Under the pieces are notes generated by a model that was given only the letters and a program-made list of their open reading frames with translations, was not told where the DNA came from and searched no databases. Of a DNA stretch of 64,000 bases, positions 1 to 64,000 are shown piece after piece (the stretch's first letter is position 1; every line of letters begins with the position of its first letter). Origin of the DNA: an archaeon (GTDB taxonomy: Archaea; Thermoproteota; Nitrososphaeria; Nitrososphaerales; JACAEJ01); assembly GCA_024256265.1 (NCBI GenBank), contig JACGUK010000003.1, positions 62,001 through 126,000 of the forward strand, given 5' to 3'. A program made the position numbers and the translations under genes.

Positions 1-1294
1 CTGTAGAAGCTCGAGAGATGGTTTCAAGATCGACATCATTCGTGAAGTTAAATATGAAGATATTATCAGCTTGCCTATAGATACAATCCTTTATTACATC
101 TGGCTGATTTGTTATGAAAGTGGTGAAAACTCCGAAATGTCTCATCCTTGTGACAATATCATCCCAATAGGTATCTCTAAGATAAAGATGAGCCTCTTCT
201 GCGAATAGGAAGATAGGCGGGATTTTATTCCTTTCAAGAAGATCGACAATTTTACTCAATACCAGCTCTACAGATATCTTCCTTACTTGAGGTTGAAGAC
301 GGCTAAGAGAGATTATAAAAACTCCTCCTTTCTTGAGCCTTGAAAATAGATCCTCAAATTTTATTGAGTCTTCACGATAGTCTGAAAATAAATGAGAGGA
401 GAGCATTGTATGATACCTTGAGAATAAAGCATCTCTAATCAATTCATTACATCTCCACTTCTGAATAGCATCACCAAGAGCACTCATTTTTAATGAGCCT
501 TGAGCCTCTAATAGCTCCCAGATTCTTATGAACTCTCTTAACGAAGCCCCAGGGATATCCAAGACATGCTGAAGCATGTTTATCATACCTGATAAGCCTA
601 TGTAATCAAGAGTGAAGCGTAAAGAAACTCCTGGTATAAGACTTACAACTTTATCGTATATGGAATTCGGTTTTCCATCCTTATTCCATCCTATTCCCCC
701 ATATTCATCATTAAGATCAAAGACAATTATGTATGCACCATACTCGACTAGCTTGCTGACAATCAATTTAGCCAAATGAGACTTTCCTGTCCCCTTTTTG
801 CCAGTGATTATGTTAAGCCTCCCATCCAATGCCTCAGCATGAATATGAAAACCCTCTCCACTATTCGTAATTCCTATAGGTATTATCCTATAACCTTCTC
901 TTTTTGTAAGAGAGAAGAGCTCAGCAATGGATAACTTATTAGCTTTCGTTGTTACCCTTGATGGAAGCCAAGAGACATTCAGGGTCAAATTATCTCCATT
1001 GACAATACCTCTAATCTTACATCTAAGTAACTTCATGTCTCTGATAAGGTAAGATATCGTTTTGATCTCCAAGGGATCATGCTCTATTCTTTGGGCAGAG
1101 TCGTTCAATATCTCCTCTCTTACCAGATCGTTCGTAAGCTCAGGCCAGTCTAGATAGGACTCATCATAAACCTGAACTACCATTCTCATCCCTTGGACCT
1201 TATCCTCTATTAGAATATACTCTCCACGTGATAATTCCTCATTTGGTAGTGCTAAAAGAAGAACTTCGTTCCCAGATTTTTCGATGATCCTCAT
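1..1294 (-). CDS. herA: HerA-type bipolar DNA translocase, cut by the window edge
   Basis: Partial gene: the open frame runs from ATG at 1294 leftward off the window, so about 431 N-terminal codons are visible. An N-terminal beta-rich (HAS-barrel-like) segment precedes an FtsK/HerA ATPase core with Walker A GKKGTGKSH near residue 165 and a Walker B-like LFAEEAHLY near residue 365. HerA is a hexameric DNA pump that works with the nuclease NurA in double-strand break end resection. The start codon overlaps the nurA stop as ATGA, so the two are translationally coupled. Family assignment rests on the motifs and the nurA neighbour; the C-terminus is not in the window. Confidence 0.9.
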   Translation of the reverse strand, partial: MRIIEKSGNEVLLLALPNEELSRGEYILIEDKVQGMRMVVQVYDESYLDWPELTNDLVREEILNDSAQRIEHDPLEIKTISYLIRDMKLLRCKIRGIVNGDNLTLNVSWLPSRVTTKANKLSIAELFSLTKREGYRIIPIGITNSGEGFHIHAEALDGRLNIITGKKGTGKSHLAKLIVSKLVEYGAYIIVFDLNDEYGGIGWNKDGKPNSIYDKVVSLIPGVSLRFTLDYIGLSGMINMLQHVLDIPGASLREFIRIWELLEAQGSLKMSALGDAIQKWRCNELIRDALFSRYHTMLSSHLFSDYREDSIKFEDLFSRLKKGGVFIISLSRLQPQVRKISVELVLSKIVDLLERNKIPPIFLFAEEAHLYLRDTYWDDIVTRMRHFGVFTTFITNQPDVIKDCIYRQADNIFIFNFTNDVDLETISRAST

Positions 1295-2346
1295 TTGAAT
1301 GCACCCTTCCTCAAAGATTTTATCTTAAGGCTACCTAATGCTATCTTGCGAGGATCTTCTGCTGGTAATTCTATAACGCTGAATTTTTTTAAGAGGTAGC
1401 TTTTGATAGATGTGTCCTCAGAGCCTGTAAATATTGAGAGGTGATGAGCCAACCTTAGTGATTCTGGATATCCTCTGAAGAAGCAGTCGTTATGCCTTAC
1501 TCTTGATAATGTACCATCAAATTTGTCATCAAATTTGCTAACATCAACTCTAAAGACTAAACCATCATTAGTGAACTTGACAAGTAATATATGCCCCTCA
1601 ACTCCTTTGAATATAGGGCTTACAAGTTGATGAACATCTGAATAGAGAGGAGCTTTTCCTATTGAGTGAAGCCTTCCTGAAAACTTGTTCAAGATTCTAT
1701 GTCTTGAGGATTTTGAAACTCCTATTACTCTATTATCATTTATTCTTGCTGTATCTAAAATATCCATGAGACTAGAGTCTCCCACATCAAAGATAGAACT
1801 CCTTAGAGAGCCATCTATCATTATGATTCCTCTCGAAAGATTACGAGCTAGTTCCATCGCAAAAGCTCTCTCCAACCTTGTCCTTATCATAGATTTAGCC
1901 AAGGAATCATCTAATAGAACTAGTCTATAGAGCCTCTCATCTCTGTATTCTTCATCCATCAAGTTCTGCTCGTTCAAGTAAAATATTATAGGCCCTATTC
2001 TCACATGATTCTGAGGCTTTTGATCGTAAAAAAAGACAGATGCAACACGGGCTGCATAAATAGAACCATCCTCAACATCTGCTATATGAATACAAGATGA
2101 ATCTAAAGCTGCCAAGACTGTTGGCTGAGCCATGGTTGAAAACTCTCTCACTTCTATCTCCTCACTTGAAGGCCATCCTCCAATAGGCTTCATGTTAGAG
2201 TTATCTGTGTTGAAAATTATCCTCTTCTTTGTGAGCTTTAAGACTGATGCGAATTCATGAAATAGCTTTTTAGTAATTGATTCAGCTATGTATGATGCAT
2301 CTGGAAGAACTTTTTCACCAATAGGAAGGTTTAATTGTTTGCCCAT
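1291..2346 (-). CDS. nurA: NurA-family 5'-3' nuclease
   Basis: NurA is the nuclease partner of HerA in archaeal end resection. The protein has the NurA-type pattern: an acidic ALDSS segment, a second acidic strand in IIMIDGSLR, and a VSKSSR stretch that fits the active-site region. I place the start at ATG 2346 (MGKQLNLP) rather than at an upstream codon at 2439. The longer version adds about 31 hydrophobic residues that would run through the intergenic operator-like palindrome and into the divergent gene. Cotranscribed with herA (4-nt overlap). Confidence 0.85.
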   Translation of the reverse strand: MGKQLNLPIGEKVLPDASYIAESITKKLFHEFASVLKLTKKRIIFNTDNSNMKPIGGWPSSEEIEVREFSTMAQPTVLAALDSSCIHIADVEDGSIYAARVASVFFYDQKPQNHVRIGPIIFYLNEQNLMDEEYRDERLYRLVLLDDSLAKSMIRTRLERAFAMELARNLSRGIIMIDGSLRSSIFDVGDSSLMDILDTARINDNRVIGVSKSSRHRILNKFSGRLHSIGKAPLYSDVHQLVSPIFKGVEGHILLVKFTNDGLVFRVDVSKFDDKFDGTLSRVRHNDCFFRGYPESLRLAHHLSIFTGSEDTSIKSYLLKKFSVIELPAEDPRKIALGSLKIKSLRKGAFK

Positions 2347-2383
2347 CTTGTTCAACAATATAGAAAAGAGCAGGGTTAATAAA

Positions 2384-2410
2384 TGTTGCGCAATTACAAG
2401 TTGTGCAACA
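2384..2410. promoter_or_regulatory. Inverted repeat, candidate operator between nurA and a divergent winged-helix gene
   Basis: TGTTGCGCAA, a 7-nt spacer, then TTGTGCAACA: arms of 10 bases matching at 9 positions. It lies in the short divergent promoter region between nurA (start 2346) and the plus-strand wHTH gene (start about 2433). Such a position fits a dimeric regulator, possibly the adjacent wHTH protein itself; that is inference. Confidence 0.5.
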
Positions 2411-2432
2411 ATAAACAAGATGGTAGAGAGAC

Positions 2433-2825
2433 TTGTCAAGACCCAGCATAGTTAGGATAAGATTGAAGAAAGGGAACTGGGAAGTGGAGATAGAGTGTGA
2501 AGAGAGTAAGGTCAAGGAGACTATAGAGAGCGTTCTTTCAGGCTTGAGTGCTGTACCAGAAGCTACATCTGAAAGATCAGAAAAGCCAAGAGGAGCCTTA
2601 ACTTGTAGAGATTTGATAGAGAACTTATGGACTGAAGGCTGGTTCTCTACTGCTAAGAGTTTAGGCGATGTGCATGATGAATTGGCAAGGAGAGGTTACC
2701 ATTACGATAGGACTGCTGTATCTCATTCATTGGCAGAGTTGGTAAGAGAGAACATGCTTACAAGACTAGGAACTCAAAGGAATTATAGATACGTGCAAAA
2801 GAAACCTCCATTAGGAGCAGGCTGA
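2433..2825 (+). CDS. Small winged-helix-like protein of unknown role
   Basis: 130 residues. The N-terminal 35 residues form a short beta/alpha segment (IRLKKGNWEVEIE) followed by a putative linker. The C-terminal 75 residues look like a winged helix: a helical start, then RTAVSHSLAELVRE as recognition helix and RNYRYVQK as wing. Start is taken as TTG 2433 with GGTAGAGAG upstream; the nearby ATG at 2420 is out of frame and stops soon. Divergent from herA-nurA across the 2384-2410 palindrome, so it may be that operon's regulator. Not assigned to a named family. Confidence 0.65.
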   Translation: MSRPSIVRIRLKKGNWEVEIECEESKVKETIESVLSGLSAVPEATSERSEKPRGALTCRDLIENLWTEGWFSTAKSLGDVHDELARRGYHYDRTAVSHSLAELVRENMLTRLGTQRNYRYVQKKPPLGAG

Positions 2826-2901
2826 TCTAAATTAATAAAACTAACGCACAAGATTTCTATATTTCATAAAAAGAGCAAAAATTAGGGGATTGGTTTTCCA
2901 A

Positions 2902-2915
2902 AATTATTATAAATT
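2902..2915 (+). promoter_or_regulatory. TATA box for the LUD gene
   Basis: TTATTATAAATT centred about 26 nt upstream of GTG 2936, the spacing of an archaeal TATA box giving a leaderless or nearly leaderless transcript. It supports the GTG start. Confidence 0.5.
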
Positions 2916-2935
2916 GTTGAATCTATAATTAAACT

Positions 2936-3550
2936 GTGAATTACGATAAATTACCACCAAAAGAAGTAGTTAAGAAAACAATGGAAGCGGTTAAGAGCCG
3001 AGGCATTAGTGTTGAGTTCGTGAACACAAAAGAAGATGCCCTAAAGAGATTAAAGGAATTAATTCCATCTGGGGCAGAGGTCATGACTGGTGGCTCAACA
3101 ACACTTGAGCAAATCGGTTTTATGGATTTACTCAAATCTGGAAAACATCAATGGAAGAATCTCAAAGACAAAATCCTAGCCGAGAAAGACACAGACAAGA
3201 GGGAGGAGGTTCGCAGAAAAAGTGTAACAGCAGAATACTTTATTGGTAGCGTGCATGCAGTTGCTGAAACAGGAGAAATATTGGTAGCTAGCGCCTCTGG
3301 TAGTCAGATTCCTGCATATGCCTACTCATCAAAGAATGTTATCTGGATTTTAGGAACTCAAAAGATCGTACCTACATTAGAAGAGGGATTCAAAAGAGTT
3401 TGGAATTATTCACTCCCATTAGAAGATAAAAGAATGAAAAGTTTAGGGTATAGTGGGAGTACTATCGGAAAACTTTTGCTCTTTGAAAGAGAAACATCGC
3501 CAAATCGTAAAATAAAACTCATTTTTGTAAATGAGAAGCTTGGGTTTTAA
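2936..3550 (+). CDS. LUD-domain protein (LutC/YkgG type)
   Basis: 204 residues covering one LUD domain. Typical features are the GAEVMTGGSTTLEQIG stretch (about residues 45-60), the central AEYFIGSVHAVAETGEI segment and ASGSQIPAYAY. LUD proteins occur in lactate utilisation (LutB/LutC) and in other redox complexes. No LutA or LutB partner lies nearby, so the substrate cannot be named. Start is GTG at 2936, supported by the TATA box. The gene is alone, followed by a 190-nt gap and tRNA-Arg. Confidence 0.8.
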   Translation: MNYDKLPPKEVVKKTMEAVKSRGISVEFVNTKEDALKRLKELIPSGAEVMTGGSTTLEQIGFMDLLKSGKHQWKNLKDKILAEKDTDKREEVRRKSVTAEYFIGSVHAVAETGEILVASASGSQIPAYAYSSKNVIWILGTQKIVPTLEEGFKRVWNYSLPLEDKRMKSLGYSGSTIGKLLLFERETSPNRKIKLIFVNEKLGF

Positions 3551-3762
3551 ATTATTGAAAAAGAATTCATATATTTCATGATAAATCTAAAAAAATATAA
3601 CGGGAAAAGAATTCGAGAGATTTGGCTGAATATTTGACTAGGATAATTTAGGTTATAAGATTCAATTAACTAAACCTTAAATCAACCCTCATCTTAACAT
3701 TAGTGAGGTGTATCTAGAGGAATTATAGATACACTCAAGTGGGCTCGTAGCGCAGCATGGAC

Positions 3763-3775
3763 ATAAAGACCGGAA
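3763..3775 (+). other. Putative tRNA-Arg intron in the D loop
   Basis: Thirteen nt whose removal shortens the D loop from 23 to 10 nt. Flanking pairing TGG/CCG, with bulges ACA and AAA, is a relaxed bulge-helix-bulge. The exact ends may be off by one or two bases. Confidence 0.55.
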
Positions 3776-3785
3776 AGCGCGGCAG

Positions 3786-3798
3786 ACCTTTGGCCGAG
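3786..3798 (+). other. Putative tRNA-Arg intron in the anticodon stem (30/31)
   Basis: Thirteen nt. Cuts after the second base of bulges AGA (3784-3786) and AGC (3797-3799) join GCAG to C and restore a five-pair anticodon stem. The central helix is CGGC/GCCG. Confidence 0.7.
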
Positions 3799-3959
3799 CC
3801 TCCTAAGCTGTAGGTCCGGGGTTCAAGTCCCCGCGAGCCCGCCATCTCATGAAGAATTTGTGCATCTTTTTGAGCTTTAAATCACATAGTAAAATATTAG
3901 AACCAGATTCAGTTGTGAAAACGATCGAGAACCAGTAAAAAGGGTAAGTGGATGATTCA

Positions 3960-5180
3960 TTACTTCAAAACGTTCAAGGATCGCCTTAGACTCTCCACGG
4001 TCTTATAAAGGAGATTTAAGGACATAGATAGACGACAACGAATAACTTCTTCTACTATCTTACCATCTAATACTCCAAATATAGTGTCAGCAAGCCTATC
4101 GCTACGCAATGCAATATCTACTATCTTCCTTATCTTTACACCTGCATCAAGCTCCTTTCCAACCTCGCTCTTCCATTCTTTTTCATAAAAAGATAGATCA
4201 CTTTCTCCTCTTAATTTTTTTGCAATAGCCTCTCCACCTATGTCTCCACAGATGACTGCTGGTGGAATTCCTCCTCCATTTGTTGCCATAACTTGACCGG
4301 CAGCATCACCCACAACTATAGCATTTTCACTATACGTCTTTTTAATAGGTCCTCCAACTGGAATCAATCCTCCAGTTCTTGATAGAATCACTCCTTTCTG
4401 AAACTTCTTAGAGGCTATAGGGTGCTTATTGATGAACCTTTCAAGATAATCCTTTAAAGATACTCCTCTTTCAGAAAAAGATGTTCTTATACCAAGTCCA
4501 ACGTTTGCCATGCCTTCTCCTTTAGGAATTATCCAAGCATAGCCTCCTGGTGCATATTCCTTGCCAAAGTAAACCTCGGTTAAATCGGAATCAATTTCAA
4601 CTCCTCCCATTAAATACTCTATCGTTACTGCTAAATCATTAGGATTACTTGAACTCAATCCAATATCTTTTACCATATTCGATGATGGGCCGTCTGCTGC
4701 AACCAAGACATCTGCCTTAAGTCTAAGAATCTTTCCCTCTTTCTTCACCAAGACTTCCTTGCCATCATTCTCTACACCAATAGCATTACAGCAAGTCCAG
4801 AGCTCTGCCCCAGCCTTAGTGGCATTCATCACAAGCCATTTATCAAATCTACTTCTGTCAAGTATGTTTGAACTGAACTTGAACTCATAAATCTTCTTTG
4901 ATGGACCAATAACTGCTACCCTTGAGCAAATATTTGATATAACCCATTTAGGCAAGTTGAAGAGCTTTTCAGCCCTCTTTGCCCTTGGTAAGATTTTTGG
5001 AAATTCCTCTATAGTTGGGACAAGCTCTCCACATTGTATAGGATACCCTATATCTCTTTTCCTATCTATGATAAGCACTTTAACGCCTAGCTCAGCAGCC
5101 TTTCTTGCAGCAGAAGAACCAGCAGGTCCTGCACCAACAACTATGGCATCGTAATGCTTCTCACCCAATTTCAGCGTCAC
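3960..5180 (-). CDS. Geranylgeranyl reductase-family flavoprotein
   Basis: 406 residues. N-terminal Rossmann FAD site GAGPAGSSAA (about 16-25), then the CGELVP segment typical of archaeal geranylgeranyl reductases (C about 51), GDAAGQVMATNGGGIPPA (about 290-307) and a helical C-terminus. The family reduces double bonds of geranylgeranyl chains on archaeal lipids or of isoprenoid quinones. It is followed 7 nt away in the operon by a UbiA-type prenyltransferase, and a second family member lies beyond that. The chain-bearing substrate (lipid or respiratory carrier) is not decided by sequence. Confidence 0.85.
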   Translation of the reverse strand: MTLKLGEKHYDAIVVGAGPAGSSAARKAAELGVKVLIIDRKRDIGYPIQCGELVPTIEEFPKILPRAKRAEKLFNLPKWVISNICSRVAVIGPSKKIYEFKFSSNILDRSRFDKWLVMNATKAGAELWTCCNAIGVENDGKEVLVKKEGKILRLKADVLVAADGPSSNMVKDIGLSSSNPNDLAVTIEYLMGGVEIDSDLTEVYFGKEYAPGGYAWIIPKGEGMANVGLGIRTSFSERGVSLKDYLERFINKHPIASKKFQKGVILSRTGGLIPVGGPIKKTYSENAIVVGDAAGQVMATNGGGIPPAVICGDIGGEAIAKKLRGESDLSFYEKEWKSEVGKELDAGVKIRKIVDIALRSDRLADTIFGVLDGKIVEEVIRCRLSMSLNLLYKTVESLRRSLNVLK

Positions 5181-5187
5181 TTTTAAG

Positions 5188-6087
5188 TTATAAGAAGAAG
5201 CCGTTGATAAGATAAGCTATTAGCAGCATCATGCCTGTTAGTAAAGTGCACATTATAGTCGATGCCATGCCTGGAATCAAAGCCATAGGCGAGTTATAAT
5301 TTTTATCTAGGATTTTAGAAGCCTTAATAGCCAATGGGGATGTGGCTAAGCCTATAAGAGTAATAAACGGGGTAATTTGAGTAATCACTCCCAATATGAT
5401 CAAAATATAGGCACTAAGTATCAAGACTTTGAAGCCCTTAGTCGCTCTCTCTTTTCCTAACCTTACAATAATGTGGTATCTTCCCTTAGACTTATCTGCA
5501 TCATAATCTGGAAATTCGTTTATGTAAAGAACTCCTGCTGTGAATATTCCTAAGACTGTTCCTATAAGGACAGGCTCTAGACTTATTGTTCTTGCCTGAA
5601 CATAATATACGCCCATAGAAATGAGAGGACCGAAGTTTAAGCCGACGAAGAACTCCCCTATGCCCCAACTTGCAAGCTTGGTTGAATAGAAGTAGATAGA
5701 TATGGCTGAGATCAGCAGTAAAGTCATTATAACCCAACCATACATGAATGAGAAGTAAATCCCTATAACCAATCCTATAGCTAAGAATCCAGAAGCCAAC
5801 TTTAGGGCGCTCTCAGGTTTAAGCTCCTTGTTTGCAAGTACTTTACTGCCTCCACTAAAGGGCGTAGGAGTAGTCACGATATCTATCCCACTCTTATAAT
5901 CGAAATAATTGTTGAAAGTATTCGCACTGACATGAAGGCATAGCACACCTATAAAAGTTAAAACTGCATCAAGAGGATTAAAGTAGCTTCTATTCCAAGC
6001 CATTGCAAGAGTTACTGGGGCGAATATAATTACTAAAGATAGGAATGGGGCTCTTATCATTCTCATCCAGACATTCAATCTTGGCAA
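5188..6087 (-). CDS. UbiA/MenA-type membrane prenyltransferase
   Basis: 299 residues with about eight to nine hydrophobic segments. First aspartate motif NNYFDYKSGID (about 59-69); second motif DYDADKSKGR (about 194-203). The PFSGGSKV segment between them and the sequence after the second motif resemble MenA (1,4-dihydroxy-2-naphthoate prenyltransferase) more than the archaeal lipid DGGGP synthase. It would attach a polyprenyl tail to an aromatic head group in the membrane. Between two geranylgeranyl reductases and beside the complex I operon, it may make the complex's electron carrier. The exact acceptor is inference. Confidence 0.8.
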   Translation of the reverse strand: MPRLNVWMRMIRAPFLSLVIIFAPVTLAMAWNRSYFNPLDAVLTFIGVLCLHVSANTFNNYFDYKSGIDIVTTPTPFSGGSKVLANKELKPESALKLASGFLAIGLVIGIYFSFMYGWVIMTLLLISAISIYFYSTKLASWGIGEFFVGLNFGPLISMGVYYVQARTISLEPVLIGTVLGIFTAGVLYINEFPDYDADKSKGRYHIIVRLGKERATKGFKVLILSAYILIILGVITQITPFITLIGLATSPLAIKASKILDKNYNSPMALIPGMASTIMCTLLTGMMLLIAYLINGFFL

Positions 6088-6174
6088 GCTTAACCAAAAA
6101 ACTATCTAAATGCCATTTATTAGCCTTTTCTTATTGTTATAATTCTATCTTATGATTAATTCAAGCCATAAATT

Positions 6175-7467
6175 TTAATGATAACCTTTCCAGAATCGCT
6201 TAACTCTATCTAGCCACTCTAAGAAGTTTTTAGGAGAATCAGGATACTCTCTATATATTGAATGCACGGAGTTTATAATAGATATCTCCTTAAGTATAGA
6301 TTTAAGCTGCTTAAAGCCTTTTAAAGAAGCTCTAAGAGTTAAAAGTAAGCTTATGTTAAAATCCTCAAAATCACCAAAGTTATACGTGCCGCCTTCAAAT
6401 ACAGAAAGTAAGGATTTTACTTTTTCATAATCAAGCTTCTCAAAGAAAGAACTAAGAGCAGCAAACATAGCATGCTTCATGCCGAGCTTCTTCATGAAGT
6501 CTGTGTTATAGCTCCATAGATCATCTTGTTCGAAGCCCTTTGATTTCGCTATAATTTCAGCAGCTATATAGGCAGATATTATGGATGGGCGAATACCCTC
6601 ACCTATGAAGGGGTTCACTTGTCCAGCTGCATCCCCTATCACAATGAAGCCTGATGCTGTAAAGCAATTTAAAGGAGGATTTATTGGTACTATACCAAAA
6701 CCATGTGCAAAGATTTCTGATTCATCAAAGATTGGATTGATGAGTACATGCTTGTAAAGTCTCTCTCTAATGTCATAGTTTATTGTGGCTATTCTAGCAC
6801 CAATACCTACGTTAACTATATCATCTTTTTTAGGGAAGACCCAATAGTACCCACTAGGTACGACTTTTCTATCATAAAATACCTCACAATACTCTGTGTT
6901 AATATGTGATCTTTTTAACTTTCTAATCTCTCTATAGCATAGTGCTAGATTGTATCCTTCAATTGACTTAGAAACCCACCAATCTTTAGGCAGTTTTCTT
7001 CTTATTACTCCGTTAATACCGCTAGCATCTATTACGACTTTGGCATGAAACTCAACTTCAGAATCATTAATTTTAGCCTTAATCCCTATGACTTTATCGC
7101 CATCCAGTATTGGAGCAAAAGCTCTGCATTTATCTAAAAAAATAGAACCATTCTCTATAGCATTGTGAAGAAGGTATTGCCCAAACCTTAATCTGTCTAA
7201 AAGAAAGATTCTTGTCTTTAATTTTATAGGCTTTATACCAAGGGCATGAAAATGTAGAGCTGAGGCTACATTCGTTATCACATCCATAGGAGGTTCAAAG
7301 CCCAATAGATCAAGTCCTCTACTGATTAAAGCATCACCACAGACCTTATTCCCAACATCCTCAGCTCTTTTTGCATCAATGAGACAGACTTTAAAGCCTT
7401 TTTTGGCTAACAGAGAGGCAACGATACATCCTGCTACGCCTGCGCCTGCCACGATTACATCATACAA
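6175..7467 (-). CDS. Second geranylgeranyl reductase-family flavoprotein
   Basis: 430 residues. FAD-binding GAGVAGC at 8-14, NKVCGDALI near 47 (the conserved CG(D/E) turn), the VIDASG segment, and GDAAGQVNPFIGEGI near 270. The C-terminal 130 residues are longer and more divergent than in the first copy. It lies 92 nt downstream of the nuoI-like gene and 87 nt upstream of the UbiA gene on the same strand, between the prenyltransferase and the complex I operon. Likely reduces an isoprenoid chain; a role on a quinone or methanophenazine tail is a position-based guess. Confidence 0.8.
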   Translation of the reverse strand: MYDVIVAGAGVAGCIVASLLAKKGFKVCLIDAKRAEDVGNKVCGDALISRGLDLLGFEPPMDVITNVASALHFHALGIKPIKLKTRIFLLDRLRFGQYLLHNAIENGSIFLDKCRAFAPILDGDKVIGIKAKINDSEVEFHAKVVIDASGINGVIRRKLPKDWWVSKSIEGYNLALCYREIRKLKRSHINTEYCEVFYDRKVVPSGYYWVFPKKDDIVNVGIGARIATINYDIRERLYKHVLINPIFDESEIFAHGFGIVPINPPLNCFTASGFIVIGDAAGQVNPFIGEGIRPSIISAYIAAEIIAKSKGFEQDDLWSYNTDFMKKLGMKHAMFAALSSFFEKLDYEKVKSLLSVFEGGTYNFGDFEDFNISLLLTLRASLKGFKQLKSILKEISIINSVHSIYREYPDSPKNFLEWLDRVKRFWKGYH

Positions 7468-7558
7468 TCTAATTGCGCCTTATTATGAAAGATCTTGATC
7501 AATAATTTTATTCATAATTTGCATGAAATTGTATAAGCCTAAATAATGCTATAAATTG

Positions 7559-7993
7559 CTATCTATGAGCTACACCAAACTTTTTATCTAGTATCTTTAC
7601 CGTTACAGTCTTTTCAGCTATTGGTTTTGGAGGTTGGCTGAATCTATCGGGCGTGTGTATCATCCCCTTTCTTGTGTATTCGCTATATTCAACCTCATAA
7701 CTCATAGAAAGAGCTATTGTTGGGCATATCTCTACGCATAAGTTACATAAGCAACAACGTCCAGCATCATATTGAGGAAGTTTTCTCCCCCCAAACTCGA
7801 CCATCTCCAATGTCTTGTTCGGGCATATGTTGACACATGATCTACAGCCAATGCATCTATCTATATTAAGCACAACTCTCCCTCTATACCTCTTTGTTGG
7901 CTCCAGCCTTACAAAAGGATGCTTGATGGTAAAGGTCCTCTTAAAGGCATGATATAAGCCTAAGAAGAAAGGTCTAATTATATCTACGACCAA
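7559..7993 (-). CDS. nuoI: Complex I subunit I (two 4Fe-4S ferredoxin)
   Basis: 144 residues, close to the FpoI/NuoI length. Two CxxCxxCxxxCP clusters are visible: C47-C50-C53-C57 and C80-C83-C86-C90. The subunit carries electrons through two 4Fe-4S clusters towards the NuoB cluster in the peripheral arm. It is the last gene of the minus-strand complex I operon, 3 nt after the H subunit. Whether to call it Nuo or Fpo depends on the electron carrier, which is unknown. Confidence 0.92.
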   Translation of the reverse strand: MVVDIIRPFFLGLYHAFKRTFTIKHPFVRLEPTKRYRGRVVLNIDRCIGCRSCVNICPNKTLEMVEFGGRKLPQYDAGRCCLCNLCVEICPTIALSMSYEVEYSEYTRKGMIHTPDRFSQPPKPIAEKTVTVKILDKKFGVAHR

Positions 7994-7996
7994 TCA

Positions 7997-9055
7997 TCAA
8001 CCCCCTCCTATCAATGGTAGCCACCATTGAACTGTTAAAAGTGTGATGAGTATCTGTATGATGGCAAGTGGAATCAAGACTGTCCAGCCAGCATCGAGCA
8101 GTTGATCTATTCTCAGACGTGGATAAATGCCTCTCCCCATTATTATGATCACTGTTAATATTGCCATCTTGAAGAGGAACCAGAATATCCCTGACAGCAT
8201 TGGAGATATGTCATTTAATAATGGTATAGCAGGTCCGCTCCATCCACCTAAGAAAAGCACAGTTATAAGAGATGTAGCAGCGCATAGGTCAAAGTACTCT
8301 GAGACCATGACAAGAGCGAACTGAGCACCAGTGTACTCCGTTGGCCAGCCGAATACTACTTCTTGCTCGGCAAAAGGTATATCAAATGGCCTTCTTGAGA
8401 GTTCAGCCATCATAGCTATTAATATGACTATGAAACCTATGGGTTGAAGAATTATGAACCAAATTGATGATTGAGCCTCAACGATCTTAGCCAAGTCAAA
8501 AGTTCCACTCATTATCACTATGCTGGCTAAGGACAGAGCTATAGGTACCTCATAAGCCAATAGCTGTAAGGCAGCTCTTAACGCTCCTATAGTGCAGTAC
8601 TTGCTGTTAGAAGCCCAACCAGCTCCGACCATTATAAACGGTCTAGCCGTGAAAATAGCCAAAATTGCCAATAAGCTTAGAGGTGTGTAGTATATCATCC
8701 AATAGCCACCATCTGGCTTTAGAGCATATGGTATGAAAGCTACACTCATAGCAGAGACTAAAGCTGCTATTATTGGAGCAAGGTTGTAAAGAAATTTATG
8801 GGCATTATCTGGGACTATGATCTCCTTCTGAATCAATTTGATAAAATCAGCTATAGGTTGCATCAAGCCTGTTCTATTAAGTGGTCCTACGTGAAGTGGT
8901 CCTATTCTAAGGTGTATTCTTGCAAGGAATTTACGTTCGAACCAGATCACTATCATAGCAAATAACAATGGGAAAGCCACTCCAGGGAAGATCAAAACCT
9001 TCAATATAAGCTCAATAAGCTCAGAAAAGCCTAATCCTAGTATCATTTTTATCAC
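7997..9055 (-). CDS. nuoH: Complex I subunit H (membrane)
   Basis: 352 residues with about eight transmembrane helices. Conserved NuoH stretches include FERKFLARIHLRIGP, the MQPIADFIKLIQKE loop, and the SRRPFDIPFAEQE loop that lines the quinone chamber. It links the peripheral arm to the membrane arm. The start overlaps the D subunit stop by 4 nt, so translation is coupled. Confidence 0.93.
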   Translation of the reverse strand: MIKMILGLGFSELIELILKVLIFPGVAFPLLFAMIVIWFERKFLARIHLRIGPLHVGPLNRTGLMQPIADFIKLIQKEIIVPDNAHKFLYNLAPIIAALVSAMSVAFIPYALKPDGGYWMIYYTPLSLLAILAIFTARPFIMVGAGWASNSKYCTIGALRAALQLLAYEVPIALSLASIVIMSGTFDLAKIVEAQSSIWFIILQPIGFIVILIAMMAELSRRPFDIPFAEQEVVFGWPTEYTGAQFALVMVSEYFDLCAATSLITVLFLGGWSGPAIPLLNDISPMLSGIFWFLFKMAILTVIIIMGRGIYPRLRIDQLLDAGWTVLIPLAIIQILITLLTVQWWLPLIGGG

Positions 9056-10134
9056 CTGTCAACATCCATAGGTATCAAGTCAAGGCTTATGTATATTATA
9101 GGCACATCGGCAAGTGGCACGTTTCTGCATAAGTGAGGTAGTGCTATGAGGTTTCTAAAAGATGGAGGGCTCATCTTTAGTCTATATGGTTTCATAGTAC
9201 CATCTCCTATAAGATAGTAGCCAAACTCCCCTCGAGCTGCTTCAACTCTGCTGTAAGCTTCACCTTTGGGCACTATCGGTGGAGCCCATGTCTTTATAGG
9301 ACCTTTTGGTATATCTTTTAACGCTTGCCTCAATATGTGTATGCTCTGCTCTATCTCTTTTAACCTCATCTCCATTCTATCGTAAGAGTCTCCATTCTTC
9401 CCTATTGGTATCAAGAAGTCAAACCTATCATAAACTTCATATGATTCATCTTTTCTAACATCAACCTTAACTCCAGAAGCTCTAAGGTTTGGTCCTACTA
9501 TTCCTAGCTTTATGGCATCAGATGGTTTTAGTATGCCAACATTTTTTGTTCTTATTTGGAACGTATGGTTCCATGCTAGCATCTTATAGTAATCTTCAAG
9601 CCTCTTCTCAAGGTAATCAAGTCTCTTTAGAGCTTCCTCCTTAAATCCATCTGGCATATCAAAGCGTACCCCTCCTATAGTTGGGTATGTGTAGGTTATT
9701 CTTTGCCCACTTAGCCTCTCAAGTAAATCCAATATCAACTCCCTATCGTTAATGGGCCACATTAACATGGTCTCAAGCCCTGTTGCAACTGAGGCTAAAC
9801 ATAGGAAATATAGATGGCTCGCTATTCTATTCAATTCAGCAGCTATAACCCTAAGATACTTAGCCCTCTCAGGCACTTCTAAACTCATAATTTCCTCTAT
9901 AACCTCTAAGTACCCAAGCATCGTTCCTGCGCTATCGCAGTAGCTATTAGTCCTCTCAATAACAGGTAAATTTTGAAGGTAGGTTCTCTTCTCAGCCAGC
10001 TTCTCTATTCCTCTATGAGTATAGCCTATATCTGGCTCTAGCTTTAGGACTACGTCACCATCAACATCTAAAATAAACCTAAAGTGCCCTGTTATAGGAT
10101 GCTGAGGCCCCATGCTTAACTTCATTACTGACAT
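9052..10134 (-). CDS. nuoD: Complex I subunit D (49-kDa type)
   Basis: 360 residues. Begins with MGPQHPITGHFRF and continues with GYTHRGIEKL, both diagnostic for NuoD/FpoD. The CxxC pairs that bind Ni-Fe in hydrogenase large subunits are absent (the N-terminal site reads ERTNSYCDSAG and the C-terminus ends SLDLIPMDVDR), so this is a complex I subunit, not a membrane hydrogenase. It forms the quinone site with NuoB and NuoH. Confidence 0.93.
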   Translation of the reverse strand: MSVMKLSMGPQHPITGHFRFILDVDGDVVLKLEPDIGYTHRGIEKLAEKRTYLQNLPVIERTNSYCDSAGTMLGYLEVIEEIMSLEVPERAKYLRVIAAELNRIASHLYFLCLASVATGLETMLMWPINDRELILDLLERLSGQRITYTYPTIGGVRFDMPDGFKEEALKRLDYLEKRLEDYYKMLAWNHTFQIRTKNVGILKPSDAIKLGIVGPNLRASGVKVDVRKDESYEVYDRFDFLIPIGKNGDSYDRMEMRLKEIEQSIHILRQALKDIPKGPIKTWAPPIVPKGEAYSRVEAARGEFGYYLIGDGTMKPYRLKMSPPSFRNLIALPHLCRNVPLADVPIIYISLDLIPMDVDR

Positions 10135-10166
10135 AATCTTTCACCCTTCAATTTCTCTTAAGCATC

Positions 10167-10679
10167 TTAACCACTGCTTAACTTCTTGATCTTCTCTTCT
10201 AACCTTTCTTGAGGATTTGCTGGGAGGACGAAGTCCTTGCGGAGTGGTGGTGGTCCATCCCAATCTTCAGGAAGGAGAAGCAAGGATAGGTTCGGATGTC
10301 CTTCGAACTTTATCCCAAACATCTCCCATACCTCTCTCTCATGATAAAGTGCTCCTTCCCACAAATCGATAAGGGATTTAAGAATGGGGTTATCTCTTGG
10401 AATTTTTGTTCTTAAGCCGACTAAGACCTTCTTATCTATTGACCAAACATAGTAAATCACCTCAAATTCTTTCATAGCAATATGATCAACACCTGATACT
10501 GAAGCAATATGGTCAAATCCAAGCTCATCTCTTAAGAATGATCCAACATCATGAATTCTGTCGCCCTTGACTGATACAGATACTCTACTTCTTCTCTGAA
10601 CCTTAGCCTCTATTACTTCTTCAGGGAATCTTGCTTTGACATTCTCAACGATCTCTTCTTCTATATTCTTCTCGATCAT
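10167..10679 (-). CDS. nuoC: Complex I subunit C (30-kDa type)
   Basis: 170 residues. The C-terminal half carries the family signature EREVWEMFGIKFEGHPNL followed by LLPEDWDGPPPLRKDF. Structural subunit of the peripheral arm. It is a separate gene, not fused to D. Start overlaps the B subunit stop by 4 nt. Confidence 0.92.
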   Translation of the reverse strand: MIEKNIEEEIVENVKARFPEEVIEAKVQRRSRVSVSVKGDRIHDVGSFLRDELGFDHIASVSGVDHIAMKEFEVIYYVWSIDKKVLVGLRTKIPRDNPILKSLIDLWEGALYHEREVWEMFGIKFEGHPNLSLLLLPEDWDGPPPLRKDFVLPANPQERLEEKIKKLSSG

Positions 10680-11149
10680 TTCTTATTCATGCCCTCTTTA
10701 GTAATTTTTTCCTGTAGCATTCTTATCCCTTGAATCCAAGCCTCAGGTCTTGGAGGACATCCTGGAACGTAGACATCAACAGGTAAAATTTCATCAATAC
10801 CTTGGACGACATTGTAAGAGTCCCACCACAATCCACCTGAAATTGAGCAGTTTCCTAAAGCTATAACATATTTTGGCTCTGGCATCTGATCATAAACTAA
10901 CTTAAGCCTCTTTGCCATCTTTTTTGTGACAAAGCCAGTTACGAATATCAAATCACACTCTCTTAAGGTTGGAAAAGGGAGAGTACCGAAACGCTCCGTA
11001 TCGAATCTTGCACATGCCCTTGCCATATCCTCTGGACCACAGCAACCAGTCTCTAAATGCACAGACCATAATGACCACGCCCTGCCCCAGTTTAGAAGCC
11101 TTCTGAGGAGTTTTATTTTCATAAGACTATTTCTAATCTTTTGGAGCAT
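10676..11149 (-). CDS. nuoB: Complex I subunit B (N2 cluster)
   Basis: About 157 residues from ATG 11149. That ATG is preceded by a strong GGAGGAG ribosome site and lies just after the A subunit stop, so I prefer it to the in-frame start eight codons upstream. Cysteines C36-C37 (ETGCCGPE), C101 (ALGNCSISGG) and C131 (VPGCPPRPE) match the ligands of the terminal 4Fe-4S cluster. Passes electrons to the lipophilic carrier. Confidence 0.93.
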   Translation of the reverse strand: MLQKIRNSLMKIKLLRRLLNWGRAWSLWSVHLETGCCGPEDMARACARFDTERFGTLPFPTLRECDLIFVTGFVTKKMAKRLKLVYDQMPEPKYVIALGNCSISGGLWWDSYNVVQGIDEILPVDVYVPGCPPRPEAWIQGIRMLQEKITKEGMNKK

Positions 11150-11150
11150 C

Positions 11151-11540
11151 TTAACTCCTCCACAATCTTGCACGTCTCAAAGCTGTTGCCGCAACCATTA
11201 ATACCATAGCTAGCACTATTGTCGCTATAAGAGGAAGACCTATTAAGCCGAATTGAATAGTCTCCAACTCAAGGACGGCAAGCCCAGGTGCAGAGATGAG
11301 CATAAGGATTGCAAAGGCTGCAAATACTCCATATATGAGAGCATATGGGTAGTAATGTATAGTAACTCTCATATGCGCCTTTCCAACTGGAACCTGTCCA
11401 CATTCAAAAGACATGTTCTTCTCTTTGCTAGGTTTTCTTTCGCCAAAGGTTAGACCCATTCCATAAAGAGCTATAGGTGTCAAAACTGAGAGCAAGAAAT
11501 ACAAAGTTAAAGCCAGCAAGTCGAAGTAACCCTTGCTCAT
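11151..11540 (-). CDS. nuoA: Complex I subunit A
   Basis: 129 residues, three hydrophobic helices. NuoA hallmark MSFECGQVPVGKAHMRVTIHYYPYAL spans about residues 42-67 (shown in the protein as FECGQ followed by RVTIHYY). First gene of the minus-strand arm. A TATA-like TTATAAGG at 11561-11568 lies about 24 nt before the ATG. Confidence 0.9.
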   Translation of the reverse strand: MSKGYFDLLALTLYFLLSVLTPIALYGMGLTFGERKPSKEKNMSFECGQVPVGKAHMRVTIHYYPYALIYGVFAAFAILMLISAPGLAVLELETIQFGLIGLPLIATIVLAMVLMVAATALRRARLWRS

Positions 11541-11560
11541 AACCAGTCACTCGTAACTCC

Positions 11561-11639
11561 TTATAAGGCATTTTTTAGGCTTTTTTTAAACCTTTTGATT
11601 TCTTTAGGCAAAATTAGAAACGAAGGATTTAAATTTATA
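11561..11639. promoter_or_regulatory. Divergent promoter region of the two complex I operons
   Basis: The minus-strand arm has a TATA box in TTATAAGG at 11561-11568, about 24 nt from its ATG at 11540. The plus-strand arm has ATTTAAATTTATA at 11627-11639, about 50 nt before ATG 11685. T-rich runs lie between them. A shared control region for both halves of the complex is likely. Confidence 0.55.
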
Positions 11640-11684
11640 GAACTTTTACGTGGCAAAGGGGAGTGTACTGCGGGGGTTCACTTT

Positions 11685-11921
11685 ATGGCTGAAATCTATG
11701 AATTTGTTTTGATCAGTTTAACGTTGATCACAGCCTTCCTTGCTGTTAGGTTTGAAAGATTAACTTATTCCGTTGTAGCCTTTTTATTTATGAGCGTCCT
11801 CACCGCTCTTCTCTTCATTGTGCTTAGTGCTCCTTATGCTGCAATCTTTCAGCTCCTCATATATGCAGGAGCAGTTGTAATTCTAATCTTAATTACATTA
11901 CACACGATTAAAAGGTGGTAA
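11685..11921 (+). CDS. nuoJ: Complex I subunit J, N-terminal half
   Basis: 78 residues from ATG 11685 (MAEIYEFVLISL), with GGGGG upstream; in-frame codons farther up (from 11595) would add a non-hydrophobic leader reaching across the TATA box. Three helices; contains LLIYAGAVVILILI, the conserved pi-bulge helix of NuoJ. The rest of J is encoded by the next gene, so the subunit is split, as known for some archaeal Fpo/Nuo operons. Confidence 0.85.
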   Translation: MAEIYEFVLISLTLITAFLAVRFERLTYSVVAFLFMSVLTALLFIVLSAPYAAIFQLLIYAGAVVILILITLHTIKRW

Positions 11922-11924
11922 GGA

Positions 11925-12224
11925 ATGTCTCAGGCTGGAAGGCTTTTTGGTACACTCGCCATTTTACTCCTAATCTTGTTCCTTTTGCCTTTAATCTTTC
12001 CAATAGTATTTTTTGCATCAGCCCCTGCCCAATCACCCCCGCCCATGAACATATTCGTAATATTTTGGGGTTACAGATGGTATGATATGATCTTTCTTGC
12101 CCTTGCCATCTTCGCTGCAATTGCTGGTATCTCTTCTCTGTTTCGAGCTGAGAGGCCTGAAGCTCCTATCGAAGAGGCAGTCACTGAGGGTTACGTTGAG
12201 GAGGAGATTGAAGAGGAGGAATGA
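11925..12224 (+). CDS. Complex I subunit J, C-terminal half (split)
   Basis: 99 residues, two strongly hydrophobic helices and a glutamate-rich cytoplasmic tail (VEEEIEEEE). It starts 3 nt after the N-terminal half and precedes nuoK, where the last helices of NuoJ would be. Sequence alone identifies it weakly; the assignment is mainly positional. Confidence 0.7.
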   Translation: MSQAGRLFGTLAILLLILFLLPLIFPIVFFASAPAQSPPPMNIFVIFWGYRWYDMIFLALAIFAAIAGISSLFRAERPEAPIEEAVTEGYVEEEIEEEE

Positions 12225-12227
12225 ATT

Positions 12228-12542
12228 GTGAGCACTCCTGACTTCATGTTATACGCTATGACTGCAATCCTCCTATACATAATAGGACTTTATGGAATTG
12301 CTGTAAGAAGGAATATGGTAAGAACTATCGTAAGTCTTGAGATTATAACGGCAAGTGTCAATCTAAACTTCTTGGCTTTCACAATACTAGATAAAAATTT
12401 GCTACCTTTGGCCCAGTACTTTGTAGCAATATCGATAGTTCTCGGGGCTGCTGTTGCCAGCCTTGCTTTAATGATAGTCATCCAAGCATACAGGCACTAT
12501 GGCTCCGTAGACCTTAAAAAGCTCAGCAAGTTAAGGTGGTGA
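12228..12542 (+). CDS. nuoK: Complex I subunit K
   Basis: 104 residues, three helices, with the NuoK pattern GLYGIAVRRNMVRTIVSLEI and a conserved acidic residue in helix 2, then SIVLGAAVASLALM. Start is GTG 12228. Its stop overlaps the next start. Part of the proton-translocating membrane arm. Confidence 0.9.
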   Translation: MSTPDFMLYAMTAILLYIIGLYGIAVRRNMVRTIVSLEIITASVNLNFLAFTILDKNLLPLAQYFVAISIVLGAAVASLALMIVIQAYRHYGSVDLKKLSKLRW

Positions 12543-14092
12543 ATTTGTCTCAATCATGGATAGTTTTACAGCCCATAGCCATACTCTTTATAGGATCACT
12601 ATTAATTCCATTAATAGAGTCTTTTGGTAAAGCTTTAAAATTTGAGAAGATAAGAGATACATTTGCCATAATAATCTTTGGTTTATCTCTATACAGCTTA
12701 TTGGGCATTTATGAAGAGGTTCAAAGGCAAGGACAAATAACTTACTTCTTAAGCCCCTATGAGCCACCAGTAGGCGTAACCTTCACTGTTGATCAATTTA
12801 GTGTCTTTATGGCTTTCCTATTCTGCCTTTTGGGTTTATTTGTCTCGATATATTCAGTCAAGTACATGGAGGACGATACAGGCTTGGACAAGTACTACTC
12901 TTTGCTTATGGCTCTGGTTGCAGGTTTAGTTGGGATTTCATTCGCAGGAGATTTGTTCAATTTGTTCATATTCTGGGAGGCTATGAGTCTTGCCTCTTAC
13001 GCTTTAGTAGCATTTAAGAAGTACCGCTGGGAGCCAATAGAGGCGAGTTTTAAGTACCTTGTTATGAGTACCATTGGCTCCTTGACAGCCCTTTACGCCA
13101 TGTCGATTCTTTATGGATTGACTGGAACCTTGAACATATCTGAACTTGCAATTATAATCCCTACATTAAAGACCCCATTACCACAGATGCCATACCTTGT
13201 TATTGTTGCCATGATAGCAGGCTTTGGTGTAACAGCATCGATAGTGCCCTTTCACTTCTGGCTTCCAGATGCTCACCCAGCAGCTCCAAGTGGGATAAGC
13301 GCCATGTTATCAGGAGTAGTTATAAAAGCAGGGGTTTACGCTATTGCGAGAATCCTTTTTACAATATTTAACCCAATTGCCTTTGATTTCGGGACGACTT
13401 TGGTGCTATTTGGCATTATAACACTAAGTGTAGCAAACTTCATGGCTTTACTTCAAAGAGACATCAAGCGCCTTCTTGCCTTCTCCAGCATAGTCAACAT
13501 AGGATACATAATCTTTGGATTTGGCATTGGCGCATATGCTTTGAATGTATATGGCATAGGAGGATATAGCATAGCCACTTTAGCCATAATGGGCGCCATA
13601 TTTCATATTTTTAATCATGCTATAGGTAAGGGGCTTCTCTTCCTTGGTGCTGGTTGCTTCATACATGAAGCGAGGACTAGAGATTTACTTGATTTAGAGG
13701 GTGCTGGTAAAAAGATGCCTTGGACAGGAACTTCTTTCTCGTTAGGGCTCTTAACATTGGCTGGCGTTCCACCTCTTAGCGGCTTCTGGAGCAAATTATT
13801 CATAATACTTGCTGGTTACACAAAGCCTGATAACACTTTCATGGTCATAACTACAAGTCTAGTGGTGCTAAATGCCATCTTCGCAGCAGCTTATTACTTA
13901 TGGCTTATGCAACGCCTTATGTTAAGAACTCCAAAGCCGAAAGTTGAAAAAGCTCATGAAGTGCCCATCTTAATGGTATTGCCAGTGTTTACATTAGGTT
14001 TGATAACTGTCATACTGGGATTATGGCCCTTTGAGATCATAGGCTTTGCTGAGGTAGCCACTAGATCATTGTTGGGCTTAATAGGAGGTTGA
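12536..14092 (+). CDS. nuoN: Complex I antiporter-like subunit (N/MrpD type)
   Basis: 518 residues, about 14 helices. It has the proton-pump signature: FWEAMSLASYAL with the key glutamate near residue 146, VPFHFWLPDAHPAAPSGISAM near 235-255, and a lysine-bearing helix RDIKRLLAFSSI. Closest by eye to NuoN/MrpD, but the three antiporter subunits are paralogues and the N versus M label is not firm. GTG start overlapping nuoK. Confidence 0.85.
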   Translation: MVNLSQSWIVLQPIAILFIGSLLIPLIESFGKALKFEKIRDTFAIIIFGLSLYSLLGIYEEVQRQGQITYFLSPYEPPVGVTFTVDQFSVFMAFLFCLLGLFVSIYSVKYMEDDTGLDKYYSLLMALVAGLVGISFAGDLFNLFIFWEAMSLASYALVAFKKYRWEPIEASFKYLVMSTIGSLTALYAMSILYGLTGTLNISELAIIIPTLKTPLPQMPYLVIVAMIAGFGVTASIVPFHFWLPDAHPAAPSGISAMLSGVVIKAGVYAIARILFTIFNPIAFDFGTTLVLFGIITLSVANFMALLQRDIKRLLAFSSIVNIGYIIFGFGIGAYALNVYGIGGYSIATLAIMGAIFHIFNHAIGKGLLFLGAGCFIHEARTRDLLDLEGAGKKMPWTGTSFSLGLLTLAGVPPLSGFWSKLFIILAGYTKPDNTFMVITTSLVVLNAIFAAAYYLWLMQRLMLRTPKPKVEKAHEVPILMVLPVFTLGLITVILGLWPFEIIGFAEVATRSLLGLIGG

Positions 14093-14097
14093 TGTAA

Positions 14098-16191
14098 TTG
14101 GCAATAGAACCTACAATAGGAATAGAAACAATACCAGCTTGGTTATCCTGGCTCTTCCCTATGATTGGTGCTTTCTTAACTCCATTATTGGCTAAGATAA
14201 ATCCAAAGGTGAGAGATTATGGAGCTGTTCTATTCTCCTTTCTAGCAGCTTTGATGACTATAATGCTTATACCTCTTCTCTTTAGCATCGAGAATCTACC
14301 CAAGTGGGAGATATTGCCTTGGATAGAGTTAGAAGGTTTTCCAGTATTGTCGAAGATCGACTTTGGCGTGCTCGTAGACCCTCTCAGTATAATAATGGCA
14401 AATGTTGTTGCTGTGATAAGCTTCTTGATAATGGTTTACTCTCTTGGCTACATGAAAGGAGATTCAAGCCTAACTCGATACTGGTTCTTCATGAACTTCT
14501 TCATAGGAAACATGCTCCTTCTCGTTATGTCAGAGAACCTAGTTCAAACTCTTTTCGGATGGGAAGGAGTAGGGCTTTGTAGCTACGCCTTGATAGGCTT
14601 TTGGTATAGGGATGCTAAGGAAGATTATCTTAAGTGCTGGGTTGGTGAACCTCCAGAAGCTTATCCGCCTTCACACTGTGGAATGAAGGCTTTCATAGCT
14701 ACTAGGATAGGAGACATAAGCCTTCTAATAGGCATCGTGATAATAGTAGCTTTTACTGGCACGCTAAGCTATATGGAATTGATCGAAAAGGTTGAGCACT
14801 TACCTCGTGAATTCATATGGGTCTTGGTTCCGGCTGCGATTTTGCTCTTTGGCGGTCCTATAGGCAAATCAGCCCAATTACCTCTTATGGAGTGGCTTCC
14901 AGATGCTATGGCAGGCCCTACTACTGTTAGTGCTCTCATACATGCAGCAACCATGGTCAAAGCAGGTGTATATCTGGTAGGTAGGATTTTTCCTATAATG
15001 TATGTAGCTTCAAAATTCTATCCAGAGATGGGCTCCTTCTTCTATGTTGTTGCATGGATAGGCGTTATAACAGCCTTTGTAGCTGGTACTCAAGCTATGG
15101 CATCAAATGAGATAAAAAAGGTCCTTGCTTATTCAACAGTAAGCCAACTTGGATACATGATGCTAGCCCTCGGTGTTGCTGGGACTACTTTTGAATTCTT
15201 CTTAGGATATACAGCAGGCGTGTTTCATCTTATGAGCCATGCGATATTCAAGGCAGCCTTATTCTTGACTGCAGGAGCTGTAATTCACGCTGTTGAGTCA
15301 AGGTTTTTGCACCATATGGGTGGGATAAGAAAAGAGATGCCAATAACATTTTGGAGCATGACTTTGACTGCCTTCTCACTTATGGGCGTTCCTATTCTAT
15401 TTAGTGGCTTCTGGAGCAAAGATCTTGTACTAGAATCGACTCTATTGGCTGGTCAACCAATTATGTTTACATTAGCTGCCATAACTGCTGTCATAACAGC
15501 CTTTTATAGCATTAGAATGCTATCCTTGACCTTTTTGGGCAAGAAGAGTAAGCATATCCATGAGCTTGAGCATGAGGGGCATCATATTCATGAAGCCCCA
15601 AAGGTTATGTGGGTACCATACTCTATTCTAGCTGTTGCAACGCTATTCTTTGGTATAAGTGGTATTACACTACTTCCATTTGGTGGTGTTGGGGGATGGC
15701 TTGAGCATACATTTGAGAGTTACTTAATCAAATTACCGGGGATGGAACACTCCTCAATTCTATTAGCTGCTGAGGGAGCATTGCCACAAGAGCTAGCGGT
15801 CATTATAACTATTGGGACATCTTTAACTGTTCTTACTATAGGTGCCTTCATTGCTTATAAGCTATATGTCCAAAGAGCCATAGATCCAGTCAAGCTAGTT
15901 GAAGCTAAACCAACCTTGAAGTCGTTATGGAACTTCTTATTTAGAAGATGGTACCTAAATGCCTTCTTCTATAAAGTATTCGTATATCCAACTATATCCT
16001 TCAGCAACTGGGCTTTGAAGTATATCGAGCTGAGCGGGATAGATAAGTTCAACTATGTATTGGCAGATGCTGCCAAAGGCTTCTGTAATCGTTTCAGAAG
16101 AACACACACAGGAGTCTTGAATTATAACATCATAGGAATGATAGCTGGATTCATTCTTCTTTTAATACTAATTTATATGGTTTTGGTGTGA
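14098..16191 (+). CDS. nuoL: Complex I antiporter-like subunit L
   Basis: 697 residues; the longest membrane subunit. Core motifs: FGWEGVGLCSYALIG near 155, QLPLMEWLPDAMAGPTTVSALIHAATMVKAGVYL, and KKVLAYSTVSQLGYM. The extended C-terminus (after about 560) holds a long polar stretch and a last helix as expected for the NuoL lateral helix. A histidine-rich loop (HIHELEHEGHHIHE) lies near residue 487. Start is TTG 14098 with AGGAGGT just upstream. Confidence 0.92.
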   Translation: MAIEPTIGIETIPAWLSWLFPMIGAFLTPLLAKINPKVRDYGAVLFSFLAALMTIMLIPLLFSIENLPKWEILPWIELEGFPVLSKIDFGVLVDPLSIIMANVVAVISFLIMVYSLGYMKGDSSLTRYWFFMNFFIGNMLLLVMSENLVQTLFGWEGVGLCSYALIGFWYRDAKEDYLKCWVGEPPEAYPPSHCGMKAFIATRIGDISLLIGIVIIVAFTGTLSYMELIEKVEHLPREFIWVLVPAAILLFGGPIGKSAQLPLMEWLPDAMAGPTTVSALIHAATMVKAGVYLVGRIFPIMYVASKFYPEMGSFFYVVAWIGVITAFVAGTQAMASNEIKKVLAYSTVSQLGYMMLALGVAGTTFEFFLGYTAGVFHLMSHAIFKAALFLTAGAVIHAVESRFLHHMGGIRKEMPITFWSMTLTAFSLMGVPILFSGFWSKDLVLESTLLAGQPIMFTLAAITAVITAFYSIRMLSLTFLGKKSKHIHELEHEGHHIHEAPKVMWVPYSILAVATLFFGISGITLLPFGGVGGWLEHTFESYLIKLPGMEHSSILLAAEGALPQELAVIITIGTSLTVLTIGAFIAYKLYVQRAIDPVKLVEAKPTLKSLWNFLFRRWYLNAFFYKVFVYPTISFSNWALKYIELSGIDKFNYVLADAAKGFCNRFRRTHTGVLNYNIIGMIAGFILLLILIYMVLV

Positions 16192-16195
16192 TGGC

Positions 16196-17743
16196 ATGAT
16201 AGTAGAAGATAAGAGCTTCATACTTTTGCAATCAATAATCTTACCAGCTGCCTTCTCTGTTTTAGCTTTAGCCCTTGGCAAGCGCTTTAAGGAGAAGACT
16301 GGTTGGATATCATCGATAGTCTTACTTTACTCCTCTATTCTTATAGGCTATGTCCAATGGATGCTATTCTCAGAGCAAGGATTAGAAGCTATAGAGGCAT
16401 CTTACTCCTGGCTTCCTAATATTGGAACTTTGAGTCTGGGTAGCTTCACTTTAAGGGCTGATGGTCTCAGTACACCTATAGCTCTCATAATAGCCATACT
16501 TTGTACTCTCATATCAATATACTCAATAAAATATATGGAGCATGAGCATGCTCTAGGTCAGTACTTTTCCCTATATCTTCTATATGCATCTGGGATGATA
16601 GGCACTGTCCTTGTTACAAACCTTGCTGCCTTCTTTCTATTCTTTGAGCTCATGTTAATACCGTCATGGGCTCTAATAGGAGTTTGGGGTACAGGGTTAA
16701 GAGAAAGAATAGCCTTCAAGTACTTCATGTTCACAGAAGCTGGAGCACTTTCACTGCTTGTTGGTATAGTTGCCACTGGCTTCATAGCAAAAACCTTCGA
16801 TATATTCAAAATATCTCAAGGAATGATAGGTGTAGATTTGGGTATTCAAATTGCTATAGTTGTAGCTATGCTACTAGGCTTATTCGTCAAGATGGCTATA
16901 TTCCCTCTTCACACATGGCTTCCAGATGCCCATGCTGAGGCTCCTACACCAATAAGCGCTCTCCTTTCACCAGCTATGATAGGGATAGGCGGGTATGCTG
17001 CAATAAGGATAGTCTACACAGGATTCCCAGCAGTTGTTGCAGCTCAAACACCACAATTTATGTTCATACTATCAGTTCTAGCCTTGATAACCATGACTTA
17101 TGGGGGATACATGGCTTTAGCTCAAGACGATATAAAAAGGCTCCTTGCATTCTCAAGCATAAGCCAGATGGGCTACATGTTATTTGGCATAGCATCAGTT
17201 TCAACCATAGGAGTTGTTGGTGCTGTATTAATTTATGTTAGTCATGGTCTAGGCAAAGCAATACTCTTCATGGTCTCAGGAGTTTTGATACATGAGTTTA
17301 AGACTAGGAGCATAAGAGATCTAGGCGGACTTGGACCAAAGATGCCTTATACTGCTGTAGCTACACTCATAGGCTTTCTTGGGCTTATGGGCTTCCCTTA
17401 TATAATAGGCTTCTGGGCTGAGCTATATGTATTCACAGGTTCTATGTACACAGCTCTTCAAGGCTTCAGCCACATTATAGAACCAAATGCAATTCGAGTG
17501 CTGATAACGTCTTTAGCTATAATTGCATCTATATTGACTGCCAGCTACGGTTTATGGACTGTTAGAAGGGTCTTCTATGGTCAGCCTACAGAGAGAACAA
17601 GGGATGCAAAAGAAGGATCGATGATAATGATCATACCTATAATGATCCTTGCTACTATTGCTCTAATATTGGGCATATACCCTGGGCTATTGGCATCTGG
17701 TGCATCAAGATATATATCCGAGCTTCTGAGCAGTATAGGTTGA
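16196..17743 (+). CDS. nuoM: Complex I antiporter-like subunit M
   Basis: 515 residues, about 14 helices. FFELMLIPSWALIGVWG, FPLHTWLPDAHAEAPTPISALLS and DDIKRLLAFSSISQMGYM are typical of NuoM. Last gene of the plus-strand arm. No subunits E, F, G and no FpoF/FpoO-like gene follow, so the electron-input partner is encoded elsewhere or the complex takes reduced ferredoxin directly. Confidence 0.9.
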   Translation: MIVEDKSFILLQSIILPAAFSVLALALGKRFKEKTGWISSIVLLYSSILIGYVQWMLFSEQGLEAIEASYSWLPNIGTLSLGSFTLRADGLSTPIALIIAILCTLISIYSIKYMEHEHALGQYFSLYLLYASGMIGTVLVTNLAAFFLFFELMLIPSWALIGVWGTGLRERIAFKYFMFTEAGALSLLVGIVATGFIAKTFDIFKISQGMIGVDLGIQIAIVVAMLLGLFVKMAIFPLHTWLPDAHAEAPTPISALLSPAMIGIGGYAAIRIVYTGFPAVVAAQTPQFMFILSVLALITMTYGGYMALAQDDIKRLLAFSSISQMGYMLFGIASVSTIGVVGAVLIYVSHGLGKAILFMVSGVLIHEFKTRSIRDLGGLGPKMPYTAVATLIGFLGLMGFPYIIGFWAELYVFTGSMYTALQGFSHIIEPNAIRVLITSLAIIASILTASYGLWTVRRVFYGQPTERTRDAKEGSMIMIIPIMILATIALILGIYPGLLASGASRYISELLSSIG

Positions 17744-17773
17744 TTAAAGGCAAATTTTAAATTTATTTACATA

Positions 17774-17865
17774 AGCCGGGGGCAGGATTCGAACCCGCAT
17801 AAAGCGGGTCTCTGTATATATTAATTTATCTGCAGCCCGCCGCCTAACCACTCGGCCACCCCGGC
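17774..17865 (-). tRNA. tRNA-Cys(GCA) with a 20-nt intron
   Basis: Acceptor GCCGGGG pairs CCCCGGC, discriminator U as expected for tRNA-Cys. D arm GCC-GAGTGGTTA-GGC, anticodon stem GCGGG/CCCGC, loop CTGCAGA with anticodon GCA, T arm GCGGG-TTCGAAT-CCTGC. An intron (17810-17829) sits between positions 37 and 38, the standard archaeal site; CTG of the loop pairs CAG in the intron. Mature length 72 nt. It lies convergent to the complex I operon and close to SepRS, the enzyme that loads this tRNA with phosphoserine. Confidence 0.93.
17810..17829 (-). other. tRNA-Cys intron at 37/38
   Basis: Twenty nt, very AT-rich, at the canonical position one base 3' of the anticodon. The anticodon-loop CTG pairs with CAG near the intron's 3' end, fitting a bulge-helix-bulge. 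Confidence 0.8.
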
Positions 17866-17952
17866 TCTCAAAATTTATCTAACAAGATTTCGGCTTGAGA
17901 TAGCATGCTATAAAGTTTATGTCAAAATCTCTTTAGAATAAACTAGTGAGAT

Positions 17953-18357
17953 TTATATCTGAACTTCTTGCAAAGTCTCAAGTTTAGGGCATACGTCACA
18001 TTCATTAGGAAGGACTACAAGGTCTTTATGTAAAATGCAGACTATATTATGAACTCTTAAGGCTTTACAAATCTTACAAAAGTATAGTATAGCATCAGCA
18101 GGGGAGAGCTTTCCACTAGCTAACCCTTTTGCCACTTCCCTTGCCGTGCTCTTCATCAAAGGTACATTTTCAAACTGGGCTATCTTCTTGTTCCCTCTTT
18201 TTGATGATATGTAATGACTTATGGCAGCTTGAGTAGTCCCTAGATGCTCTGCCACAGCCACTTGAGAGAGATGGTATTCATTGATGAGGACTTTTGCTAC
18301 AGAAGAGCGAAAGGCTGGTAGCATATACTTGACTACGACCTCACACGGCGTTCGCAT
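17953..18357 (-). CDS. XRE-type HTH regulator with cysteine-rich C-terminus (COG2522-like)
   Basis: 134 residues. HTH at about 30-55 (LSQVAVAEHLGTTQAAISHYIS). The C-terminal 45 residues carry five cysteines in the order FCKIC, NIVCIL, NECDVC, which could bind a metal or an Fe-S cluster. MRTPCEVVVKY is the usual start of this archaeal family of predicted regulators. RBS GGTGTAAGGA before the ATG. It sits between tRNA-Cys and SepRS and is divergent from SepRS, so control of cysteinyl-tRNA synthesis is a reasonable but untested idea. Confidence 0.75.
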   Translation of the reverse strand: MRTPCEVVVKYMLPAFRSSVAKVLINEYHLSQVAVAEHLGTTQAAISHYISSKRGNKKIAQFENVPLMKSTAREVAKGLASGKLSPADAILYFCKICKALRVHNIVCILHKDLVVLPNECDVCPKLETLQEVQI

Positions 18358-18408
18358 TCCTTACACCTATTTACCAATTAAAAAGAATAACTTACTTATA
18401 GGTTTAAT

Positions 18409-18424
18409 CTTTAAATTTATTATT
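18409..18424 (+). promoter_or_regulatory. TATA-like element upstream of SepRS
   Basis: CTTTAAATTTATTATT, about 45-55 nt before the SepRS start at 18466, in the divergent gap between the HTH regulator and SepRS. Would leave a short leader with GGAAAGGTAAG as ribosome site. Confidence 0.4.
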
Positions 18425-18465
18425 ATCCTAAGAGATGGATCAATCATAAGGAAAGGTAAGAACGG

Positions 18466-19959
18466 TTGGCTATAGAATCAAGGAGAATTGAAAAGCATCC
18501 CCTCTCAGAAGTTATAGAGAAGATTAGGCATACTTATCTTGATCTAGGCTTTATAGAGGTCTATAATCCTATCTTCATTGAGGAAAAAGAAATTTATAAG
18601 CAATGGGGTAATGAAGCTCCAACGATACTAGATAGATGCTTCTACCTTGCAACTCTTCCTAGACCTGATATAGGGATCAGCCAAGATAAGATTAGTCTTT
18701 TTAAAAAAATCGGGTTTGTCCTTGAACAAGAGAAGAAGATTGAATTACAGAAAGTCTTCCATAATTATAAGAAAGGCTTATTCGATGGAGAGGATTTGAT
18801 CTCTAAAATTGCTGAGGCTCTTTCAATAGATGAGGATAAAGCTTCGATTATCTTAAGTGCTTTTCCTGAGCTAAAGCAAAAAAGAGCTACTGCCACGGAT
18901 CTTACTCTTAGGAGCCATATGACATCAGGATGGTTCTTAACCTTAAAAGAATTTAAAAATGAAGAGCTCCCAATAAAGCTCTTTTCTATAGACTTATGCT
19001 TTCGTAGAGAGCAAACTCTAGATGCAACTCATCTTAGATGCTACCACTCAGCCTCAAGTGTTATAATGAATGAGAAATTAAGCTTAGAAGATGCAAAGCG
19101 TTTTGCTGAAGGATTATTGAAGCCTTTTGGAATAGAAGAGATAAAGTATGTGAAAAAGAAAAGAAGTGCAAGTTATTATGAGAAGGACACTGAAACTGAA
19201 GTCTTTGTAAAAACAAAAAGCCAAGGGAATTGGATAGAAGTTGCAGACTTCGGGATTTATAGTAATGATGTTCTCAAAAAGTATAGGATCTTACATCCAG
19301 TCTTGAACTTGGGTCTTGGTGCAGAGAGGTTGGCAATGGCTATCTATGGCTTCTCAGACGTTCGTAAATTGGTCTACCCTCAATTCTATGCTCAGCTAGA
19401 GCTATCTGATCTAGAGATTGCTTCTTCAATTAATATAGATAAGACCCCTAGAACTGAGGATGGGAAGAAGATACAGATTGCTATCATAAAAGCTTGTGAG
19501 ATGTATGGAGATACTCCTAGCCCCTTCGAGTATACTGTATATGATGGTCAAATACTTGGAAAGAGGGTAATAGTAAAACTAATTCAGAGTGAAGAAGGGA
19601 AGAGACTTTTAGGACGAGCAGCCTCCAATGAAATAGTAGTTTACAATGGAGACATCTTAGGGATTCCAAAAGAAGATAAAGACCTCTCAAAAAGAGAATT
19701 GATAAAGGAAGCAAGAGAGAACGGAGTACCAGTTGGGATAAGGTACATAGATTCTTTAGCCGCATTTGTAGCTAATGGAATAGAGGAAGCCATAGAATCA
19801 GGGAAAAAAGAGTTCGTTATGAAGAGGGCTATGACTAGCACATCAGGAGAGCTTAACATCAAAGTGAAAGAAGATGCATTAAAATTCATTACAAGCAAGA
19901 ATAAAAGGATTGACTTAAGAGGGCCTGTCTTTATGATGGTAAAAGCCCAGATAGAATGA
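18466..19959 (+). CDS. sepS: O-phosphoseryl-tRNA(Cys) ligase (SepRS)
   Basis: 497 residues, class II synthetase. Family stretches: RATATDLTLRSHMTSGWF (motif 2 area, about 144-161), CFRREQTLDATHLRCYHSAS, and LNLGLGAERLAMAIYG (motif 3, about 284-299). SepRS charges tRNA-Cys with phosphoserine, which SepCysS then converts to Cys-tRNA. The pathway replaces or backs up CysRS in methanogens and some other archaea. Start is TTG 18466 with GGAAAGG upstream. SepCysS is not in the window. tRNA-Cys lies 600 nt away. Confidence 0.9.
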   Translation: MAIESRRIEKHPLSEVIEKIRHTYLDLGFIEVYNPIFIEEKEIYKQWGNEAPTILDRCFYLATLPRPDIGISQDKISLFKKIGFVLEQEKKIELQKVFHNYKKGLFDGEDLISKIAEALSIDEDKASIILSAFPELKQKRATATDLTLRSHMTSGWFLTLKEFKNEELPIKLFSIDLCFRREQTLDATHLRCYHSASSVIMNEKLSLEDAKRFAEGLLKPFGIEEIKYVKKKRSASYYEKDTETEVFVKTKSQGNWIEVADFGIYSNDVLKKYRILHPVLNLGLGAERLAMAIYGFSDVRKLVYPQFYAQLELSDLEIASSINIDKTPRTEDGKKIQIAIIKACEMYGDTPSPFEYTVYDGQILGKRVIVKLIQSEEGKRLLGRAASNEIVVYNGDILGIPKEDKDLSKRELIKEARENGVPVGIRYIDSLAAFVANGIEEAIESGKKEFVMKRAMTSTSGELNIKVKEDALKFITSKNKRIDLRGPVFMMVKAQIE

Positions 19960-20073
19960 TTCATTAAAATATATGAATGGCAAACTTTATGTTTATTTTA
20001 GATATGAAACCTAGACCGTAAAGTTAAATACGCTAAATTTTCATAAAATCACGCACGATGGAGTTGCCTCTAT

Positions 20074-20925
20074 GTGAATGACGAAGACCCCTTAACTCTT
20101 AGCACTCTTATGGAAAGGATGAAGGATTATTATTCTCAAATAGAGAAGGCTATAGAGGTCGAGTTAGACCGTTACAAAGAATCATACTTCTATGGCTCTT
20201 TGAGATATGCTTTAGAGGGAGGAAAAAGGATAAGGCCAATAATTCTTCTACTCTCTGCTGAGAGTATAGGAAGAGGCGATGCCAATCCCTTACCTGTAGC
20301 TATAGCTATAGAGTTCCTACATACAGAATCTATAATTCATGATGATATATTAGATCATGAGATCATAAGGCGTAATAGGCAAGCTTTTCATGTTAAGTAT
20401 GGCTTAGGCGCATCTCTCTTAACTGCTGACTTTGTCTTTGGGATAATACTCGATATAGCTTCAAGATACGAGGATAAGAGGATTGCGAGAGAGCTATCAT
20501 CTGTAGCCCTTCGCATGTGTGAAGGCGAATTTGGCGAATTAAAGATCGATCCAAAGATTTATCTACTAAGCTGGGATGAATACATAAACTTAATCTCTCA
20601 AAAGACTGCTTCACTTTTTGAAGTTTCTGCAAAGATAGGCGGAATAGTAGGTGGAGGGACAGAGGATGAAATTAGGGCTCTATCTGGCTATGGTCATCTT
20701 CTTGGCATAGCTTATCAGATACAAGACGATATACAAGATTGGGGTAAAGAAGACAAGGTAGCAAATGCCTTAAAGATAGATCAAGATGATAAACTATCTT
20801 ATTTGAGAAAAATGTCTGAGCTTTATGCAATAGAAGCAAAACAAAGATTGAAGTCTTTAAAAGATACTAATGCGAAGAGGCACTTGCTTGATCTTGCAGA
20901 TTTTATGATTTCACGCCGATTCTAA
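20074..20925 (+). CDS. Polyprenyl diphosphate synthase, copy 1
   Basis: 283 residues, short-chain prenyltransferase fold. First aspartate motif HDDILDHE (about 89-96), second QIQDDIQDW (about 219-227), GGKRIRP near 49. Makes GGPP or a longer chain from IPP. Shorter than copy 2 (27864-28874) and divergent in the region before the first motif that sets chain length (EFLHTESIIH). Could supply a longer tail for a respiratory carrier while copy 2 supplies lipid precursors; inference. Start GTG 20074; the ATG two bases earlier meets a stop at once. Confidence 0.85.
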   Translation: MNDEDPLTLSTLMERMKDYYSQIEKAIEVELDRYKESYFYGSLRYALEGGKRIRPIILLLSAESIGRGDANPLPVAIAIEFLHTESIIHDDILDHEIIRRNRQAFHVKYGLGASLLTADFVFGIILDIASRYEDKRIARELSSVALRMCEGEFGELKIDPKIYLLSWDEYINLISQKTASLFEVSAKIGGIVGGGTEDEIRALSGYGHLLGIAYQIQDDIQDWGKEDKVANALKIDQDDKLSYLRKMSELYAIEAKQRLKSLKDTNAKRHLLDLADFMISRRF

Positions 20926-20935
20926 AGCTAATGAG

Positions 20936-22492
20936 TTATACCATTTTTGGTTCAGCCAATTCTTCATGCTTAACTTTTCTAATGTAAAAGTCATCCTTTA
21001 TCTTTCTCCCAGTAGTCTTTTCCCATCCTTCGATAGACATGCCGAACTCCTTCTGAATTTTGTCCCTATACCACTCAGGTATGACATTGAAGGCGCAAAA
21101 TGGTATTATTAAGCCATTTGGGACTAGATAGTGGATCCCACATCTTTTTAACCTCTCAATATCATAATTATACTTGTCCATGAAGTGCATCATGCCTATA
21201 AAAAGCGTCTTATGGTGAAAATCACCCAAAGCATCATAATTGTGCCTTATGAGCATGTTAAATATTATCTTTGATAAATTTAATCCTTTAGGTTGCTTCT
21301 CCTTATCTATGAACTTACCAAGTCTTGATAGAACTTTTACAGCCACCCAGTACCTATTCTTACCTTTCTTTATCTCATCGGCTTTTTCAGTCAGATATTC
21401 GAATAAGCCATCTATATCGACGAAACTAGTTATAGGGATTAGCCTATCATCTTCCTTGAAGACGTAAGTCGCTGCTCCACAGGCAAAGTGAACAGAGAGC
21501 TCATAATGAGCTCTTCCTGTTAAAGCTTCAACGAATCTTGTCACAGAGCCTGTGCATGGCACTGGATAAAAGTCATCCTTTTTAATCTCACCATCAGTCT
21601 GCTCCTCTATTCTTTGAATTACATCTGGGATGGTTATCCTATACTTATTACGTTCAGCTCTTGTGAGCCTACCAGTAAGAGATACAGGCTGAAAGTTTAC
21701 TCCTCTGATTACATCTATATTCTTTGATGCAAAATTGATTATGTCACCAACCTCATGATCGTTGACGCTTTTTATGACAGTTGGGACTAAGACTATCCCG
21801 AGCCCTGCACTTCTACAATTTTCTAATATATTAGGAATCTCCCAATGGTTCTTGAAGTTAGTCTTTGGTGTCAAGCCATCGAAGCTAAGGTAGACTGTAT
21901 TAGTGCCTGCCTCTCTAACTCTTTTGGCTAAAGTAGGGTCTGTTGCAAGCCTTATACCATCAGTGTTTAATTGGACATGATCGATTCCTTCTTCCTTTAT
22001 AGTCTTTATTATTTCTATCAAATCTTCTCTAAGGCATGGTTCTCCTCCTGTCAGTTGAACAGCATTTCCAGGTATTGGTCTCTCGTTCCTTAAATTTCTC
22101 GCCATCTCTCTTATTTGCTCTAAGCTAGGTTCATAAACATAGCCTGCTTTCTCAGCATAAAAGAAGCAGTACCAACAGGACAAATCACACCTATTCGTTA
22201 CAACTATATTCGCTAAAGTAGTATGAGTAATATGATCCTTACAGAGACCACAATCAGAGGGGCAATTTATGACTTCTTTTTTTATGCTTGGATTCTCTAT
22301 TCCCTTACCTTCTAAGTTGAATCTACTAGCCCTTAGATAAATATCATAAGAGCCCCAGTATAACTCCTCAACTTTACCATGATCTTGGCATTCTCTTTCG
22401 ATCCAAACCTTTCCATCTCTTTCAAATATCTTTGCTGGGAGAACCTTATTACACTCGGGGCAGATGCTTTGAGTCTCTCTTATAATGTTCAT
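20936..22492 (-). CDS. tes: Tetraether-lipid-synthase-like radical SAM protein (Tes family)
   Basis: 518 residues. N-terminal zinc-type cysteines (ICPEC at 10-14, EREC near 35), an extra cysteine group NCPSDCGLC (about 76-84), then the radical SAM site CDLSCWYC (about 102-109) followed by FFYAEKAG, a stretch I recognise from MJ0619/Tes proteins. TGGEP follows near 145. Tes couples two archaeol-type phytanyl chains tail to tail into tetraethers. Convergent with prenyl synthase copy 1 (10 nt apart). The family also contains relatives of unknown function, so assignment is strong for family, moderate for reaction. Confidence 0.8.
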   Translation of the reverse strand: MNIIRETQSICPECNKVLPAKIFERDGKVWIERECQDHGKVEELYWGSYDIYLRASRFNLEGKGIENPSIKKEVINCPSDCGLCKDHITHTTLANIVVTNRCDLSCWYCFFYAEKAGYVYEPSLEQIREMARNLRNERPIPGNAVQLTGGEPCLREDLIEIIKTIKEEGIDHVQLNTDGIRLATDPTLAKRVREAGTNTVYLSFDGLTPKTNFKNHWEIPNILENCRSAGLGIVLVPTVIKSVNDHEVGDIINFASKNIDVIRGVNFQPVSLTGRLTRAERNKYRITIPDVIQRIEEQTDGEIKKDDFYPVPCTGSVTRFVEALTGRAHYELSVHFACGAATYVFKEDDRLIPITSFVDIDGLFEYLTEKADEIKKGKNRYWVAVKVLSRLGKFIDKEKQPKGLNLSKIIFNMLIRHNYDALGDFHHKTLFIGMMHFMDKYNYDIERLKRCGIHYLVPNGLIIPFCAFNVIPEWYRDKIQKEFGMSIEGWEKTTGRKIKDDFYIRKVKHEELAEPKMV

Positions 22493-22718
22493 CTTTTCAC
22501 CTAAGGATATTGAAAAGTAATATAAGATTTATTTGAGTTTTTTGGATGATTCACTGAGCGATGAGTAGTAATGCCAATAACTGAGAAGGCAAAGGAAGAT
22601 AAATTGGATTCGGCTATTTGGTTAGATCATATAGGGCTTGCCAAATTCGCTAAGAATTACTTTTAATATTTATGGGATTCATCAGAAAAAGTCGTCAAGC
22701 CTTAACCATGAAAAATGA

Positions 22719-23135
22719 TCAATCTTTATTAGAGCCGAAGATGACCTTATACTCCTTTAAGAAGCTCTCGTGAGAGTCTGAGGCATGTATAGCGTTTTCT
22801 GTTATGCTCGTTGCAAAGTCGCCACGTATAGTGCCTTTTGGGGCATCCTTTGGATTTGTAGGTCCTATCATTCTCCTTATTATTTCACAAGCATTTTCCC
22901 CTTCAATTTTAGCTGCTACAATTGGACCAGATGTAATAAATGAAACAAGATCTTTAAAGAAAGGCTTGCCCATATGAATATCATAGAACCTCTTTGCATC
23001 TTCCTCAGATAGTCTCATAATCTTTAACTTTGTAATTTTAAAGCCTTTGTCTTCAAATCTTGAGAGAATAGCTCCTATAAGCCCCTTTTTGACTGCATCT
23101 GGCTTGATGAGGATTAATGTTCGATCCTTCATCAT
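22719..23135 (-). CDS. ndk: Nucleoside diphosphate kinase
   Basis: 138 residues, usual length. IKPDAVKKGLIG, the active-site histidine in NAIHASDS (about residue 117) and RRMIGPTNP are diagnostic. Balances NTP pools. Last gene of L24e-Ndk; the ATG overlaps the rpl24e stop as ATGA. This L7Ae/S28e/L24e/Ndk order is common in archaea. Confidence 0.96.
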   Translation of the reverse strand: MMKDRTLILIKPDAVKKGLIGAILSRFEDKGFKITKLKIMRLSEEDAKRFYDIHMGKPFFKDLVSFITSGPIVAAKIEGENACEIIRRMIGPTNPKDAPKGTIRGDFATSITENAIHASDSHESFLKEYKVIFGSNKD

Positions 23136-23320
23136 CCTTTCCCTTTCTTATGATGAATAGTCCACTTAAACTTACGCGGGTCTCTTTTTAGTTTTAATGC
23201 ATTTTTTCTACACTTTGATGAGCAGTACCAGTATATTGAGCCATCGTTTCTTACAAGCATTGTACCATAGCCTAAGGCTACATCCTTGCCACAAAAGTTG
23301 CACTTCTTTTGGATGAACAT
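23132..23320 (-). CDS. rpl24e: Ribosomal protein L24e
   Basis: 62 residues with two CxxC-type zinc pairs (CNFCGK and WYCSSKC) and the basic KRDPRKFKWT region. Large-subunit protein, 10 nt after S28e. Confidence 0.95.
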   Translation of the reverse strand: MFIQKKCNFCGKDVALGYGTMLVRNDGSIYWYCSSKCRKNALKLKRDPRKFKWTIHHKKGKG

Positions 23321-23330
23321 AAACTAACGC

Positions 23331-23546
23331 CTATTTTATCTTTCTAGCTTCTCTTTCTGTCTCTCTAAGCATTAATATGTCTCCTAATCTTATAGGACCT
23401 TTAACATTTCTAGTCAATATTCTCCCTTTGTCTTTCCCTTCCATTATCCTTACTCTGACTTGTGTAATTTCTCCCGCCACTCCAGTCCTACCTACTATCT
23501 GCAAAACCTCTGCTGGTGTGAGTTGTTCCTCACTTGATTGACTCAT
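23331..23546 (-). CDS. rps28e: Ribosomal protein S28e
   Basis: 71 residues from ATG 23546, with AAAGGTG as ribosome site. Typical [16 protein letters not shown] and [19 protein letters not shown] ending. An upstream in-frame GTG (23555) is less likely because it would be inside that ribosome site. Confidence 0.95.
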
Positions 23547-23641
23547 AGAGAGCACCTTTAAGATTCATGCAAAAATTGGGAAGATATAAGTATTCATGTT
23601 TTAAATAAATAGAAAAGACTATTTATCCTTAGTTATAAATT

Positions 23642-24193
23642 ATGACTGTGAGCAAATCTGAGAAATTAGATGTGAAGCTCGACTTAGCAACTAGATTGAT
23701 GTACCCAAGACCCATGGTACTTATTACTTGCATTGATAGCTCAGGAAAGCCGAACATAATCCCAGTTGCATGGACTATGCCCATATCTTTCAATCCTCCT
23801 ATGGTAGCCATAAGTATAGCTTTGACAAGGTATTCTCATAAGCTCATAAAAGAGACTCGTGAGTTCGTGATAAACATACCTACAAAAGAGCTCGTAAAGC
23901 ATATCGATTACTTAGGGAGTGTATCTGGTAAAGATGTAGACAAGTTCAAGGCATCTAACTTAACAGCTCTGCCAGCAAAGAAGGTCAAGCCGCCTTTGAT
24001 AGGAGAATGTGTGGCTCATATTGAATGTGAACTAGTCTCGAAGCTTGATACTGGCGATCATACGATATTCATTGGAAAAGTAGTTGCAGCTCAGGCAAAC
24101 GAAGATGCTTTTAAAAATTATTATGATCTGGATAATGTGAAGATAGTTCTAAGGCATGAGAAAAGATATCTTACCACAGGCGAGTATATTTAA
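23642..24193 (+). CDS. Flavin reductase-like (FMN-binding) protein
   Basis: 183 residues of the flavoredoxin/flavin reductase-like fold: YPRPMVLITC at the start, WTMPISFNPPMVAISI, HKLIKETREFVINIP, and the DHTIFIGKVV segment. Such proteins bind FMN and move electrons, often as NAD(P)H:flavin reductase or flavoredoxin. It stands alone on the plus strand between L7Ae and S28e, splitting what is usually one ribosomal operon. Partner unknown. Confidence 0.85.
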   Translation: MTVSKSEKLDVKLDLATRLMYPRPMVLITCIDSSGKPNIIPVAWTMPISFNPPMVAISIALTRYSHKLIKETREFVINIPTKELVKHIDYLGSVSGKDVDKFKASNLTALPAKKVKPPLIGECVAHIECELVSKLDTGDHTIFIGKVVAAQANEDAFKNYYDLDNVKIVLRHEKRYLTTGEYI

Positions 24194-24194
24194 T

Positions 24195-24629
24195 TTAGGT
24201 CTTTTTAAGCTTAGAAGTAGCCTTGATAATTTGATCTAAGATGCTTGCCGCCTCTCCAGACTCTACTATGCAGGCTGATGCAGCAGTCACATCGATACCA
24301 AGAGCTGAGCCGATTTGAGCCTTACTAGGTACGAATATGTATGGTACCTTCCTCTCTTCACAAAGTATGGGCAGATGAGCCACTATCTCAGGAGGCTCTA
24401 CATCTTCAGCAATTATTACAAGTTTGGCTATGCCTCTCTCAATAGCTTTCGTAGCTTCATTTGTTCCCTTCTTCACTTTTCCAGTCTGTCTCGCTTGGCG
24501 TAAAGCCTCGTAAGCTGCATCAGACAACTCTTTAGGAGTATCGAACTTTACGAAGTAGGGCTTAGGGTCTTTACTATTTTTTATATTTTTCTCCGCATCC
24601 ATTTTTCCTATCATCTGCGGTTTGCGCAC
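24195..24629 (-). CDS. rpl7ae: Ribosomal protein L7Ae
   Basis: 144 residues. RNA-binding core with KGTNEATKAIERG, VIIAEDVEPPEIVAHLP and the C-terminal ALGIDVTAAS. Binds kink-turns in rRNA, box C/D and H/ACA RNAs and RNase P. A GTG at 24629 fits a TATA (TTATAAGTA near 24655) about 25 nt away, giving a leaderless message; ATGs at 24614 and 24602 are alternatives. The extra lysine-rich N-terminus is longer than usual. Confidence 0.95.
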   Translation of the reverse strand: MRKPQMIGKMDAEKNIKNSKDPKPYFVKFDTPKELSDAAYEALRQARQTGKVKKGTNEATKAIERGIAKLVIIAEDVEPPEIVAHLPILCEERKVPYIFVPSKAQIGSALGIDVTAASACIVESGEAASILDQIIKATSKLKKT

Positions 24630-24728
24630 CTTTGATTTTTATGGGCTTACTTATAAGGTAAGCGCTAAAAATTTTTAAAACTTGATCGGAATAACCTACA
24701 AACTCTTATCCTATTTTCGTCAAATAGA

Positions 24729-25997
24729 TCAAACTTTCAAATTCTTGCAAATGAAAGGTACAAGCATTTCATCCTCAGATAGCCCACCATGAGAGCCCTT
24801 CATTATGAACTCTTTCTCCAATCCTCTATGGCGATAAGCAAAGGAGTAATTTGCGTAAGGGAGCATTATTAAGTCCCCTACTCTATCACTTATTCTTTTC
24901 TTATAAGACCTGATACCAAAGAGACCTTCTTCGGTAGCTTCATTAGAGTTTAAAACAAGTAATTTGTCTCTAAGCCTTCTATTAATGTAATCTTTAACCT
25001 CATTTATCCTCCCAGGTTTAACGTATAGGAATGCTGCCCTTGAATCGCCAGTAGGTGGAATCCATAATTTATCCATAAGTTCAGAATGATCTGAAGCAAA
25101 GATGGTATTCTCCTCAGATACTTCTGATTGACCATGGTCTGCCGTAATCATCAATAAAGTCTCTTTGGCTACTTCAGGTTTTAACTTATCTATGAATTCG
25201 TTCTTATAGGAGTAAAGGAAGCTACTAAGTTCCGCCAACGCCTCTTCAGAAAAAGGACCGTATATATGAGAAATAGCGTCTAATAAATCCCAATAAGCGC
25301 AGACATAACTCTCTTCATTAACTTTACTTTCTAGTAGCTTTCTTAGGATTACGAAAAGATCTGAGGAGTTTATGTAATTAAAGATTTTAGCTCCACTACA
25401 AAGCATTCTAGATAGCGGGCTATCTTTATGCCTTGTAATAACATATGGTTTGATTCCTTCCTTGTTAAGGATTTCATAAGTGGTTTCAACTCCAAGAAAT
25501 TCCTTTGGGTCAAGTCCCATTTCTAACAGTATTCCCCACCTATAATCGTAAGCAGGAGTGAAGTCGATCATGTTAGCAATCAATCCATACTCTTTTAGGT
25601 ACATTGTATAGCCTATCATGCCATGCTCTTGAGGCGTTACTCCTGTATTAATAGTGGTTAGAGCAGTGGTTGTAGTTGATGGGAATGTTGAGGTAATAGG
25701 AACTATTGTGCTATTATTAGATAAAATTTTAAGGATAAAGTCCTTTATAGGAGGACTTAAAAAATTCTTGTAGCCCATAGAATCGACTACTAGAAGCACG
25801 ACTTTATTTACACCATCAAGATAATCCTCGATGATTTTCTTTGGTATCGTCTCACGTCCTGATACACCTGCTTGGAAAATTGACAAAATCGTTGGAGGTA
25901 TATTATATATGGAATATTTCTCGTAGAAAGGTGTAACGAAACCCTTCAATTTGCTCTTATTCTTTATCTCTCTTTCAACTTCTTCAGCCAGAGACAA
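24729..25997 (-). CDS. Alkaline phosphatase-superfamily phosphodiesterase/pyrophosphatase
   Basis: 422 residues. VVLLVVDSMGYKNF (first metal aspartate), a threonine-rich STFPSTTTTALTTINTG holding the probable nucleophile (about residues 103-119), MITADHGQSE and a final GSHGGLS carry the remaining metal ligands. This matches the nucleotide pyrophosphatase/phosphodiesterase branch. No signal peptide, so probably cytoplasmic. Follows gltX on the same strand; substrate unknown. Confidence 0.8.
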   Translation of the reverse strand: MSLAEEVEREIKNKSKLKGFVTPFYEKYSIYNIPPTILSIFQAGVSGRETIPKKIIEDYLDGVNKVVLLVVDSMGYKNFLSPPIKDFILKILSNNSTIVPITSTFPSTTTTALTTINTGVTPQEHGMIGYTMYLKEYGLIANMIDFTPAYDYRWGILLEMGLDPKEFLGVETTYEILNKEGIKPYVITRHKDSPLSRMLCSGAKIFNYINSSDLFVILRKLLESKVNEESYVCAYWDLLDAISHIYGPFSEEALAELSSFLYSYKNEFIDKLKPEVAKETLLMITADHGQSEVSEENTIFASDHSELMDKLWIPPTGDSRAAFLYVKPGRINEVKDYINRRLRDKLLVLNSNEATEEGLFGIRSYKKRISDRVGDLIMLPYANYSFAYRHRGLEKEFIMKGSHGGLSEDEMLVPFICKNLKV

Positions 25998-26054
25998 ATC
26001 TATTCACTAGTACTTTTGAGAATTTCATTATGCGCTTCTTTAAATTTATTATTA

Positions 26055-27809
26055 TCATCTCGATGTGAAGTAGATAACTATCTTATCATCAGACTTTGAA
26101 TCTATACGCCCAAAGCCTATCCTCTCTAACTGCACTAAGGAGTTCAAAGGCTCATCTTCAAGGCTCTTCTCAGCTAAGCCTTCAATTCTTTCTCCTGTAA
26201 ACATGACTAAGACTATTTTAACAATCTCTTTTGTAGGAAGCCAATGAATAATAGGCGCCTCAGCCATCTTTGCCTCATGAATTGAAAATCCCTTAAAGCT
26301 TGCCTTAAGATGATCATCCTCAAGCCTTACATCACTAATATTCATAAGCCCCATGAGCCTTATGATAGGTCTTGATAGTAATAGCTCCATATCTGATTTT
26401 GAAACAAAGACCTTTGCAATATTATTTGTTTGAGAAACTTTGATTTCTCTATTACCTCTTTCTCTATCGTCAGGATGCTTTGGTAAAATTGCCTTTACAT
26501 CCTCTTTAACTCCATGAATTTGAAGCTCAATCTTATCCAATATAGCAAAGTACCTAGATGCAACCTTATCTATGATTTGCCTGTTATAAGAGTAAAGATT
26601 TTGCCAGCTTATAGTCACATCAACTGGTTTAATTCCAACATCATATATCAACTTACGAATAGCATCTGGCTGAAGACCTCTTCGCCTTAGAGCCAAAAAA
26701 GTTGCAAGTCTAGGATCATCAAATCCTTCATACAATCCATCCCTTATACCCTGAATTATCTTAGATTTACTTAAGACAGCCCCTTCTATCTTTAGCCTTC
26801 CATAATGAATAGCAACTGGATAATCCCAATTCAAATGCTTATACATATAGACTTGCCTTACAGTATTTGTTATATGCTCCTTTCCTCTTATTATATGAGT
26901 TATACCCATAAAGTGATCATCGACACCAGCTGCTAAGTTGTATAATGGCCAGACACGATACTTCGATCCAACTCTTGGGTGTGGATGCTTTATTGTATCA
27001 ACGATACGAAGAGCAGGCCATTCTCTTACAGCAGGGTTAGGATGATTGAGATATGTCTTCACTCTGACTATGGCTTGCCCCTCTTTGTACTCTCCATCAA
27101 GCATATTCTTCCATCTAATCATCTGCTCTTCTACGGTTAAATCTCTGCATGGACAAGCTCTACTTGAAGCTATATAGCTACGGAAAGTGAATGGCTCACA
27201 GGTGCAAACATAAGCTCCATTCACTTTGATCAAATCTTCAACAACATTATAATATATATGAAGCCTATCGCTCTGAATGAACTCCTCATCCCATTTACAT
27301 CCTAGCCAATTAAGATCATCTCTGATGAGATCATAAAATATCAAGGATGCCTTCTTTAGCCTTGGATCAGTGTCCTCGAACCTAAGGATGAACTTACCAT
27401 TATATTCTCTAGCATAATCATGAGAGAGGATTATAGCACGGGCTGAGCCTAAATGAAGGACGCAGTCTGGGTTTGGAGAGAATCTAGTGACAATTTTAGT
27501 GTATTTTTCAGCATTTGGGAGAGGAGGCAATTTCTTCTCCTCAGCTTTAACCTTAGGGGCTTCAATGATAGCATCTGGAAAATTCTCTTTAAGAATAGAT
27601 ATCTGCTCATCTAAGCTAAGTTGATTGACTTCGTCCACTATCTCTTTTACGAGAGGGTATAATTCCTTTGCAAGATTTTTTAGATCTTGTCTTTCGCTTA
27701 TCACTTTCCCCAAGACTGCGCCCAGTTCACACTTCCCATAATGCTTGTAAGCATTTAATAAAGCCTGCTTACGAATTATTAGTAAAACATCAGGCTGAAT
27801 CTCTACCAA
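26055..27809 (-). CDS. gltX: Glutamyl-tRNA synthetase, archaeal type
   Basis: 584 residues. Class I core: RFSPNPDCVLHLGSARA (about 128-144; HLGS at the HIGH position), LRFEDTDPRLKK, VDDHFMGITHIIRGKEH, and VLSKSK as KMSKS equivalent. The C-terminal beta-barrel is the archaeal/GlnRS type. Charges tRNA-Glu and likely tRNA-Gln for transamidation. Downstream of idi-ggps in the long minus-strand operon, as in many archaea. Confidence 0.95.
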   Translation of the reverse strand: MVEIQPDVLLIIRKQALLNAYKHYGKCELGAVLGKVISERQDLKNLAKELYPLVKEIVDEVNQLSLDEQISILKENFPDAIIEAPKVKAEEKKLPPLPNAEKYTKIVTRFSPNPDCVLHLGSARAIILSHDYAREYNGKFILRFEDTDPRLKKASLIFYDLIRDDLNWLGCKWDEEFIQSDRLHIYYNVVEDLIKVNGAYVCTCEPFTFRSYIASSRACPCRDLTVEEQMIRWKNMLDGEYKEGQAIVRVKTYLNHPNPAVREWPALRIVDTIKHPHPRVGSKYRVWPLYNLAAGVDDHFMGITHIIRGKEHITNTVRQVYMYKHLNWDYPVAIHYGRLKIEGAVLSKSKIIQGIRDGLYEGFDDPRLATFLALRRRGLQPDAIRKLIYDVGIKPVDVTISWQNLYSYNRQIIDKVASRYFAILDKIELQIHGVKEDVKAILPKHPDDRERGNREIKVSQTNNIAKVFVSKSDMELLLSRPIIRLMGLMNISDVRLEDDHLKASFKGFSIHEAKMAEAPIIHWLPTKEIVKIVLVMFTGERIEGLAEKSLEDEPLNSLVQLERIGFGRIDSKSDDKIVIYFTSR

Positions 27810-27863
27810 TTGTACTCAATTTAATTAGAAATGCTCATGTTAAATAATTTCTCGTTTTGATCT

Positions 27864-28874
27864 TTACAAATTTCGAGCTACTATGAAATTAGTTGATTCT
27901 GATAAACTTCTCTTTGCAGGAGAATCAGGGTATCTTTTAAGGATTGAAAGTGCTTTATTAGCATAGAATTGGGCTTCATTCCTTACCTCATTAGCTACTC
28001 TTGTTTTAGAGATAATGGCTAAAGCTTCATCCATCTCCTCTTTTGTTGCCTTTCTTTTCCCAAAGACCTTTTGAATCTTAATCCTATCCTCATCATTTGC
28101 AAGTTTTAAAGCTAAAGATAAGACATGGGTCTTCTTTCCTTCTCTCAAATCGCTCCCCACAGGTTTTCCTGTTAATTTAGGGTCTCCTGTAATACCGAGC
28201 ACATCATCCACTAATTGAAAGGCTATGCCAAGATACTTTCCAAAATTGGCCATAAATTCCTCATCCTCTTTTCCAGCACCTCCAATTATACTACCAACTC
28301 TGCAAGCAGTCTCAAAAAGAGTTGCAGTCTTACTCTGAATCATATCGAAGTAGGTTTCTTTTGAATAAAAGCGCTTGCCTGAAGCCATCCTTAGATCTTT
28401 AACTTGCCCTTCACAGACTTTAATGGAAGATTTAGCCACTAATTCCAATACCCTAGCAATAATGCTCTCTTTCATATTCATCTCTTGCATCCCAGAAACT
28501 ACAGATTCGAAAGCCTTGGCGAAAAGAACGTCACCAGCAACTATTGCAAAAGGTACACCATATTTTGCATGAACTGTAGGAGCATTATGGCGCATTAGAT
28601 CATGATCCATTATATCATCATGCACTAAAGTAAAGTTATGAATGAGTTCAAGAGCTGCAGCTGCTGGTATGGCTTTTTTTATATTTTTATCAAAAAGTTC
28701 AAAGGATTTTATGACAAGAAAAGGTCTTAATCGCTTACCTCCTGTTCTTATCAAATGTGATGAAGCATCATATAAAACCTTGGGCTTGCCCTTCAATAAT
28801 GAGTAGATGTAATCATTTACCCGTGATGCTGATGCTTCTAATTGTTCTATTAAGCTCATGACCATTTCAGCCAT
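27864..28874 (-). CDS. Geranylgeranyl diphosphate synthase, copy 2
   Basis: 336 residues. GGKRLRP near 45, first aspartate motif HDDIMDHD (about 90-97), second QLVDDVLGITGD near 227-238. Longer than copy 1 and in the conserved operon with idi and mevalonate kinase, so this is the likely GGPP synthase for membrane lipids. Start overlaps idi by 19 nt; a later ATG (M4 or M6) would shorten that overlap. Confidence 0.9.
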   Translation of the reverse strand: MAEMVMSLIEQLEASASRVNDYIYSLLKGKPKVLYDASSHLIRTGGKRLRPFLVIKSFELFDKNIKKAIPAAAALELIHNFTLVHDDIMDHDLMRHNAPTVHAKYGVPFAIVAGDVLFAKAFESVVSGMQEMNMKESIIARVLELVAKSSIKVCEGQVKDLRMASGKRFYSKETYFDMIQSKTATLFETACRVGSIIGGAGKEDEEFMANFGKYLGIAFQLVDDVLGITGDPKLTGKPVGSDLREGKKTHVLSLALKLANDEDRIKIQKVFGKRKATKEEMDEALAIISKTRVANEVRNEAQFYANKALSILKRYPDSPAKRSLSESTNFIVARNL

Positions 28875-29917
28875 TCAGCCAATTCTCCTTTGATTACAAA
28901 TCTTACTCTTCTCATAGCTTGTATATTAATACAACCAACTGCAAACATAGCTGTTTTAAGCTCATGAATGACCTTTTGAAGAAAAGAAACCAATGAATCT
29001 TTAGAGATCGCTGCATGCTTTAACAAAGGCAAAGCCATACCTGTCAAATTAGCTCCTAAAACCAAGCTCTTTGCTATATCTAAACCCGTTCTTATGCCAC
29101 CTGATGCAATTATGGGTATCTTTACAGCTCTCCTAGTTTCTATCAAGCTCACTGCTGTTGGTATGCCCCAATCCCAGAAGAGTTGACCAAGCTCAGACTT
29201 TTCTTTGTCACCTAAAGCCAATGCTCTATAATGCTCTACTGCAGACCAGCTAGTCCCTCCGGATCCTGAGATGTTTATGGCTGAAACTCCAGCTAGCTCT
29301 AGCTTTATGGCTACTTCTTTTGATATACCAAACCCTACCTCCTTGACTATTACAGGTATGCTCAAATAATTTATCAGCTCATGAATCTTGTTTATTACTC
29401 CTTCATACTGAGGCTCTCCACCGACTTGAATGGCTTCTTGCAAGGGGTTTAAATGAATAACAAAAGCGTTTGCTCCTATCATATCTATGCATTTCTTTGC
29501 CTCTTCTTTTCCGAATCCTTTTAACAGTTGTGTAGCTCCTATGTTAGAAGCCAAGAAGATGTTTGGAGCTCTCTTCCTTACTATCGAATAAGTTTCAGCC
29601 AAAGATGGAGAAGTGAGTCCTGCTCTTTGGCTACCAACGGCCATCCCTATATTAAGCTCTTCAGCAGCTAAAGCCAAGTTCTCGTTTATTCTTAAAGATT
29701 CAGGAGAACCTCCTATCATGGCATCTATGAGTATTGGTGCTGAAAACTTATGATTTAGGAATACAGTTGATGTATCTATAGAAGATAAATTTAATTCTGG
29801 AAGGGCGTTATGAATTAAATGAATACACTCAAAAAGAGTAGATTTTTTCGCTTCTACTTGCTTTTCTAAACAGATGTTTATATGATCTAATTTTCTTTTG
29901 ATTAAATCTTCACTCAT
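28856..29917 (-). CDS. fni: Isopentenyl-diphosphate delta-isomerase, type 2
   Basis: 353 residues, FMN-dependent TIM barrel. RKLDHI near the N-terminus, MIGGSPES, the GIAVGSQRAG-like segment (GMAVGSQRAG), NISGSGGTSW and ASGGIRTG are family signatures. Converts IPP to DMAPP. Downstream of isopentenyl phosphate kinase with a 4-nt overlap. Confidence 0.95.
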   Translation of the reverse strand: MSEDLIKRKLDHINICLEKQVEAKKSTLFECIHLIHNALPELNLSSIDTSTVFLNHKFSAPILIDAMIGGSPESLRINENLALAAEELNIGMAVGSQRAGLTSPSLAETYSIVRKRAPNIFLASNIGATQLLKGFGKEEAKKCIDMIGANAFVIHLNPLQEAIQVGGEPQYEGVINKIHELINYLSIPVIVKEVGFGISKEVAIKLELAGVSAINISGSGGTSWSAVEHYRALALGDKEKSELGQLFWDWGIPTAVSLIETRRAVKIPIIASGGIRTGLDIAKSLVLGANLTGMALPLLKHAAISKDSLVSFLQKVIHELKTAMFAVGCINIQAMRRVRFVIKGELAEWLKWS

Positions 29918-30681
29918 TCTCTTGACCCTCTTATCAATGTGCCCTTTAAAAGTTCGCCTTTTAATGCTTTAAAAATTCTCTCCGGCTTTGTGCCATTTAT
30001 GAACATAACGTCTATGCCATTCTTTGCTATTCTCATAGCTTCTTTTAGCTTGAGCATCATGCCTCCAGTAACATCCATATCTATGCTTTTGAGTTGAATC
30101 CTTGTTAAATCTTCTGTTTTCAGATCTCCTATGAGAGAATTTGGTTGACTCAAATCGATGAATATTCCATCTACATTTGAAAGAAAGATTACCCTTATAG
30201 GTCTTAGAACTTCTGATAGCATCCTTGTAATTTCGTCCCCTGATAGCACATAGAAGCCTCCTGATTTTAAGAGGACATCTCCATAAGTGATAGGGGTTAA
30301 GCCATAATTTATAAGAGATAAAAAGAGCATCCTTTTTGCTTTGACTGGCAATTCTATAAAGTTAGATGGTGGTAAGGGATAAGGATTTATCCCATGCTTG
30401 TCTAAGCAACTCAGAATCTTAAGGTTAAGCTCCAGCATAGATGCCTTAGTCTTTGATACTCCTTCAGCTGAAGCTCTTGATGGCTTAAGACTTAAGCCAT
30501 ACTTATCAGCAAAGTAGTGTCCAAAAGAACCACCACCATGCACTAAGATGAGAGGAATTTCTGATTTTGATAGAGCATTGCTAATCACATCTATTGCTTC
30601 TAAATTTATGGTAAGAGGCTTTTCCTTATACGTGATAAGAGAACCACCAAGCTTTACTATTGCTAACTCTTTTCTCGCCAA
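29914..30681 (-). CDS. ipk: Isopentenyl phosphate kinase
   Basis: 255 residues, amino-acid kinase fold. KLGGSLITYK near 8-17, VHGGGSFGHY with the catalytic histidine (about 52-61), and VDVTGGM-type turn (MDVTGGMMLK) near 205. Phosphorylates isopentenyl phosphate in the alternative archaeal mevalonate route, which needs a phosphomevalonate-decarboxylating step encoded elsewhere. Overlaps the mevalonate kinase stop by 19 nt. Confidence 0.94.
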   Translation of the reverse strand: MARKELAIVKLGGSLITYKEKPLTINLEAIDVISNALSKSEIPLILVHGGGSFGHYFADKYGLSLKPSRASAEGVSKTKASMLELNLKILSCLDKHGINPYPLPPSNFIELPVKAKRMLFLSLINYGLTPITYGDVLLKSGGFYVLSGDEITRMLSEVLRPIRVIFLSNVDGIFIDLSQPNSLIGDLKTEDLTRIQLKSIDMDVTGGMMLKLKEAMRIAKNGIDVMFINGTKPERIFKALKGELLKGTLIRGSRE

Positions 30682-31625
30682 ACCTTTACACCTTCGAGAG
30701 GCAATTTGATGACAGATGTATCGATGCCTTTCCCCTTTAGCAACTCAGCTACAACTCTTGCTTCGCCAGATTCTGGTAAAGCTATAATGCAACCACCACC
30801 CCCTGCGCCAGTAAGCTTTGCTCCAATGCAACCAGCTTCAAGGGCTCTCTCCACAATATAATCTAACTCTTTTGTTGACATTCCAAGCTTGCTCAAAACT
30901 ACATGAAAGAAGTTCATTATAGAGCCTAAAGTGGTAAGGTCTTTATTTACTAATGCATAGGCTGCCATCTCTGTGAAGTAATTAGATGACGAAACTAAAG
31001 ATGTAAAAAGATTAGGGTATAATTTCTTCATTCTTGAGAATTTTGAGACCATCTCAGACGTTCTGCGCTCAATCCCGCTATAGCTTACAAGAAACTCAAT
31101 ATCTCTATCCAACTCTATTTGTTTAGGCTTTTCTCCCATCTTGAATAGAATTACTCCACCATAGACTGCAACGTTCACGTCTATGCCTGATGGCTTGCCA
31201 TGAGTTATTCTTTCAGATACCATAGCAAGATTTACCATTTCTTCTAGTGATAATTCATGATTAAGGGCTGATGATGTAGCTGCAACTGTTGCCACAGCGA
31301 CTGCACTTGATGAGCCAAGACCTGAAGATATAGGCAGATCTGAATCTATTATCACTTTAACCCCTTTTCTCTCTCCTATAAATTCTAAAGTAGCCTTTAT
31401 GGCTTCTAAAGTAGGTTTGAGAGATGGAGGAACTTCTCCTTTTTTTGAAGAAAAAAAGCCAAAAGCCTTTGATACTATCTCGATGCCTTCAAAAGCTTCA
31501 GCCTCTACTAATGCCCCCTTATCAATAGCTGCAGCGAGTGCCAAAGAGCCGTGAACAACAAAATGTTCTCCAGTGATGATGATCTTGCCTGGAGCCTTAG
31601 CAAAAAACTTCAAAGATAACTTCAC
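30663..31625 (-). CDS. mvk: Mevalonate kinase
   Basis: 320 residues, GHMP kinase. APGKIIITGEH at 11-21, GLGSSSAVAVA near 98-108, and KLTGAGGGGCIIAL near 270-283. Phosphorylates mevalonate. 4-nt overlap with the MEMO gene upstream. Confidence 0.95.
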   Translation of the reverse strand: MKLSLKFFAKAPGKIIITGEHFVVHGSLALAAAIDKGALVEAEAFEGIEIVSKAFGFFSSKKGEVPPSLKPTLEAIKATLEFIGERKGVKVIIDSDLPISSGLGSSSAVAVATVAATSSALNHELSLEEMVNLAMVSERITHGKPSGIDVNVAVYGGVILFKMGEKPKQIELDRDIEFLVSYSGIERRTSEMVSKFSRMKKLYPNLFTSLVSSSNYFTEMAAYALVNKDLTTLGSIMNFFHVVLSKLGMSTKELDYIVERALEAGCIGAKLTGAGGGGCIIALPESGEARVVAELLKGKGIDTSVIKLPLEGVKVWREKS

Positions 31626-32464
31626 TGGAATAGGATAGATGCATAGCCTACTACACTACTATAGTCTCCAGTTATATCTCCACTAGTTGCATATTGAAGA
31701 AGCCTTCCCTTCGTTATGTTTAGCTCTTTAGCCGCTGTAATTATTGTTGCTATAGGTCCATATCCACACATAGTTATATCTAAATTTTCAATAACATCAT
31801 AAAGTCGAGGTATATCCATCTGTAATATTGCTTTAATGGCTTCTGAATCCTTTCTTGAAGCAACTCCTTGTGCCTCATAATGAGTAAAGTCTGAAGAGGC
31901 TATAAGCAAGAATTTTTTGTCTCTTACACAATCTGCTATAGCTTTGCCAACATCAACTGCTGTACTAATATCTTGAAGCATCATGCTTATTGGTAGTATC
32001 TTGAACTTATTACCATATATGTATTGAAGAAATGGAATCTGAACCTCGATAGAATGCTCTCTTCTATGAGCTGAATCATCAAAATCAACAATGCCAGATA
32101 ATTCTACTAAGAGCTTTGCTGAATCGCCATCGACTTCAACCTTTCCTAAAGGCGTCTCCCATACTCCTTCTCTAACAGTCGCTACACCACTACCAATACC
32201 ATGATGGTTAGGTCCTGCTATCACCACTAATTCTATGCTCTTCAAATAGGAGCAAGCATAGTATCCATGGGCAGCAACAGGGCCTGAGTACATGTAGCCT
32301 GCATGTGGTGAAACAAGAGCAACTTTCTCACTAATAACTTCATTTGATGGTGGCTTCTTTCTTGGGCCTATTTTATGGAGGAAAGATTCTTCAATGCTTG
32401 CCTTTAGTTCATCAGAATCAAGTGGATAGAAGATGCCTGCTACAGCTGGGCGCCTTATCCTCAC
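31622..32464 (-). CDS. MEMO-family protein (AmmeMemoRadiSam system B)
   Basis: 280 residues. RRPAVAGIFYP start, SPHAGYMYSG, AGPNHHGIG, REHSIEVQIPFLQ and SSDFTHYE contain the conserved histidines and acids of the MEMO fold, related to extradiol dioxygenases. Biochemical role is unclear; often found with a radical SAM and an AMMECR1 protein, which are not here. Conserved neighbour of S2 and mevalonate kinase in archaea. Confidence 0.93.
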   Translation of the reverse strand: MRIRRPAVAGIFYPLDSDELKASIEESFLHKIGPRKKPPSNEVISEKVALVSPHAGYMYSGPVAAHGYYACSYLKSIELVVIAGPNHHGIGSGVATVREGVWETPLGKVEVDGDSAKLLVELSGIVDFDDSAHRREHSIEVQIPFLQYIYGNKFKILPISMMLQDISTAVDVGKAIADCVRDKKFLLIASSDFTHYEAQGVASRKDSEAIKAILQMDIPRLYDVIENLDITMCGYGPIATIITAAKELNITKGRLLQYATSGDITGDYSSVVGYASILFQ

Positions 32465-33135
32465 TTCATGCTCTCCTCTACAACTTTTGTTTCAAAATCC
32501 TCTATTGAATACTTTAGTTGCTGATCAGGGGTTAAAGCTCCTGAGTGAATTAGAACTGCTCTAGCTAATAACCAGAAGATGGTAGCCAAAGCCCTTCTAC
32601 CCCTATTATTGCCTGGGATTATCAGATCTACATTAGAAGTAACGTTATCTGTATCACATATAGCAATTACAGGTACCCCTACCTTTGATGCTTCATCTAT
32701 AGCTCTGGCATCCATTACTGGATCTGTGATTATTACAAGCTCTGGATCGATATGCTTAGGGTAGAGAGGATTTGTGAATGTACCGGGCATGAACCTACCT
32801 GTTATAGGGATTGCTCCTGTCAATGAGCAGAACATCTCAACAGGAGTCTTACCATACTCCCTTATGGAGCATGCAACAACTCTTTTGATATCAGACCTTG
32901 CTATGAATTTTGCAGCCATATCTATTCTTGATAGGATTTTATCAAGGTCTATTATGTGCAGACCATCAGGTCTAGTTCTGCTTATGAAATGCTCCATATC
33001 TTTAGTCTTGACCAAAGTTCCAACTCTTATACCCGTGGCCAGTAGAGTTTTCTCCGATAGTTGAGCAACTACAAGCTTCTCAGACGATCCGCTTTCATCC
33101 TTCTCCTCATCAATTCTTCTACGTGACAAATTCAT
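32461..33135 (-). CDS. rps2: Ribosomal protein S2
   Basis: 224 residues, archaeal length. GIRVGTLVKTKDMEHFI, GRFMPGTFTNP, VITDPVMDARAIDEAS and IPGNNRGRRALA match S2. The first 25 residues are acidic and serine-rich, an extra N-terminal extension. 4-nt overlap with enolase. Confidence 0.95.
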   Translation of the reverse strand: MNLSRRRIDEEKDESGSSEKLVVAQLSEKTLLATGIRVGTLVKTKDMEHFISRTRPDGLHIIDLDKILSRIDMAAKFIARSDIKRVVACSIREYGKTPVEMFCSLTGAIPITGRFMPGTFTNPLYPKHIDPELVIITDPVMDARAIDEASKVGVPVIAICDTDNVTSNVDLIIPGNNRGRRALATIFWLLARAVLIHSGALTPDQQLKYSIEDFETKVVEESMK

Positions 33136-34379
33136 ACCTCCAGTTTAGCCATATTACATCCACCAAATTCTTCATCTATCCTTAAAAGCTCATTAAGCTT
33201 TGATAAACGTTCTCCTCCTACTACTCCAGACTTTATCATTTTGGACTGAGTCGCTATAGCTATATGGGCTAAGTGGACATCAGAAGTGTCGCCTGATCTG
33301 TGAGAAGTTATCAATGTGTAACCATGCTTTTTTGCATTTTCAGAGAAATCTAGAGCATCACCTAAAGTCCCTGCTTGATTTACCTTTAATATGGCAGCAT
33401 TACCAGCCCTCATTTTAACGCCCTTTAATAAACGTGATGTATTAGTTACGAAGATGTCGTCGCCTACAATGTATACTTTGCTTAGTTTCTTAGTCAGTTC
33501 AGCGAATTCATCATAAGCTTCTTCATGAAAGGGGTCTTCTAAATATAGAAGATGATACTTCTTAACCAATTCTATAATAAAGTCTAGTTGTTCTTCTGAG
33601 GATCTTTTCACTCCTGCCCTACTATAAATGTAAGCTTTTGTATCACCATCCCAAAGTGAAGAAGAAGCAAAATCAACCCCTAATCTTATATCAATACCTA
33701 GAGCATCAGAAACTATCTTTGATGACGATGATACCAGATCAAAGGCTTCTTCATCTTTTATGCGTGGTGCCCAGCCTCCCTCATCTCCTTTGCCTCCTGT
33801 GAAGTATGGATCTTTCTTTTCGATCTGCTTCCTTACCTCTCTATGTACAGTTATGTTAGCCCTCAAACCCTCTTTAATGTTCTTTACACCTAAAGGGCAG
33901 ATTAAGAATTCTTGAATATCAGGGGCACCATGACCAGCATGCTTTCCTCCACATAAAACATTGCCCAAAGGGTAAGGCATAAGATATGGCCCCTTTGGTA
34001 GAAGCATTTTGTATAGAGGTATGCCTTTAGATTTTGAAAAAGCCTCAGCTGTTGCTATGCTTATGGCATAGGCTGTTGATCCACCTATTCGACTGAAGTT
34101 CCCTGTACCATCTATCTCCCTTAGCAATTGGCTTAAAGATCGAGGGTTAGAAGCATCAAACCCTATTAACTTTGATGAATACTCAGAGAGCAATTTTAAA
34201 GTAGCTTCAATACCATTAGGATTAAAGCTAACTGCTTCGTACTTGCCAGTACTAGCTCCTTTTGGGGCACAAGCCCTTCCAATGAAGCCATTAACCTTTA
34301 CGTCAACCTCTATAGACTCGTCTCCTCTACTATCATAGCAAATCCTTGATTTGATAGATTCGATTGAAGCTCTTCCCAT
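33132..34379 (-). CDS. eno: Enolase
   Basis: 415 residues. APKGASTGKYEA near 36-47, GGKHAGHG, KGDEGGWAP, YLEDPFHEE, VGDDIFVTN and SHRSGDTSD carry the catalytic lysine, glutamates and magnesium ligands. Interconverts 2-phosphoglycerate and PEP. Stays in its usual archaeal place between RpoN and S2. Confidence 0.96.
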   Translation of the reverse strand: MGRASIESIKSRICYDSRGDESIEVDVKVNGFIGRACAPKGASTGKYEAVSFNPNGIEATLKLLSEYSSKLIGFDASNPRSLSQLLREIDGTGNFSRIGGSTAYAISIATAEAFSKSKGIPLYKMLLPKGPYLMPYPLGNVLCGGKHAGHGAPDIQEFLICPLGVKNIKEGLRANITVHREVRKQIEKKDPYFTGGKGDEGGWAPRIKDEEAFDLVSSSSKIVSDALGIDIRLGVDFASSSLWDGDTKAYIYSRAGVKRSSEEQLDFIIELVKKYHLLYLEDPFHEEAYDEFAELTKKLSKVYIVGDDIFVTNTSRLLKGVKMRAGNAAILKVNQAGTLGDALDFSENAKKHGYTLITSHRSGDTSDVHLAHIAIATQSKMIKSGVVGGERLSKLNELLRIDEEFGGCNMAKLEV

Positions 34380-34388
34380 GTTTGCACC

Positions 34389-34625
34389 TCAGAACTGCTC
34401 TGACTCATACTCAGTATGTCTCTCAGCAAGAACCTCATGGTAAGGTAAGATGCTATCTATTATATTTACATTAGATAAGAAAATTCTTCTACAACAGTAC
34501 CTCCTTACCCCTATTTTATCTAAAACTTTGTCAGGCTCCTCTCCTTCTTTTACTTTCTTGACGAATTCTTCATATTTGTCTCCTATCAATGCACCACATG
34601 TAAAACATCTAACAGGGATTAGCAT
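34389..34625 (-). CDS. rpoN: RNA polymerase subunit N (Rpb10)
   Basis: 78 residues. [18 protein letters not shown] (CxxC) and [13 protein letters not shown] form the Rpb10 zinc site. About ten residues longer than usual at the C-terminus. RpoK, commonly beside it, is not visible in the flanking sequence. Confidence 0.95.
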
Positions 34626-34858
34626 AGAAATAACCTCCTTTTAATCTATCTAAAATGGTTTACGGTTATAAATAAGAATAGCTTCAAGATATTGAGACAC
34701 TTCCTAACTAACATCATTTTTGAGGGCATTAATATGAAGGGGTTTACGAACAATTTAAACCTTTTTAGAATTCATTTTCTGCTCTTGAACTCTTAATTGT
34801 TTAATTTTTAACTTTATAATTTTATGTTTTGTTTAGAAGAATTAATTGGTTAACTATC

Positions 34859-35518
34859 CTAAAAATTCTCTTTAATAAACGGAATCTTTGAGACCTCTTC
34901 TATGTATGCTTCAGGATCCATCTCTCGAATTATAGCTCTATCCACATCAATTATATATATGGCATGTAGACGAGCATTTTTTATTTCATCAAAACCCACT
35001 GGAGGATTTTTATAATATTTGTCACAGAGAGCCTTTACCTCCATTATCTCATCAGCCTTTCTATACCTGGGAGGTTTCTGAAAGACTTCTGGTATCTGTA
35101 ATATGTTTGTAGGCGGGGTTCCAAGACCGAATTTGTCTGAAAAGGCGCTGTATCTTGCTATCTTGCTTGCAACTCTGGCTTTATTATAAGTGGAGGGGTC
35201 AAGAGCATGCTCAGGCGATGTATAGCCTGTTTCTATCTCGACTATTAACTTCCCCTCCCCTCTAACCCCAAAAAGATCACATACTAGCGTCTCACTCAAC
35301 TGATGCTCTACATCGACGCTATAGCCACTTAAGATCAGATGCTTTGTACATAGAAGCTCCATTACTGAGTGATTTATCTTGACTAGTTTCTTTCTGTAAA
35401 GCTCTATCAACCTTTGTGCAATTCGCGCCAACTCATAATTGACATTACCCTCTCTCACGTATATCCTTTCCATTAAAGTGCTTATGTCTTCATCGAACTT
35501 CTCCATGTCCAAGCCCAT
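34859..35518 (-). CDS. Unknown protein, possible PD-(D/E)xK-like fold
   Basis: 219 residues, no family recognised. An N-terminal helical part (1-60) is followed by GYSVDVEHQLSE, VCDLFG and then KLIVEIETGY about ten residues on. That D...ExE spacing is what PD-(D/E)xK nucleases show, but a non-catalytic restriction-fold protein is equally possible. A conserved-looking aromatic and proline-rich part follows. Inserted, together with a cupin gene, between S9 and RpoN of the ribosomal operon; 233 nt with no gene separate it from rpoN. Confidence 0.5.
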   Translation of the reverse strand: MGLDMEKFDEDISTLMERIYVREGNVNYELARIAQRLIELYRKKLVKINHSVMELLCTKHLILSGYSVDVEHQLSETLVCDLFGVRGEGKLIVEIETGYTSPEHALDPSTYNKARVASKIARYSAFSDKFGLGTPPTNILQIPEVFQKPPRYRKADEIMEVKALCDKYYKNPPVGFDEIKNARLHAIYIIDVDRAIIREMDPEAYIEEVSKIPFIKENF

Positions 35519-35553
35519 TCTTATCTATTTTTTTAGCAACAAGACTGCTGTAC

Positions 35554-35937
35554 TCAATGCTCTTCATCATGACCAGATCGTTTTGAGAGGACAGTCTCTT
35601 CATTAGTGAAGGCTGGAGTACAGATACACCAGATTAGTAGGCTTTGATTACCTTTGTTCTCTATAAAATGCCAAGATTTGAGAGGTATCAGTACATTGTC
35701 CCCTTTGCTTACATCTTTGATCTCATCATCAATGTGAATTGTTCCTTCACCCTCGACTACCATATATATCTCAGTAAAGTTATGATAATGGTTAAGAGTC
35801 TTAAAGCCTGGCTTGATCTTGGCTAAAGCAAGGCTTACTTCTTTGGTGTCAGTAGTGGCTATTCCTATCACTTCTATTATCTCTGATTCATCAATAGTCT
35901 TGAATGGCTCATAATCATCAGTCCTTCTCACTATCAT
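35554..35937 (-). CDS. Single-domain cupin
   Basis: 127 residues. Cupin motif 1 HYHNFTEIYMVVEGEGTI (two histidines and a glutamate, about 51-69) and motif 2 IPLKSWHFIENKG (histidine near 91). Probably binds a metal; substrate unknown. Lies between S9 and the 34859 gene. Confidence 0.8.
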   Translation of the reverse strand: MIVRRTDDYEPFKTIDESEIIEVIGIATTDTKEVSLALAKIKPGFKTLNHYHNFTEIYMVVEGEGTIHIDDEIKDVSKGDNVLIPLKSWHFIENKGNQSLLIWCICTPAFTNEETVLSKRSGHDEEH

Positions 35938-35987
35938 CTTAATCTCTTTCTATCTATTTAGGTTGCCCTACATATCTTTTTTAGAAA

Positions 35988-36380
35988 TTAACGGTATGAT
36001 TTCTGCTTTCTTCTCCTCGGACCTGGTCCTCCAAACTTCTTTGGCTCTGTACGCCTTGGGTCTCCAGCTAGAAGATGTTTATTGAACTCGTCTATCCTCT
36101 GTCTAAATTCAGGACTTTTACTCCAGTCTACAAGAGCTCGAGATATAGCTATAGCAGTAGCTTCAGCCCTACCCATAAAGCCTCCACCTTTTACCTTCAC
36201 ATCTATATTCACCTTATCTCTAATATCGCCAGCCAATAATAAGGGAGTGAGTATAACTTCTCTTGCCACCTCGGGCATGATCAGCTCTGCAGGGACTCTG
36301 TTTATCCTAACCTTACCGCTTCCAGCAGAGATAGTAGCAGTTGCCCTTGCTGTCTTCCTTGAGCCTGAGTATAGCTTCAC
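35988..36380 (-). CDS. rps9: Ribosomal protein S9
   Basis: About 130 residues. SRKTARATATI, GFMGRAEATAIAISRAL and the basic GGPGPRRRKQKSYR tail are diagnostic. The frame stays open to 36431, overlapping rpl13 by 38 nt; I prefer GTG 36380 because the protein then begins MKLYSGSRKTA like its homologues. GTG 36401 and TTG 36392 are alternatives. Confidence 0.93.
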   Translation of the reverse strand: MKLYSGSRKTARATATISAGSGKVRINRVPAELIMPEVAREVILTPLLLAGDIRDKVNIDVKVKGGGFMGRAEATAIAISRALVDWSKSPEFRQRIDEFNKHLLAGDPRRTEPKKFGGPGPRRRKQKSYR

Positions 36381-36393
36381 ATTAGAGCTCAAT

Positions 36394-36837
36394 CTAATCA
36401 CTCTTCCAACCCAGCCTTGAAGATAACTCACCTAATGTAAGATAAAAAGATAAAGGCTTCTTTGCTATAGCATCTTCAAATTTGGTCTTTTCAAAAGATT
36501 TGTACTGATCAGGTATGCCTACATATACTCTTAATCTTTTCAAAGCCTCTAAACCTTTGGCTTTGCGCTTTGGAAGCATCCCACGGACCATCTTTGTCAG
36601 TATAGTATCAGGTCTTCTTGGATGAAAAGGACCATGACGAGGGTTTATTACGCTACCTATTTCTAATTTCTTTAAATACTCATTTATGATGCTTGACTTA
36701 CTGCCTGATAGCAAGGCTTTCTCAGCATTCACAACAATTACTTTATTCCCTCTTAGCAAGGATTTTGCTATATAAGAAGATAACCTTCCAGCTATATGCC
36801 CTTCTGCATCTACAACTATAATTTTAGTACTCTCCAT
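36394..36837 (-). CDS. rpl13: Ribosomal protein L13
   Basis: About 147 residues from ATG 36837, which directly follows the rpl18e stop. VVDAEGHIAGRLSSYIAK, HPRRPDTILTKMVRGMLP and KRKAKGLEALKRLRVYVG are typical. Confidence 0.95.
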   Translation of the reverse strand: MESTKIIVVDAEGHIAGRLSSYIAKSLLRGNKVIVVNAEKALLSGSKSSIINEYLKKLEIGSVINPRHGPFHPRRPDTILTKMVRGMLPKRKAKGLEALKRLRVYVGIPDQYKSFEKTKFEDAIAKKPLSFYLTLGELSSRLGWKSD

Positions 36838-36838
36838 A

Positions 36839-37198
36839 CTAACCGCCAATCAAGATCACTCCTTTCCCATCAGGAAATTTCTCTATGAACTCACCCAAAC
36901 TCATAGCCTTGCCACCTGCCTTCTGAATCTTCCAAGAGCCTTTCTCTGAAAAGCTATAAGCTCCCACAGTTACTTTATGTGAAATAATGCCACCTCCAAG
37001 AACCTTGCCAGGCACAAGTATCAAATCGTCCTCTTTTGTCAGTCGAGAGATCTTTCCTACGTTCACTGATGGTCTTCTTGCACTGGACTTCAATAAATAT
37101 TCCATAGTAGCAAGCCAGATAGGAGAGTTGCTCTTCTTGTATGCTTGCCTTAAATTGCGGATGGCACTATTCAAAATAGGATTTTCAATTCTGCTCAA
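36839..37198 (-). CDS. rpl18e: Ribosomal protein L18e
   Basis: 119 residues. RPSVNVGKISRLTKEDDLILVPGKVLGGG spans the conserved core (seen at about 42-70). Start is TTG 37198, one base after the rpoD stop. Confidence 0.95.
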   Translation of the reverse strand: MSRIENPILNSAIRNLRQAYKKSNSPIWLATMEYLLKSSARRPSVNVGKISRLTKEDDLILVPGKVLGGGIISHKVTVGAYSFSEKGSWKIQKAGGKAMSLGEFIEKFPDGKGVILIGG

Positions 37199-37199
37199 A

Positions 37200-37838
37200 C
37201 TACTTCACACTCTTTGACTTTTCTTCGAATTCTAAAAGCTTCTTATGTAGGATTTCAACTGCTTTAGTTAAGATTTCGCTGGCTGGCAATGAGCCTGAAG
37301 ATTCGATATATAGCATGTAATTATCCTCCTCTTCAGAAATAGGCTTAAGGACTGAGGCTATTGTGGGTTGCCACTTTGCGTGCTCCTTCCCTTTTCCTAA
37401 TCTGGCATATGCTTCAAGTTTTATCGCCTGCCTAGGAGCAAGCTTGACTATAGGTATAGAGTTGCTTATGGGCTTCACAAACTCATCTTCAGATTTCAAA
37501 TCACCAGAGTACACAACCCTAGTCTTATCAGTGGCTTCAGCATCTAAAACGAGAAGAACTCTACATTTAGGGCAACCTAAAGCGCTCTTACAGTCACATT
37601 CTTCTGGTAGAACATATCTTGTAAGGTCAGTCTTTAGAGGAATCAGACCGAGTCTATGGGCTATAAGCTCATCATACATTATGGAAGAGTTCTCAAGTAT
37701 AACAACCTCATCAATAGCCATCGTAGGCACTTCGGAGATTGCAAAACGGCGTATCGCATTCACGTAACCTCTATGAATGCCCTTGATTATAACTCTGATC
37801 TTTGTTTCATCATGCTCTAATACTTGTAAATCCACCAA
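37200..37838 (-). CDS. rpoD: RNA polymerase subunit D (Rpb3-like)
   Basis: 212 residues. HRGYVNAIRRFAISEVPTMAID is the dimerisation motif; SIMYDELIAHRLGLIPLKTD follows. Cysteines ECDCKSALGCPKC near 130 could bind zinc or one Fe-S cluster, as in some archaeal RpoD proteins. Confidence 0.95.
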   Translation of the reverse strand: MVDLQVLEHDETKIRVIIKGIHRGYVNAIRRFAISEVPTMAIDEVVILENSSIMYDELIAHRLGLIPLKTDLTRYVLPEECDCKSALGCPKCRVLLVLDAEATDKTRVVYSGDLKSEDEFVKPISNSIPIVKLAPRQAIKLEAYARLGKGKEHAKWQPTIASVLKPISEEEDNYMLYIESSGSLPASEILTKAVEILHKKLLEFEEKSKSVK

Positions 37839-37885
37839 GACTAAGAACCTCTTATCAACCTTAATGCTATTTTAGGCTCAATCTC

Positions 37886-38293
37886 TTAAGCTCTTCTACC
37901 TCTTCTACCACCTGGTTTCCTAGTCGTATCATGAGGAATAGGTGTGCAGTCTTCTATTCGCCCTATCTTAAAGCCTGAGCGAGCCAAGGCTCTGATAGCT
38001 GCTTGAGCGCCTGGGCCTGGAGTCCTAGGACCTGTACCCCCTACAGCACGAACTTTTATATGAATAGAATTTATGCCCTTTGCTTTGGCTATATCAGCTA
38101 CAGCAGTAGCTGATTTCATGGCAGCATAAGGAGACGATTCAAGCCTATCTGCCTTTACATGCCTTCCTCCTGAGCTGAAGGCTATTGTCTCAGCACCAGT
38201 CAAGTCAGTTATATGCACTATAGTATTGTTGTAAGAGCTATATATGTGGGCTACTCCCCATCTCTCTTTTGCTTCTACACCTTTCTCACTCAT
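37886..38293 (-). CDS. rps11: Ribosomal protein S11
   Basis: About 135 residues from ATG 38293 ([12 protein letters not shown]). The open frame continues upstream into rps4, which I discount. [22 protein letters not shown] and the [19 protein letters not shown] stretch identify it. Confidence 0.95.
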
Positions 38294-38303
38294 TTTATTC
38301 ACC

Positions 38304-38807
38304 TCAAGCAGATAATGTACGACCTCTAAGAGTGCTACTCTCACTTAACTTAACCTTCTCCTCCTCTTCTCTTTTGACTATGTACCCAGGTCTTGTGACG
38401 ATTTCATCTCCTATCATTATATGCCCATGAGTTATCATTTGACGAGATTGGTAAGGCGATAAAGCTATGCCTTTTTTCCATACTACAGTTTGAAGGCGTC
38501 TCTCCAATAGATTCTCAACAGTCAAGCCAAGAACGTCGTCTAAGCTTGATTCTATTCCTACTATTCCCATCTTACTTAAGGATGATAAAAGTTCTTTCTC
38601 CTTTTTCGCCCTTATCTCATGAGGCTCGGCTAGAAGCATCCTTGCTTGCTTTCTTATCCTTGAAAGTTCTGTATGTGTTTTCCATAGTTCACGCTTATTT
38701 CTCAGTCCATAAGTGCCTACTATGTATAGCTCTTGAGATAATTGATCGCTACGCCAAGGATGCTTTGGTGCAGAGTACTTCTTACGAGGTTTTCTAGGGT
38801 CGCCCAT
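38304..38807 (-). CDS. rps4: Ribosomal protein S4
   Basis: About 167 residues from ATG 38807 ([11 protein letters not shown]), preceded by AAGGTGATC. S4 core domain: [34 protein letters not shown]. Nucleates 30S assembly. Confidence 0.95.
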
Positions 38808-38820
38808 GAAGATCACCTTA

Positions 38821-39270
38821 TTACTTTGCCTCTTTTCTCACACCTACAGCTCTACCCTTTCTCCCAGTAGTTCTTGTACGCTGCCCTCTTACCTTCAAGC
38901 CTAAGGAATGCCTTACACCACGCCAACTTGTTAGCATCTTTTCACGCTCTATCTCCGTCTTTAAAATGAAATTCAAGTCTGAACTTATATAGTGAGTGTT
39001 AATGCCTGTTTCTGGGTCTTTCTTATGGTTTAACATAAAAGTTGGAATGCCTATCTTAGTTGGATCCTTAAGGCATTCTTGAACTTCAGAAATCTGCCTA
39101 TCATTAAGGTTTCCTAATCTCATTCTGCTATCTATCTTAAGAGCATTCACAATAGCATTGGCTAAATTATAACTTACACCTTTAATATCGGCTAGAGCAA
39201 TTGCTACCTTTTTCGTTCCATCCAAATCTTTCCCAGCAACTCTAACTATATGCTTGAATTCTGAAGACAA
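38821..39270 (-). CDS. rps13: Ribosomal protein S13
   Basis: 149 residues. HIVRVAGKDLDGTKKV at the start, SWRGVRHSLGLKVRGQRT near the end. Start TTG 39270. First gene of the long operon; an AT-rich promoter lies at 39271-39370. Confidence 0.95.
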   Translation of the reverse strand: MSSEFKHIVRVAGKDLDGTKKVAIALADIKGVSYNLANAIVNALKIDSRMRLGNLNDRQISEVQECLKDPTKIGIPTFMLNHKKDPETGINTHYISSDLNFILKTEIEREKMLTSWRGVRHSLGLKVRGQRTRTTGRKGRAVGVRKEAK

Positions 39271-39370
39271 GGATTATACACTTTATGTGAATATTTTGCC
39301 CCAAACATCTATTATAAATATTTGCTGTTAATATAAATGGCTTTTTGATCACAAAATATTGAATAATCCC

Positions 39371-40312
39371 TCATAATGGCACTTCGATGGAGTCCACTTT
39401 CCCATCCCCATTCAAATCAAACCCACGAATCACTATAGCCCATGTTCTTTCGCCACGATAGTTCTTTAAGACTTCTTTAGCAAAGTTCGTTATAGCTATG
39501 ACTGCTGACTTTGTGCCTATATATCTTAGCCCTGCTAAGACGATTATGCTCTTCTTTTCATCGTAAGGATTTGGTATTTTAGCTATAAGCCCGTCACGAT
39601 CGCCGTTGAACATCCTTCCTTGTGCATCTAATAGTCCAGCCCAGTAATTTTGCTCATTAAATTTTATAGGCAGATGCTTATTGACATCTGCAGTGATAAG
39701 GTTCGTACCAGGACCACCTATCAAGATAAGATTATTCTTTTCTTCCTTCTCTGCTTTGACATCGGCATCGAGCTTGACAACGAAATCGTTTGGCATTTTA
39801 CTGAATTGTCCAAGGAAGAAAGCTAGTTGAACTGCGTAATGCCCATCCCTTGCAGATGCCTTATATGGACCATGAGGTTCAGGAGAGCCTACGACTATAC
39901 GCCCATCAAAAGTACTTGAGTCTAAAAACTCATTAAAGAAAGAGATGATCTTCTCATCCATAAAGGCTAAGCCTGAAAGGTTAAGCCTTCTTTCACCAAA
40001 TGGTAGCTCAACACCAAAAGCTGGCTGAGTTACTTTATAGTACTTAGCCAATGCCCCTTTTATGAACTCCTCTCTCTCAATGGATAATAACCCTATTTTA
40101 TGTAACTGCCTTATATGATAGTAGACCTTTTGCTCATAAATCTTGAGAAACTTCGCTATCTCAGCAGGGTACATAGGCTTTTGGGCAAGAAGATTAAGGA
40201 TCTTCCAACTAAGGGGGTTTAGGGCAGGCTTCATCATCGATGGTTCATCGAAGATCAGAATGCTCTTCATCAACCCATCTTTTTCCTTGATTATGGTAAG
40301 CTCCTTTCCCAT
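39371..40312 (-). CDS. Winged-helix protein fused to an S-layer-like C-terminus
   Basis: 313 residues. Residues about 30-95 form an ArsR-like winged helix (WKILNLLAQKPMYPAEIAKFLKI then VYYHIRQLHKIGLL). The rest (110-313) has no DNA-binding look: it holds LIGGPGTNLITADVN, like the GGPxxN segment of archaeal S-layer-type surface domains, and ends with FDLNGDGKVDSIEVP, a calcium-binding EF-hand/dockerin-like loop. No signal peptide or membrane helix is visible. A sensor whose ligand-binding part was borrowed from a surface protein is my reading; uncertain. Confidence 0.6.
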   Translation of the reverse strand: MGKELTIIKEKDGLMKSILIFDEPSMMKPALNPLSWKILNLLAQKPMYPAEIAKFLKIYEQKVYYHIRQLHKIGLLSIEREEFIKGALAKYYKVTQPAFGVELPFGERRLNLSGLAFMDEKIISFFNEFLDSSTFDGRIVVGSPEPHGPYKASARDGHYAVQLAFFLGQFSKMPNDFVVKLDADVKAEKEEKNNLILIGGPGTNLITADVNKHLPIKFNEQNYWAGLLDAQGRMFNGDRDGLIAKIPNPYDEKKSIIVLAGLRYIGTKSAVIAITNFAKEVLKNYRGERTWAIVIRGFDLNGDGKVDSIEVPL

Positions 40313-40477
40313 AAGTGAACTTAATGAAGGACTATTATAAATGGTTTTTTAGTGGTCAATAGAAAAAATTTATTTAAAGAACAAAATCAAGATAGCCCAT
40401 CCAAAAAGAGATTATAACGGCAATATATTAAAGTGCTGTGGAATTTTTAAATCTGTTTATACAAACCAGACTAGGCT

Positions 40478-42238
40478 ATGTGCGGGATCATAGGATATAT
40501 AGGCGATAAAGATGTAACTCCTATTTTATTGAATGGGATAAGGAGGCTCGAATACAGAGGTTACGACTCTTGGGGTTTCGCTATTATTCAAGATGAAATC
40601 AGCTTAATAAAGAGCACAGGAAAGATAAGTGAAGACGAGTTAAATCCATTAGAACTAAAGGGAAAGATAGGCATTGCCCATACAAGATGGGCTACTCATG
40701 GCGGCGTTACAAAAGAGAATGCTCATCCACATACTTCATGTGAAAAAGAAATAGCTATAGTCCATAATGGGATAATAGAAAACTATCAAGAAATTAAGAG
40801 ATCTTTATTGGCTGAAGGTCATAACTTCACAAGCCAGACTGACAGCGAGGTAATAGCACACCTTCTTGAGAGATATTATCGTAAGTCTAAGGACATAAAA
40901 AAGGCTCTTTTAGCAACTGTCAAGAAGATCAAGGGAAACTTTGCTTTCCTTGCAATCTTTCAAGATGATTCTAGCATGATAGTAGGAGCAAGAAAAGATT
41001 CTCCCCTTGTGGTAGGTATAGGAAAAGATGAATTCTTCTTGGCTAGCGATGTTCTCTCCTTTGTCGAGTACACTGATAAAGTGATCTTCTTGGATAACTT
41101 AGAGGCAGTGATGGCTAAAAAAGATTCATTGAGAATATTCGATTTTAAAGGGAAAGAAGTTCAAAAAGGTATAACACAAGTAGCATGGGAAGCTTACGAT
41201 GTATCGAAGAAGGAGTTTGCTCATTATACCCTTAAGGAGATTTATGAGCAATCGAGCACTGTAAAGAGTTCACTTTACCAAGACCCAATAAAGTCAAGAG
41301 AGTTCTGTGAATCTATTAAGGGAGCTAAGAAATTGTTCATCACAGCTTCTGGTACTAGCTTTCATGCAGGGCTCTTAGCAAGGTACCTATTCTCAAAAAT
41401 CTCAAAGGTTTATTGTGAAGCCATCTTGGCAAGTGAGTTCAGTCAGATAATAGATTGGGTAGACAAAGATGCAATTGTTCTAGCTATTTCTCAGAGTGGT
41501 GAGACTGCTGATGTTCTAAATGCTGTTAAGGAAGCGAAAGAAAAGGGAGCAAAGATCCTTTCCATAGTTAATGCCATGAATTCAACTCTCGATAGAGAGA
41601 GTGATCTCACACTTTATATAAACTGTGGTCCAGAGATAGGTGTTGCAGCAACTAAGAGCTTCACAGCTCAACTAACATTGATCTATCTTCTTGCCTTTAC
41701 TATGGCTGATGAGGTTATTGGTGTAAATAAGCTTAGAAGGCTTAACGATTACGTTGAATCTATTCTCAAAGAAGAAGATAAGGTGATAGAGATAGCAGAG
41801 AAGTACAAAAGCATTAACGACTTTTACTTCATAGGCAGATCTATTCACTACCCAATAGCATTGGAGGGAGCTCTAAAGCTTAAAGAACTCTCTTACATTC
41901 ATGCTGAGGGAATGGCTGCTGGGGAGTTAAAGCATGGTACTCTTGCTTTGATAGATAGCAAAACTCCTGTTGTAGTCCTTAACCCTCAGGATAATACTTA
42001 CCATGAGACTCTTAGTAATGCATTGGAGATGAAGGCTAGAGGAGCGAAGATAATAGGAGTCTCAAATTTAAATAATGAAGTTTATGATGATCTCATCCTT
42101 TTGCCAAAGGTTGAAGAATCTCTCTACCCTATAATAGAAGTTATACCTATGCAGATGCTTGCATACCATATAGCCATCAATAGAGGGGCAGATGTCGATA
42201 GACCAAGGAATCTTGCAAAATCTGTTACTGTAAAGTAA
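40478..42238 (+). CDS. glmS: Glucosamine-6-phosphate synthase (glutamine-hydrolysing)
   Basis: 586 residues. MCGIIGYIG with Cys2 as the glutaminase nucleophile, THGGVTKENAHPH, then two SIS domains with ASGTSFHAGLLA, SQSGETADVL and the C-terminal LAKSVTVK. Makes glucosamine-6-phosphate for surface glycans. Monocistronic. TATA-like TTTTTAAATC lies about 28 nt before the ATG. Confidence 0.96.
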   Translation: MCGIIGYIGDKDVTPILLNGIRRLEYRGYDSWGFAIIQDEISLIKSTGKISEDELNPLELKGKIGIAHTRWATHGGVTKENAHPHTSCEKEIAIVHNGIIENYQEIKRSLLAEGHNFTSQTDSEVIAHLLERYYRKSKDIKKALLATVKKIKGNFAFLAIFQDDSSMIVGARKDSPLVVGIGKDEFFLASDVLSFVEYTDKVIFLDNLEAVMAKKDSLRIFDFKGKEVQKGITQVAWEAYDVSKKEFAHYTLKEIYEQSSTVKSSLYQDPIKSREFCESIKGAKKLFITASGTSFHAGLLARYLFSKISKVYCEAILASEFSQIIDWVDKDAIVLAISQSGETADVLNAVKEAKEKGAKILSIVNAMNSTLDRESDLTLYINCGPEIGVAATKSFTAQLTLIYLLAFTMADEVIGVNKLRRLNDYVESILKEEDKVIEIAEKYKSINDFYFIGRSIHYPIALEGALKLKELSYIHAEGMAAGELKHGTLALIDSKTPVVVLNPQDNTYHETLSNALEMKARGAKIIGVSNLNNEVYDDLILLPKVEESLYPIIEVIPMQMLAYHIAINRGADVDRPRNLAKSVTVK

Positions 42239-42244
42239 GCCTCA

Positions 42245-42493
42245 CTAAGTGGCTGTATAGACTATATCTCCCTCTCTAACTCTTTGAACTACCTTCAGAC
42301 CTATAGATTTTCCAGCCTCAGCAAGTTGAACATCCTTATGCTGTATCTGCATCGACTCTACTATCTGCTCGAAGTTAGTTGTGCTACCCTTTATGAGAAT
42401 CTTATCTCCAATTTTTATAGGTGCTTTTAGCTCTACAATAGCTACCTCTATCTTCGGATAATAATGTGTAATCTTTCCTAATTCCTTCATCAC
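42245..42493 (-). CDS. Small EF-Tu domain-2-like protein
   Basis: 82 residues forming one beta-barrel like domain II of translation GTPases: LGKITHYYPKIEVAIVEL, IKIGDKILIKG, and VGLKV-type GLKVVQRVREGD. No GTPase domain. These stand-alone proteins are widespread in archaea and bacteria and often neighbour U32 peptidases; function not settled. Convergent with glmS. Confidence 0.8.
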   Translation of the reverse strand: MMKELGKITHYYPKIEVAIVELKAPIKIGDKILIKGSTTNFEQIVESMQIQHKDVQLAEAGKSIGLKVVQRVREGDIVYTAT

Positions 42494-42768
42494 GTCTAAC
42501 TATACTAACATGATGTATATTAAATTTAATAGTATCATGGAATAAAAATTTTCATATTGGAAATTGTAGATGAAGTGAAAGTCAAAATTCAATGGACTCG
42601 TATATGAAAAATCTATCGCGATGCCATTAAATAGCCCTTAATAAGTCAGCTATTGTTTTGGTAAATTATGCAATCAAAATTTTTGATTCTGCTCAGGATT
42701 ATAGCTAATGTAAGCAAACAGTTTAATCTAACATATGTTTTTATATTGATGATTAGAAAAGGAATCTA

Positions 42769-42954
42769 ATGAGCAAAGTCACTGAATTTGAGCATATCGC
42801 TCACGCAATAGTCGCCAAAAGACATCCTCCATTATACTTAATGCATATATTCAGAGCAAGGAAGTCGCATAATGTTGTTGCTGAATACATCAGACATTAT
42901 TCAAAGAAGGGAGAGATCGTTTTTGATGTTCAGAATAATTCTACCCACCCATAA
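42769..42954 (+). pseudogene. N-terminal relic of a DNA methyltransferase
   Basis: Sixty-one codons. HPPLYLMHIFRARKSHNVVAEYIRHYS resembles the start of adenine-specific DNA methylases of the HPPLYLxHKYWARKPxNVV type. The frame dies where the DPFxGSG cofactor loop should come: it reads FDVQNNSTHP then stop. No continuation is visible in any frame. So this is probably a decayed fragment left by an element or a restriction-modification locus. Confidence 0.55.
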
Positions 42955-42971
42955 TCCAAATCCCTAATTCA

Positions 42972-42984
42972 TGGGTTCAAATCC
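42972..42984 (+). repeat. T-arm-like tRNA fragment
   Basis: TGGGTTCAAATCC is identical to 13 bases of the tRNA-Ser T arm (44544-44556). The 3' side of the stem is degenerate (CCACA) and no D or anticodon arm precedes it. Possibly an old attachment-site remnant; T-arm consensus makes chance or another tRNA source possible. Confidence 0.4.
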
Positions 42985-43032
42985 ACATATAGGCTAGCAA
43001 TCCTTAACTACTCGATGCTCTTTGCCTAAATT

Positions 43033-43278
43033 ATGGCATCAAGAACCTTCACTGTTTTGCTAAGGAAGGAAGAAGATTCTCAATGGATAATAGCAGAATG
43101 CCTTGAAGTGCAAGGTGCTGTAAGTCAAGGGAAGAATAGAGAAGAAGCATTAAGGAATATAAAAGAAGCTATTGAAGGCATAATAGAAGCTAGGGCTAAA
43201 TTGTTGAGCGAAGAAGCCAAGGGAGCAGAGCTCGTTGAAATCACCATCAAAGAAGCTCCCAGTCTTGTCTTGGCGTGA
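43033..43278 (+). CDS. hicB: HicB-family antitoxin
   Basis: 81 residues, partial RNase-H-like HicB fold: FTVLLRKEEDSQWIIAECLEVQGAVSQGKNREEALRNIKEAIE is typical. No separate DNA-binding domain at the C-terminus, so autoregulation may need another factor. Followed by hicA with overlapping frames. Confidence 0.88.
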   Translation: MASRTFTVLLRKEEDSQWIIAECLEVQGAVSQGKNREEALRNIKEAIEGIIEARAKLLSEEAKGAELVEITIKEAPSLVLA

Positions 43279-43462
43279 AGTCATCAAAGCGTTACAGAAG
43301 GCTGGTTTTACCATAGCGCATCAAAAGGGTAGTCATATAATATTGAGCAAGCATGGTAAGTTCATAGCTGTACCAAAACATGAGGAAATAGCAAAGGGTA
43401 CCTTGATGAGCATAATCAGGGATGCAGGGCTAACCAAGGAAGAGTTCCTTAAGCTCATTTAG
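43235..43462 (+). CDS. hicA: HicA-family toxin (mRNA interferase)
   Basis: 75 residues, dsRNA-binding-like fold. SWREVIKALQKAGF and the catalytic HQKGSHIIL histidine are intact, then VPKHEEIAKGTLMSIIRDAG. Start is uncertain: TTG 43235 or TTG 43265, both inside hicB, implying coupled translation. Cleaves mRNA when free of HicB. Confidence 0.88.
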   Translation: MKSPSKKLPVLSWREVIKALQKAGFTIAHQKGSHIILSKHGKFIAVPKHEEIAKGTLMSIIRDAGLTKEEFLKLI

Positions 43463-43565
43463 AAGCGTTAGCCTTCTTTACTATCGGATAATAATGTCGA
43501 ATTGGAAGCGTGTACTACATTAGAGCTATTTCTCAACATCTTTACTTTGTTTTGATCTTTTTACT

Positions 43566-43892
43566 TTACTTCTTCATGTAATCTTTGATGCCCTTTACCT
43601 TATCCTCCATAGTCCTAGGCTTGTCTCTTCTATCATCTATTCTAAGGTTAGATTCGACTCTTTTTATTCCAGATTTGAATAAAGCCTCATGGGCTACTCT
43701 TACTGCTTCTAATATAGTCTCGAGCTTATCTGCCTCAAGGACAGTGCCCATAGGAGTGACTTCATACTTTATGCCCTTTACTTCCTTTATGGCATTTATT
43801 GCCATGGCTATCTGCTTTCCTATGCTTGTTGTCCCTAATCCAATAGGAGTTATGCTAAAGTCAGCAATTACAACTATCCTTTCAGGGCTCAT
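43566..43892 (-). CDS. MTH1187/YkoF-like thiamine-binding-type protein
   Basis: About 108 residues from ATG 43892 (MSPERIVVIADFSITP); an upstream start at 43931 is less likely. VIADFSITPIG, SIGKQIAMAINAIKE and YEVTPMGTVLEADKLETILEAV are typical of the COG0011 family, whose members bind thiamine-like ligands. A ThiD-ThiN gene lies at 52917. Confidence 0.85.
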   Translation of the reverse strand: MSPERIVVIADFSITPIGLGTTSIGKQIAMAINAIKEVKGIKYEVTPMGTVLEADKLETILEAVRVAHEALFKSGIKRVESNLRIDDRRDKPRTMEDKVKGIKDYMKK

Positions 43893-43990
43893 AAGGTCGT
43901 GTAAATAATTAAAGCTTAAAAAAGTTACCATTAAATTCTATAGTAAAGGTTTTAAGAATATTAAAGATGAGACACAATAAGTGGAAATAG

Positions 43991-44341
43991 ATGGCTCAAA
44001 AAGTACCTCCTAGAGTTGAGGTTCAAAGGGATGAAAAATATCAAACGATCCTAGTTAGCGGTGTATTCGGGGGGCATAGGCCAGGATTTTTTGAGGCAAT
44101 TCTCTATAGAGATGAATTAGTTGCAGATGAAGCATTAAGCACAGCAGTACCGTCTCCTGAAAAAGTATACTTAAGAAGAACTCTGCAATGCAGACTGGTT
44201 ATGGACCCTTTTCAAGCGAAGAATTTCGCTCAATGGTTAATTCATCACATAAATGAGTATGAGAAGCTTTTCGGAAAGATACCGACACCTGAGGAAGTTA
44301 AACAGCATAGCAAAGGAGAAGGACCAAGTCCATATTTATGA
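43991..44341 (+). CDS. DUF3467-type protein
   Basis: 116 residues. YQTILVSGVFGGHRPGFFEAILYRDEL and the C-terminal AKNFAQWLIHHINEYEKLFG match the DUF3467 family, a small widespread domain of unknown function. Directly upstream of tRNA-Ser. Confidence 0.75.
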   Translation: MAQKVPPRVEVQRDEKYQTILVSGVFGGHRPGFFEAILYRDELVADEALSTAVPSPEKVYLRRTLQCRLVMDPFQAKNFAQWLIHHINEYEKLFGKIPTPEEVKQHSKGEGPSPYL

Positions 44342-44442
44342 TAAAAAGGTGAACAGCATGGACATGTCACTTGAACCAAAATTAGAAAACCTTAATATTC
44401 CTAATCACATTCTAGATTACGCCGGGATTCCCTAGCCTGGTA

Positions 44443-44479
44443 AGCTAAGGAGACTTGACAAAGTCTCTACAGCCTAGTA
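44443..44479 (+). other. tRNA-Ser intron 1, D loop
   Basis: Thirty-seven nt. CTGG (44437-44440) pairs CTAG (44474-44477); both bulges read TAA. The intron contains GCT/AGC and a seven-pair hairpin GAGACTT-GACA-AAGTCTC. Confidence 0.75.
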
Positions 44480-44487
44480 AGGGGCAG

Positions 44488-44500
44488 ATTCGAAGCCTAG
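44488..44500 (+). other. tRNA-Ser intron 2, anticodon stem (29/30)
   Basis: Thirteen nt, same length and layout as the tRNA-Arg stem intron. GGGC (44482-44485) pairs GCCT (44495-44498); bulges AGA and AGG. Confidence 0.75.
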
Positions 44501-44508
44501 GCCTGGAG

Positions 44509-44519
44509 TGTTCACAATT
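44509..44519 (+). other. tRNA-Ser intron 3, position 37/38
   Basis: Eleven nt at the canonical site. Its removal gives a seven-base anticodon loop, but bulge-helix-bulge pairing is poor, so ends are approximate. Confidence 0.6.
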
Positions 44520-44560
44520 AGCCTGTGGCCTATTTAGGCCTCGTGGGTTCAAATCCCACT

Positions 44561-44590
44561 CCCGGCGCCTAATCACAGGCGCAACTCCTA
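44561..44590 (+). repeat. Degenerate direct repeat, left copy, at tRNA-Ser 3' end
   Basis: Thirty bases starting in the acceptor stem; 23 of 30 match 45841-45870 without gaps, 1280 nt away. cysK is the only gene between the copies. Confidence 0.5.
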
Positions 44591-44654
44591 TAACAACGTT
44601 ATATTTAAATCGGTAATTAGTTTAAGGTCAGGCTATGCTAAAAGGTGAAATGAT

Positions 44655-45656
44655 ATGATATACGATAGCATACTCGATCTGATCGGCAATACCCCGATGG
44701 TTAGAATCAACTCTCTAAACCCTAACAAGAACCTAGAGATTTACATCAAGCTTGAGAAGTTCAACGCTGCAGGCTCAGTAAAGGATAGGATAGCCAAATA
44801 CATGATTGAATATGCAGAAAAGGATGGGTTGCTGACAAAGGATAAGATCGTCATAGAGCCGACAAGTGGTAATACAGGCATTGGATTGGCACTTGTATGC
44901 AGAGTCAAGGGATATGATTGCATACTTGTCATGCCTGAGACAATGACTATGGAGAGGAGGCAGATCCTCATCGCACTTGGTGCGAAGATCATTCTGACTG
45001 ATGGTAAAAAGGGGATGGATGGCGCTGAAGACTACGCCAAGCGGCTCGTGGAGAAGTATCCACAAAAATACTTTATGCCCAACCAATTTGACAATAAATA
45101 CAACGTGCTGGCACACTATGAGACCACAGCAGAGGAAATCTGGAGGGACACGAATGGCAGAATCACGCACTTCGTAGTTGGGCTTGGAACCTCAGGCACA
45201 TCTGTAGGCGTATCTAAGAGGCTCAAAGAGTATAATCCGGATGTGAAGATCATTGGAGTTGCACCAGACCCATCAACACCGATCCAAGGCTTGAAGAACT
45301 TTGACATACAGTATGTTCCACAGATATGGGAGCCTGAGAGGGTCGATGAATTACATTACGTGACAATTAAGGATGCAGAGGAGTCTGCTCGACTTCTATC
45401 CCTTGGTGAGGGCATCTTCATCGGACCGAGCTCAGGTGCCATCTTCTATGTGGCTTTGAAGAAAGCCAAGGAGATTGATAGCGGTGTAATGGTTGTCATG
45501 GCACCTGATGGTGGTGAGAAATATCTGAGCACATCTCTATGTGAACCTGTCCAATGCCTAGAATGTGCCCAGAGATTCGGAATCAAATGTTCTTACTTTG
45601 ATGGAAGGCCTATCATCGAAGCGAAAGCTCTTCCTCCTAAGCAAGTGTCTCCGTAA
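44655..45656 (+). CDS. cysK: Cysteine synthase-family PLP enzyme with a cysteine-rich tail
   Basis: 333 residues. GNTPMVRI at 11-18, lysine in AAGSVKDRIAKY (about residue 43, Schiff base), PTSGNTGIG near 69, GLGTSGTSVG near 173. The standard fold ends near residue 295; the last 38 residues contain CEPVQCLECAQRFGIKC, a CxxxxCxxC...C set that could hold a metal or Fe-S cluster. Codons look richer in C and G than neighbours. Own TATA (TTATATTTAAAT near 44600). Flanked by the 44561/45841 repeat, so possibly acquired. Acceptor substrate (OAS, phosphoserine or homocysteine-type) is not decided. Confidence 0.88.
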   Translation: MIYDSILDLIGNTPMVRINSLNPNKNLEIYIKLEKFNAAGSVKDRIAKYMIEYAEKDGLLTKDKIVIEPTSGNTGIGLALVCRVKGYDCILVMPETMTMERRQILIALGAKIILTDGKKGMDGAEDYAKRLVEKYPQKYFMPNQFDNKYNVLAHYETTAEEIWRDTNGRITHFVVGLGTSGTSVGVSKRLKEYNPDVKIIGVAPDPSTPIQGLKNFDIQYVPQIWEPERVDELHYVTIKDAEESARLLSLGEGIFIGPSSGAIFYVALKKAKEIDSGVMVVMAPDGGEKYLSTSLCEPVQCLECAQRFGIKCSYFDGRPIIEAKALPPKQVSP

Positions 45657-45840
45657 AGTTCTATCATCTATTGTGCTCTATGCTAAGCCGAGCTAATGAT
45701 CAGTCATAGAATATTAGCCAGTTGCACAGTATCTTCTTCATAGTGCAAAAAATGTGATACCTGAAGGCGATGATTGTTAGTTTTCCAAATATGGCATATT
45801 TGCGGAATGTGTGAGAGTTAAAAGATTATTTACACTCTAA

Positions 45841-45870
45841 CTCGACGCCTAATCTCAAGTACAAATCCTA
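45841..45870 (+). repeat. Degenerate direct repeat, right copy
   Basis: Partner of 44561-44590 (23/30). Lies in a 255-nt gap after cysK that holds no intact gene. Confidence 0.5.
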
Positions 45871-45912
45871 CGCTCTTTAAATTGAGATACTAACAAATAA
45901 GAAGCGAAAGTA

Positions 45913-46971
45913 TTACTTCTTCCAGTATGATGGTGTTCCAAACTCTATTGTTGCATTTACGAATGCTTTTATGTGCTCTGTAGGAGTTTCTAACCAAAAG
46001 TCGCAACCTGGAGAGACGATATCTACACCATCATCTATAACCTTCTTTACAAACTCCCTTATCCTCTCTGGAGGTCCAAAGTGTATCACACCGTGGGCTG
46101 GAGTATTGCCCATCAATGCAACCTTTGGATTGACCTTCTCGACGATCTTCTTAGCTTCTTTGATGGATGTTCTCTCATCCACAGCAATACCTTTTGCTCC
46201 ACATTCGGCCATCCTATCTACTATGAGCAATGCAGAACCACATATGTTAAGAATCGTGGGTAATTTTATATGGTTGATGAGCTCCTTTAAATAAGGCTTT
46301 AAAAATTCGTCCCATTGCTTTGGTGAGACGTTATCATTTGAACCACCCATCTCGTGGAATGTTATTATGTCAGCCCCTGCATCTTCAAAAAGCTTTAAGA
46401 GCTCTTTATAAATCGGCATGGATGCTTTAATAAATCCATGATTTTTTTCTGGATTTGTCCTTACCATCTTTAGAAAAACGATGCTATCCACCACGTAACT
46501 ACTTATGCTCGTAAAGGGAGGGACTATGTATACATTGATCGGTACCTTGCCCTCAAATTCTTTCTTCAAGATTTTAATTGCGCCTATAATGGCAGGTACT
46601 CTGCCTGCAGTAGAGACATCTTTAGGTATCTTAATATCTGAAACATCTTTGGCATGAAAAGCCAGTGTAGATTGCAGAGATGGCCATTTTATCGTTTCTT
46701 CATGATAGTTTATGGTGGCTCCCATCAACTCTGCCTCCATAGTCATATCGAAAGGTATTGAAATGTTATCAAGATTACACAATTTATGTGCTGCAGAGCC
46801 AAGTTTCGCCATCTTTTCTGGATCTTTATGGGCTTGAGGCCAGTACGCATCATAAGCCTTCATGAAGTCTATCGTAGCCATGCTTACAGAGTTTACACAG
46901 GGAATTCTATCTAAAGACTCTTTGTTTCCATGTAAAGCTTCCATGACTCTATCATACGAGTTCATTTTCAT
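45913..46971 (-). CDS. UroD/MtaA-family methyltransferase, paralogue 1
   Basis: 352 residues, TIM barrel of the uroporphyrinogen-decarboxylase superfamily branch that includes corrinoid methyltransferases (MtaA, MtbA, MtoB-type). Opens with YDRVMEALHGNKESLDRIPC and carries DAYWPQAHKDPEKMAKL as its sister proteins do. The zinc motif reads ILNICGSA, with asparagine where family members have histidine; the later ligand SPGCDFW is present. Would transfer methyl between a substrate, Co(I)-corrinoid or thiol carrier. Divergent from the corrinoid gene. Confidence 0.82.
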   Translation of the reverse strand: MKMNSYDRVMEALHGNKESLDRIPCVNSVSMATIDFMKAYDAYWPQAHKDPEKMAKLGSAAHKLCNLDNISIPFDMTMEAELMGATINYHEETIKWPSLQSTLAFHAKDVSDIKIPKDVSTAGRVPAIIGAIKILKKEFEGKVPINVYIVPPFTSISSYVVDSIVFLKMVRTNPEKNHGFIKASMPIYKELLKLFEDAGADIITFHEMGGSNDNVSPKQWDEFLKPYLKELINHIKLPTILNICGSALLIVDRMAECGAKGIAVDERTSIKEAKKIVEKVNPKVALMGNTPAHGVIHFGPPERIREFVKKVIDDGVDIVSPGCDFWLETPTEHIKAFVNATIEFGTPSYWKK

Positions 46972-46998
46972 CGTAAGACGCCATGTATTTGACCTATT

Positions 46999-47020
46999 TT
47001 AAGATATCTTAATATCTTAA
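46999..47020. promoter_or_regulatory. Palindrome upstream of methyltransferase 1
   Basis: TTAAGATATCTTAA (46999-47012) is a perfect 14-base palindrome, extended by an overlapping half site to 47020. It sits 28-49 nt before the minus-strand ATG at 46971, over or beside its TATA region. Candidate operator, but AT-rich sequence makes chance symmetry possible. Confidence 0.4.
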
Positions 47021-47216
47021 ATTCTTTTGCAACTGAAAGGTAATTTTAGCCTCTTGGAGAATTTCCTTTAATTTAAAGACTTTTCTTGGGCATTTTCTTT
47101 CACATCTCAAGCATAAAAAGAATCTTTGAGGTATTATAAGATGCATATATAAAAAATAAGATGTTATTACTTTAAATAGCAAATTTAATATACAACTTTT
47201 TCTCCCCCCTAAAGAC

Positions 47217-47909
47217 ATGATGAGCGAAAAAGAGAAAATTCTGAACAAACTTGCTACAGCTGTTGTCTTGGGCGATGAGAAGATGGCTGAAGAAGTGGCA
47301 AAAGAGGCTATTAGTGCTGGCTTAAAACCTTATGAAGCGATAATAAATGGACTGGCTGAAGGGATGAAAGTAGTTGGCGAAAAGTACGAATGCAAAGAAT
47401 ACTTCTTGCCAGAGGTTCTTCTATCAGCTGATGCAATGTATGCAGGACTGAACGTTTTACTCCCACTCATACCTACGTCTGAGAAAGGTGCAAAGGGGAC
47501 TATAGTCATTGGTGTAGTAGAAGGAGACGTTCATGACATAGGCAAGAACATAGTGAAGGCAATGCTCACAGCATCAGGATATGAAGTATTGGACTTAGGA
47601 AGGGATGTTCCAACGAAAGAGTTCGTAGATTCAGCAAAGAAAGGAGGAGCTCAGGTAATTGCTATGTCAACTCTAATGACACCTACACTTATGTCGATGA
47701 AGTCTGTTGAAGACAAGCTAAAGGAAGAAGGGATGAAAGACAAGGTCAGGACAATCATAGGCGGTGGATCAGTCACAGATGAATGGAGATCAAAGATAGG
47801 ATCAGACGCTTACGGAAAAGACGCTATGGAAGCAGTTGATAAAGTGAAGGTGCTGATCGGCCAGATCATGGAAGCCGTTAAAAAGATGAAAGAAGAGAAG
47901 AAGTTATAG
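47217..47909 (+). CDS. Corrinoid (B12-binding) methyl-carrier protein
   Basis: 230 residues, MtaC/MtbC/MtoC type. Helical cap (1-90, with FLPEVLLSADAMYAG) and a Rossmann B12 domain (95-225) with GDVHDIGKN at about 100-108, the DxHxxG motif whose histidine binds cobalt, then GYEVLDLGRDVP and IIGGGSVTD. Accepts a methyl group from a donor-specific methyltransferase and passes it on. Only corrinoid protein in the window, shared by three methyltransferases. TATA-like TTTAATATAC lies near 47188. Confidence 0.93.
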   Translation: MMSEKEKILNKLATAVVLGDEKMAEEVAKEAISAGLKPYEAIINGLAEGMKVVGEKYECKEYFLPEVLLSADAMYAGLNVLLPLIPTSEKGAKGTIVIGVVEGDVHDIGKNIVKAMLTASGYEVLDLGRDVPTKEFVDSAKKGGAQVIAMSTLMTPTLMSMKSVEDKLKEEGMKDKVRTIIGGGSVTDEWRSKIGSDAYGKDAMEAVDKVKVLIGQIMEAVKKMKEEKKL

Positions 47910-48050
47910 TAAAACTCGGAGCGAATCTGAAACTTACTCCAAAATTGTCTTTATCAAAAGCGCAAAAAGCCCATTAACGTGCCAAACCCTAGACACTGTC
48001 CAATGGATGAAAGTATAGCGACCTTTATTTTTTATTATGGAAAGAAATAA

Positions 48051-49076
48051 TCAACTTCTTGATCCAAACCTCTTAGCTGTTTCAACCATAGCTCTTATGT
48101 TAGCGATTGGAGTTGAAGGGACGAAACCACAACTCGGTTCAACTATATCAACGCCAGCTTCAATAGCCTTCTTTACTTCAGCTTTGATTTCATCAGGTAA
48201 GCCGAATAATAATGTGAGTTTTGAGCTTACATTGCCTAAAATCTTTACATCGCCTACAAGAGGTTTGATCTTAGCAACATCCACATTCTCTTCAACACTT
48301 ATCCCATTATAGCCACACTCTGCCATATCGGAGATTATGGGCTCAGTTTTTCCACATATATGTAAAAGCTTTATACCTCCTAGATTATCAGCCACTTTAG
48401 TTAATGCAGGCATAGCAAACTGCTTGAATGTATCAGGTTTTATTTGATCAGGAGAGGCAACAGGATCGCTTACTTGTACTATATCAGAACCAGCTCTATA
48501 CTGGGCTTTACCATATTCTATAATGAAATCTGTTGCAAAATCAACAAACGGTCTTACATAGTCACGCTCTTTTATAGTCCACATCAAGAGCTTCTCTGTA
48601 CCAACTAGCAAGCTGGCAAGAGTTAGAGGCCCCATAATAAGACTTGATATTGGTAAAAAGTCACCAACTCTCTCCCTAACTATCCTTATAGCCTTTAATA
48701 CAACTGGGATTCTGCCCAATTCAAGTATGTTATCAGGCATCTTAAGTTCTTCAGGATTTTTATAAGGCTGATCTATAATCCAAGGAATCGATTCAATTCC
48801 TCCAAACTTCACTTTACATCCTAGAGCTTCAGCCTCTACCACAAAATCGAAGGGGATTCTTACACATTCAATTTTTCCTAATTCATAACTCGCTATAGCT
48901 AATCTAGCCATCTTTTCAGGATCTTTATGAGCCTCCGGCCAGAAGACTCTTGTAACATGCTGCATCTCAGTTGTTACTGTTGCTCCACAACCTGCGAGGG
49001 ATGTAACTGGTAATCTATCCAATTTTCCTCCCATCAATGCTACAAATACTCTCGTCTTAGGACTGAACTTTTTCAT
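48051..49076 (-). CDS. UroD/MtaA-family methyltransferase, paralogue 2
   Basis: 341 residues. Starts with KTRVFVALMGGKLDRLPV; FWPEAHKDPEKMARLAIASYELGKIECVRIPFD follows. Zinc motif LLHICGKTEP (histidine and cysteine intact) and EPSCGF near the end. Closest in look to MtaA/MtbA-type enzymes that move methyl from corrinoid to a thiol, but that distinction needs phylogeny. Convergent with the corrinoid gene. TATA-like element near 49110. Confidence 0.85.
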   Translation of the reverse strand: MKKFSPKTRVFVALMGGKLDRLPVTSLAGCGATVTTEMQHVTRVFWPEAHKDPEKMARLAIASYELGKIECVRIPFDFVVEAEALGCKVKFGGIESIPWIIDQPYKNPEELKMPDNILELGRIPVVLKAIRIVRERVGDFLPISSLIMGPLTLASLLVGTEKLLMWTIKERDYVRPFVDFATDFIIEYGKAQYRAGSDIVQVSDPVASPDQIKPDTFKQFAMPALTKVADNLGGIKLLHICGKTEPIISDMAECGYNGISVEENVDVAKIKPLVGDVKILGNVSSKLTLLFGLPDEIKAEVKKAIEAGVDIVEPSCGFVPSTPIANIRAMVETAKRFGSRS

Positions 49077-49222
49077 CTTTACACACTTGCTATGGGGCTT
49101 AATGACAATTCTTTATAAATTATGCCACTTTAATGAGATTCATCTAAAGCAGATTAGAATCTTATGAATAATTCTGGATTGATTAATCCTCTCAAATATG
49201 GTAAGATCGTAATGACTGGAAA

Positions 49223-49237
49223 AGGTTTTTAAAACCT
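49223..49237. promoter_or_regulatory. Palindromic TATA region of methyltransferase 3
   Basis: AGGTTTT-T-AAAACCT, perfect seven-base arms, centred about 32 nt before ATG 49262. Contains TTTTTAAAA, so it may be the TATA box itself, an overlapping operator, or both. Confidence 0.4.
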
Positions 49238-49261
49238 CGGTTTTAATAAAAGGGGTGATTA

Positions 49262-50371
49262 ATGATGACATACAAAACTGTACCTCAGGATAAGATGACA
49301 CCTTATGAAAGGATAATGGCCGTCCTTGCAGGAAAAAAGGAAACAATCGATCGGCTTCCAGCCTTTAGTTGCATTACTACTTACACGATACATGGTATGG
49401 AAATCTTTGATGCATATTGGCCGGAAGCTCACAAAAATCCAGAAAAGATGGCTAAGTTGGGCGCAGCTCTTCATGAGCTTACTGGCTTAGAAAACGTCGA
49501 GGTACCATTTGAACTAACCCTCGAGGCCGAGGCACTTGGAATTGAACTAGAATTCTTTGAGGGCAAGATAAAGTGGCCTTCAGTCAGAGGGTATTGGGTT
49601 AAGAAGGTAGAAGACCTTAAGATCCCAGAAAGACCAGAGGAGATGAGAGAAAGGGGAAGGGTTCCTGTTGTCTGTGAAGCAATTAAAATTCTAAAGAAAA
49701 GATACGGGGAGAAAGTTCCAGTACTTGCCAATATAGACTTCCCATACCAGGCTATTGGTGGTTATATAGTTGATACTTCCACATGGTACAAATACATGAG
49801 GAGCGAACCTGAACAAGCTCATAGATTTATGAGTGTGCTTACGCCACTCTTCACTGAGGTTGCTATTGCATACTTGGAGGCAGGTGCAGATGTGGTCACC
49901 TATAGAGAGGAGGCCTCTTCACTCGCTAATATTCACCCAAAGACTTTCCGTGAATTTGTTATGCCTTATCTTAAGGATTCGATAGCTCATGCAAAAAAGT
50001 ATGGCCGTGTAATTCTTCATTGTTGTGGTGAGTTGTGGTCACCAAGTGTTGAGAATGTGAGTGGACTTATCGAATGTGACCCTGATGCCATCACGGTCGA
50101 GGAAGCTACACCAATGATTAGAGTAAGGGAAATCGCCAATAAGCTAAAAGGTCCATGGTACCCAGTAGGTGGGAATTTGAGTGCTTTCGAGGTCTTGTTC
50201 AAGGGACCTATTGAAAAAATAAGGGATAGAATCAAGAAAGTCATAGAAGACGGTGTTGATATGCCTATGGCTGGCTGTGACATCTGGATGGAGACCCCTA
50301 GTGAACATATGAAAGCATTCGTAGATGCCGTAATCGAATTTGGAACTCCGCCGCCGTGGCAGAGGGGCTGA
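49262..50371 (+). CDS. UroD/MtaA-family methyltransferase, paralogue 3
   Basis: 369 residues. YERIMAVLAGKKETIDRLPAFSC near the start, DAYWPEAHKNPEKMAKLGAALHELTGLENVEVPFE, zinc motif ILHCCGELW and MAGCDIW. Similar to paralogue 1 over the whole length (same TPSEHMKAFVDAVIEFGTP ending) but with the histidine kept. RBS AGGGGTGATT. A 78-codon gene follows 26 nt later. Confidence 0.85.
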   Translation: MMTYKTVPQDKMTPYERIMAVLAGKKETIDRLPAFSCITTYTIHGMEIFDAYWPEAHKNPEKMAKLGAALHELTGLENVEVPFELTLEAEALGIELEFFEGKIKWPSVRGYWVKKVEDLKIPERPEEMRERGRVPVVCEAIKILKKRYGEKVPVLANIDFPYQAIGGYIVDTSTWYKYMRSEPEQAHRFMSVLTPLFTEVAIAYLEAGADVVTYREEASSLANIHPKTFREFVMPYLKDSIAHAKKYGRVILHCCGELWSPSVENVSGLIECDPDAITVEEATPMIRVREIANKLKGPWYPVGGNLSAFEVLFKGPIEKIRDRIKKVIEDGVDMPMAGCDIWMETPSEHMKAFVDAVIEFGTPPPWQRG

Positions 50372-50397
50372 GCAAAGTTTAAGGTAGGTGTCTTAAA

Positions 50398-50634
50398 ATG
50401 GGCTATCCATTACAGATGAAGGAGTATAAGATTCAAAGTAAGATAGGAGATAGCTTAAAAGTTAGAATCGAAAAAGTAGGCGTAGGAGAGAGAGCAGACA
50501 TTCTCTATAGAATAATTCGTGGCGAAGATAGACGAAACATAGATCCAGATAAAGTTGTCCTCTATAAAGAGGAGTTAGAGAAGCTCATCGAGTTTCTGAA
50601 AGAGGATTTCCTCAAAAAGGAGTTCCCAGAATAA
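50398..50634 (+). CDS. Small charged protein downstream of methyltransferase 3
   Basis: 78 residues, no known family. Beta-rich start (EYKIQSKIGDSLKVRIEKVGVG) and a charged helical end (KEELEKLIEFLKEDFLKKE). AAGGTAGGTG upstream fits a ribosome site, so it is likely cotranscribed with the methyltransferase. Confidence 0.6.
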   Translation: MGYPLQMKEYKIQSKIGDSLKVRIEKVGVGERADILYRIIRGEDRRNIDPDKVVLYKEELEKLIEFLKEDFLKKEFPE

Positions 50635-50664
50635 GGCTAGCCATACAACATCTCTCTAATGAGA

Positions 50665-50715
50665 AGATAAGAAAAACCATCAAAAGAGTCATTGATGAAA
50701 GTACACTGATGTAGT
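50665..50715 (+). pseudogene. Possible relic of a fourth methyltransferase
   Basis: An in-frame run reads EKIRKTIKRVIDESTLM then stop, resembling EKIRDRIKKVIEDGVDM of paralogue 3. Seventeen codons only, with no wider homology seen by eye. Confidence 0.25.
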
Positions 50716-50864
50716 TTGCCTGAATGTGATTACTTGCTCGTAGATGATAACACTAAAGTATTTTATTTTTGATTAAGTGTAATCGTTATCTTAGTATATT
50801 TATTAGATGATTTGCCCATAATTTATGAACTATATTTTAAGAATCTTATAGAGAGTTAGCGAAA

Positions 50865-50880
50865 CCTTTATTTAATATAT
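50865..50880 (+). promoter_or_regulatory. TATA box for the corrinoid activator
   Basis: CCTTTATTTAATATAT, centred about 31 nt before ATG 50904; gives a very short leader and supports that ATG over TTG 50895. Confidence 0.5.
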
Positions 50881-50903
50881 CTGTTTAGGGCTTTTTGATC
50901 GCA

Positions 50904-52859
50904 ATGTCTTCAAATCCAGAGAAATTTGAAGTAATCTTTCTCCCTCATGGAAGGCGAGATTTCTTTTCATCCGGCATTACTGCGATGGACGCGGCTAAGG
51001 AATTGGCTGTAGACATATCTTCAGTCTGTGGAGGAAAGGGAACATGTGGTAAATGTAAAGTTAGAATCGATGAAGGGATAGAGTCGCTAGGACCTTTAAA
51101 GCCTGCTGAGTCAAAACATCTTACAAAAGACTTGATCGATGAAGGCTATAGATTAGCATGCTTAGTAAAGGTTAGGGCACCTTTAAAAATCTACGTTCCT
51201 GAAATAAGCAGAGTAGGAAAGCAAAGATTACAAACTGAGGGACTTGAGGTACCTGTAACACCAAATCCATTGGTCAGAAAATACTTCGTGAAGATGCCAA
51301 TACCTACATTGCATGATGTAAGATCTGATGAGGATAGACTTCTAGACACATTAAAGGAGCAGCATAACATTGACCCCAATAAATTGATAATCGATTACGA
51401 GATAGCGAACGATTTCCCTAAAATAATAAGAGCGGCAAACTGGGAAGTAACAACTGTAGCATGGAACAATCGTATCATAGCTATTGAGCCTGGGAACACT
51501 TCTGATAGATGCTTTGGATTCGCTGTTGACATAGGTAGTACGAAGCTGGCTGGCTTTTTGATGGACTTGAATGCAGGTAAGGTTGTATCACTTGCTGCGA
51601 GAATGAACCCTCAAATTCCAATGGGTGAGGACATTCTATCAAGGATAACTTTCGCCATGATGCATGGTTTAGAGGGCCAGGATAAGCTTCAAAAAGCAGT
51701 TGTAGGGGGAATCAATGAAATGATTGAAGAGTGCTGTCAAAAGGCTAACGTGAAGACTGAAGAAATCTATGATCTTACCTTTGTAGGCAATACAGCTATG
51801 CAGATGTTCTTTCTCAAATTATGGCCTCAATACACAGCTTTCTCTCCATATCCTCCTGTGTTGAGGCGTGGAGTTGATGTCCCTTCAACAAAGATAGGTC
51901 TAAAGTCCTATAGAAATGCAAATGTTCACTACCTTCCTGTTATAGGCGGATTCGTTGGGGCTGACAGCGTGGCAGATATTATGGCTGTAGAGATATTCAA
52001 ATCAGATAAAATCATAATGGATATAGATATAGGCACGAACACGGAGATAGCTATAGGTAACAAAGACTTAGTTATGATGGACTCATGCGCATCTGGCCCA
52101 GCCTTTGAAGGTATGGAGATCAAGTTCGGTATGAGGGCTGCAACAGGTGCTATTGAGAAGATAACCATCGACCCATCTAGCTTAGAACTCAACTCTAGGA
52201 CTATAGGAGATGCGCCAGCAGTCGGAATATGTGGTTCAGGGTTAGTCGATATTCCAGCTGAGCTTCTAAAATCAGGATTAATAGATATTAGAGGAAGATT
52301 CGTCGAGAGGATGGCAAAAGAGACTGATAGGCTGAGAAAAGGACCCACTGGACTGTGGGAGTATGTAGTAGCTTGGAAAGAAGAAACTGCTGCTGGTGTT
52401 GATGTAGTTTTCACACATGCAGACTTAAGAGAGTTGCAGAAAGCAAAGGCAGCCATGCACTGTGGTTCAGAGCTCATGATGAGAGCTATGGGCTACACCG
52501 AGAAGGATATATCTGATCTGTATGTAGCTGGTGCCTTTGGAAACTACATAGATCCTGAGAATGCTAGAACAATAGGTATGTACCCTGAGTTTCCTACTGA
52601 ACATATTCACTTCGTCGGCAATACTGCAGGAACAGGTTCAAGAATGTGCTTGATCTCAAAAGAGATGAGAGATTATGCTGGAGAGATAGCGACAAAAGTA
52701 AAGTACTATGAGTTAGCTGTCGAAAAGGACTTCCAGAATGAATATATTAGGGCAACTTATCTTCCATACATCGACCTTAACAAGTATCCTATCACAAAAG
52801 ATCTGCTACTAAGACTTGGTCGCATCGATGAACAAGGAAAATTCATCTACCCAGAATAA
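50904..52859 (+). CDS. RACo-type reductive activator of corrinoid proteins
   Basis: About 651 residues. N-terminal 2Fe-2S ferredoxin domain (VCGGKGTCGKCKVRI near 36-50, fourth cysteine in RLACLVK), a linker, then an ASKHA ATPase core: GFAVDIGSTKLAG (phosphate 1, about 208), DIDIGTNTEIAIG and AGAFGNYIDPENA. RACo and MtoD-type proteins use ATP to return inactive Co(II) corrinoid to Co(I). Unlike RamA there is no C-terminal 4Fe-4S pair. Its presence shows that the corrinoid protein 3 kb away is a true methyl carrier. Confidence 0.92.
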   Translation: MSSNPEKFEVIFLPHGRRDFFSSGITAMDAAKELAVDISSVCGGKGTCGKCKVRIDEGIESLGPLKPAESKHLTKDLIDEGYRLACLVKVRAPLKIYVPEISRVGKQRLQTEGLEVPVTPNPLVRKYFVKMPIPTLHDVRSDEDRLLDTLKEQHNIDPNKLIIDYEIANDFPKIIRAANWEVTTVAWNNRIIAIEPGNTSDRCFGFAVDIGSTKLAGFLMDLNAGKVVSLAARMNPQIPMGEDILSRITFAMMHGLEGQDKLQKAVVGGINEMIEECCQKANVKTEEIYDLTFVGNTAMQMFFLKLWPQYTAFSPYPPVLRRGVDVPSTKIGLKSYRNANVHYLPVIGGFVGADSVADIMAVEIFKSDKIIMDIDIGTNTEIAIGNKDLVMMDSCASGPAFEGMEIKFGMRAATGAIEKITIDPSSLELNSRTIGDAPAVGICGSGLVDIPAELLKSGLIDIRGRFVERMAKETDRLRKGPTGLWEYVVAWKEETAAGVDVVFTHADLRELQKAKAAMHCGSELMMRAMGYTEKDISDLYVAGAFGNYIDPENARTIGMYPEFPTEHIHFVGNTAGTGSRMCLISKEMRDYAGEIATKVKYYELAVEKDFQNEYIRATYLPYIDLNKYPITKDLLLRLGRIDEQGKFIYPE

Positions 52860-52916
52860 ACAACGAAGATTGTTAATGAATATAATTGTACCCTAACCCT
52901 AGGGTACGATATTTTC

Positions 52917-54263
52917 TTATAATTGTAGCTTAGCTATTTTAACAGCCATCTTCACGACTTCAACAGCATTTTTTCCAAGAAGTGTGATCATAGGCTCCTT
53001 TCCCCAATCTCCTTTATGATATATTATATCTGGCACCTTGCCTATCTTTTTTACAGCCTGCTCAGCACCCCAAATCATGCTCATGCCTTCTATCTCTTTA
53101 GTCTCAGGAGGCTCTTTCTTTCTATCATAAAAAGAAACGATCAATCCTTGCTCTTTACAAGCCTCTATAAGCCTCTCTGAGTACTTTATGTTCATACCGG
53201 CTCTTATTGAACTATCATACTTCATAACTGTCAGAACGGTTCTTGCTATATGTGATGATGCACCAAATTCAGGACATGATGAAGCTTTTGCACTCTTTCC
53301 AATTCTAACAATACGGCCTGGTATTGCTGCTACATCTATAATGCTATCTGCTAAAGGTAGAGCCATGGCAACATTGGTCTGAGATTCAGGGATCAATTCT
53401 GAGAATTCTTGATGAGATTCTAATATTGCTACTGCTTCTTTGATATTTTCTATCACTTGATACTTCTCAGCCTCATTGTAAAGATGAGCCATAGGATTTA
53501 CAGGTCCACAACCATGACCTATATTAAATCCAAACCTTATAGCTTTAGTTATAAAATCCTTAGCATGCTTTACTGCATCGACTATGCTCTTCCCTTTAGC
53601 CAGTTCTGCTGCAATGGCTGAGGCAAAGCAACAACCTGCCCCATGAGTTGTCTTAGTGCTAATCCTATTTTCTTCAAAGATCTTAAAATCACCATCAAAA
53701 TAAAGAAGATCTAAAGCCTTTTTATCAGAAAAAGCATGACCGCCTTTTATTACTACAGCTTTGGGTCCAAGCTCAGAGATCTTCTTTGCAGCTTCTTTTG
53801 CATCATCCATGGTCTTTATCTTAATTCCTGATATCGTCTCTGCTTCAATAGAGTTGGGCGTTACTATTGTTGCCAAGGGGAAAAGAAATTTGATCAAAGC
53901 ACTTTTAGCATCTAATTCAAGAAGAGTTGCTCCACTCTTTGTAGCCATTACAGGGTCTATCACTAAAGGGAAATTTTGCTTTCTTATTTCATCAGATACA
54001 ACTTCTATTATCTCCTTTTTATGGAGCATGCCTGTCTTTACCACATCTATACCAATATCGCTAACCAAAGCATCTATCTGAGCTTTTATCATGTTTATTG
54101 GTAAATCATGAATCTTTTTGAGTTCTATAGTATTTTGTGCAGTTACAGAAGTTATAACTGTCATACCATAAACGCCTAAAGCTGAGAAGGTCTTCAGATC
54201 AGCCTGTATTCCAGCTCCGCCGTCAGGGTCTGAGCCAGCTATGCTTAAAACTCTTGGAATCAT
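52917..54263 (-). CDS. thiDN: ThiD-ThiN fusion, thiamine phosphate synthesis
   Basis: 448 residues. ThiD kinase (1-260): SIAGSDPDGGAGIQADLK, PVMATKSGATLL and KTTHGAGCCFASAIAAE. ThiN thiamine-phosphate synthase (about 285-448): FGASSHIARTVLTVMKYD and DIIYHKGDWGKEPMI. Phosphorylates HMP-P and joins it to the thiazole. The fusion is the normal archaeal arrangement. No TPP riboswitch is visible upstream. Confidence 0.93.
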   Translation of the reverse strand: MIPRVLSIAGSDPDGGAGIQADLKTFSALGVYGMTVITSVTAQNTIELKKIHDLPINMIKAQIDALVSDIGIDVVKTGMLHKKEIIEVVSDEIRKQNFPLVIDPVMATKSGATLLELDAKSALIKFLFPLATIVTPNSIEAETISGIKIKTMDDAKEAAKKISELGPKAVVIKGGHAFSDKKALDLLYFDGDFKIFEENRISTKTTHGAGCCFASAIAAELAKGKSIVDAVKHAKDFITKAIRFGFNIGHGCGPVNPMAHLYNEAEKYQVIENIKEAVAILESHQEFSELIPESQTNVAMALPLADSIIDVAAIPGRIVRIGKSAKASSCPEFGASSHIARTVLTVMKYDSSIRAGMNIKYSERLIEACKEQGLIVSFYDRKKEPPETKEIEGMSMIWGAEQAVKKIGKVPDIIYHKGDWGKEPMITLLGKNAVEVVKMAVKIAKLQL

Positions 54264-54496
54264 TCCACATCAACCGACTGAGAATGCTAGATTATTATTT
54301 ATAGGACATAGATAAAATGTTTGTATCTTAGTAATTCTGTTATTTGTGGATAATATACCTCTTCTCTTTAGCCTGCTGTTGCTAAATAGCCTATTAGTAT
54401 AACAAAATGAGAGTTAATTTAATTGAACTAATGAAGATTTAGTTAAGCTTTAAGTTTTTAGAAACCTTTATCTTAGAAAACCTAACGTAATAAAAT

Positions 54497-56128
54497 ATGC
54501 CAAAATGGATCTTTGTTACTGGAGGCGTGATGTCAGGCTTAGGTAAGGGTATCGTAACTGCCTCTATAGCAAGACTCCTCACGATGACAGGGTTAAAGGT
54601 CTCAGCCGCAAAGATCGATCCATACTTAAATGTGGATGCTGGCACACTAAACCCTATAGCTCATGGAGAAGTATTCGTCTGTGATGATGGTTCTGAATGT
54701 GATATGGATTTAGGGCATTATGAGAGGTTTCTTGATAAGCCCTTAACACATTATCATAACATTACGAGTGGTCAGGTTTACTTACAAGTTATAAAGGATG
54801 AAAGGAAGGGAAACTATCTTGGACAATGTGTCCAGATAATTCCTCATCTAACGAATGAAATAAAGAGGCGCATAAGGCTCGTTGCTGAAATAGATAATGC
54901 TGAATGTGTGGTTATAGAGTGTGGTGGAACTGTTGGCGATATAGAGGGTTTACCTTTCTTAGAGGCTTTAAGGCAGATGAGGCTTGAGGAAGGGTCTTCC
55001 AACACTCTATTCGTTCATGTAACTTTAGTTCCAGCCTTAGATGTTGTCGGTGAGCAGAAGACCAAGCCTACTCAGCATAGCGTCCAAGAGTTGAGAAGGA
55101 TAGGCATTCAGCCTGATATAATCGTAGCCAGAAGTGAGAAGCCTTTAACAAAGGAGGCGAAGAACAAGATAGCCCTTTTCACCAGCGTAGACTTTAAGAG
55201 CGTAATTTCTAACCCTGACGTTGAATCTATATACATCGTGCCCGAGAATCTTGCCTCTGAAGGAATCGCCTCAACAGTATGTGAGAAGCTTCAGCTGAGC
55301 AATAAAGAGATTCATTGGGGAGAATGGAAGAAAGTATCTGAATCTTTCATCAGAAATAAAGAGGAAGTTCGAATAGCTATGGTCGGCAAATATACAGCAC
55401 TTACAGACAGTTACGTCAGCATAAATCATGCATTGGCTCATGCAGGGGCTCAGTTAGGCTTGAAGGTAAAGGTGAGATGGATTGAGGCTGAAGATTTTGA
55501 GAATCAAGGAGAGTCTTTTGAAGAATTAGAAAAGTATCATGGTGTACTTGTACCAGGAGGTTTTGGAAAAAGAGGAAGTGAGGGGAAGATAATTGTGGCA
55601 AACTATTGTAGAGAGAAAGGAATACCTTATCTAGGCTTATGCTTTGGCTTTCAATTGGCTTTAGTATCCTTTGCAAGGCATGCTTGTGGTTTAGAAAATG
55701 CCAACTCAACAGAGCTCGATCCTAATACTCCTCATCCTGTTATAGACCTATTGCCCGAGCAGAGAGATATAAAGGACTTAGGAGCTACAATGAGGTTAGG
55801 CGGTCATGAAATAAACTTGGTTGAAGGGACTCTTGCTTTTAGATTGTATCAAAGAAAGGTCATAAGAGAAAGGCATAGGCACAGATATGAATTTAATCAG
55901 AACTATAAGGAGACCTTTGAGAGAAATGGGATGGTATTCTCAGGGTTTAGTGATGAAGGCAAAAGAGTTGAAATAATGGAGATTCAAAATCATCCCTTCT
56001 ATCTAGCCACTCAGTACCATGCTGAGTTCATCAGCAGACCTGGCAAGGCAGAGCCTGTATTCTTAGGATTATTGGAAGCATCTCTGAAAAGGAAGTATGC
56101 TATTCATCCTATGGTTGCTCATGCTTAA
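54497..56128 (+). CDS. pyrG: CTP synthase
   Basis: 543 residues. FVTGGVMSGLGKGI (P-loop, 6-19), DPYLNVDAGTLNP, then a glutamine amidotransferase domain with GLCFGFQLA (cysteine near 378) and QYHAEFISRPGKAEP. Converts UTP to CTP. AT-rich promoter directly upstream. Confidence 0.97.
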   Translation: MPKWIFVTGGVMSGLGKGIVTASIARLLTMTGLKVSAAKIDPYLNVDAGTLNPIAHGEVFVCDDGSECDMDLGHYERFLDKPLTHYHNITSGQVYLQVIKDERKGNYLGQCVQIIPHLTNEIKRRIRLVAEIDNAECVVIECGGTVGDIEGLPFLEALRQMRLEEGSSNTLFVHVTLVPALDVVGEQKTKPTQHSVQELRRIGIQPDIIVARSEKPLTKEAKNKIALFTSVDFKSVISNPDVESIYIVPENLASEGIASTVCEKLQLSNKEIHWGEWKKVSESFIRNKEEVRIAMVGKYTALTDSYVSINHALAHAGAQLGLKVKVRWIEAEDFENQGESFEELEKYHGVLVPGGFGKRGSEGKIIVANYCREKGIPYLGLCFGFQLALVSFARHACGLENANSTELDPNTPHPVIDLLPEQRDIKDLGATMRLGGHEINLVEGTLAFRLYQRKVIRERHRHRYEFNQNYKETFERNGMVFSGFSDEGKRVEIMEIQNHPFYLATQYHAEFISRPGKAEPVFLGLLEASLKRKYAIHPMVAHA

Positions 56129-56145
56129 TTTTAACATATTGATAG

Positions 56146-57147
56146 TTAACGCACGATGGGGTACATAGTTACAGCAAGATCGGCTATATCAACATGGCAA
56201 CGACCTATTTTGCTTATTGATGCAAATATAGATGAAAGTCCCGTGAAAACTTCTAGAGGCTGATTAGGGATCGATTTTTCATACTCACTCAGTTTTAGCG
56301 ATAGAGTAGCAAAGAGTTTTACCACTTGCCTAGCATCCTTCACGTCTTTCATCAAAAAAGCCTTTACTGAAAAGTCTTGCATCTTCTCTAAAATCTCTCC
56401 AGACTCTTTAAGCATAATCTTGAGATTATCATTTAAATGGAATTTGGGCAATCCCAACACAGTCTTTGCCATCTCAACAGAAGCATCCCCAATTGTCTCT
56501 AGCAGACTTGACGCAACACGGTAATCCAAGCAATCTATCTGGTTCAATTCAAGCTTATTTAACAGCCTAGAGTCCAAAAGTGCACTTCTGATAAGCCTCA
56601 CTAGAAGAAAGTGAAGTCTATCGACTTCATCATCCCTCTCAGCTACGACTTTGACAAAACGTTCATCACTCTCTATCAAGGAAGTTATAGCATCCTTATG
56701 CATACCTCTTGATATCATATGCATTCTACGAAGGATCTTCTCTGGGGTAAGAGTTGTTGGCTCAAGTAAGAATTGAGTGATCATCGATCGTGCATCCTCC
56801 TCAACTATCTCAAGACCTATTAACTGTCTTACAGCTTTCTTAATCTTTTCTCTATCCTCATAGGTTATCCTTTCTTTACCCTGAATTTTGATTAAATCAT
56901 AGCCTAAAAGATAATTGCCTGTGATCTCGTTTATCAAGTATTCTATGTACTCTGCTGGATATTGTATAGTAATCTCACGTATCGGTTTCTCCTCCTTCTG
57001 AAAAGGGTATATGATAAGAAATCCATCCTTTCTTGCTTCAACTGTAAGGATGCTACCTCTTTTCACCATGTTCTGCTTTACCCATTCTTTTGGTAGGGAT
57101 ATAAGAAGGGTCCCACCACCCATCTCTTGAACCTTACGTACTTCCAT
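56146..57147 (-). CDS. AbrB-PhoU-type phosphate regulator
   Basis: 333 residues. SpoVT/AbrB-like DNA-binding start (GGGTLLISLPKEWVKQ and GSILTVEARKDG, 10-45), then two PhoU-like helical repeats (about 115-330; RMHMISRGMHKDAI, RDDEVDRLHFLLVRL). A common archaeal regulator class, presumed to act in phosphate or related transport control. No transporter lies nearby. Confidence 0.85.
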   Translation of the reverse strand: MEVRKVQEMGGGTLLISLPKEWVKQNMVKRGSILTVEARKDGFLIIYPFQKEEKPIREITIQYPAEYIEYLINEITGNYLLGYDLIKIQGKERITYEDREKIKKAVRQLIGLEIVEEDARSMITQFLLEPTTLTPEKILRRMHMISRGMHKDAITSLIESDERFVKVVAERDDEVDRLHFLLVRLIRSALLDSRLLNKLELNQIDCLDYRVASSLLETIGDASVEMAKTVLGLPKFHLNDNLKIMLKESGEILEKMQDFSVKAFLMKDVKDARQVVKLFATLSLKLSEYEKSIPNQPLEVFTGLSSIFASISKIGRCHVDIADLAVTMYPIVR

Positions 57148-57345
57148 GCTTACACCAGCTTACTATAATGCTCTATATAGATAAACATTTTAAGCTTATA
57201 TGCTATATTAATACTCGTTTCTCCCATTTAATCGAAATTCACCTAAGATTTAGGCTCAATTAGATCAGCTAAATAAATAGAAGTCTAGAGGGATTTATTC
57301 TATCTATAGATTAATTTAATAAAAAGGATTAATTCTTATCAGGCT

Positions 57346-58251
57346 ATGGAGGCTTCAGCCTTTTCTCCATCACATATAACTGGATTCTTTGAAATCGTGG
57401 ATGAGCAACCTGAACCAGTTTTAAAAGGATCAAGAGGTGCGGGCATATCCTTAAGCAAAGGTGTAAAGACTCATGTGAAGATGATAGAATCATCAAATCC
57501 TAAGTTAGAAGTTAGTGTGAATGGCAAAACTTTGAAATCAACTCAACTCACAAGATATGTGATAGATGCCTTTTTACCTAAAAGTGATAGAAAATACTCT
57601 ATTTTTGTTGATCATGATATGCAAGTACCTATGGGCTCAGGTTTTGGCTCTAGTGGAGCTTGTGCCCTAGGCTTATCATTAGCCCTTAACGAAGCTTTAG
57701 GGATTGGTCTATCAAAGTTTGAAGCCACGTGTATTGCTCATAAAGCTGAGATAAAGTGTAAGACTGGATTAGGTACTGTTATAGCTGAAACTTATGGTGG
57801 ATTTGAAGTTAGGGTTAAAGCTGGAGCTCCAAGTATAGGAGAAATAAAGCAGATTCCCATAGGCAATGATTACTTAGTTATATGTTTAAGCCTTGGTCCA
57901 ATTTCTACTAAAGCTATATTAAGCAATAAGAGCTTGCGTGGTCGCATAAATGAAGCTGGTAAAGGATTGGTCGATCGTTTGATATCAGAGCCAAGCCCTG
58001 AAAATTTTATGATTTTATCGAGAGAATTCTCTGATTCGCTTAACATCTTCACCGATAGAATGAAGAAGGTTTTGAATGAGGTTGATGATCATGGCTTTTT
58101 ATGTAGCATGGCTATGATAGGTGAAACTATCTTCTCTTTTACAAAAAAGAGTGAGGCAGAAGAGCTAGTTAAGATATTTCATAAGAATGCAAGATCAAAT
58201 GACTATGTAATTTTTTGCTCTATCGATAAGGAGGGGGCTAGACTTCTATGA
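57346..58251 (+). CDS. Pantoate kinase (GHMP family)
   Basis: 301 residues. PSHITGFFEIVD at the start and PMGSGFGSSGACALGLSLALNEA (ATP loop, about 97-119). The archaeal CoA route uses pantoate kinase plus phosphopantothenate synthetase in place of PanC and CoaA. First gene of the CoA operon, overlapping the next by 4 nt. Confidence 0.92.
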   Translation: MEASAFSPSHITGFFEIVDEQPEPVLKGSRGAGISLSKGVKTHVKMIESSNPKLEVSVNGKTLKSTQLTRYVIDAFLPKSDRKYSIFVDHDMQVPMGSGFGSSGACALGLSLALNEALGIGLSKFEATCIAHKAEIKCKTGLGTVIAETYGGFEVRVKAGAPSIGEIKQIPIGNDYLVICLSLGPISTKAILSNKSLRGRINEAGKGLVDRLISEPSPENFMILSREFSDSLNIFTDRMKKVLNEVDDHGFLCSMAMIGETIFSFTKKSEAEELVKIFHKNARSNDYVIFCSIDKEGARLL

Positions 58252-59060
58252 AGGAAGAGATAGAGATTCCTCAAGACCATCCAAGGGCTGATTCTTTAAG
58301 GATTCGTGAAAAGCTTGTCTCGAATTATAGACTTGGTATAGTTGTCCCTCAAGGTTTGATAGCCCATGGGAGAGGGGAAGCCTTCGACTACCTTCTTGGT
58401 GAAAGGACGATAAAACCTGCCTTTAAGGCAATAACTGCTGCAGGAGCAGCCATGCTTCTTGCTAAGCATCCTGTAATATCTGTCAATGGCAATTCCTCAG
58501 CCTTAGCTGCTAAAGAGCTGGTAGAGCTAGCTAATATTACTGGGAGTAAGATCGAAGTAAACCTATTTTACCGCTCTCTTGAAAGGGAGATAGCTATAGA
58601 AAAGGCTTTGATGAATGCTGGAGCAAAGGAAGTTCTAGGCATTGGGAATAAAGCATCTGCAAGGATACCAGAGCTAAGTAGCGAGCGTAGGAAAGTAGAC
58701 GTGAGAGGCATATACTCTGCAGATTTAGTGTTAGTCCCATTAGAAGATGGCGATAGAACAGAAGCCCTTAGGAAGATGGGAAAGAATGTTATAGCTATAG
58801 ATCTTAACCCCCTCTCACGCACAGCATGCTATGCATCTATCACTATAGTAGACAATATAGTCCGAGCCCTTCCTTTGCTAATAGATGAAGTTCAAAGGCT
58901 AAAGATCAAAGATAAAAAAGAGCTCTGGAGGATCATTAAAAGGTTCGATAATGAGAAGAACTTAGGAGATTGCATCAGATTCATGGCAAAAAGGTTGATG
59001 GAGATTAAAAAGAGAAAATCAATTTATCCAGAAGCCTTAGAAAGATTATTAAAATTCTAA
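58248..59060 (+). CDS. 4-phosphopantoate-beta-alanine ligase
   Basis: 270 residues, archaeal phosphopantothenate synthetase. HPRADSLRIREKLV at the start, AHGRGEAFDYLLGE, and LVPLEDGDRTEALRKMGK followed by IDLNPLSRTA. Joins 4-phosphopantoate and beta-alanine. Confidence 0.92.
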   Translation: MKEEIEIPQDHPRADSLRIREKLVSNYRLGIVVPQGLIAHGRGEAFDYLLGERTIKPAFKAITAAGAAMLLAKHPVISVNGNSSALAAKELVELANITGSKIEVNLFYRSLEREIAIEKALMNAGAKEVLGIGNKASARIPELSSERRKVDVRGIYSADLVLVPLEDGDRTEALRKMGKNVIAIDLNPLSRTACYASITIVDNIVRALPLLIDEVQRLKIKDKKELWRIIKRFDNEKNLGDCIRFMAKRLMEIKKRKSIYPEALERLLKF

Positions 59061-59086
59061 TTTATCAACGAGGTAAATTCGAGCTT

Positions 59087-60241
59087 ATGTCCATGAATTA
59101 TAAAGGATTAGAAAAATATACTGTTTTGAGATTAATTAAAGATTATTTGAAAGAGGATTTGACCTATAATTCTGGAAGAATTTTTGGCTCTATGTGCACT
59201 TCCCCTCATTCCTTTGCGAAGAAAATCTTCATCAAAGCCATAGAAAAGAATCTTGGAGATGCAGGTCTCTTTCCCGGGACGATGAAGCTTGAGCAGGAGG
59301 CTATAAGAATGATAGGCTCATTGCTCTCAAAACAAGATGCATCAGGGTACATAGTCTCAGGAGGAACTGAAGCGAACTTGATGGCTATGTGGGCTGCAAG
59401 GAATTTAGCTAAAAAAGATAGACCTGAAGTCATTGCTCCAAAATCAGCTCATTTTTCATTTGATAAAGCTGCAGACTTACTTGGGCTAAAGTTAGTAAAA
59501 ATTGAACTTGATGAGAATTTTCAAGTTAACACAAAAGCTGTGAAGGAGGCTATCAATAGAAATACAATAGCCATAGTAGGTATGGCAGGATCGACCGAAT
59601 TGGGGGTTGTAGACCCTATATCAGAGCTATCAGAGATAGCTTTGGATAATGGTATATATCTTCATATAGATGCATCTTTTGGGGGCTTTGTATTACCATT
59701 CTTGAGGGATATTGGTTATAATATTCCAGAATTTGACTTCAATTTAAAAGGAGTTTGCTCTATTACCATCGATTCTCATAAGATGGGACTTGCCCCTATA
59801 CCAGCCGGTGGGATACTATTCAGAGATTCAGAGTCTATAAAATCTGTGAGCATAAGAGTTCCGTATCTCTCAGGAGGAGAAATAACTCAAGGTACGATTT
59901 TAGGCACAAGGTCTGGTGCATCAGCAGTAGCTGTGTGGGCTCTCCTCAAACATATGGGTAGGGAAGGTTACCAGAAAGTGGTGAAGAGGTGCATGGATTT
60001 AACGAATATGATCGTAAGAAGGGTTAAAAAGTCGAAGAAGGTTTATTTGATCATAAATCCTATTATGAACATAGTGGGTTTAGCCTCTCATTCTTTGGAG
60101 CCTAAGCAATTGGCAGATGGATTAAGGAGAAGAGGATGGGCTGTCTCATTCACTCCAACTCATATAAGGTTGGTAATAATGCCTCATATTAAGAAGAAGC
60201 ATATTATAAGATTCTTGTCAGATCTGGAAGAATTGGCTTAA
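59087..60241 (+). CDS. mfnA: PLP decarboxylase MfnA-type (aspartate/tyrosine)
   Basis: 384 residues. GRIFGSMCTSPH, SGGTEANLMAMWAAR, HIDASFGGFVLPF and the PLP lysine in IDSHKMGLAP (about 232). The family decarboxylates L-aspartate to beta-alanine for CoA and L-tyrosine for methanofuran. In this CoA operon the aspartate role is most likely. Confidence 0.92.
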   Translation: MSMNYKGLEKYTVLRLIKDYLKEDLTYNSGRIFGSMCTSPHSFAKKIFIKAIEKNLGDAGLFPGTMKLEQEAIRMIGSLLSKQDASGYIVSGGTEANLMAMWAARNLAKKDRPEVIAPKSAHFSFDKAADLLGLKLVKIELDENFQVNTKAVKEAINRNTIAIVGMAGSTELGVVDPISELSEIALDNGIYLHIDASFGGFVLPFLRDIGYNIPEFDFNLKGVCSITIDSHKMGLAPIPAGGILFRDSESIKSVSIRVPYLSGGEITQGTILGTRSGASAVAVWALLKHMGREGYQKVVKRCMDLTNMIVRRVKKSKKVYLIINPIMNIVGLASHSLEPKQLADGLRRRGWAVSFTPTHIRLVIMPHIKKKHIIRFLSDLEELA

Positions 60242-60253
60242 GGATGATGAAGA

Positions 60254-61117
60254 ATGGAGAAAGGAAAGCTAAGGATTGAGGATATAGTGATGATGAAAGG
60301 AAAAAGGAAGATTGCTATGATTACTGCATATGATTATCCTACAGCTCTTCTTGCAGATAAGGCTGGCATAGATATCATACTTGTTGGCGATACTTGTAGC
60401 ATGGTAGTATTAGGATACGACTCAACCTTACCTATAACTATGGATGAAATGATTTATCATTGTAAGGCTGTGAAGAGAGGAGTGAAGCATGCCCTAATAG
60501 TTGGGGATATGCCCTTTATGTCCTTTAATGTGAATAAAGAAGACTCTATAAGAAATGCAGGTCGATTCATAAAAGAAGGAGGTTGTGATGCTGTAAAGCT
60601 TGAAGGTGGGATCATCATAAAGGATACTGTCAAAGCTATAAATGATGCAGGAATTCCTGTGATGGGGCATGTCGGACTTGCTCCACAGACAGCAACTTTT
60701 TTGAGCGGTTATAAAGTTCAAGGAAAAGAGGCAATAAAAGCCATGAAGATAATTCAAGATGCAAAGGCTATCGAAGATTCAGGAGCCTTCTCTATAGTTC
60801 TTGAATCTTTAACATCTGAAGTTGCAAAGATAATTACTCATGAATTGAGCATCCCAACGATTGGCATAGGCGCAGGTCTAGACTGTGATGGACAAGTACT
60901 TGTTTTACATGATCTTCTCGGCTTATTCGATAAATTCACACCAAAGTTTGTAAAAAAGTATGCCAATTTGAGCGAAGAGATTCTTAAAGCTTTAGAGACA
61001 TATAGAGATGAAGTCCAGAAAGGAATATTTCCTGATGACCAACATTCCTATCATATGGATAAAGCTGAGTTTGATAAGCTTCAAGAAATGCTCAAGAAAA
61101 GCTATGGCAATAGGTAA
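60254..61117 (+). CDS. panB: 3-methyl-2-oxobutanoate hydroxymethyltransferase
   Basis: 287 residues. MITAYDYPTALLADKAGID, VGDTCSMVVLGYDSTLPITMDEM, DMPFMSF, KLEGG and GHVGLAPQ are all PanB signatures. Makes ketopantoate, the step before pantoate. Confidence 0.96.
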   Translation: MEKGKLRIEDIVMMKGKRKIAMITAYDYPTALLADKAGIDIILVGDTCSMVVLGYDSTLPITMDEMIYHCKAVKRGVKHALIVGDMPFMSFNVNKEDSIRNAGRFIKEGGCDAVKLEGGIIIKDTVKAINDAGIPVMGHVGLAPQTATFLSGYKVQGKEAIKAMKIIQDAKAIEDSGAFSIVLESLTSEVAKIITHELSIPTIGIGAGLDCDGQVLVLHDLLGLFDKFTPKFVKKYANLSEEILKALETYRDEVQKGIFPDDQHSYHMDKAEFDKLQEMLKKSYGNR

Positions 61118-61123
61118 TATAAA

Positions 61124-62374
61124 ATGAGTACTCATCCTTCTAAGGATATAATTGGTACAAAGGGAGAGGAGCTGAAAGGGAAAAAAATAGCTTTATGCAT
61201 AACTAGTAGCATAGCTGCATCTGAGTGCCCGAAGATAGCCCGTGAGCTTATGAGACATGGAGCCGAAGTTTATACAGTAATGTCAAAAAAAGCTCAAGAA
61301 ATAATACACCCAAATTTAATGGAATGGGCTACAGGAAATCCTGTAGTAACGGAATTGACTGGTAAGATAGAGCATGTATCCTTGGCTGGAATTCATGAAA
61401 ATAAAGTCGATTTGATTCTAGTTTCTCCTTCTACTGCAAATACTATAAGCAAGATTGCATGTGGCATAGATGATACTCCTGTCACTACAGTTGTATCAAC
61501 AGCTTTTGGTTCTAAGATACCCATTATCATAGTACCGGCTATGCATGAGTCTTTATACTATCATCCAATAGTTATTGAGAACATAAAGAAGCTAGAATCA
61601 TTGGGTGTTGAGTTCATCAATCCTAGAATAGAGGAAGGAAAGGCAAAGATGGCAAGCTTGGATGATATAGTTGAAGTAGTCATAAGAAGATTGTCTATTA
61701 AAAGTATGAGGGGGATTAAAATGCTTGTTACTGCTGGTCCAACTTTAGAATACATAGATCCTATAAGGATCATAACGAACAAGAGTTCAGGAAAGATGGG
61801 AGTTGCCATCGCTAATGAAGCTTTAAGGAGAGGAGCAGATGTTACCTTGATATACGGTCATGGTATAGTATCTCCTCCTCAAGGTGCAAGAGTTATAAGT
61901 GTTGAGACTACTGAAGAGATGTATAATGAAGTTATTTCTGAGCTCAAGGCTAAAGATTATAATGTATTAATAGCTACAAGTGCTGTTACAGATTTTATTC
62001 CTGAGAAAAAGTATGATTACAAATTGCCTAGTAGAGAGATTCATGAATTAAGTATAAAGCTTAAGCCTCTACCAAAGATGATAGATAAAGTTAAGGAATT
62101 GTCTCTAAAAACATTCTTAGTAGCCTTTAAAGCAGATTATGGATTATCTGATGAGGAGCTTATTGATAGTGCTTATGGGCTTCTAAAAGCATCTAATGCT
62201 GATCTAGTTGTAGCAAATGATGTAAGTAGGAAAGGCTCTGGCTTTAGAGTTGATACGAATGAAGTATTCATAGTAGATAGGGCTCGCAATGCTATTCATA
62301 TTCCTCTCTCTTCAAAGCAAGCTATAGCGAGTAATTTACTTGATATAATCATAAAGAGTATGAAAGAAAAGTAA
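61124..62374 (+). CDS. coaBC: Bifunctional CoaBC
   Basis: 416 residues. N-terminal FMN decarboxylase (CITSSIAASECPKIARELMRHGA; PAMHESLYYHP) and C-terminal cysteine ligase (VTAGPTLEYIDPIRIITNKSSGKMG). Adds cysteine to phosphopantothenate and decarboxylates it. Last gene of the operon. Confidence 0.95.
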   Translation: MSTHPSKDIIGTKGEELKGKKIALCITSSIAASECPKIARELMRHGAEVYTVMSKKAQEIIHPNLMEWATGNPVVTELTGKIEHVSLAGIHENKVDLILVSPSTANTISKIACGIDDTPVTTVVSTAFGSKIPIIIVPAMHESLYYHPIVIENIKKLESLGVEFINPRIEEGKAKMASLDDIVEVVIRRLSIKSMRGIKMLVTAGPTLEYIDPIRIITNKSSGKMGVAIANEALRRGADVTLIYGHGIVSPPQGARVISVETTEEMYNEVISELKAKDYNVLIATSAVTDFIPEKKYDYKLPSREIHELSIKLKPLPKMIDKVKELSLKTFLVAFKADYGLSDEELIDSAYGLLKASNADLVVANDVSRKGSGFRVDTNEVFIVDRARNAIHIPLSSKQAIASNLLDIIIKSMKEK

Positions 62375-62421
62375 TCCAATCACCAAAATAAGGAGACTTC
62401 ATAATTCTTAACTTATTTTGC

Positions 62422-63492
62422 TTACCCAACTATCAAGAGCTCTTTTGGAAAATTTGTGAAGGGCTTTGCTCTTTTTGATACCAATATAGTGTCCTCTACT
62501 CTAATTCCAAATTTATTTGGCATATATACGCCAGGCTCTACAGTTACAACATCATTCTTTTTTAGAACTTCTTTACCATTCATCCTTAACCAAGGAGGCT
62601 CATGGACATCTAAACCTACACCATGCCCTGTACCATGAATAAAGAACTTACCATATTTCTCATCAATTATATCTCTTACCTTTTTATCAACTTCTCCAGT
62701 AACAACATCTGGCTTTGTTGATCTTATGCCCTCTTCCTGGGCAGATTTGACTATTTCATAAACTCTTTTTACTTCATCATCAACTCTTCTTACAGCAAAA
62801 GTTCTAGTAGTATCAACTACATAACCATTAAACCTTATCACTAGATCGATGATAACAACATCTCCATCTGAAAATCTTCTATCTGTCAAATCTGCATGAG
62901 GGAAGGCTGAGTTAGGTCCTGATGCAACTATTATAGGGTTTTGAGTGGAAGCATAAGATGGTATATCACAATTGGACGCTATGATTTTAGCTAATAGCTC
63001 AGCTGCCAGCTCCCTCTCTCTGATTCTAGGTCTAATAAGAGTTGATGCATAATCATACAATTTGTCTGCTATCTTACCAGCTTGAGCAATATTATATATC
63101 TCATCCTCATCCTTAATCCTTCTCACAGAATAGAATAGTTCTGGGTTAAATATGGCATCTTTTTTTAGAGCTTTCTTAATGGCAAATTGTAAAGGCATAT
63201 TCACATCATCAAAGCATACTTTGCCCTTAGAGCCAATATGCTCTAAAACTAAATCCTTTAAGCTCTCCCCCATTTTACTAATGATTACATCACAATCCTT
63301 TGCATGCTTTTTCGCTCTCTCACCCTCTAAAGGGTTTGTTAGTAGGGTAGTGCCATCCTCTCTTATGATGACAGTTCCATTGCCCCAAAAGCCAGTGGTA
63401 TAAAATACGTTTTGAGGAGTGGCTGAAGCCACTATTGCACAGCCATTCTTCCTTGCAGCTTCTAAGAGCGCCGCTCTTCTTTTTTTGAACAT
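62422..63492 (-). CDS. M24-family aminopeptidase P/Xaa-Pro dipeptidase
   Basis: 356 residues. Creatinase-like N-domain, then pita-bread metallopeptidase: DLVIRFNGYVVDTTR (two aspartates), HGTGHGVGLDVHEPP (histidine), TVEPGVY and GIRVEDT (glutamates). Convergent with coaBC. Confidence 0.92.
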   Translation of the reverse strand: MFKKRRAALLEAARKNGCAIVASATPQNVFYTTGFWGNGTVIIREDGTTLLTNPLEGERAKKHAKDCDVIISKMGESLKDLVLEHIGSKGKVCFDDVNMPLQFAIKKALKKDAIFNPELFYSVRRIKDEDEIYNIAQAGKIADKLYDYASTLIRPRIRERELAAELLAKIIASNCDIPSYASTQNPIIVASGPNSAFPHADLTDRRFSDGDVVIIDLVIRFNGYVVDTTRTFAVRRVDDEVKRVYEIVKSAQEEGIRSTKPDVVTGEVDKKVRDIIDEKYGKFFIHGTGHGVGLDVHEPPWLRMNGKEVLKKNDVVTVEPGVYMPNKFGIRVEDTILVSKRAKPFTNFPKELLIVG

Positions 63493-63736
63493 GTTTTTTT
63501 ATAGAATTGTGATGCAGTTAATAAGTTTGGCTTAGGACTATCTTTATCATTTAAAAACTTGTATTATATTGATCACACATAAAGCCAAAAATTTGTAGTT
63601 TTATGCTTATAAACTATAGTAAAGAACATATAATAGCAATAATGTTTAAGAAAGATAATATGGGCTTAATCGAAGATGGATTTTTTGATTCTTTAGCCAT
63701 TTTGCTCTTTTTACTTCGAACAAAGGCGTGATAAAA

Positions 63737-64000
63737 ATGGCATCCAACTTCGAGACAAGCACTCACATAAAAAGACTAGAGATCTATAACTTTAAGTCTT
63801 TTAGAAGGGTTTCTTTGCAACTTGAGGGAGGGTTAAATGTTATCACTGGTCCTAATGGCTCTGGCAAAAGTAATATCATAGATGCCATTAGGTTTTGCTT
63901 AGGAGAGAATAGTCCGAAGGCTTTGAGGGTGAGCAAACTATCATCTCTAATATCAGACATTATTCCTGAGACAAAGAATCGAAGTGCAAGAGTGAATATA
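63737..64000 (+). CDS. smc: SMC chromosome protein, N-terminus (cut by window)
   Basis: Eighty-eight codons. LEIYNFKSFRRVSLQLEGGLNVITGPNGSGKSNIIDAIRF (Walker A GPNGSGKSN at about 37-45) and LGENSPKALR are the SMC head start. ATG 63737 follows a 244-nt AT-rich gap with no gene. Rad50 is excluded by the LGE signature. Confidence 0.93.
   Translation, partial: MASNFETSTHIKRLEIYNFKSFRRVSLQLEGGLNVITGPNGSGKSNIIDAIRFCLGENSPKALRVSKLSSLISDIIPETKNRSARVNI

Follow-up and report, generated by a model that had tools for sequence, protein, structure and literature searches.

The window analyzed here, a 64,000-nucleotide stretch of archaeal DNA, carries five genes for corrinoid-dependent methyl transfer between positions 45913 and 52859. 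MT1 (45913..46971, minus strand) is a corrinoid methyltransferase of the UroD/MtaA superfamily with an altered zinc site (Asn242, Cys244, and Cys323, with His206); CP (47217..47909, plus strand) is a methyl-carrying corrinoid protein of the MtbC/MtgC/MttC type with PF02607 and PF02310 domains; MTA (48051..49076, minus strand) is an MtaA-type methylcorrinoid:coenzyme M (CoM) methyltransferase, as judged from its PF01208 domain, MtaA matches, and tree clade; MT3 (49262..50371, plus strand) is a paralogue of MT1 in PF01208 whose zinc site is the usual His-Cys-Cys; and the last gene (50895..52859, plus strand, TTG start) encodes a RACo/RACE-type ATP-dependent reductive activator of CP with an N-terminal [2Fe-2S] domain. 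All of these open reading frames were found where the first-pass annotation had placed three UroD-superfamily methyltransferases, a corrinoid protein, and RACo, and its description of a single carrier within an island for corrinoid methyl transfer, with the donor left unspecified, is upheld. Since MT1 and MTA lie on the minus strand and CP, MT3, and RACo on the plus strand, the island is not one operon. An Rfam scan of the island returned no RNA element at gathering scores, and its promoter- and terminator-like sites were not in excess over shuffled sequences. A Pfam scan of the five island proteins and five flanking proteins detected no MtrH-, MtaB-, or MttB-type domain, confirming an absence already noted at first pass, and recognized no transporter or donor-processing gene among the island proteins. 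A cysteine synthase-like PLP enzyme (44655..45656, plus strand; TIGR01136, 354 bits) adjoins MT1 and is outside the conserved cluster; no such gene stands beside MT1 in the sister loci that extend past it. The locus is fixed by two conserved neighbors, ThiD-ThiN (52917..54263, minus strand; PF08543 and PF10120) and a CTP synthase that we take from its sequence to be PyrG (54497..56128, plus strand), with homologues in relatives L001 to L005 at 73 to 77% and 84 to 93% identity, respectively.

All three methyltransferases belong to PF01208 (225 bits for MT1, 271 for MTA, and 209 for MT3), in keeping with the earlier count of three UroD-type methyltransferases, one of which is more precisely of the MtaA type. 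True uroporphyrinogen decarboxylases are ruled out, as the three proteins score 56, 72, and 48 bits with the hemE model TIGR01464, far below its cutoff of 303, and the methionine synthase domains PF02574 and PF01717, the latter a profile to which the MesC kind is invisible, were not found in them. Domains, hemE scores, and the tree all speak against the pair of assignments that the first pass had named as fatal to its own reading, namely, true UroD proteins and a methionine synthase fragment as the corrinoid protein. All three methyltransferases exceed the cutoff of PRK06252, the methylcobalamin:CoM methyltransferase subfamily (377 bits for MTA and 255.3 for MT3, which also scores 216.1 with TIGR01463), and hence MT1, MT3, or both could be thiol-methylating rather than donor enzymes. 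MTA matches Methanosarcina mazei MtaA (4ay7) at 304 bits and the MtaA model NF040654 at 374.7 bits against a cutoff of 400. CP reaches 227.8 bits with TIGR02370 (cutoff, 215.3), has the trimethylamine corrinoid protein 7xcn as its best PDB match (9.6e-57), and contains the motif DVHDIG, which we assume to count toward its identity as a corrinoid carrier. The activator matches RACo_C_ter (297 bits), Raco_middle, RACo_linker, and Fer2, as well as PDB entry 3zyy (2.6e-121).

The flanks and the cluster match "Candidatus Methylarchaeales" and sister MAGs within Nitrososphaeria, and the island's host is probably an uncultured near relative of methanogens. Seven sister loci, found through MT1/MT3 matches and therefore selected for the presence of these genes, have CP, MT3, and RACo intact in every case and MT1 intact in six. 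In each of the seven related loci examined, PyrG and ThiD-ThiN again stand beside the cluster, indicating that this is not a chance neighborhood. MTA is missing from all seven sister clusters, which keep CP, MT3, and RACo, so only two methyltransferases belong to the conserved unit. The three-to-one ratio of methyltransferases to carrier first described holds for the window but is partly an accident of lineage. MTA-like genes adjoin the cluster in three Bathyarchaeota loci, and all six related loci titled Bathyarchaeota have a pterin methyltransferase of the MtrH type, either inside the cluster or adjoining it. Locus L009 has the single-strand run MTA-MT3-MtrH-MT1-CP-RACo, and in L012, MT3 and RACo are lacking and MT1 and MtrH occur with an incomplete CP. 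In the Methylarchaeales clade, MtrH is encoded away from the cluster in six of seven genomes, and CdhD is present in all seven. The choice posed at first pass, between several donors and one donor enzyme plus a pterin or thiol enzyme, is thereby half answered: Bathyarchaeota have a separate MtrH as their pterin enzyme, and what remains for MT1 and MT3 is the donor side or the thiol side. McrA and McrB were found in G001, G003, and G004, and McrB was found in G207. The cluster is kept in G002 and G005, where neither McrA nor McrB was found, and G190, in which McrB was not found, has a gutted MT1; hence, the cluster shows no tie to methanogenesis. The occurrence of MT1 in Syntrophoarchaeum and Alkanophaga prompted the idea of alkane oxidation via Acr, which was given up since, of 18 genomes carrying MT1-type loci, only 5 show an McrA match.

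In the trees, MT1, MT3, and MTA all group on the branch of the CoM methyltransferases, separate from the MtoB-type rows. MTA and the MtaA references share a clade of 20 rows (support, 92/97), among them rows passing NF040654, and the MT3 clade (15 rows; 99.9/100) is joined to the MT1 rows with support of 100/100, apart from MtaA and MtbA rows. A second tree was computed after removal of 12 of 112 long or distant rows, including the three of the MtoB type. MT3 is nested within MT1, but the AU test does not reject monophyly of MT1 (p-AU 0.337), so that the Asn/His change in the zinc site could have gone in either direction. Of the relationships to MtoB, MtaA, and MtbA considered at first pass, MTA groups with MtaA, MT1 and MT3 form their own clade, and none groups with the MtoB type. 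A UroD protein adjoining a corrinoid protein at L158, for which the methylthiol:CoM methyltransferase label MtsA is a guess, falls outside the MT1/MT3 clade.

The aligned zinc-site residues are Asn-Cys-Cys in MT1 and His-Cys-Cys in MT3 and MTA, with MTA showing His-X-Cys ... Cys. All three proteins keep the Cys-Cys pair, whereas the three MtoB-type rows lack it and have Leu/Phe-Glu-Val at these positions. In MT1, Asn242 replaces the zinc His and a new His (His206) appears after the neighboring strand, a feature found in 124 of 125 Asn rows versus 0 of 90 His rows; the metal site is unusual and apparently rearranged. In the available text of one preprint (PMC10418091), His-Cys-Cys and Cys-Cys zinc sites are assigned to S/Se chemistry, as opposed to O-demethylases, the MT1 proteins of which have carboxylate or missing zinc ligands. 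This ligand rule rests on that single preprint, and the Asn-Cys-Cys of MT1 is no plain fit to it.

We propose, with confidence somewhat short of even, that this is a chromosomal module of the Methylarchaeales clade and that it takes methyl groups from a soft-atom donor, probably an S-methyl compound, to methanopterin and CoM. MT1 and MT3 would transfer the methyl group of such a donor to the Co(I) of CP, and RACo would rereduce oxidized CP. From methyl-CP, the methyl group would pass to tetrahydromethanopterin via a stand-alone MtrH, encoded elsewhere in the Methylarchaeales clade and within or beside the cluster in Bathyarchaeota, and on to CODH/ACS; in the window organism, it might also pass via MTA to coenzyme M, for methane. 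We infer the donor chemistry, the direction of transfer, and the separate roles of MT1 and MT3, as well as the use of MTA with CP and the presence of Mcr and MtrH in the window organism's own genome.

An mlp-like cluster with a role in S-methyl salvage is an unlikely alternative that has the gene content on its side. Type 1 mlp gene clusters (MGCs), such as that of Clostridium ljungdahlii, unite, in the available text of PMC10418091, three UroD proteins resembling MtaA with a single corrinoid protein and a bacterial-type activator; they show S/Se-type zinc sites and have no pterin enzyme. The island likewise has three UroD proteins of this sort, a corrinoid protein, and a bacterial-type Ram/RACE and no pterin methyltransferase. 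Persistence of the cluster in sister genomes where McrA/McrB was not found, the cysteine synthase adjoining MT1 in the window, and a homocysteine-biosynthesis gene adjoining MT1 in Alkanophaga (L013) would also agree with salvage. However, MT1, MT3, and MTA lie outside both mlp-type clades of bacterial rows (15 rows in one and 14 in the other, each clade with support of 100/100, the rows labeled by cluster make-up and position rather than by accession), and the trees give no support to orthology with these rows (Mlp2, Mlp3), from which MT1 also differs by its Asn-Cys-Cys site. Selenium, a typical although not obligatory trait of type 1 mlp, was looked for in the relatives, where SelD exceeds its cutoff in none of the seven clade genomes (4 of 20 overall), each of which gives weaker matches, 72 bits at most. 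As far as the preprint's available text describes them, type 1 mlp clusters have nothing equivalent to the MtrH partner seen in the Bathyarchaeota clusters. It is highly improbable that the island acts on methoxylated aromatics as an Mto/Odm/Mtv-type O-demethylase system, one of the cores suggested at first pass. The component classes are the same, Mto of Methermicoccus shengliensis comprising UroD-superfamily MT1s, a corrinoid protein, a 2Fe-2S activator, and an MtrH-type pterin enzyme (PMC8630106, available text), and according to Ou et al. (PMC9478090, available text), Methylarchaeales MtrH is nearer to the MtoA of M. shengliensis than to the MtrH of Methanosarcina. Nevertheless, MtoB-type MT1s are related at the superfamily level only: against L179:10738-11991, called MtoB-type from the make-up of its archaeal RACo-MtrH-MFS-UroD-CP cluster and not by accession, MT1 scores 41 bits and MT3 and MTA give nothing at the limit used. 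Neither sequence nor zinc site supports an MtoB-type enzyme, as Asn/His-Cys-Cys stands in the window proteins where MtoB-type rows have Leu/Phe-Glu-Val, and neither an MFS transporter nor the MtrH expected of an Mto/Odm cluster is among the island proteins. The bathyarchaeial O-demethylase MtgB shares archaeal corrinoid methyl transfer and an MtgA/MtgC pair, but in the available description, by which it was compared, it has ~300 amino acids and no homology to known MT1s, with no activator found (PMC10989822), unlike the UroD proteins and RACo of the window.

It is improbable that the island is a common MT2 hub, in which MTA, MT1, and MT3 would all act on the acceptor side (CoM or other thiols) and MtaB/MttB/MtmB-type donor enzymes encoded elsewhere would share the carrier. 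The PRK06252 scores of all three proteins, MttB-type genes adjoining the cluster in L007, L010, and L018, an MtmB-type gene near it in L009, and the methanol and methylamine genes reported for Methylarchaeales (PMC9478090, available text) would suit such a hub. Yet the MttB- or MtmB-type gene stands beside its own second corrinoid protein in L009, L010, and L018, although not in L007. Moreover, although MT1 and MT3 share the fold (4ay8) and superfamily branch of the soluble CoM methyltransferases MtaA and MtbA, their clade is separate from both (100/100), and MT1 lacks the zinc His. After this we place, as likewise improbable, a split corrinoid methionine synthase, in which MtrH would load CP from methyl-H4MPT and MT3 (or MT1) would pass the methyl group to homocysteine. 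It looked strong on domain counts, with PF02574 in none of 20 genomes (no MetH), PF01717, a profile blind to MesC, absent from all seven clade genomes, and homocysteine-biosynthesis PF01837 in six of the seven (one a fragment), and an anabolic role for the CoP-MtrH couple is left open by Loh et al. in the available text (PMC7886697). It was then weakened by MesC-like proteins, another candidate for methionine synthesis, which were matched in all seven clade genomes and in G007, G009, G010, G011, and G015, with the Ser/Gln/Asp and HxH...C residues kept in the aligned rows of five clade genomes and G010. PF01717 was silent on the control M. acetivorans, which has MesC according to the available text of Price et al. 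(PMC7857596), and on rows L167 and L168, called MesC because their His204/His206/Glu226/Cys315 coincide with or adjoin the published residues 204, 206, 225, and 314. In addition, MT1 co-occurs with PF01717 in Hadarchaeota and Jord/Freyarchaeia.

The soft-atom donor module that we favor bears on the methylotrophy of Bathyarchaeia and Methylarchaeales, which has been judged from genomes with the methyl source partly open. The Bathyarchaeia CoP-MtrH couple, compared here by description, likewise links a corrinoid protein to a stand-alone MtrH with its methyl source unidentified, and Loh et al. 2021 call its substrate-specific methyltransferases unidentified in the available text (PMC7886697); the present loci have, beyond this, one or two UroD methyltransferases and, in most cases, RACo. 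It is possible, although doubtful, that MT1/MT3, CP, and RACo, with or without MtrH, constitute an undescribed archaeal module of methylotrophy or acetogenesis that supplies the donor-side methyltransferases missing for this couple, with the ligand His of MT1 displaced to the adjacent barrel strand (Asn242 plus His206) and tuned to a donor new to UroD-type methyltransferases. The module is compact and common to the Methylarchaeales clade and Bathyarchaeota. It lends itself to assay, with five proteins, a short list of donors, and a color readout between 390 and 520 nm, which makes the donor question directly testable. The Asn/His exchange would allow zinc binding and donor choice in UroD-type methyltransferases to be tested cleanly by point mutation.

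All five genes of the island were found where the first-pass annotation had placed them, as a linked set of three UroD-superfamily (PF01208) methyltransferases, one carrier, and one activator. The related enzymes MT1 (45913-46971, minus strand) and MT3 (49262-50371, plus) and the MtaA-type MTA (48051-49076, minus) are accompanied by the corrinoid protein CP (47217-47909, plus), with both B12-binding domains, and the reductive activator RACo (50895-52859, plus), with 2Fe-2S, linker, middle, and C-terminal RACo parts. The genes occupy both strands and are spaced by 245, 141, 185, and 523 bases. MT1, MTA, and MT3 are not the true uroporphyrinogen decarboxylases that they might have been, scoring 56, 72, and 48 bits for hemE, far under the 303 cut-off. 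An 11-pair terminator-like hairpin (52885-52910) separates the convergent genes for RACo and ThiD-ThiN (ThiDN); the total of such sites in the analysis was not above shuffles.

The cluster and its flanks match Nitrososphaeria MAGs (CTP synthase PyrG, 84 to 93%; PhoU, 72 to 86%; ThiDN, 73 to 77%; MT1, 77 to 78%). PyrG and PhoU place the window closest to loci L001 and L005, and CP and MT3 place it closest to L003 (Ca. Methylarchaceae HK01M) and L004 (H03B2). In the parts of Ou et al. 2022 used here (PMC9478090), HK01M is listed, H03B1 and H03B2 are described as possibly one strain, and JZ-2-bin_220 is Ca. Methylarchaeum tengchongensis, which, by likeness of names, looks like the JZ2_bin.220247 of L001. 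The window also carries Fpo/Nuo-like genes (7997-17743), SepRS (18466-19959), MfnA (59087-60241), and a run of CoA-biosynthesis genes. A 92-base tRNA (17774-17865, minus) was detected by Rfam (51 bits) without an ARAGORN call, a disagreement for which an intron is a possible reason.

An MT1 search of 101 genomes of the order gave any match in 18, 7 of them with MT1- or MT3-grade scores above 380 bits. Since the seven loci of the clade (Ca. Methylarchaeales and sister MAGs; L001 to L005, L188, and L189) were found via MT1/MT3 matches, the presence of the cluster there is partly selection, and the informative point is its make-up: CP, MT3, and RACo occur in all seven, intact MT1 in six, and MTA in none. 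L003, L004, and L188 keep the window's order of MT1, CP, MT3, RACo, ThiDN, and PyrG; the other four place ThiDN between MT3 and RACo. What an internal deletion leaves of MT1 in L189 (genome G190; about 8150-8294) is the first codons and the final 39 residues, with MT3, CP, and RACo intact next to it; this is either a real loss or an assembly error. The MT3 of L188 (genome G207; 5550-6623) is 49% identical to that of the window, compared to 75 to 85% for the other six, and clusters with a Bathyarchaeota row in the tree; to judge from these sequences, replacement by transfer is possible.

The first-pass description of one carrier serving three methyltransferases fits the gene content of the window but not that of the clade loci. 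The closest MTA relative, from clade genome G004, is 62% identical and sited away from the cluster, with Tyr-Gly-Cys where MTA has His-Cys-Cys. MTA falls within a 20-row clade (92/97) holding rows over the MtaA equivalog cut-off, which 7 of 10 proteins scanned passed; these reference rows come from the phylum of genome G016. Given its absence from the clade loci and this location of its nearest relative, MTA seems to have been added locally, as an MtaA-type gene, in the lineage of the window, although L007, L009, and L010 have MTA-like genes next to the cluster, the L009 copy being the most distant (45%). Methylarchaeales loci L184 (5386-6429) and L187 (3852-4895) hold MTA relatives, next to what is presumably a diphthine synthase gene; the L184 copy, the one in the tree, has Tyr-Gly-Cys versus His-Cys-Cys.

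Two trees were built, of 112 rows and, after removal of long or far rows, of 100. The rows of MT1 and MT3 fall together in a single clade (n = 40; 100/100), with MT3 as a subclade (n = 15; 99.9/100). Next outward are the UroD protein of L166 with row P0212, then P0204, P0206, and P0207. L166 (3696-10762) is a compact single-UroD relative with side-by-side genes for UroD, CP, RACo, MtrH, and an NMT1-type ABC transporter; the transporter may hint at the donor. Archaeal MtoB-type rows lie far outside in the 112-row tree. MT1 matches the MtoB-type protein of L179 at 41 bits; neither MTA nor MT3 matches it within the limit applied. The island is not of the MtoB kind, and the O-demethylation listed among the first-pass options is not supported.

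The component classes and their linkage are established. As predicted from the protein families, MT1 or MT3 would transfer a donor methyl group to Co(I)-CP, yielding CH3-Co(III)-CP, from which MtrH would pass it to H4MPT and, in the window, MTA also to CoM; RACo would repair Co(II)-CP. Under the published rule on Cys-Cys zinc pairs and S/Se or aryl-ether donors (PMC10418091, in the part used here), the Cys-Cys pair points to sulfur or selenium rather than an aryl ether, and selenium is unlikely because SelD reached the cut-off in none of the seven clade genomes. Rows of the bacterial mlp type group separately, in two clades (15 and 14 rows; 100/100 each). As for methionine synthesis, PF02574 is absent from 20 of 20 genomes and PF01717 from 15, including all seven of the clade; PF01837 is present in six of the seven. 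MesC-like matches occur in 14 of the 20 genomes, all seven among them, so that the island is unnecessary for explaining methionine. Ser, Gln, Asp, and HxH...C are retained in all eight aligned MesC-like rows (five clade genomes, one Bathyarchaeota, Alkanophaga, and Syntrophoarchaeum), with Glu displaced by one gap in six. We consider an S-methyl salvage role rather improbable and favor transfer from a probable S-methyl donor through CP to methanopterin and, in the window, CoM. In L192 and L193 (G001 and G005), the MesC-like candidate methionine synthase adjoins an apparent homologue, by eye, of the window's cysteine synthase (44655-45656).

Single genes bearing on the Mcr, Mtr, and carbonyl pathways, raised at first pass as a genome-wide check, were searched for in the clade genomes. 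MtrH lies elsewhere in the genome in six of seven (252 to 274 bits; G190 has just a 25-bit match), CdhD is found in all seven, and Mcr is found in part: among the five genomes searched for McrA, in G001, G003, and G004 (920 to 925 bits) and not in G002 or G005; McrB in those three and G207 and not in G002, G005, or G190. Such a pattern points to a mixed clade or to gaps in some of the MAGs. Ou et al. (PMC9478090, in part) named mtaA, mtbA, mttB, mtbB, mtmB, and MtrH for the order and gave WLP and CODH genes for every genome in their study; "corrinoid" is absent from the main text, and the passages used here do not describe the cluster.

Beyond the clade, each of the six loci with Bathyarchaeota in the title (L007, L009 to L012, and L018) has an MtrH-type gene in or adjoining the cluster (PF02007 at 297 bits in L007), with MT1 and CP in six (CP partial in L012), RACo in five, and MT3 in four plus a fragment in L011. 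L009 encodes MTA-MT3-MtrH-MT1-CP-RACo in sequence on one strand; beside it, between two corrinoid-protein genes, lies an MtmB-family protein (14477-15865; PF05369, 346 bits), a single open frame of 462 residues without an in-frame stop for pyrrolysine. L017 of Hecatella, also under Bathyarchaeota at NCBI, has RACo and MT1, with no MtrH within the locus stretch examined; methanogenesis marker 14 (6359-7915; TIGR03285, 572 bits) directly precedes them, and its genome, G014, gave no McrA match. Syntrophoarchaeum L019 has a smaller unit of adjacent MT1, CP, and RACo, and several other lineages have MT1 without CP or RACo nearby. One such MT1, in Alkanophaga L013, adjoins a PF01837 homocysteine-biosynthesis enzyme (498 bits) and a ferredoxin-type gene (8398-9897 and 7976-8401); that of Hadarchaeota L006 adjoins an amidohydrolase, with a similar neighbor, judged by eye, in L008.

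The island represents a variant within the corrinoid methyl-transfer systems, with MT1 as its odd enzyme, and the module is common to two archaeal groups. No published description of this two-UroD archaeal module was found in mostly non-subscription literature, largely titles and abstract openings. In the portion of Loh et al. 2021 used here (PMC7886697), a CoP-MtrH couple in Bathyarchaeia is reported without identified methyltransferases, with an anabolic role regarded as possible; MT1 and MT3 are candidates to fill that gap.
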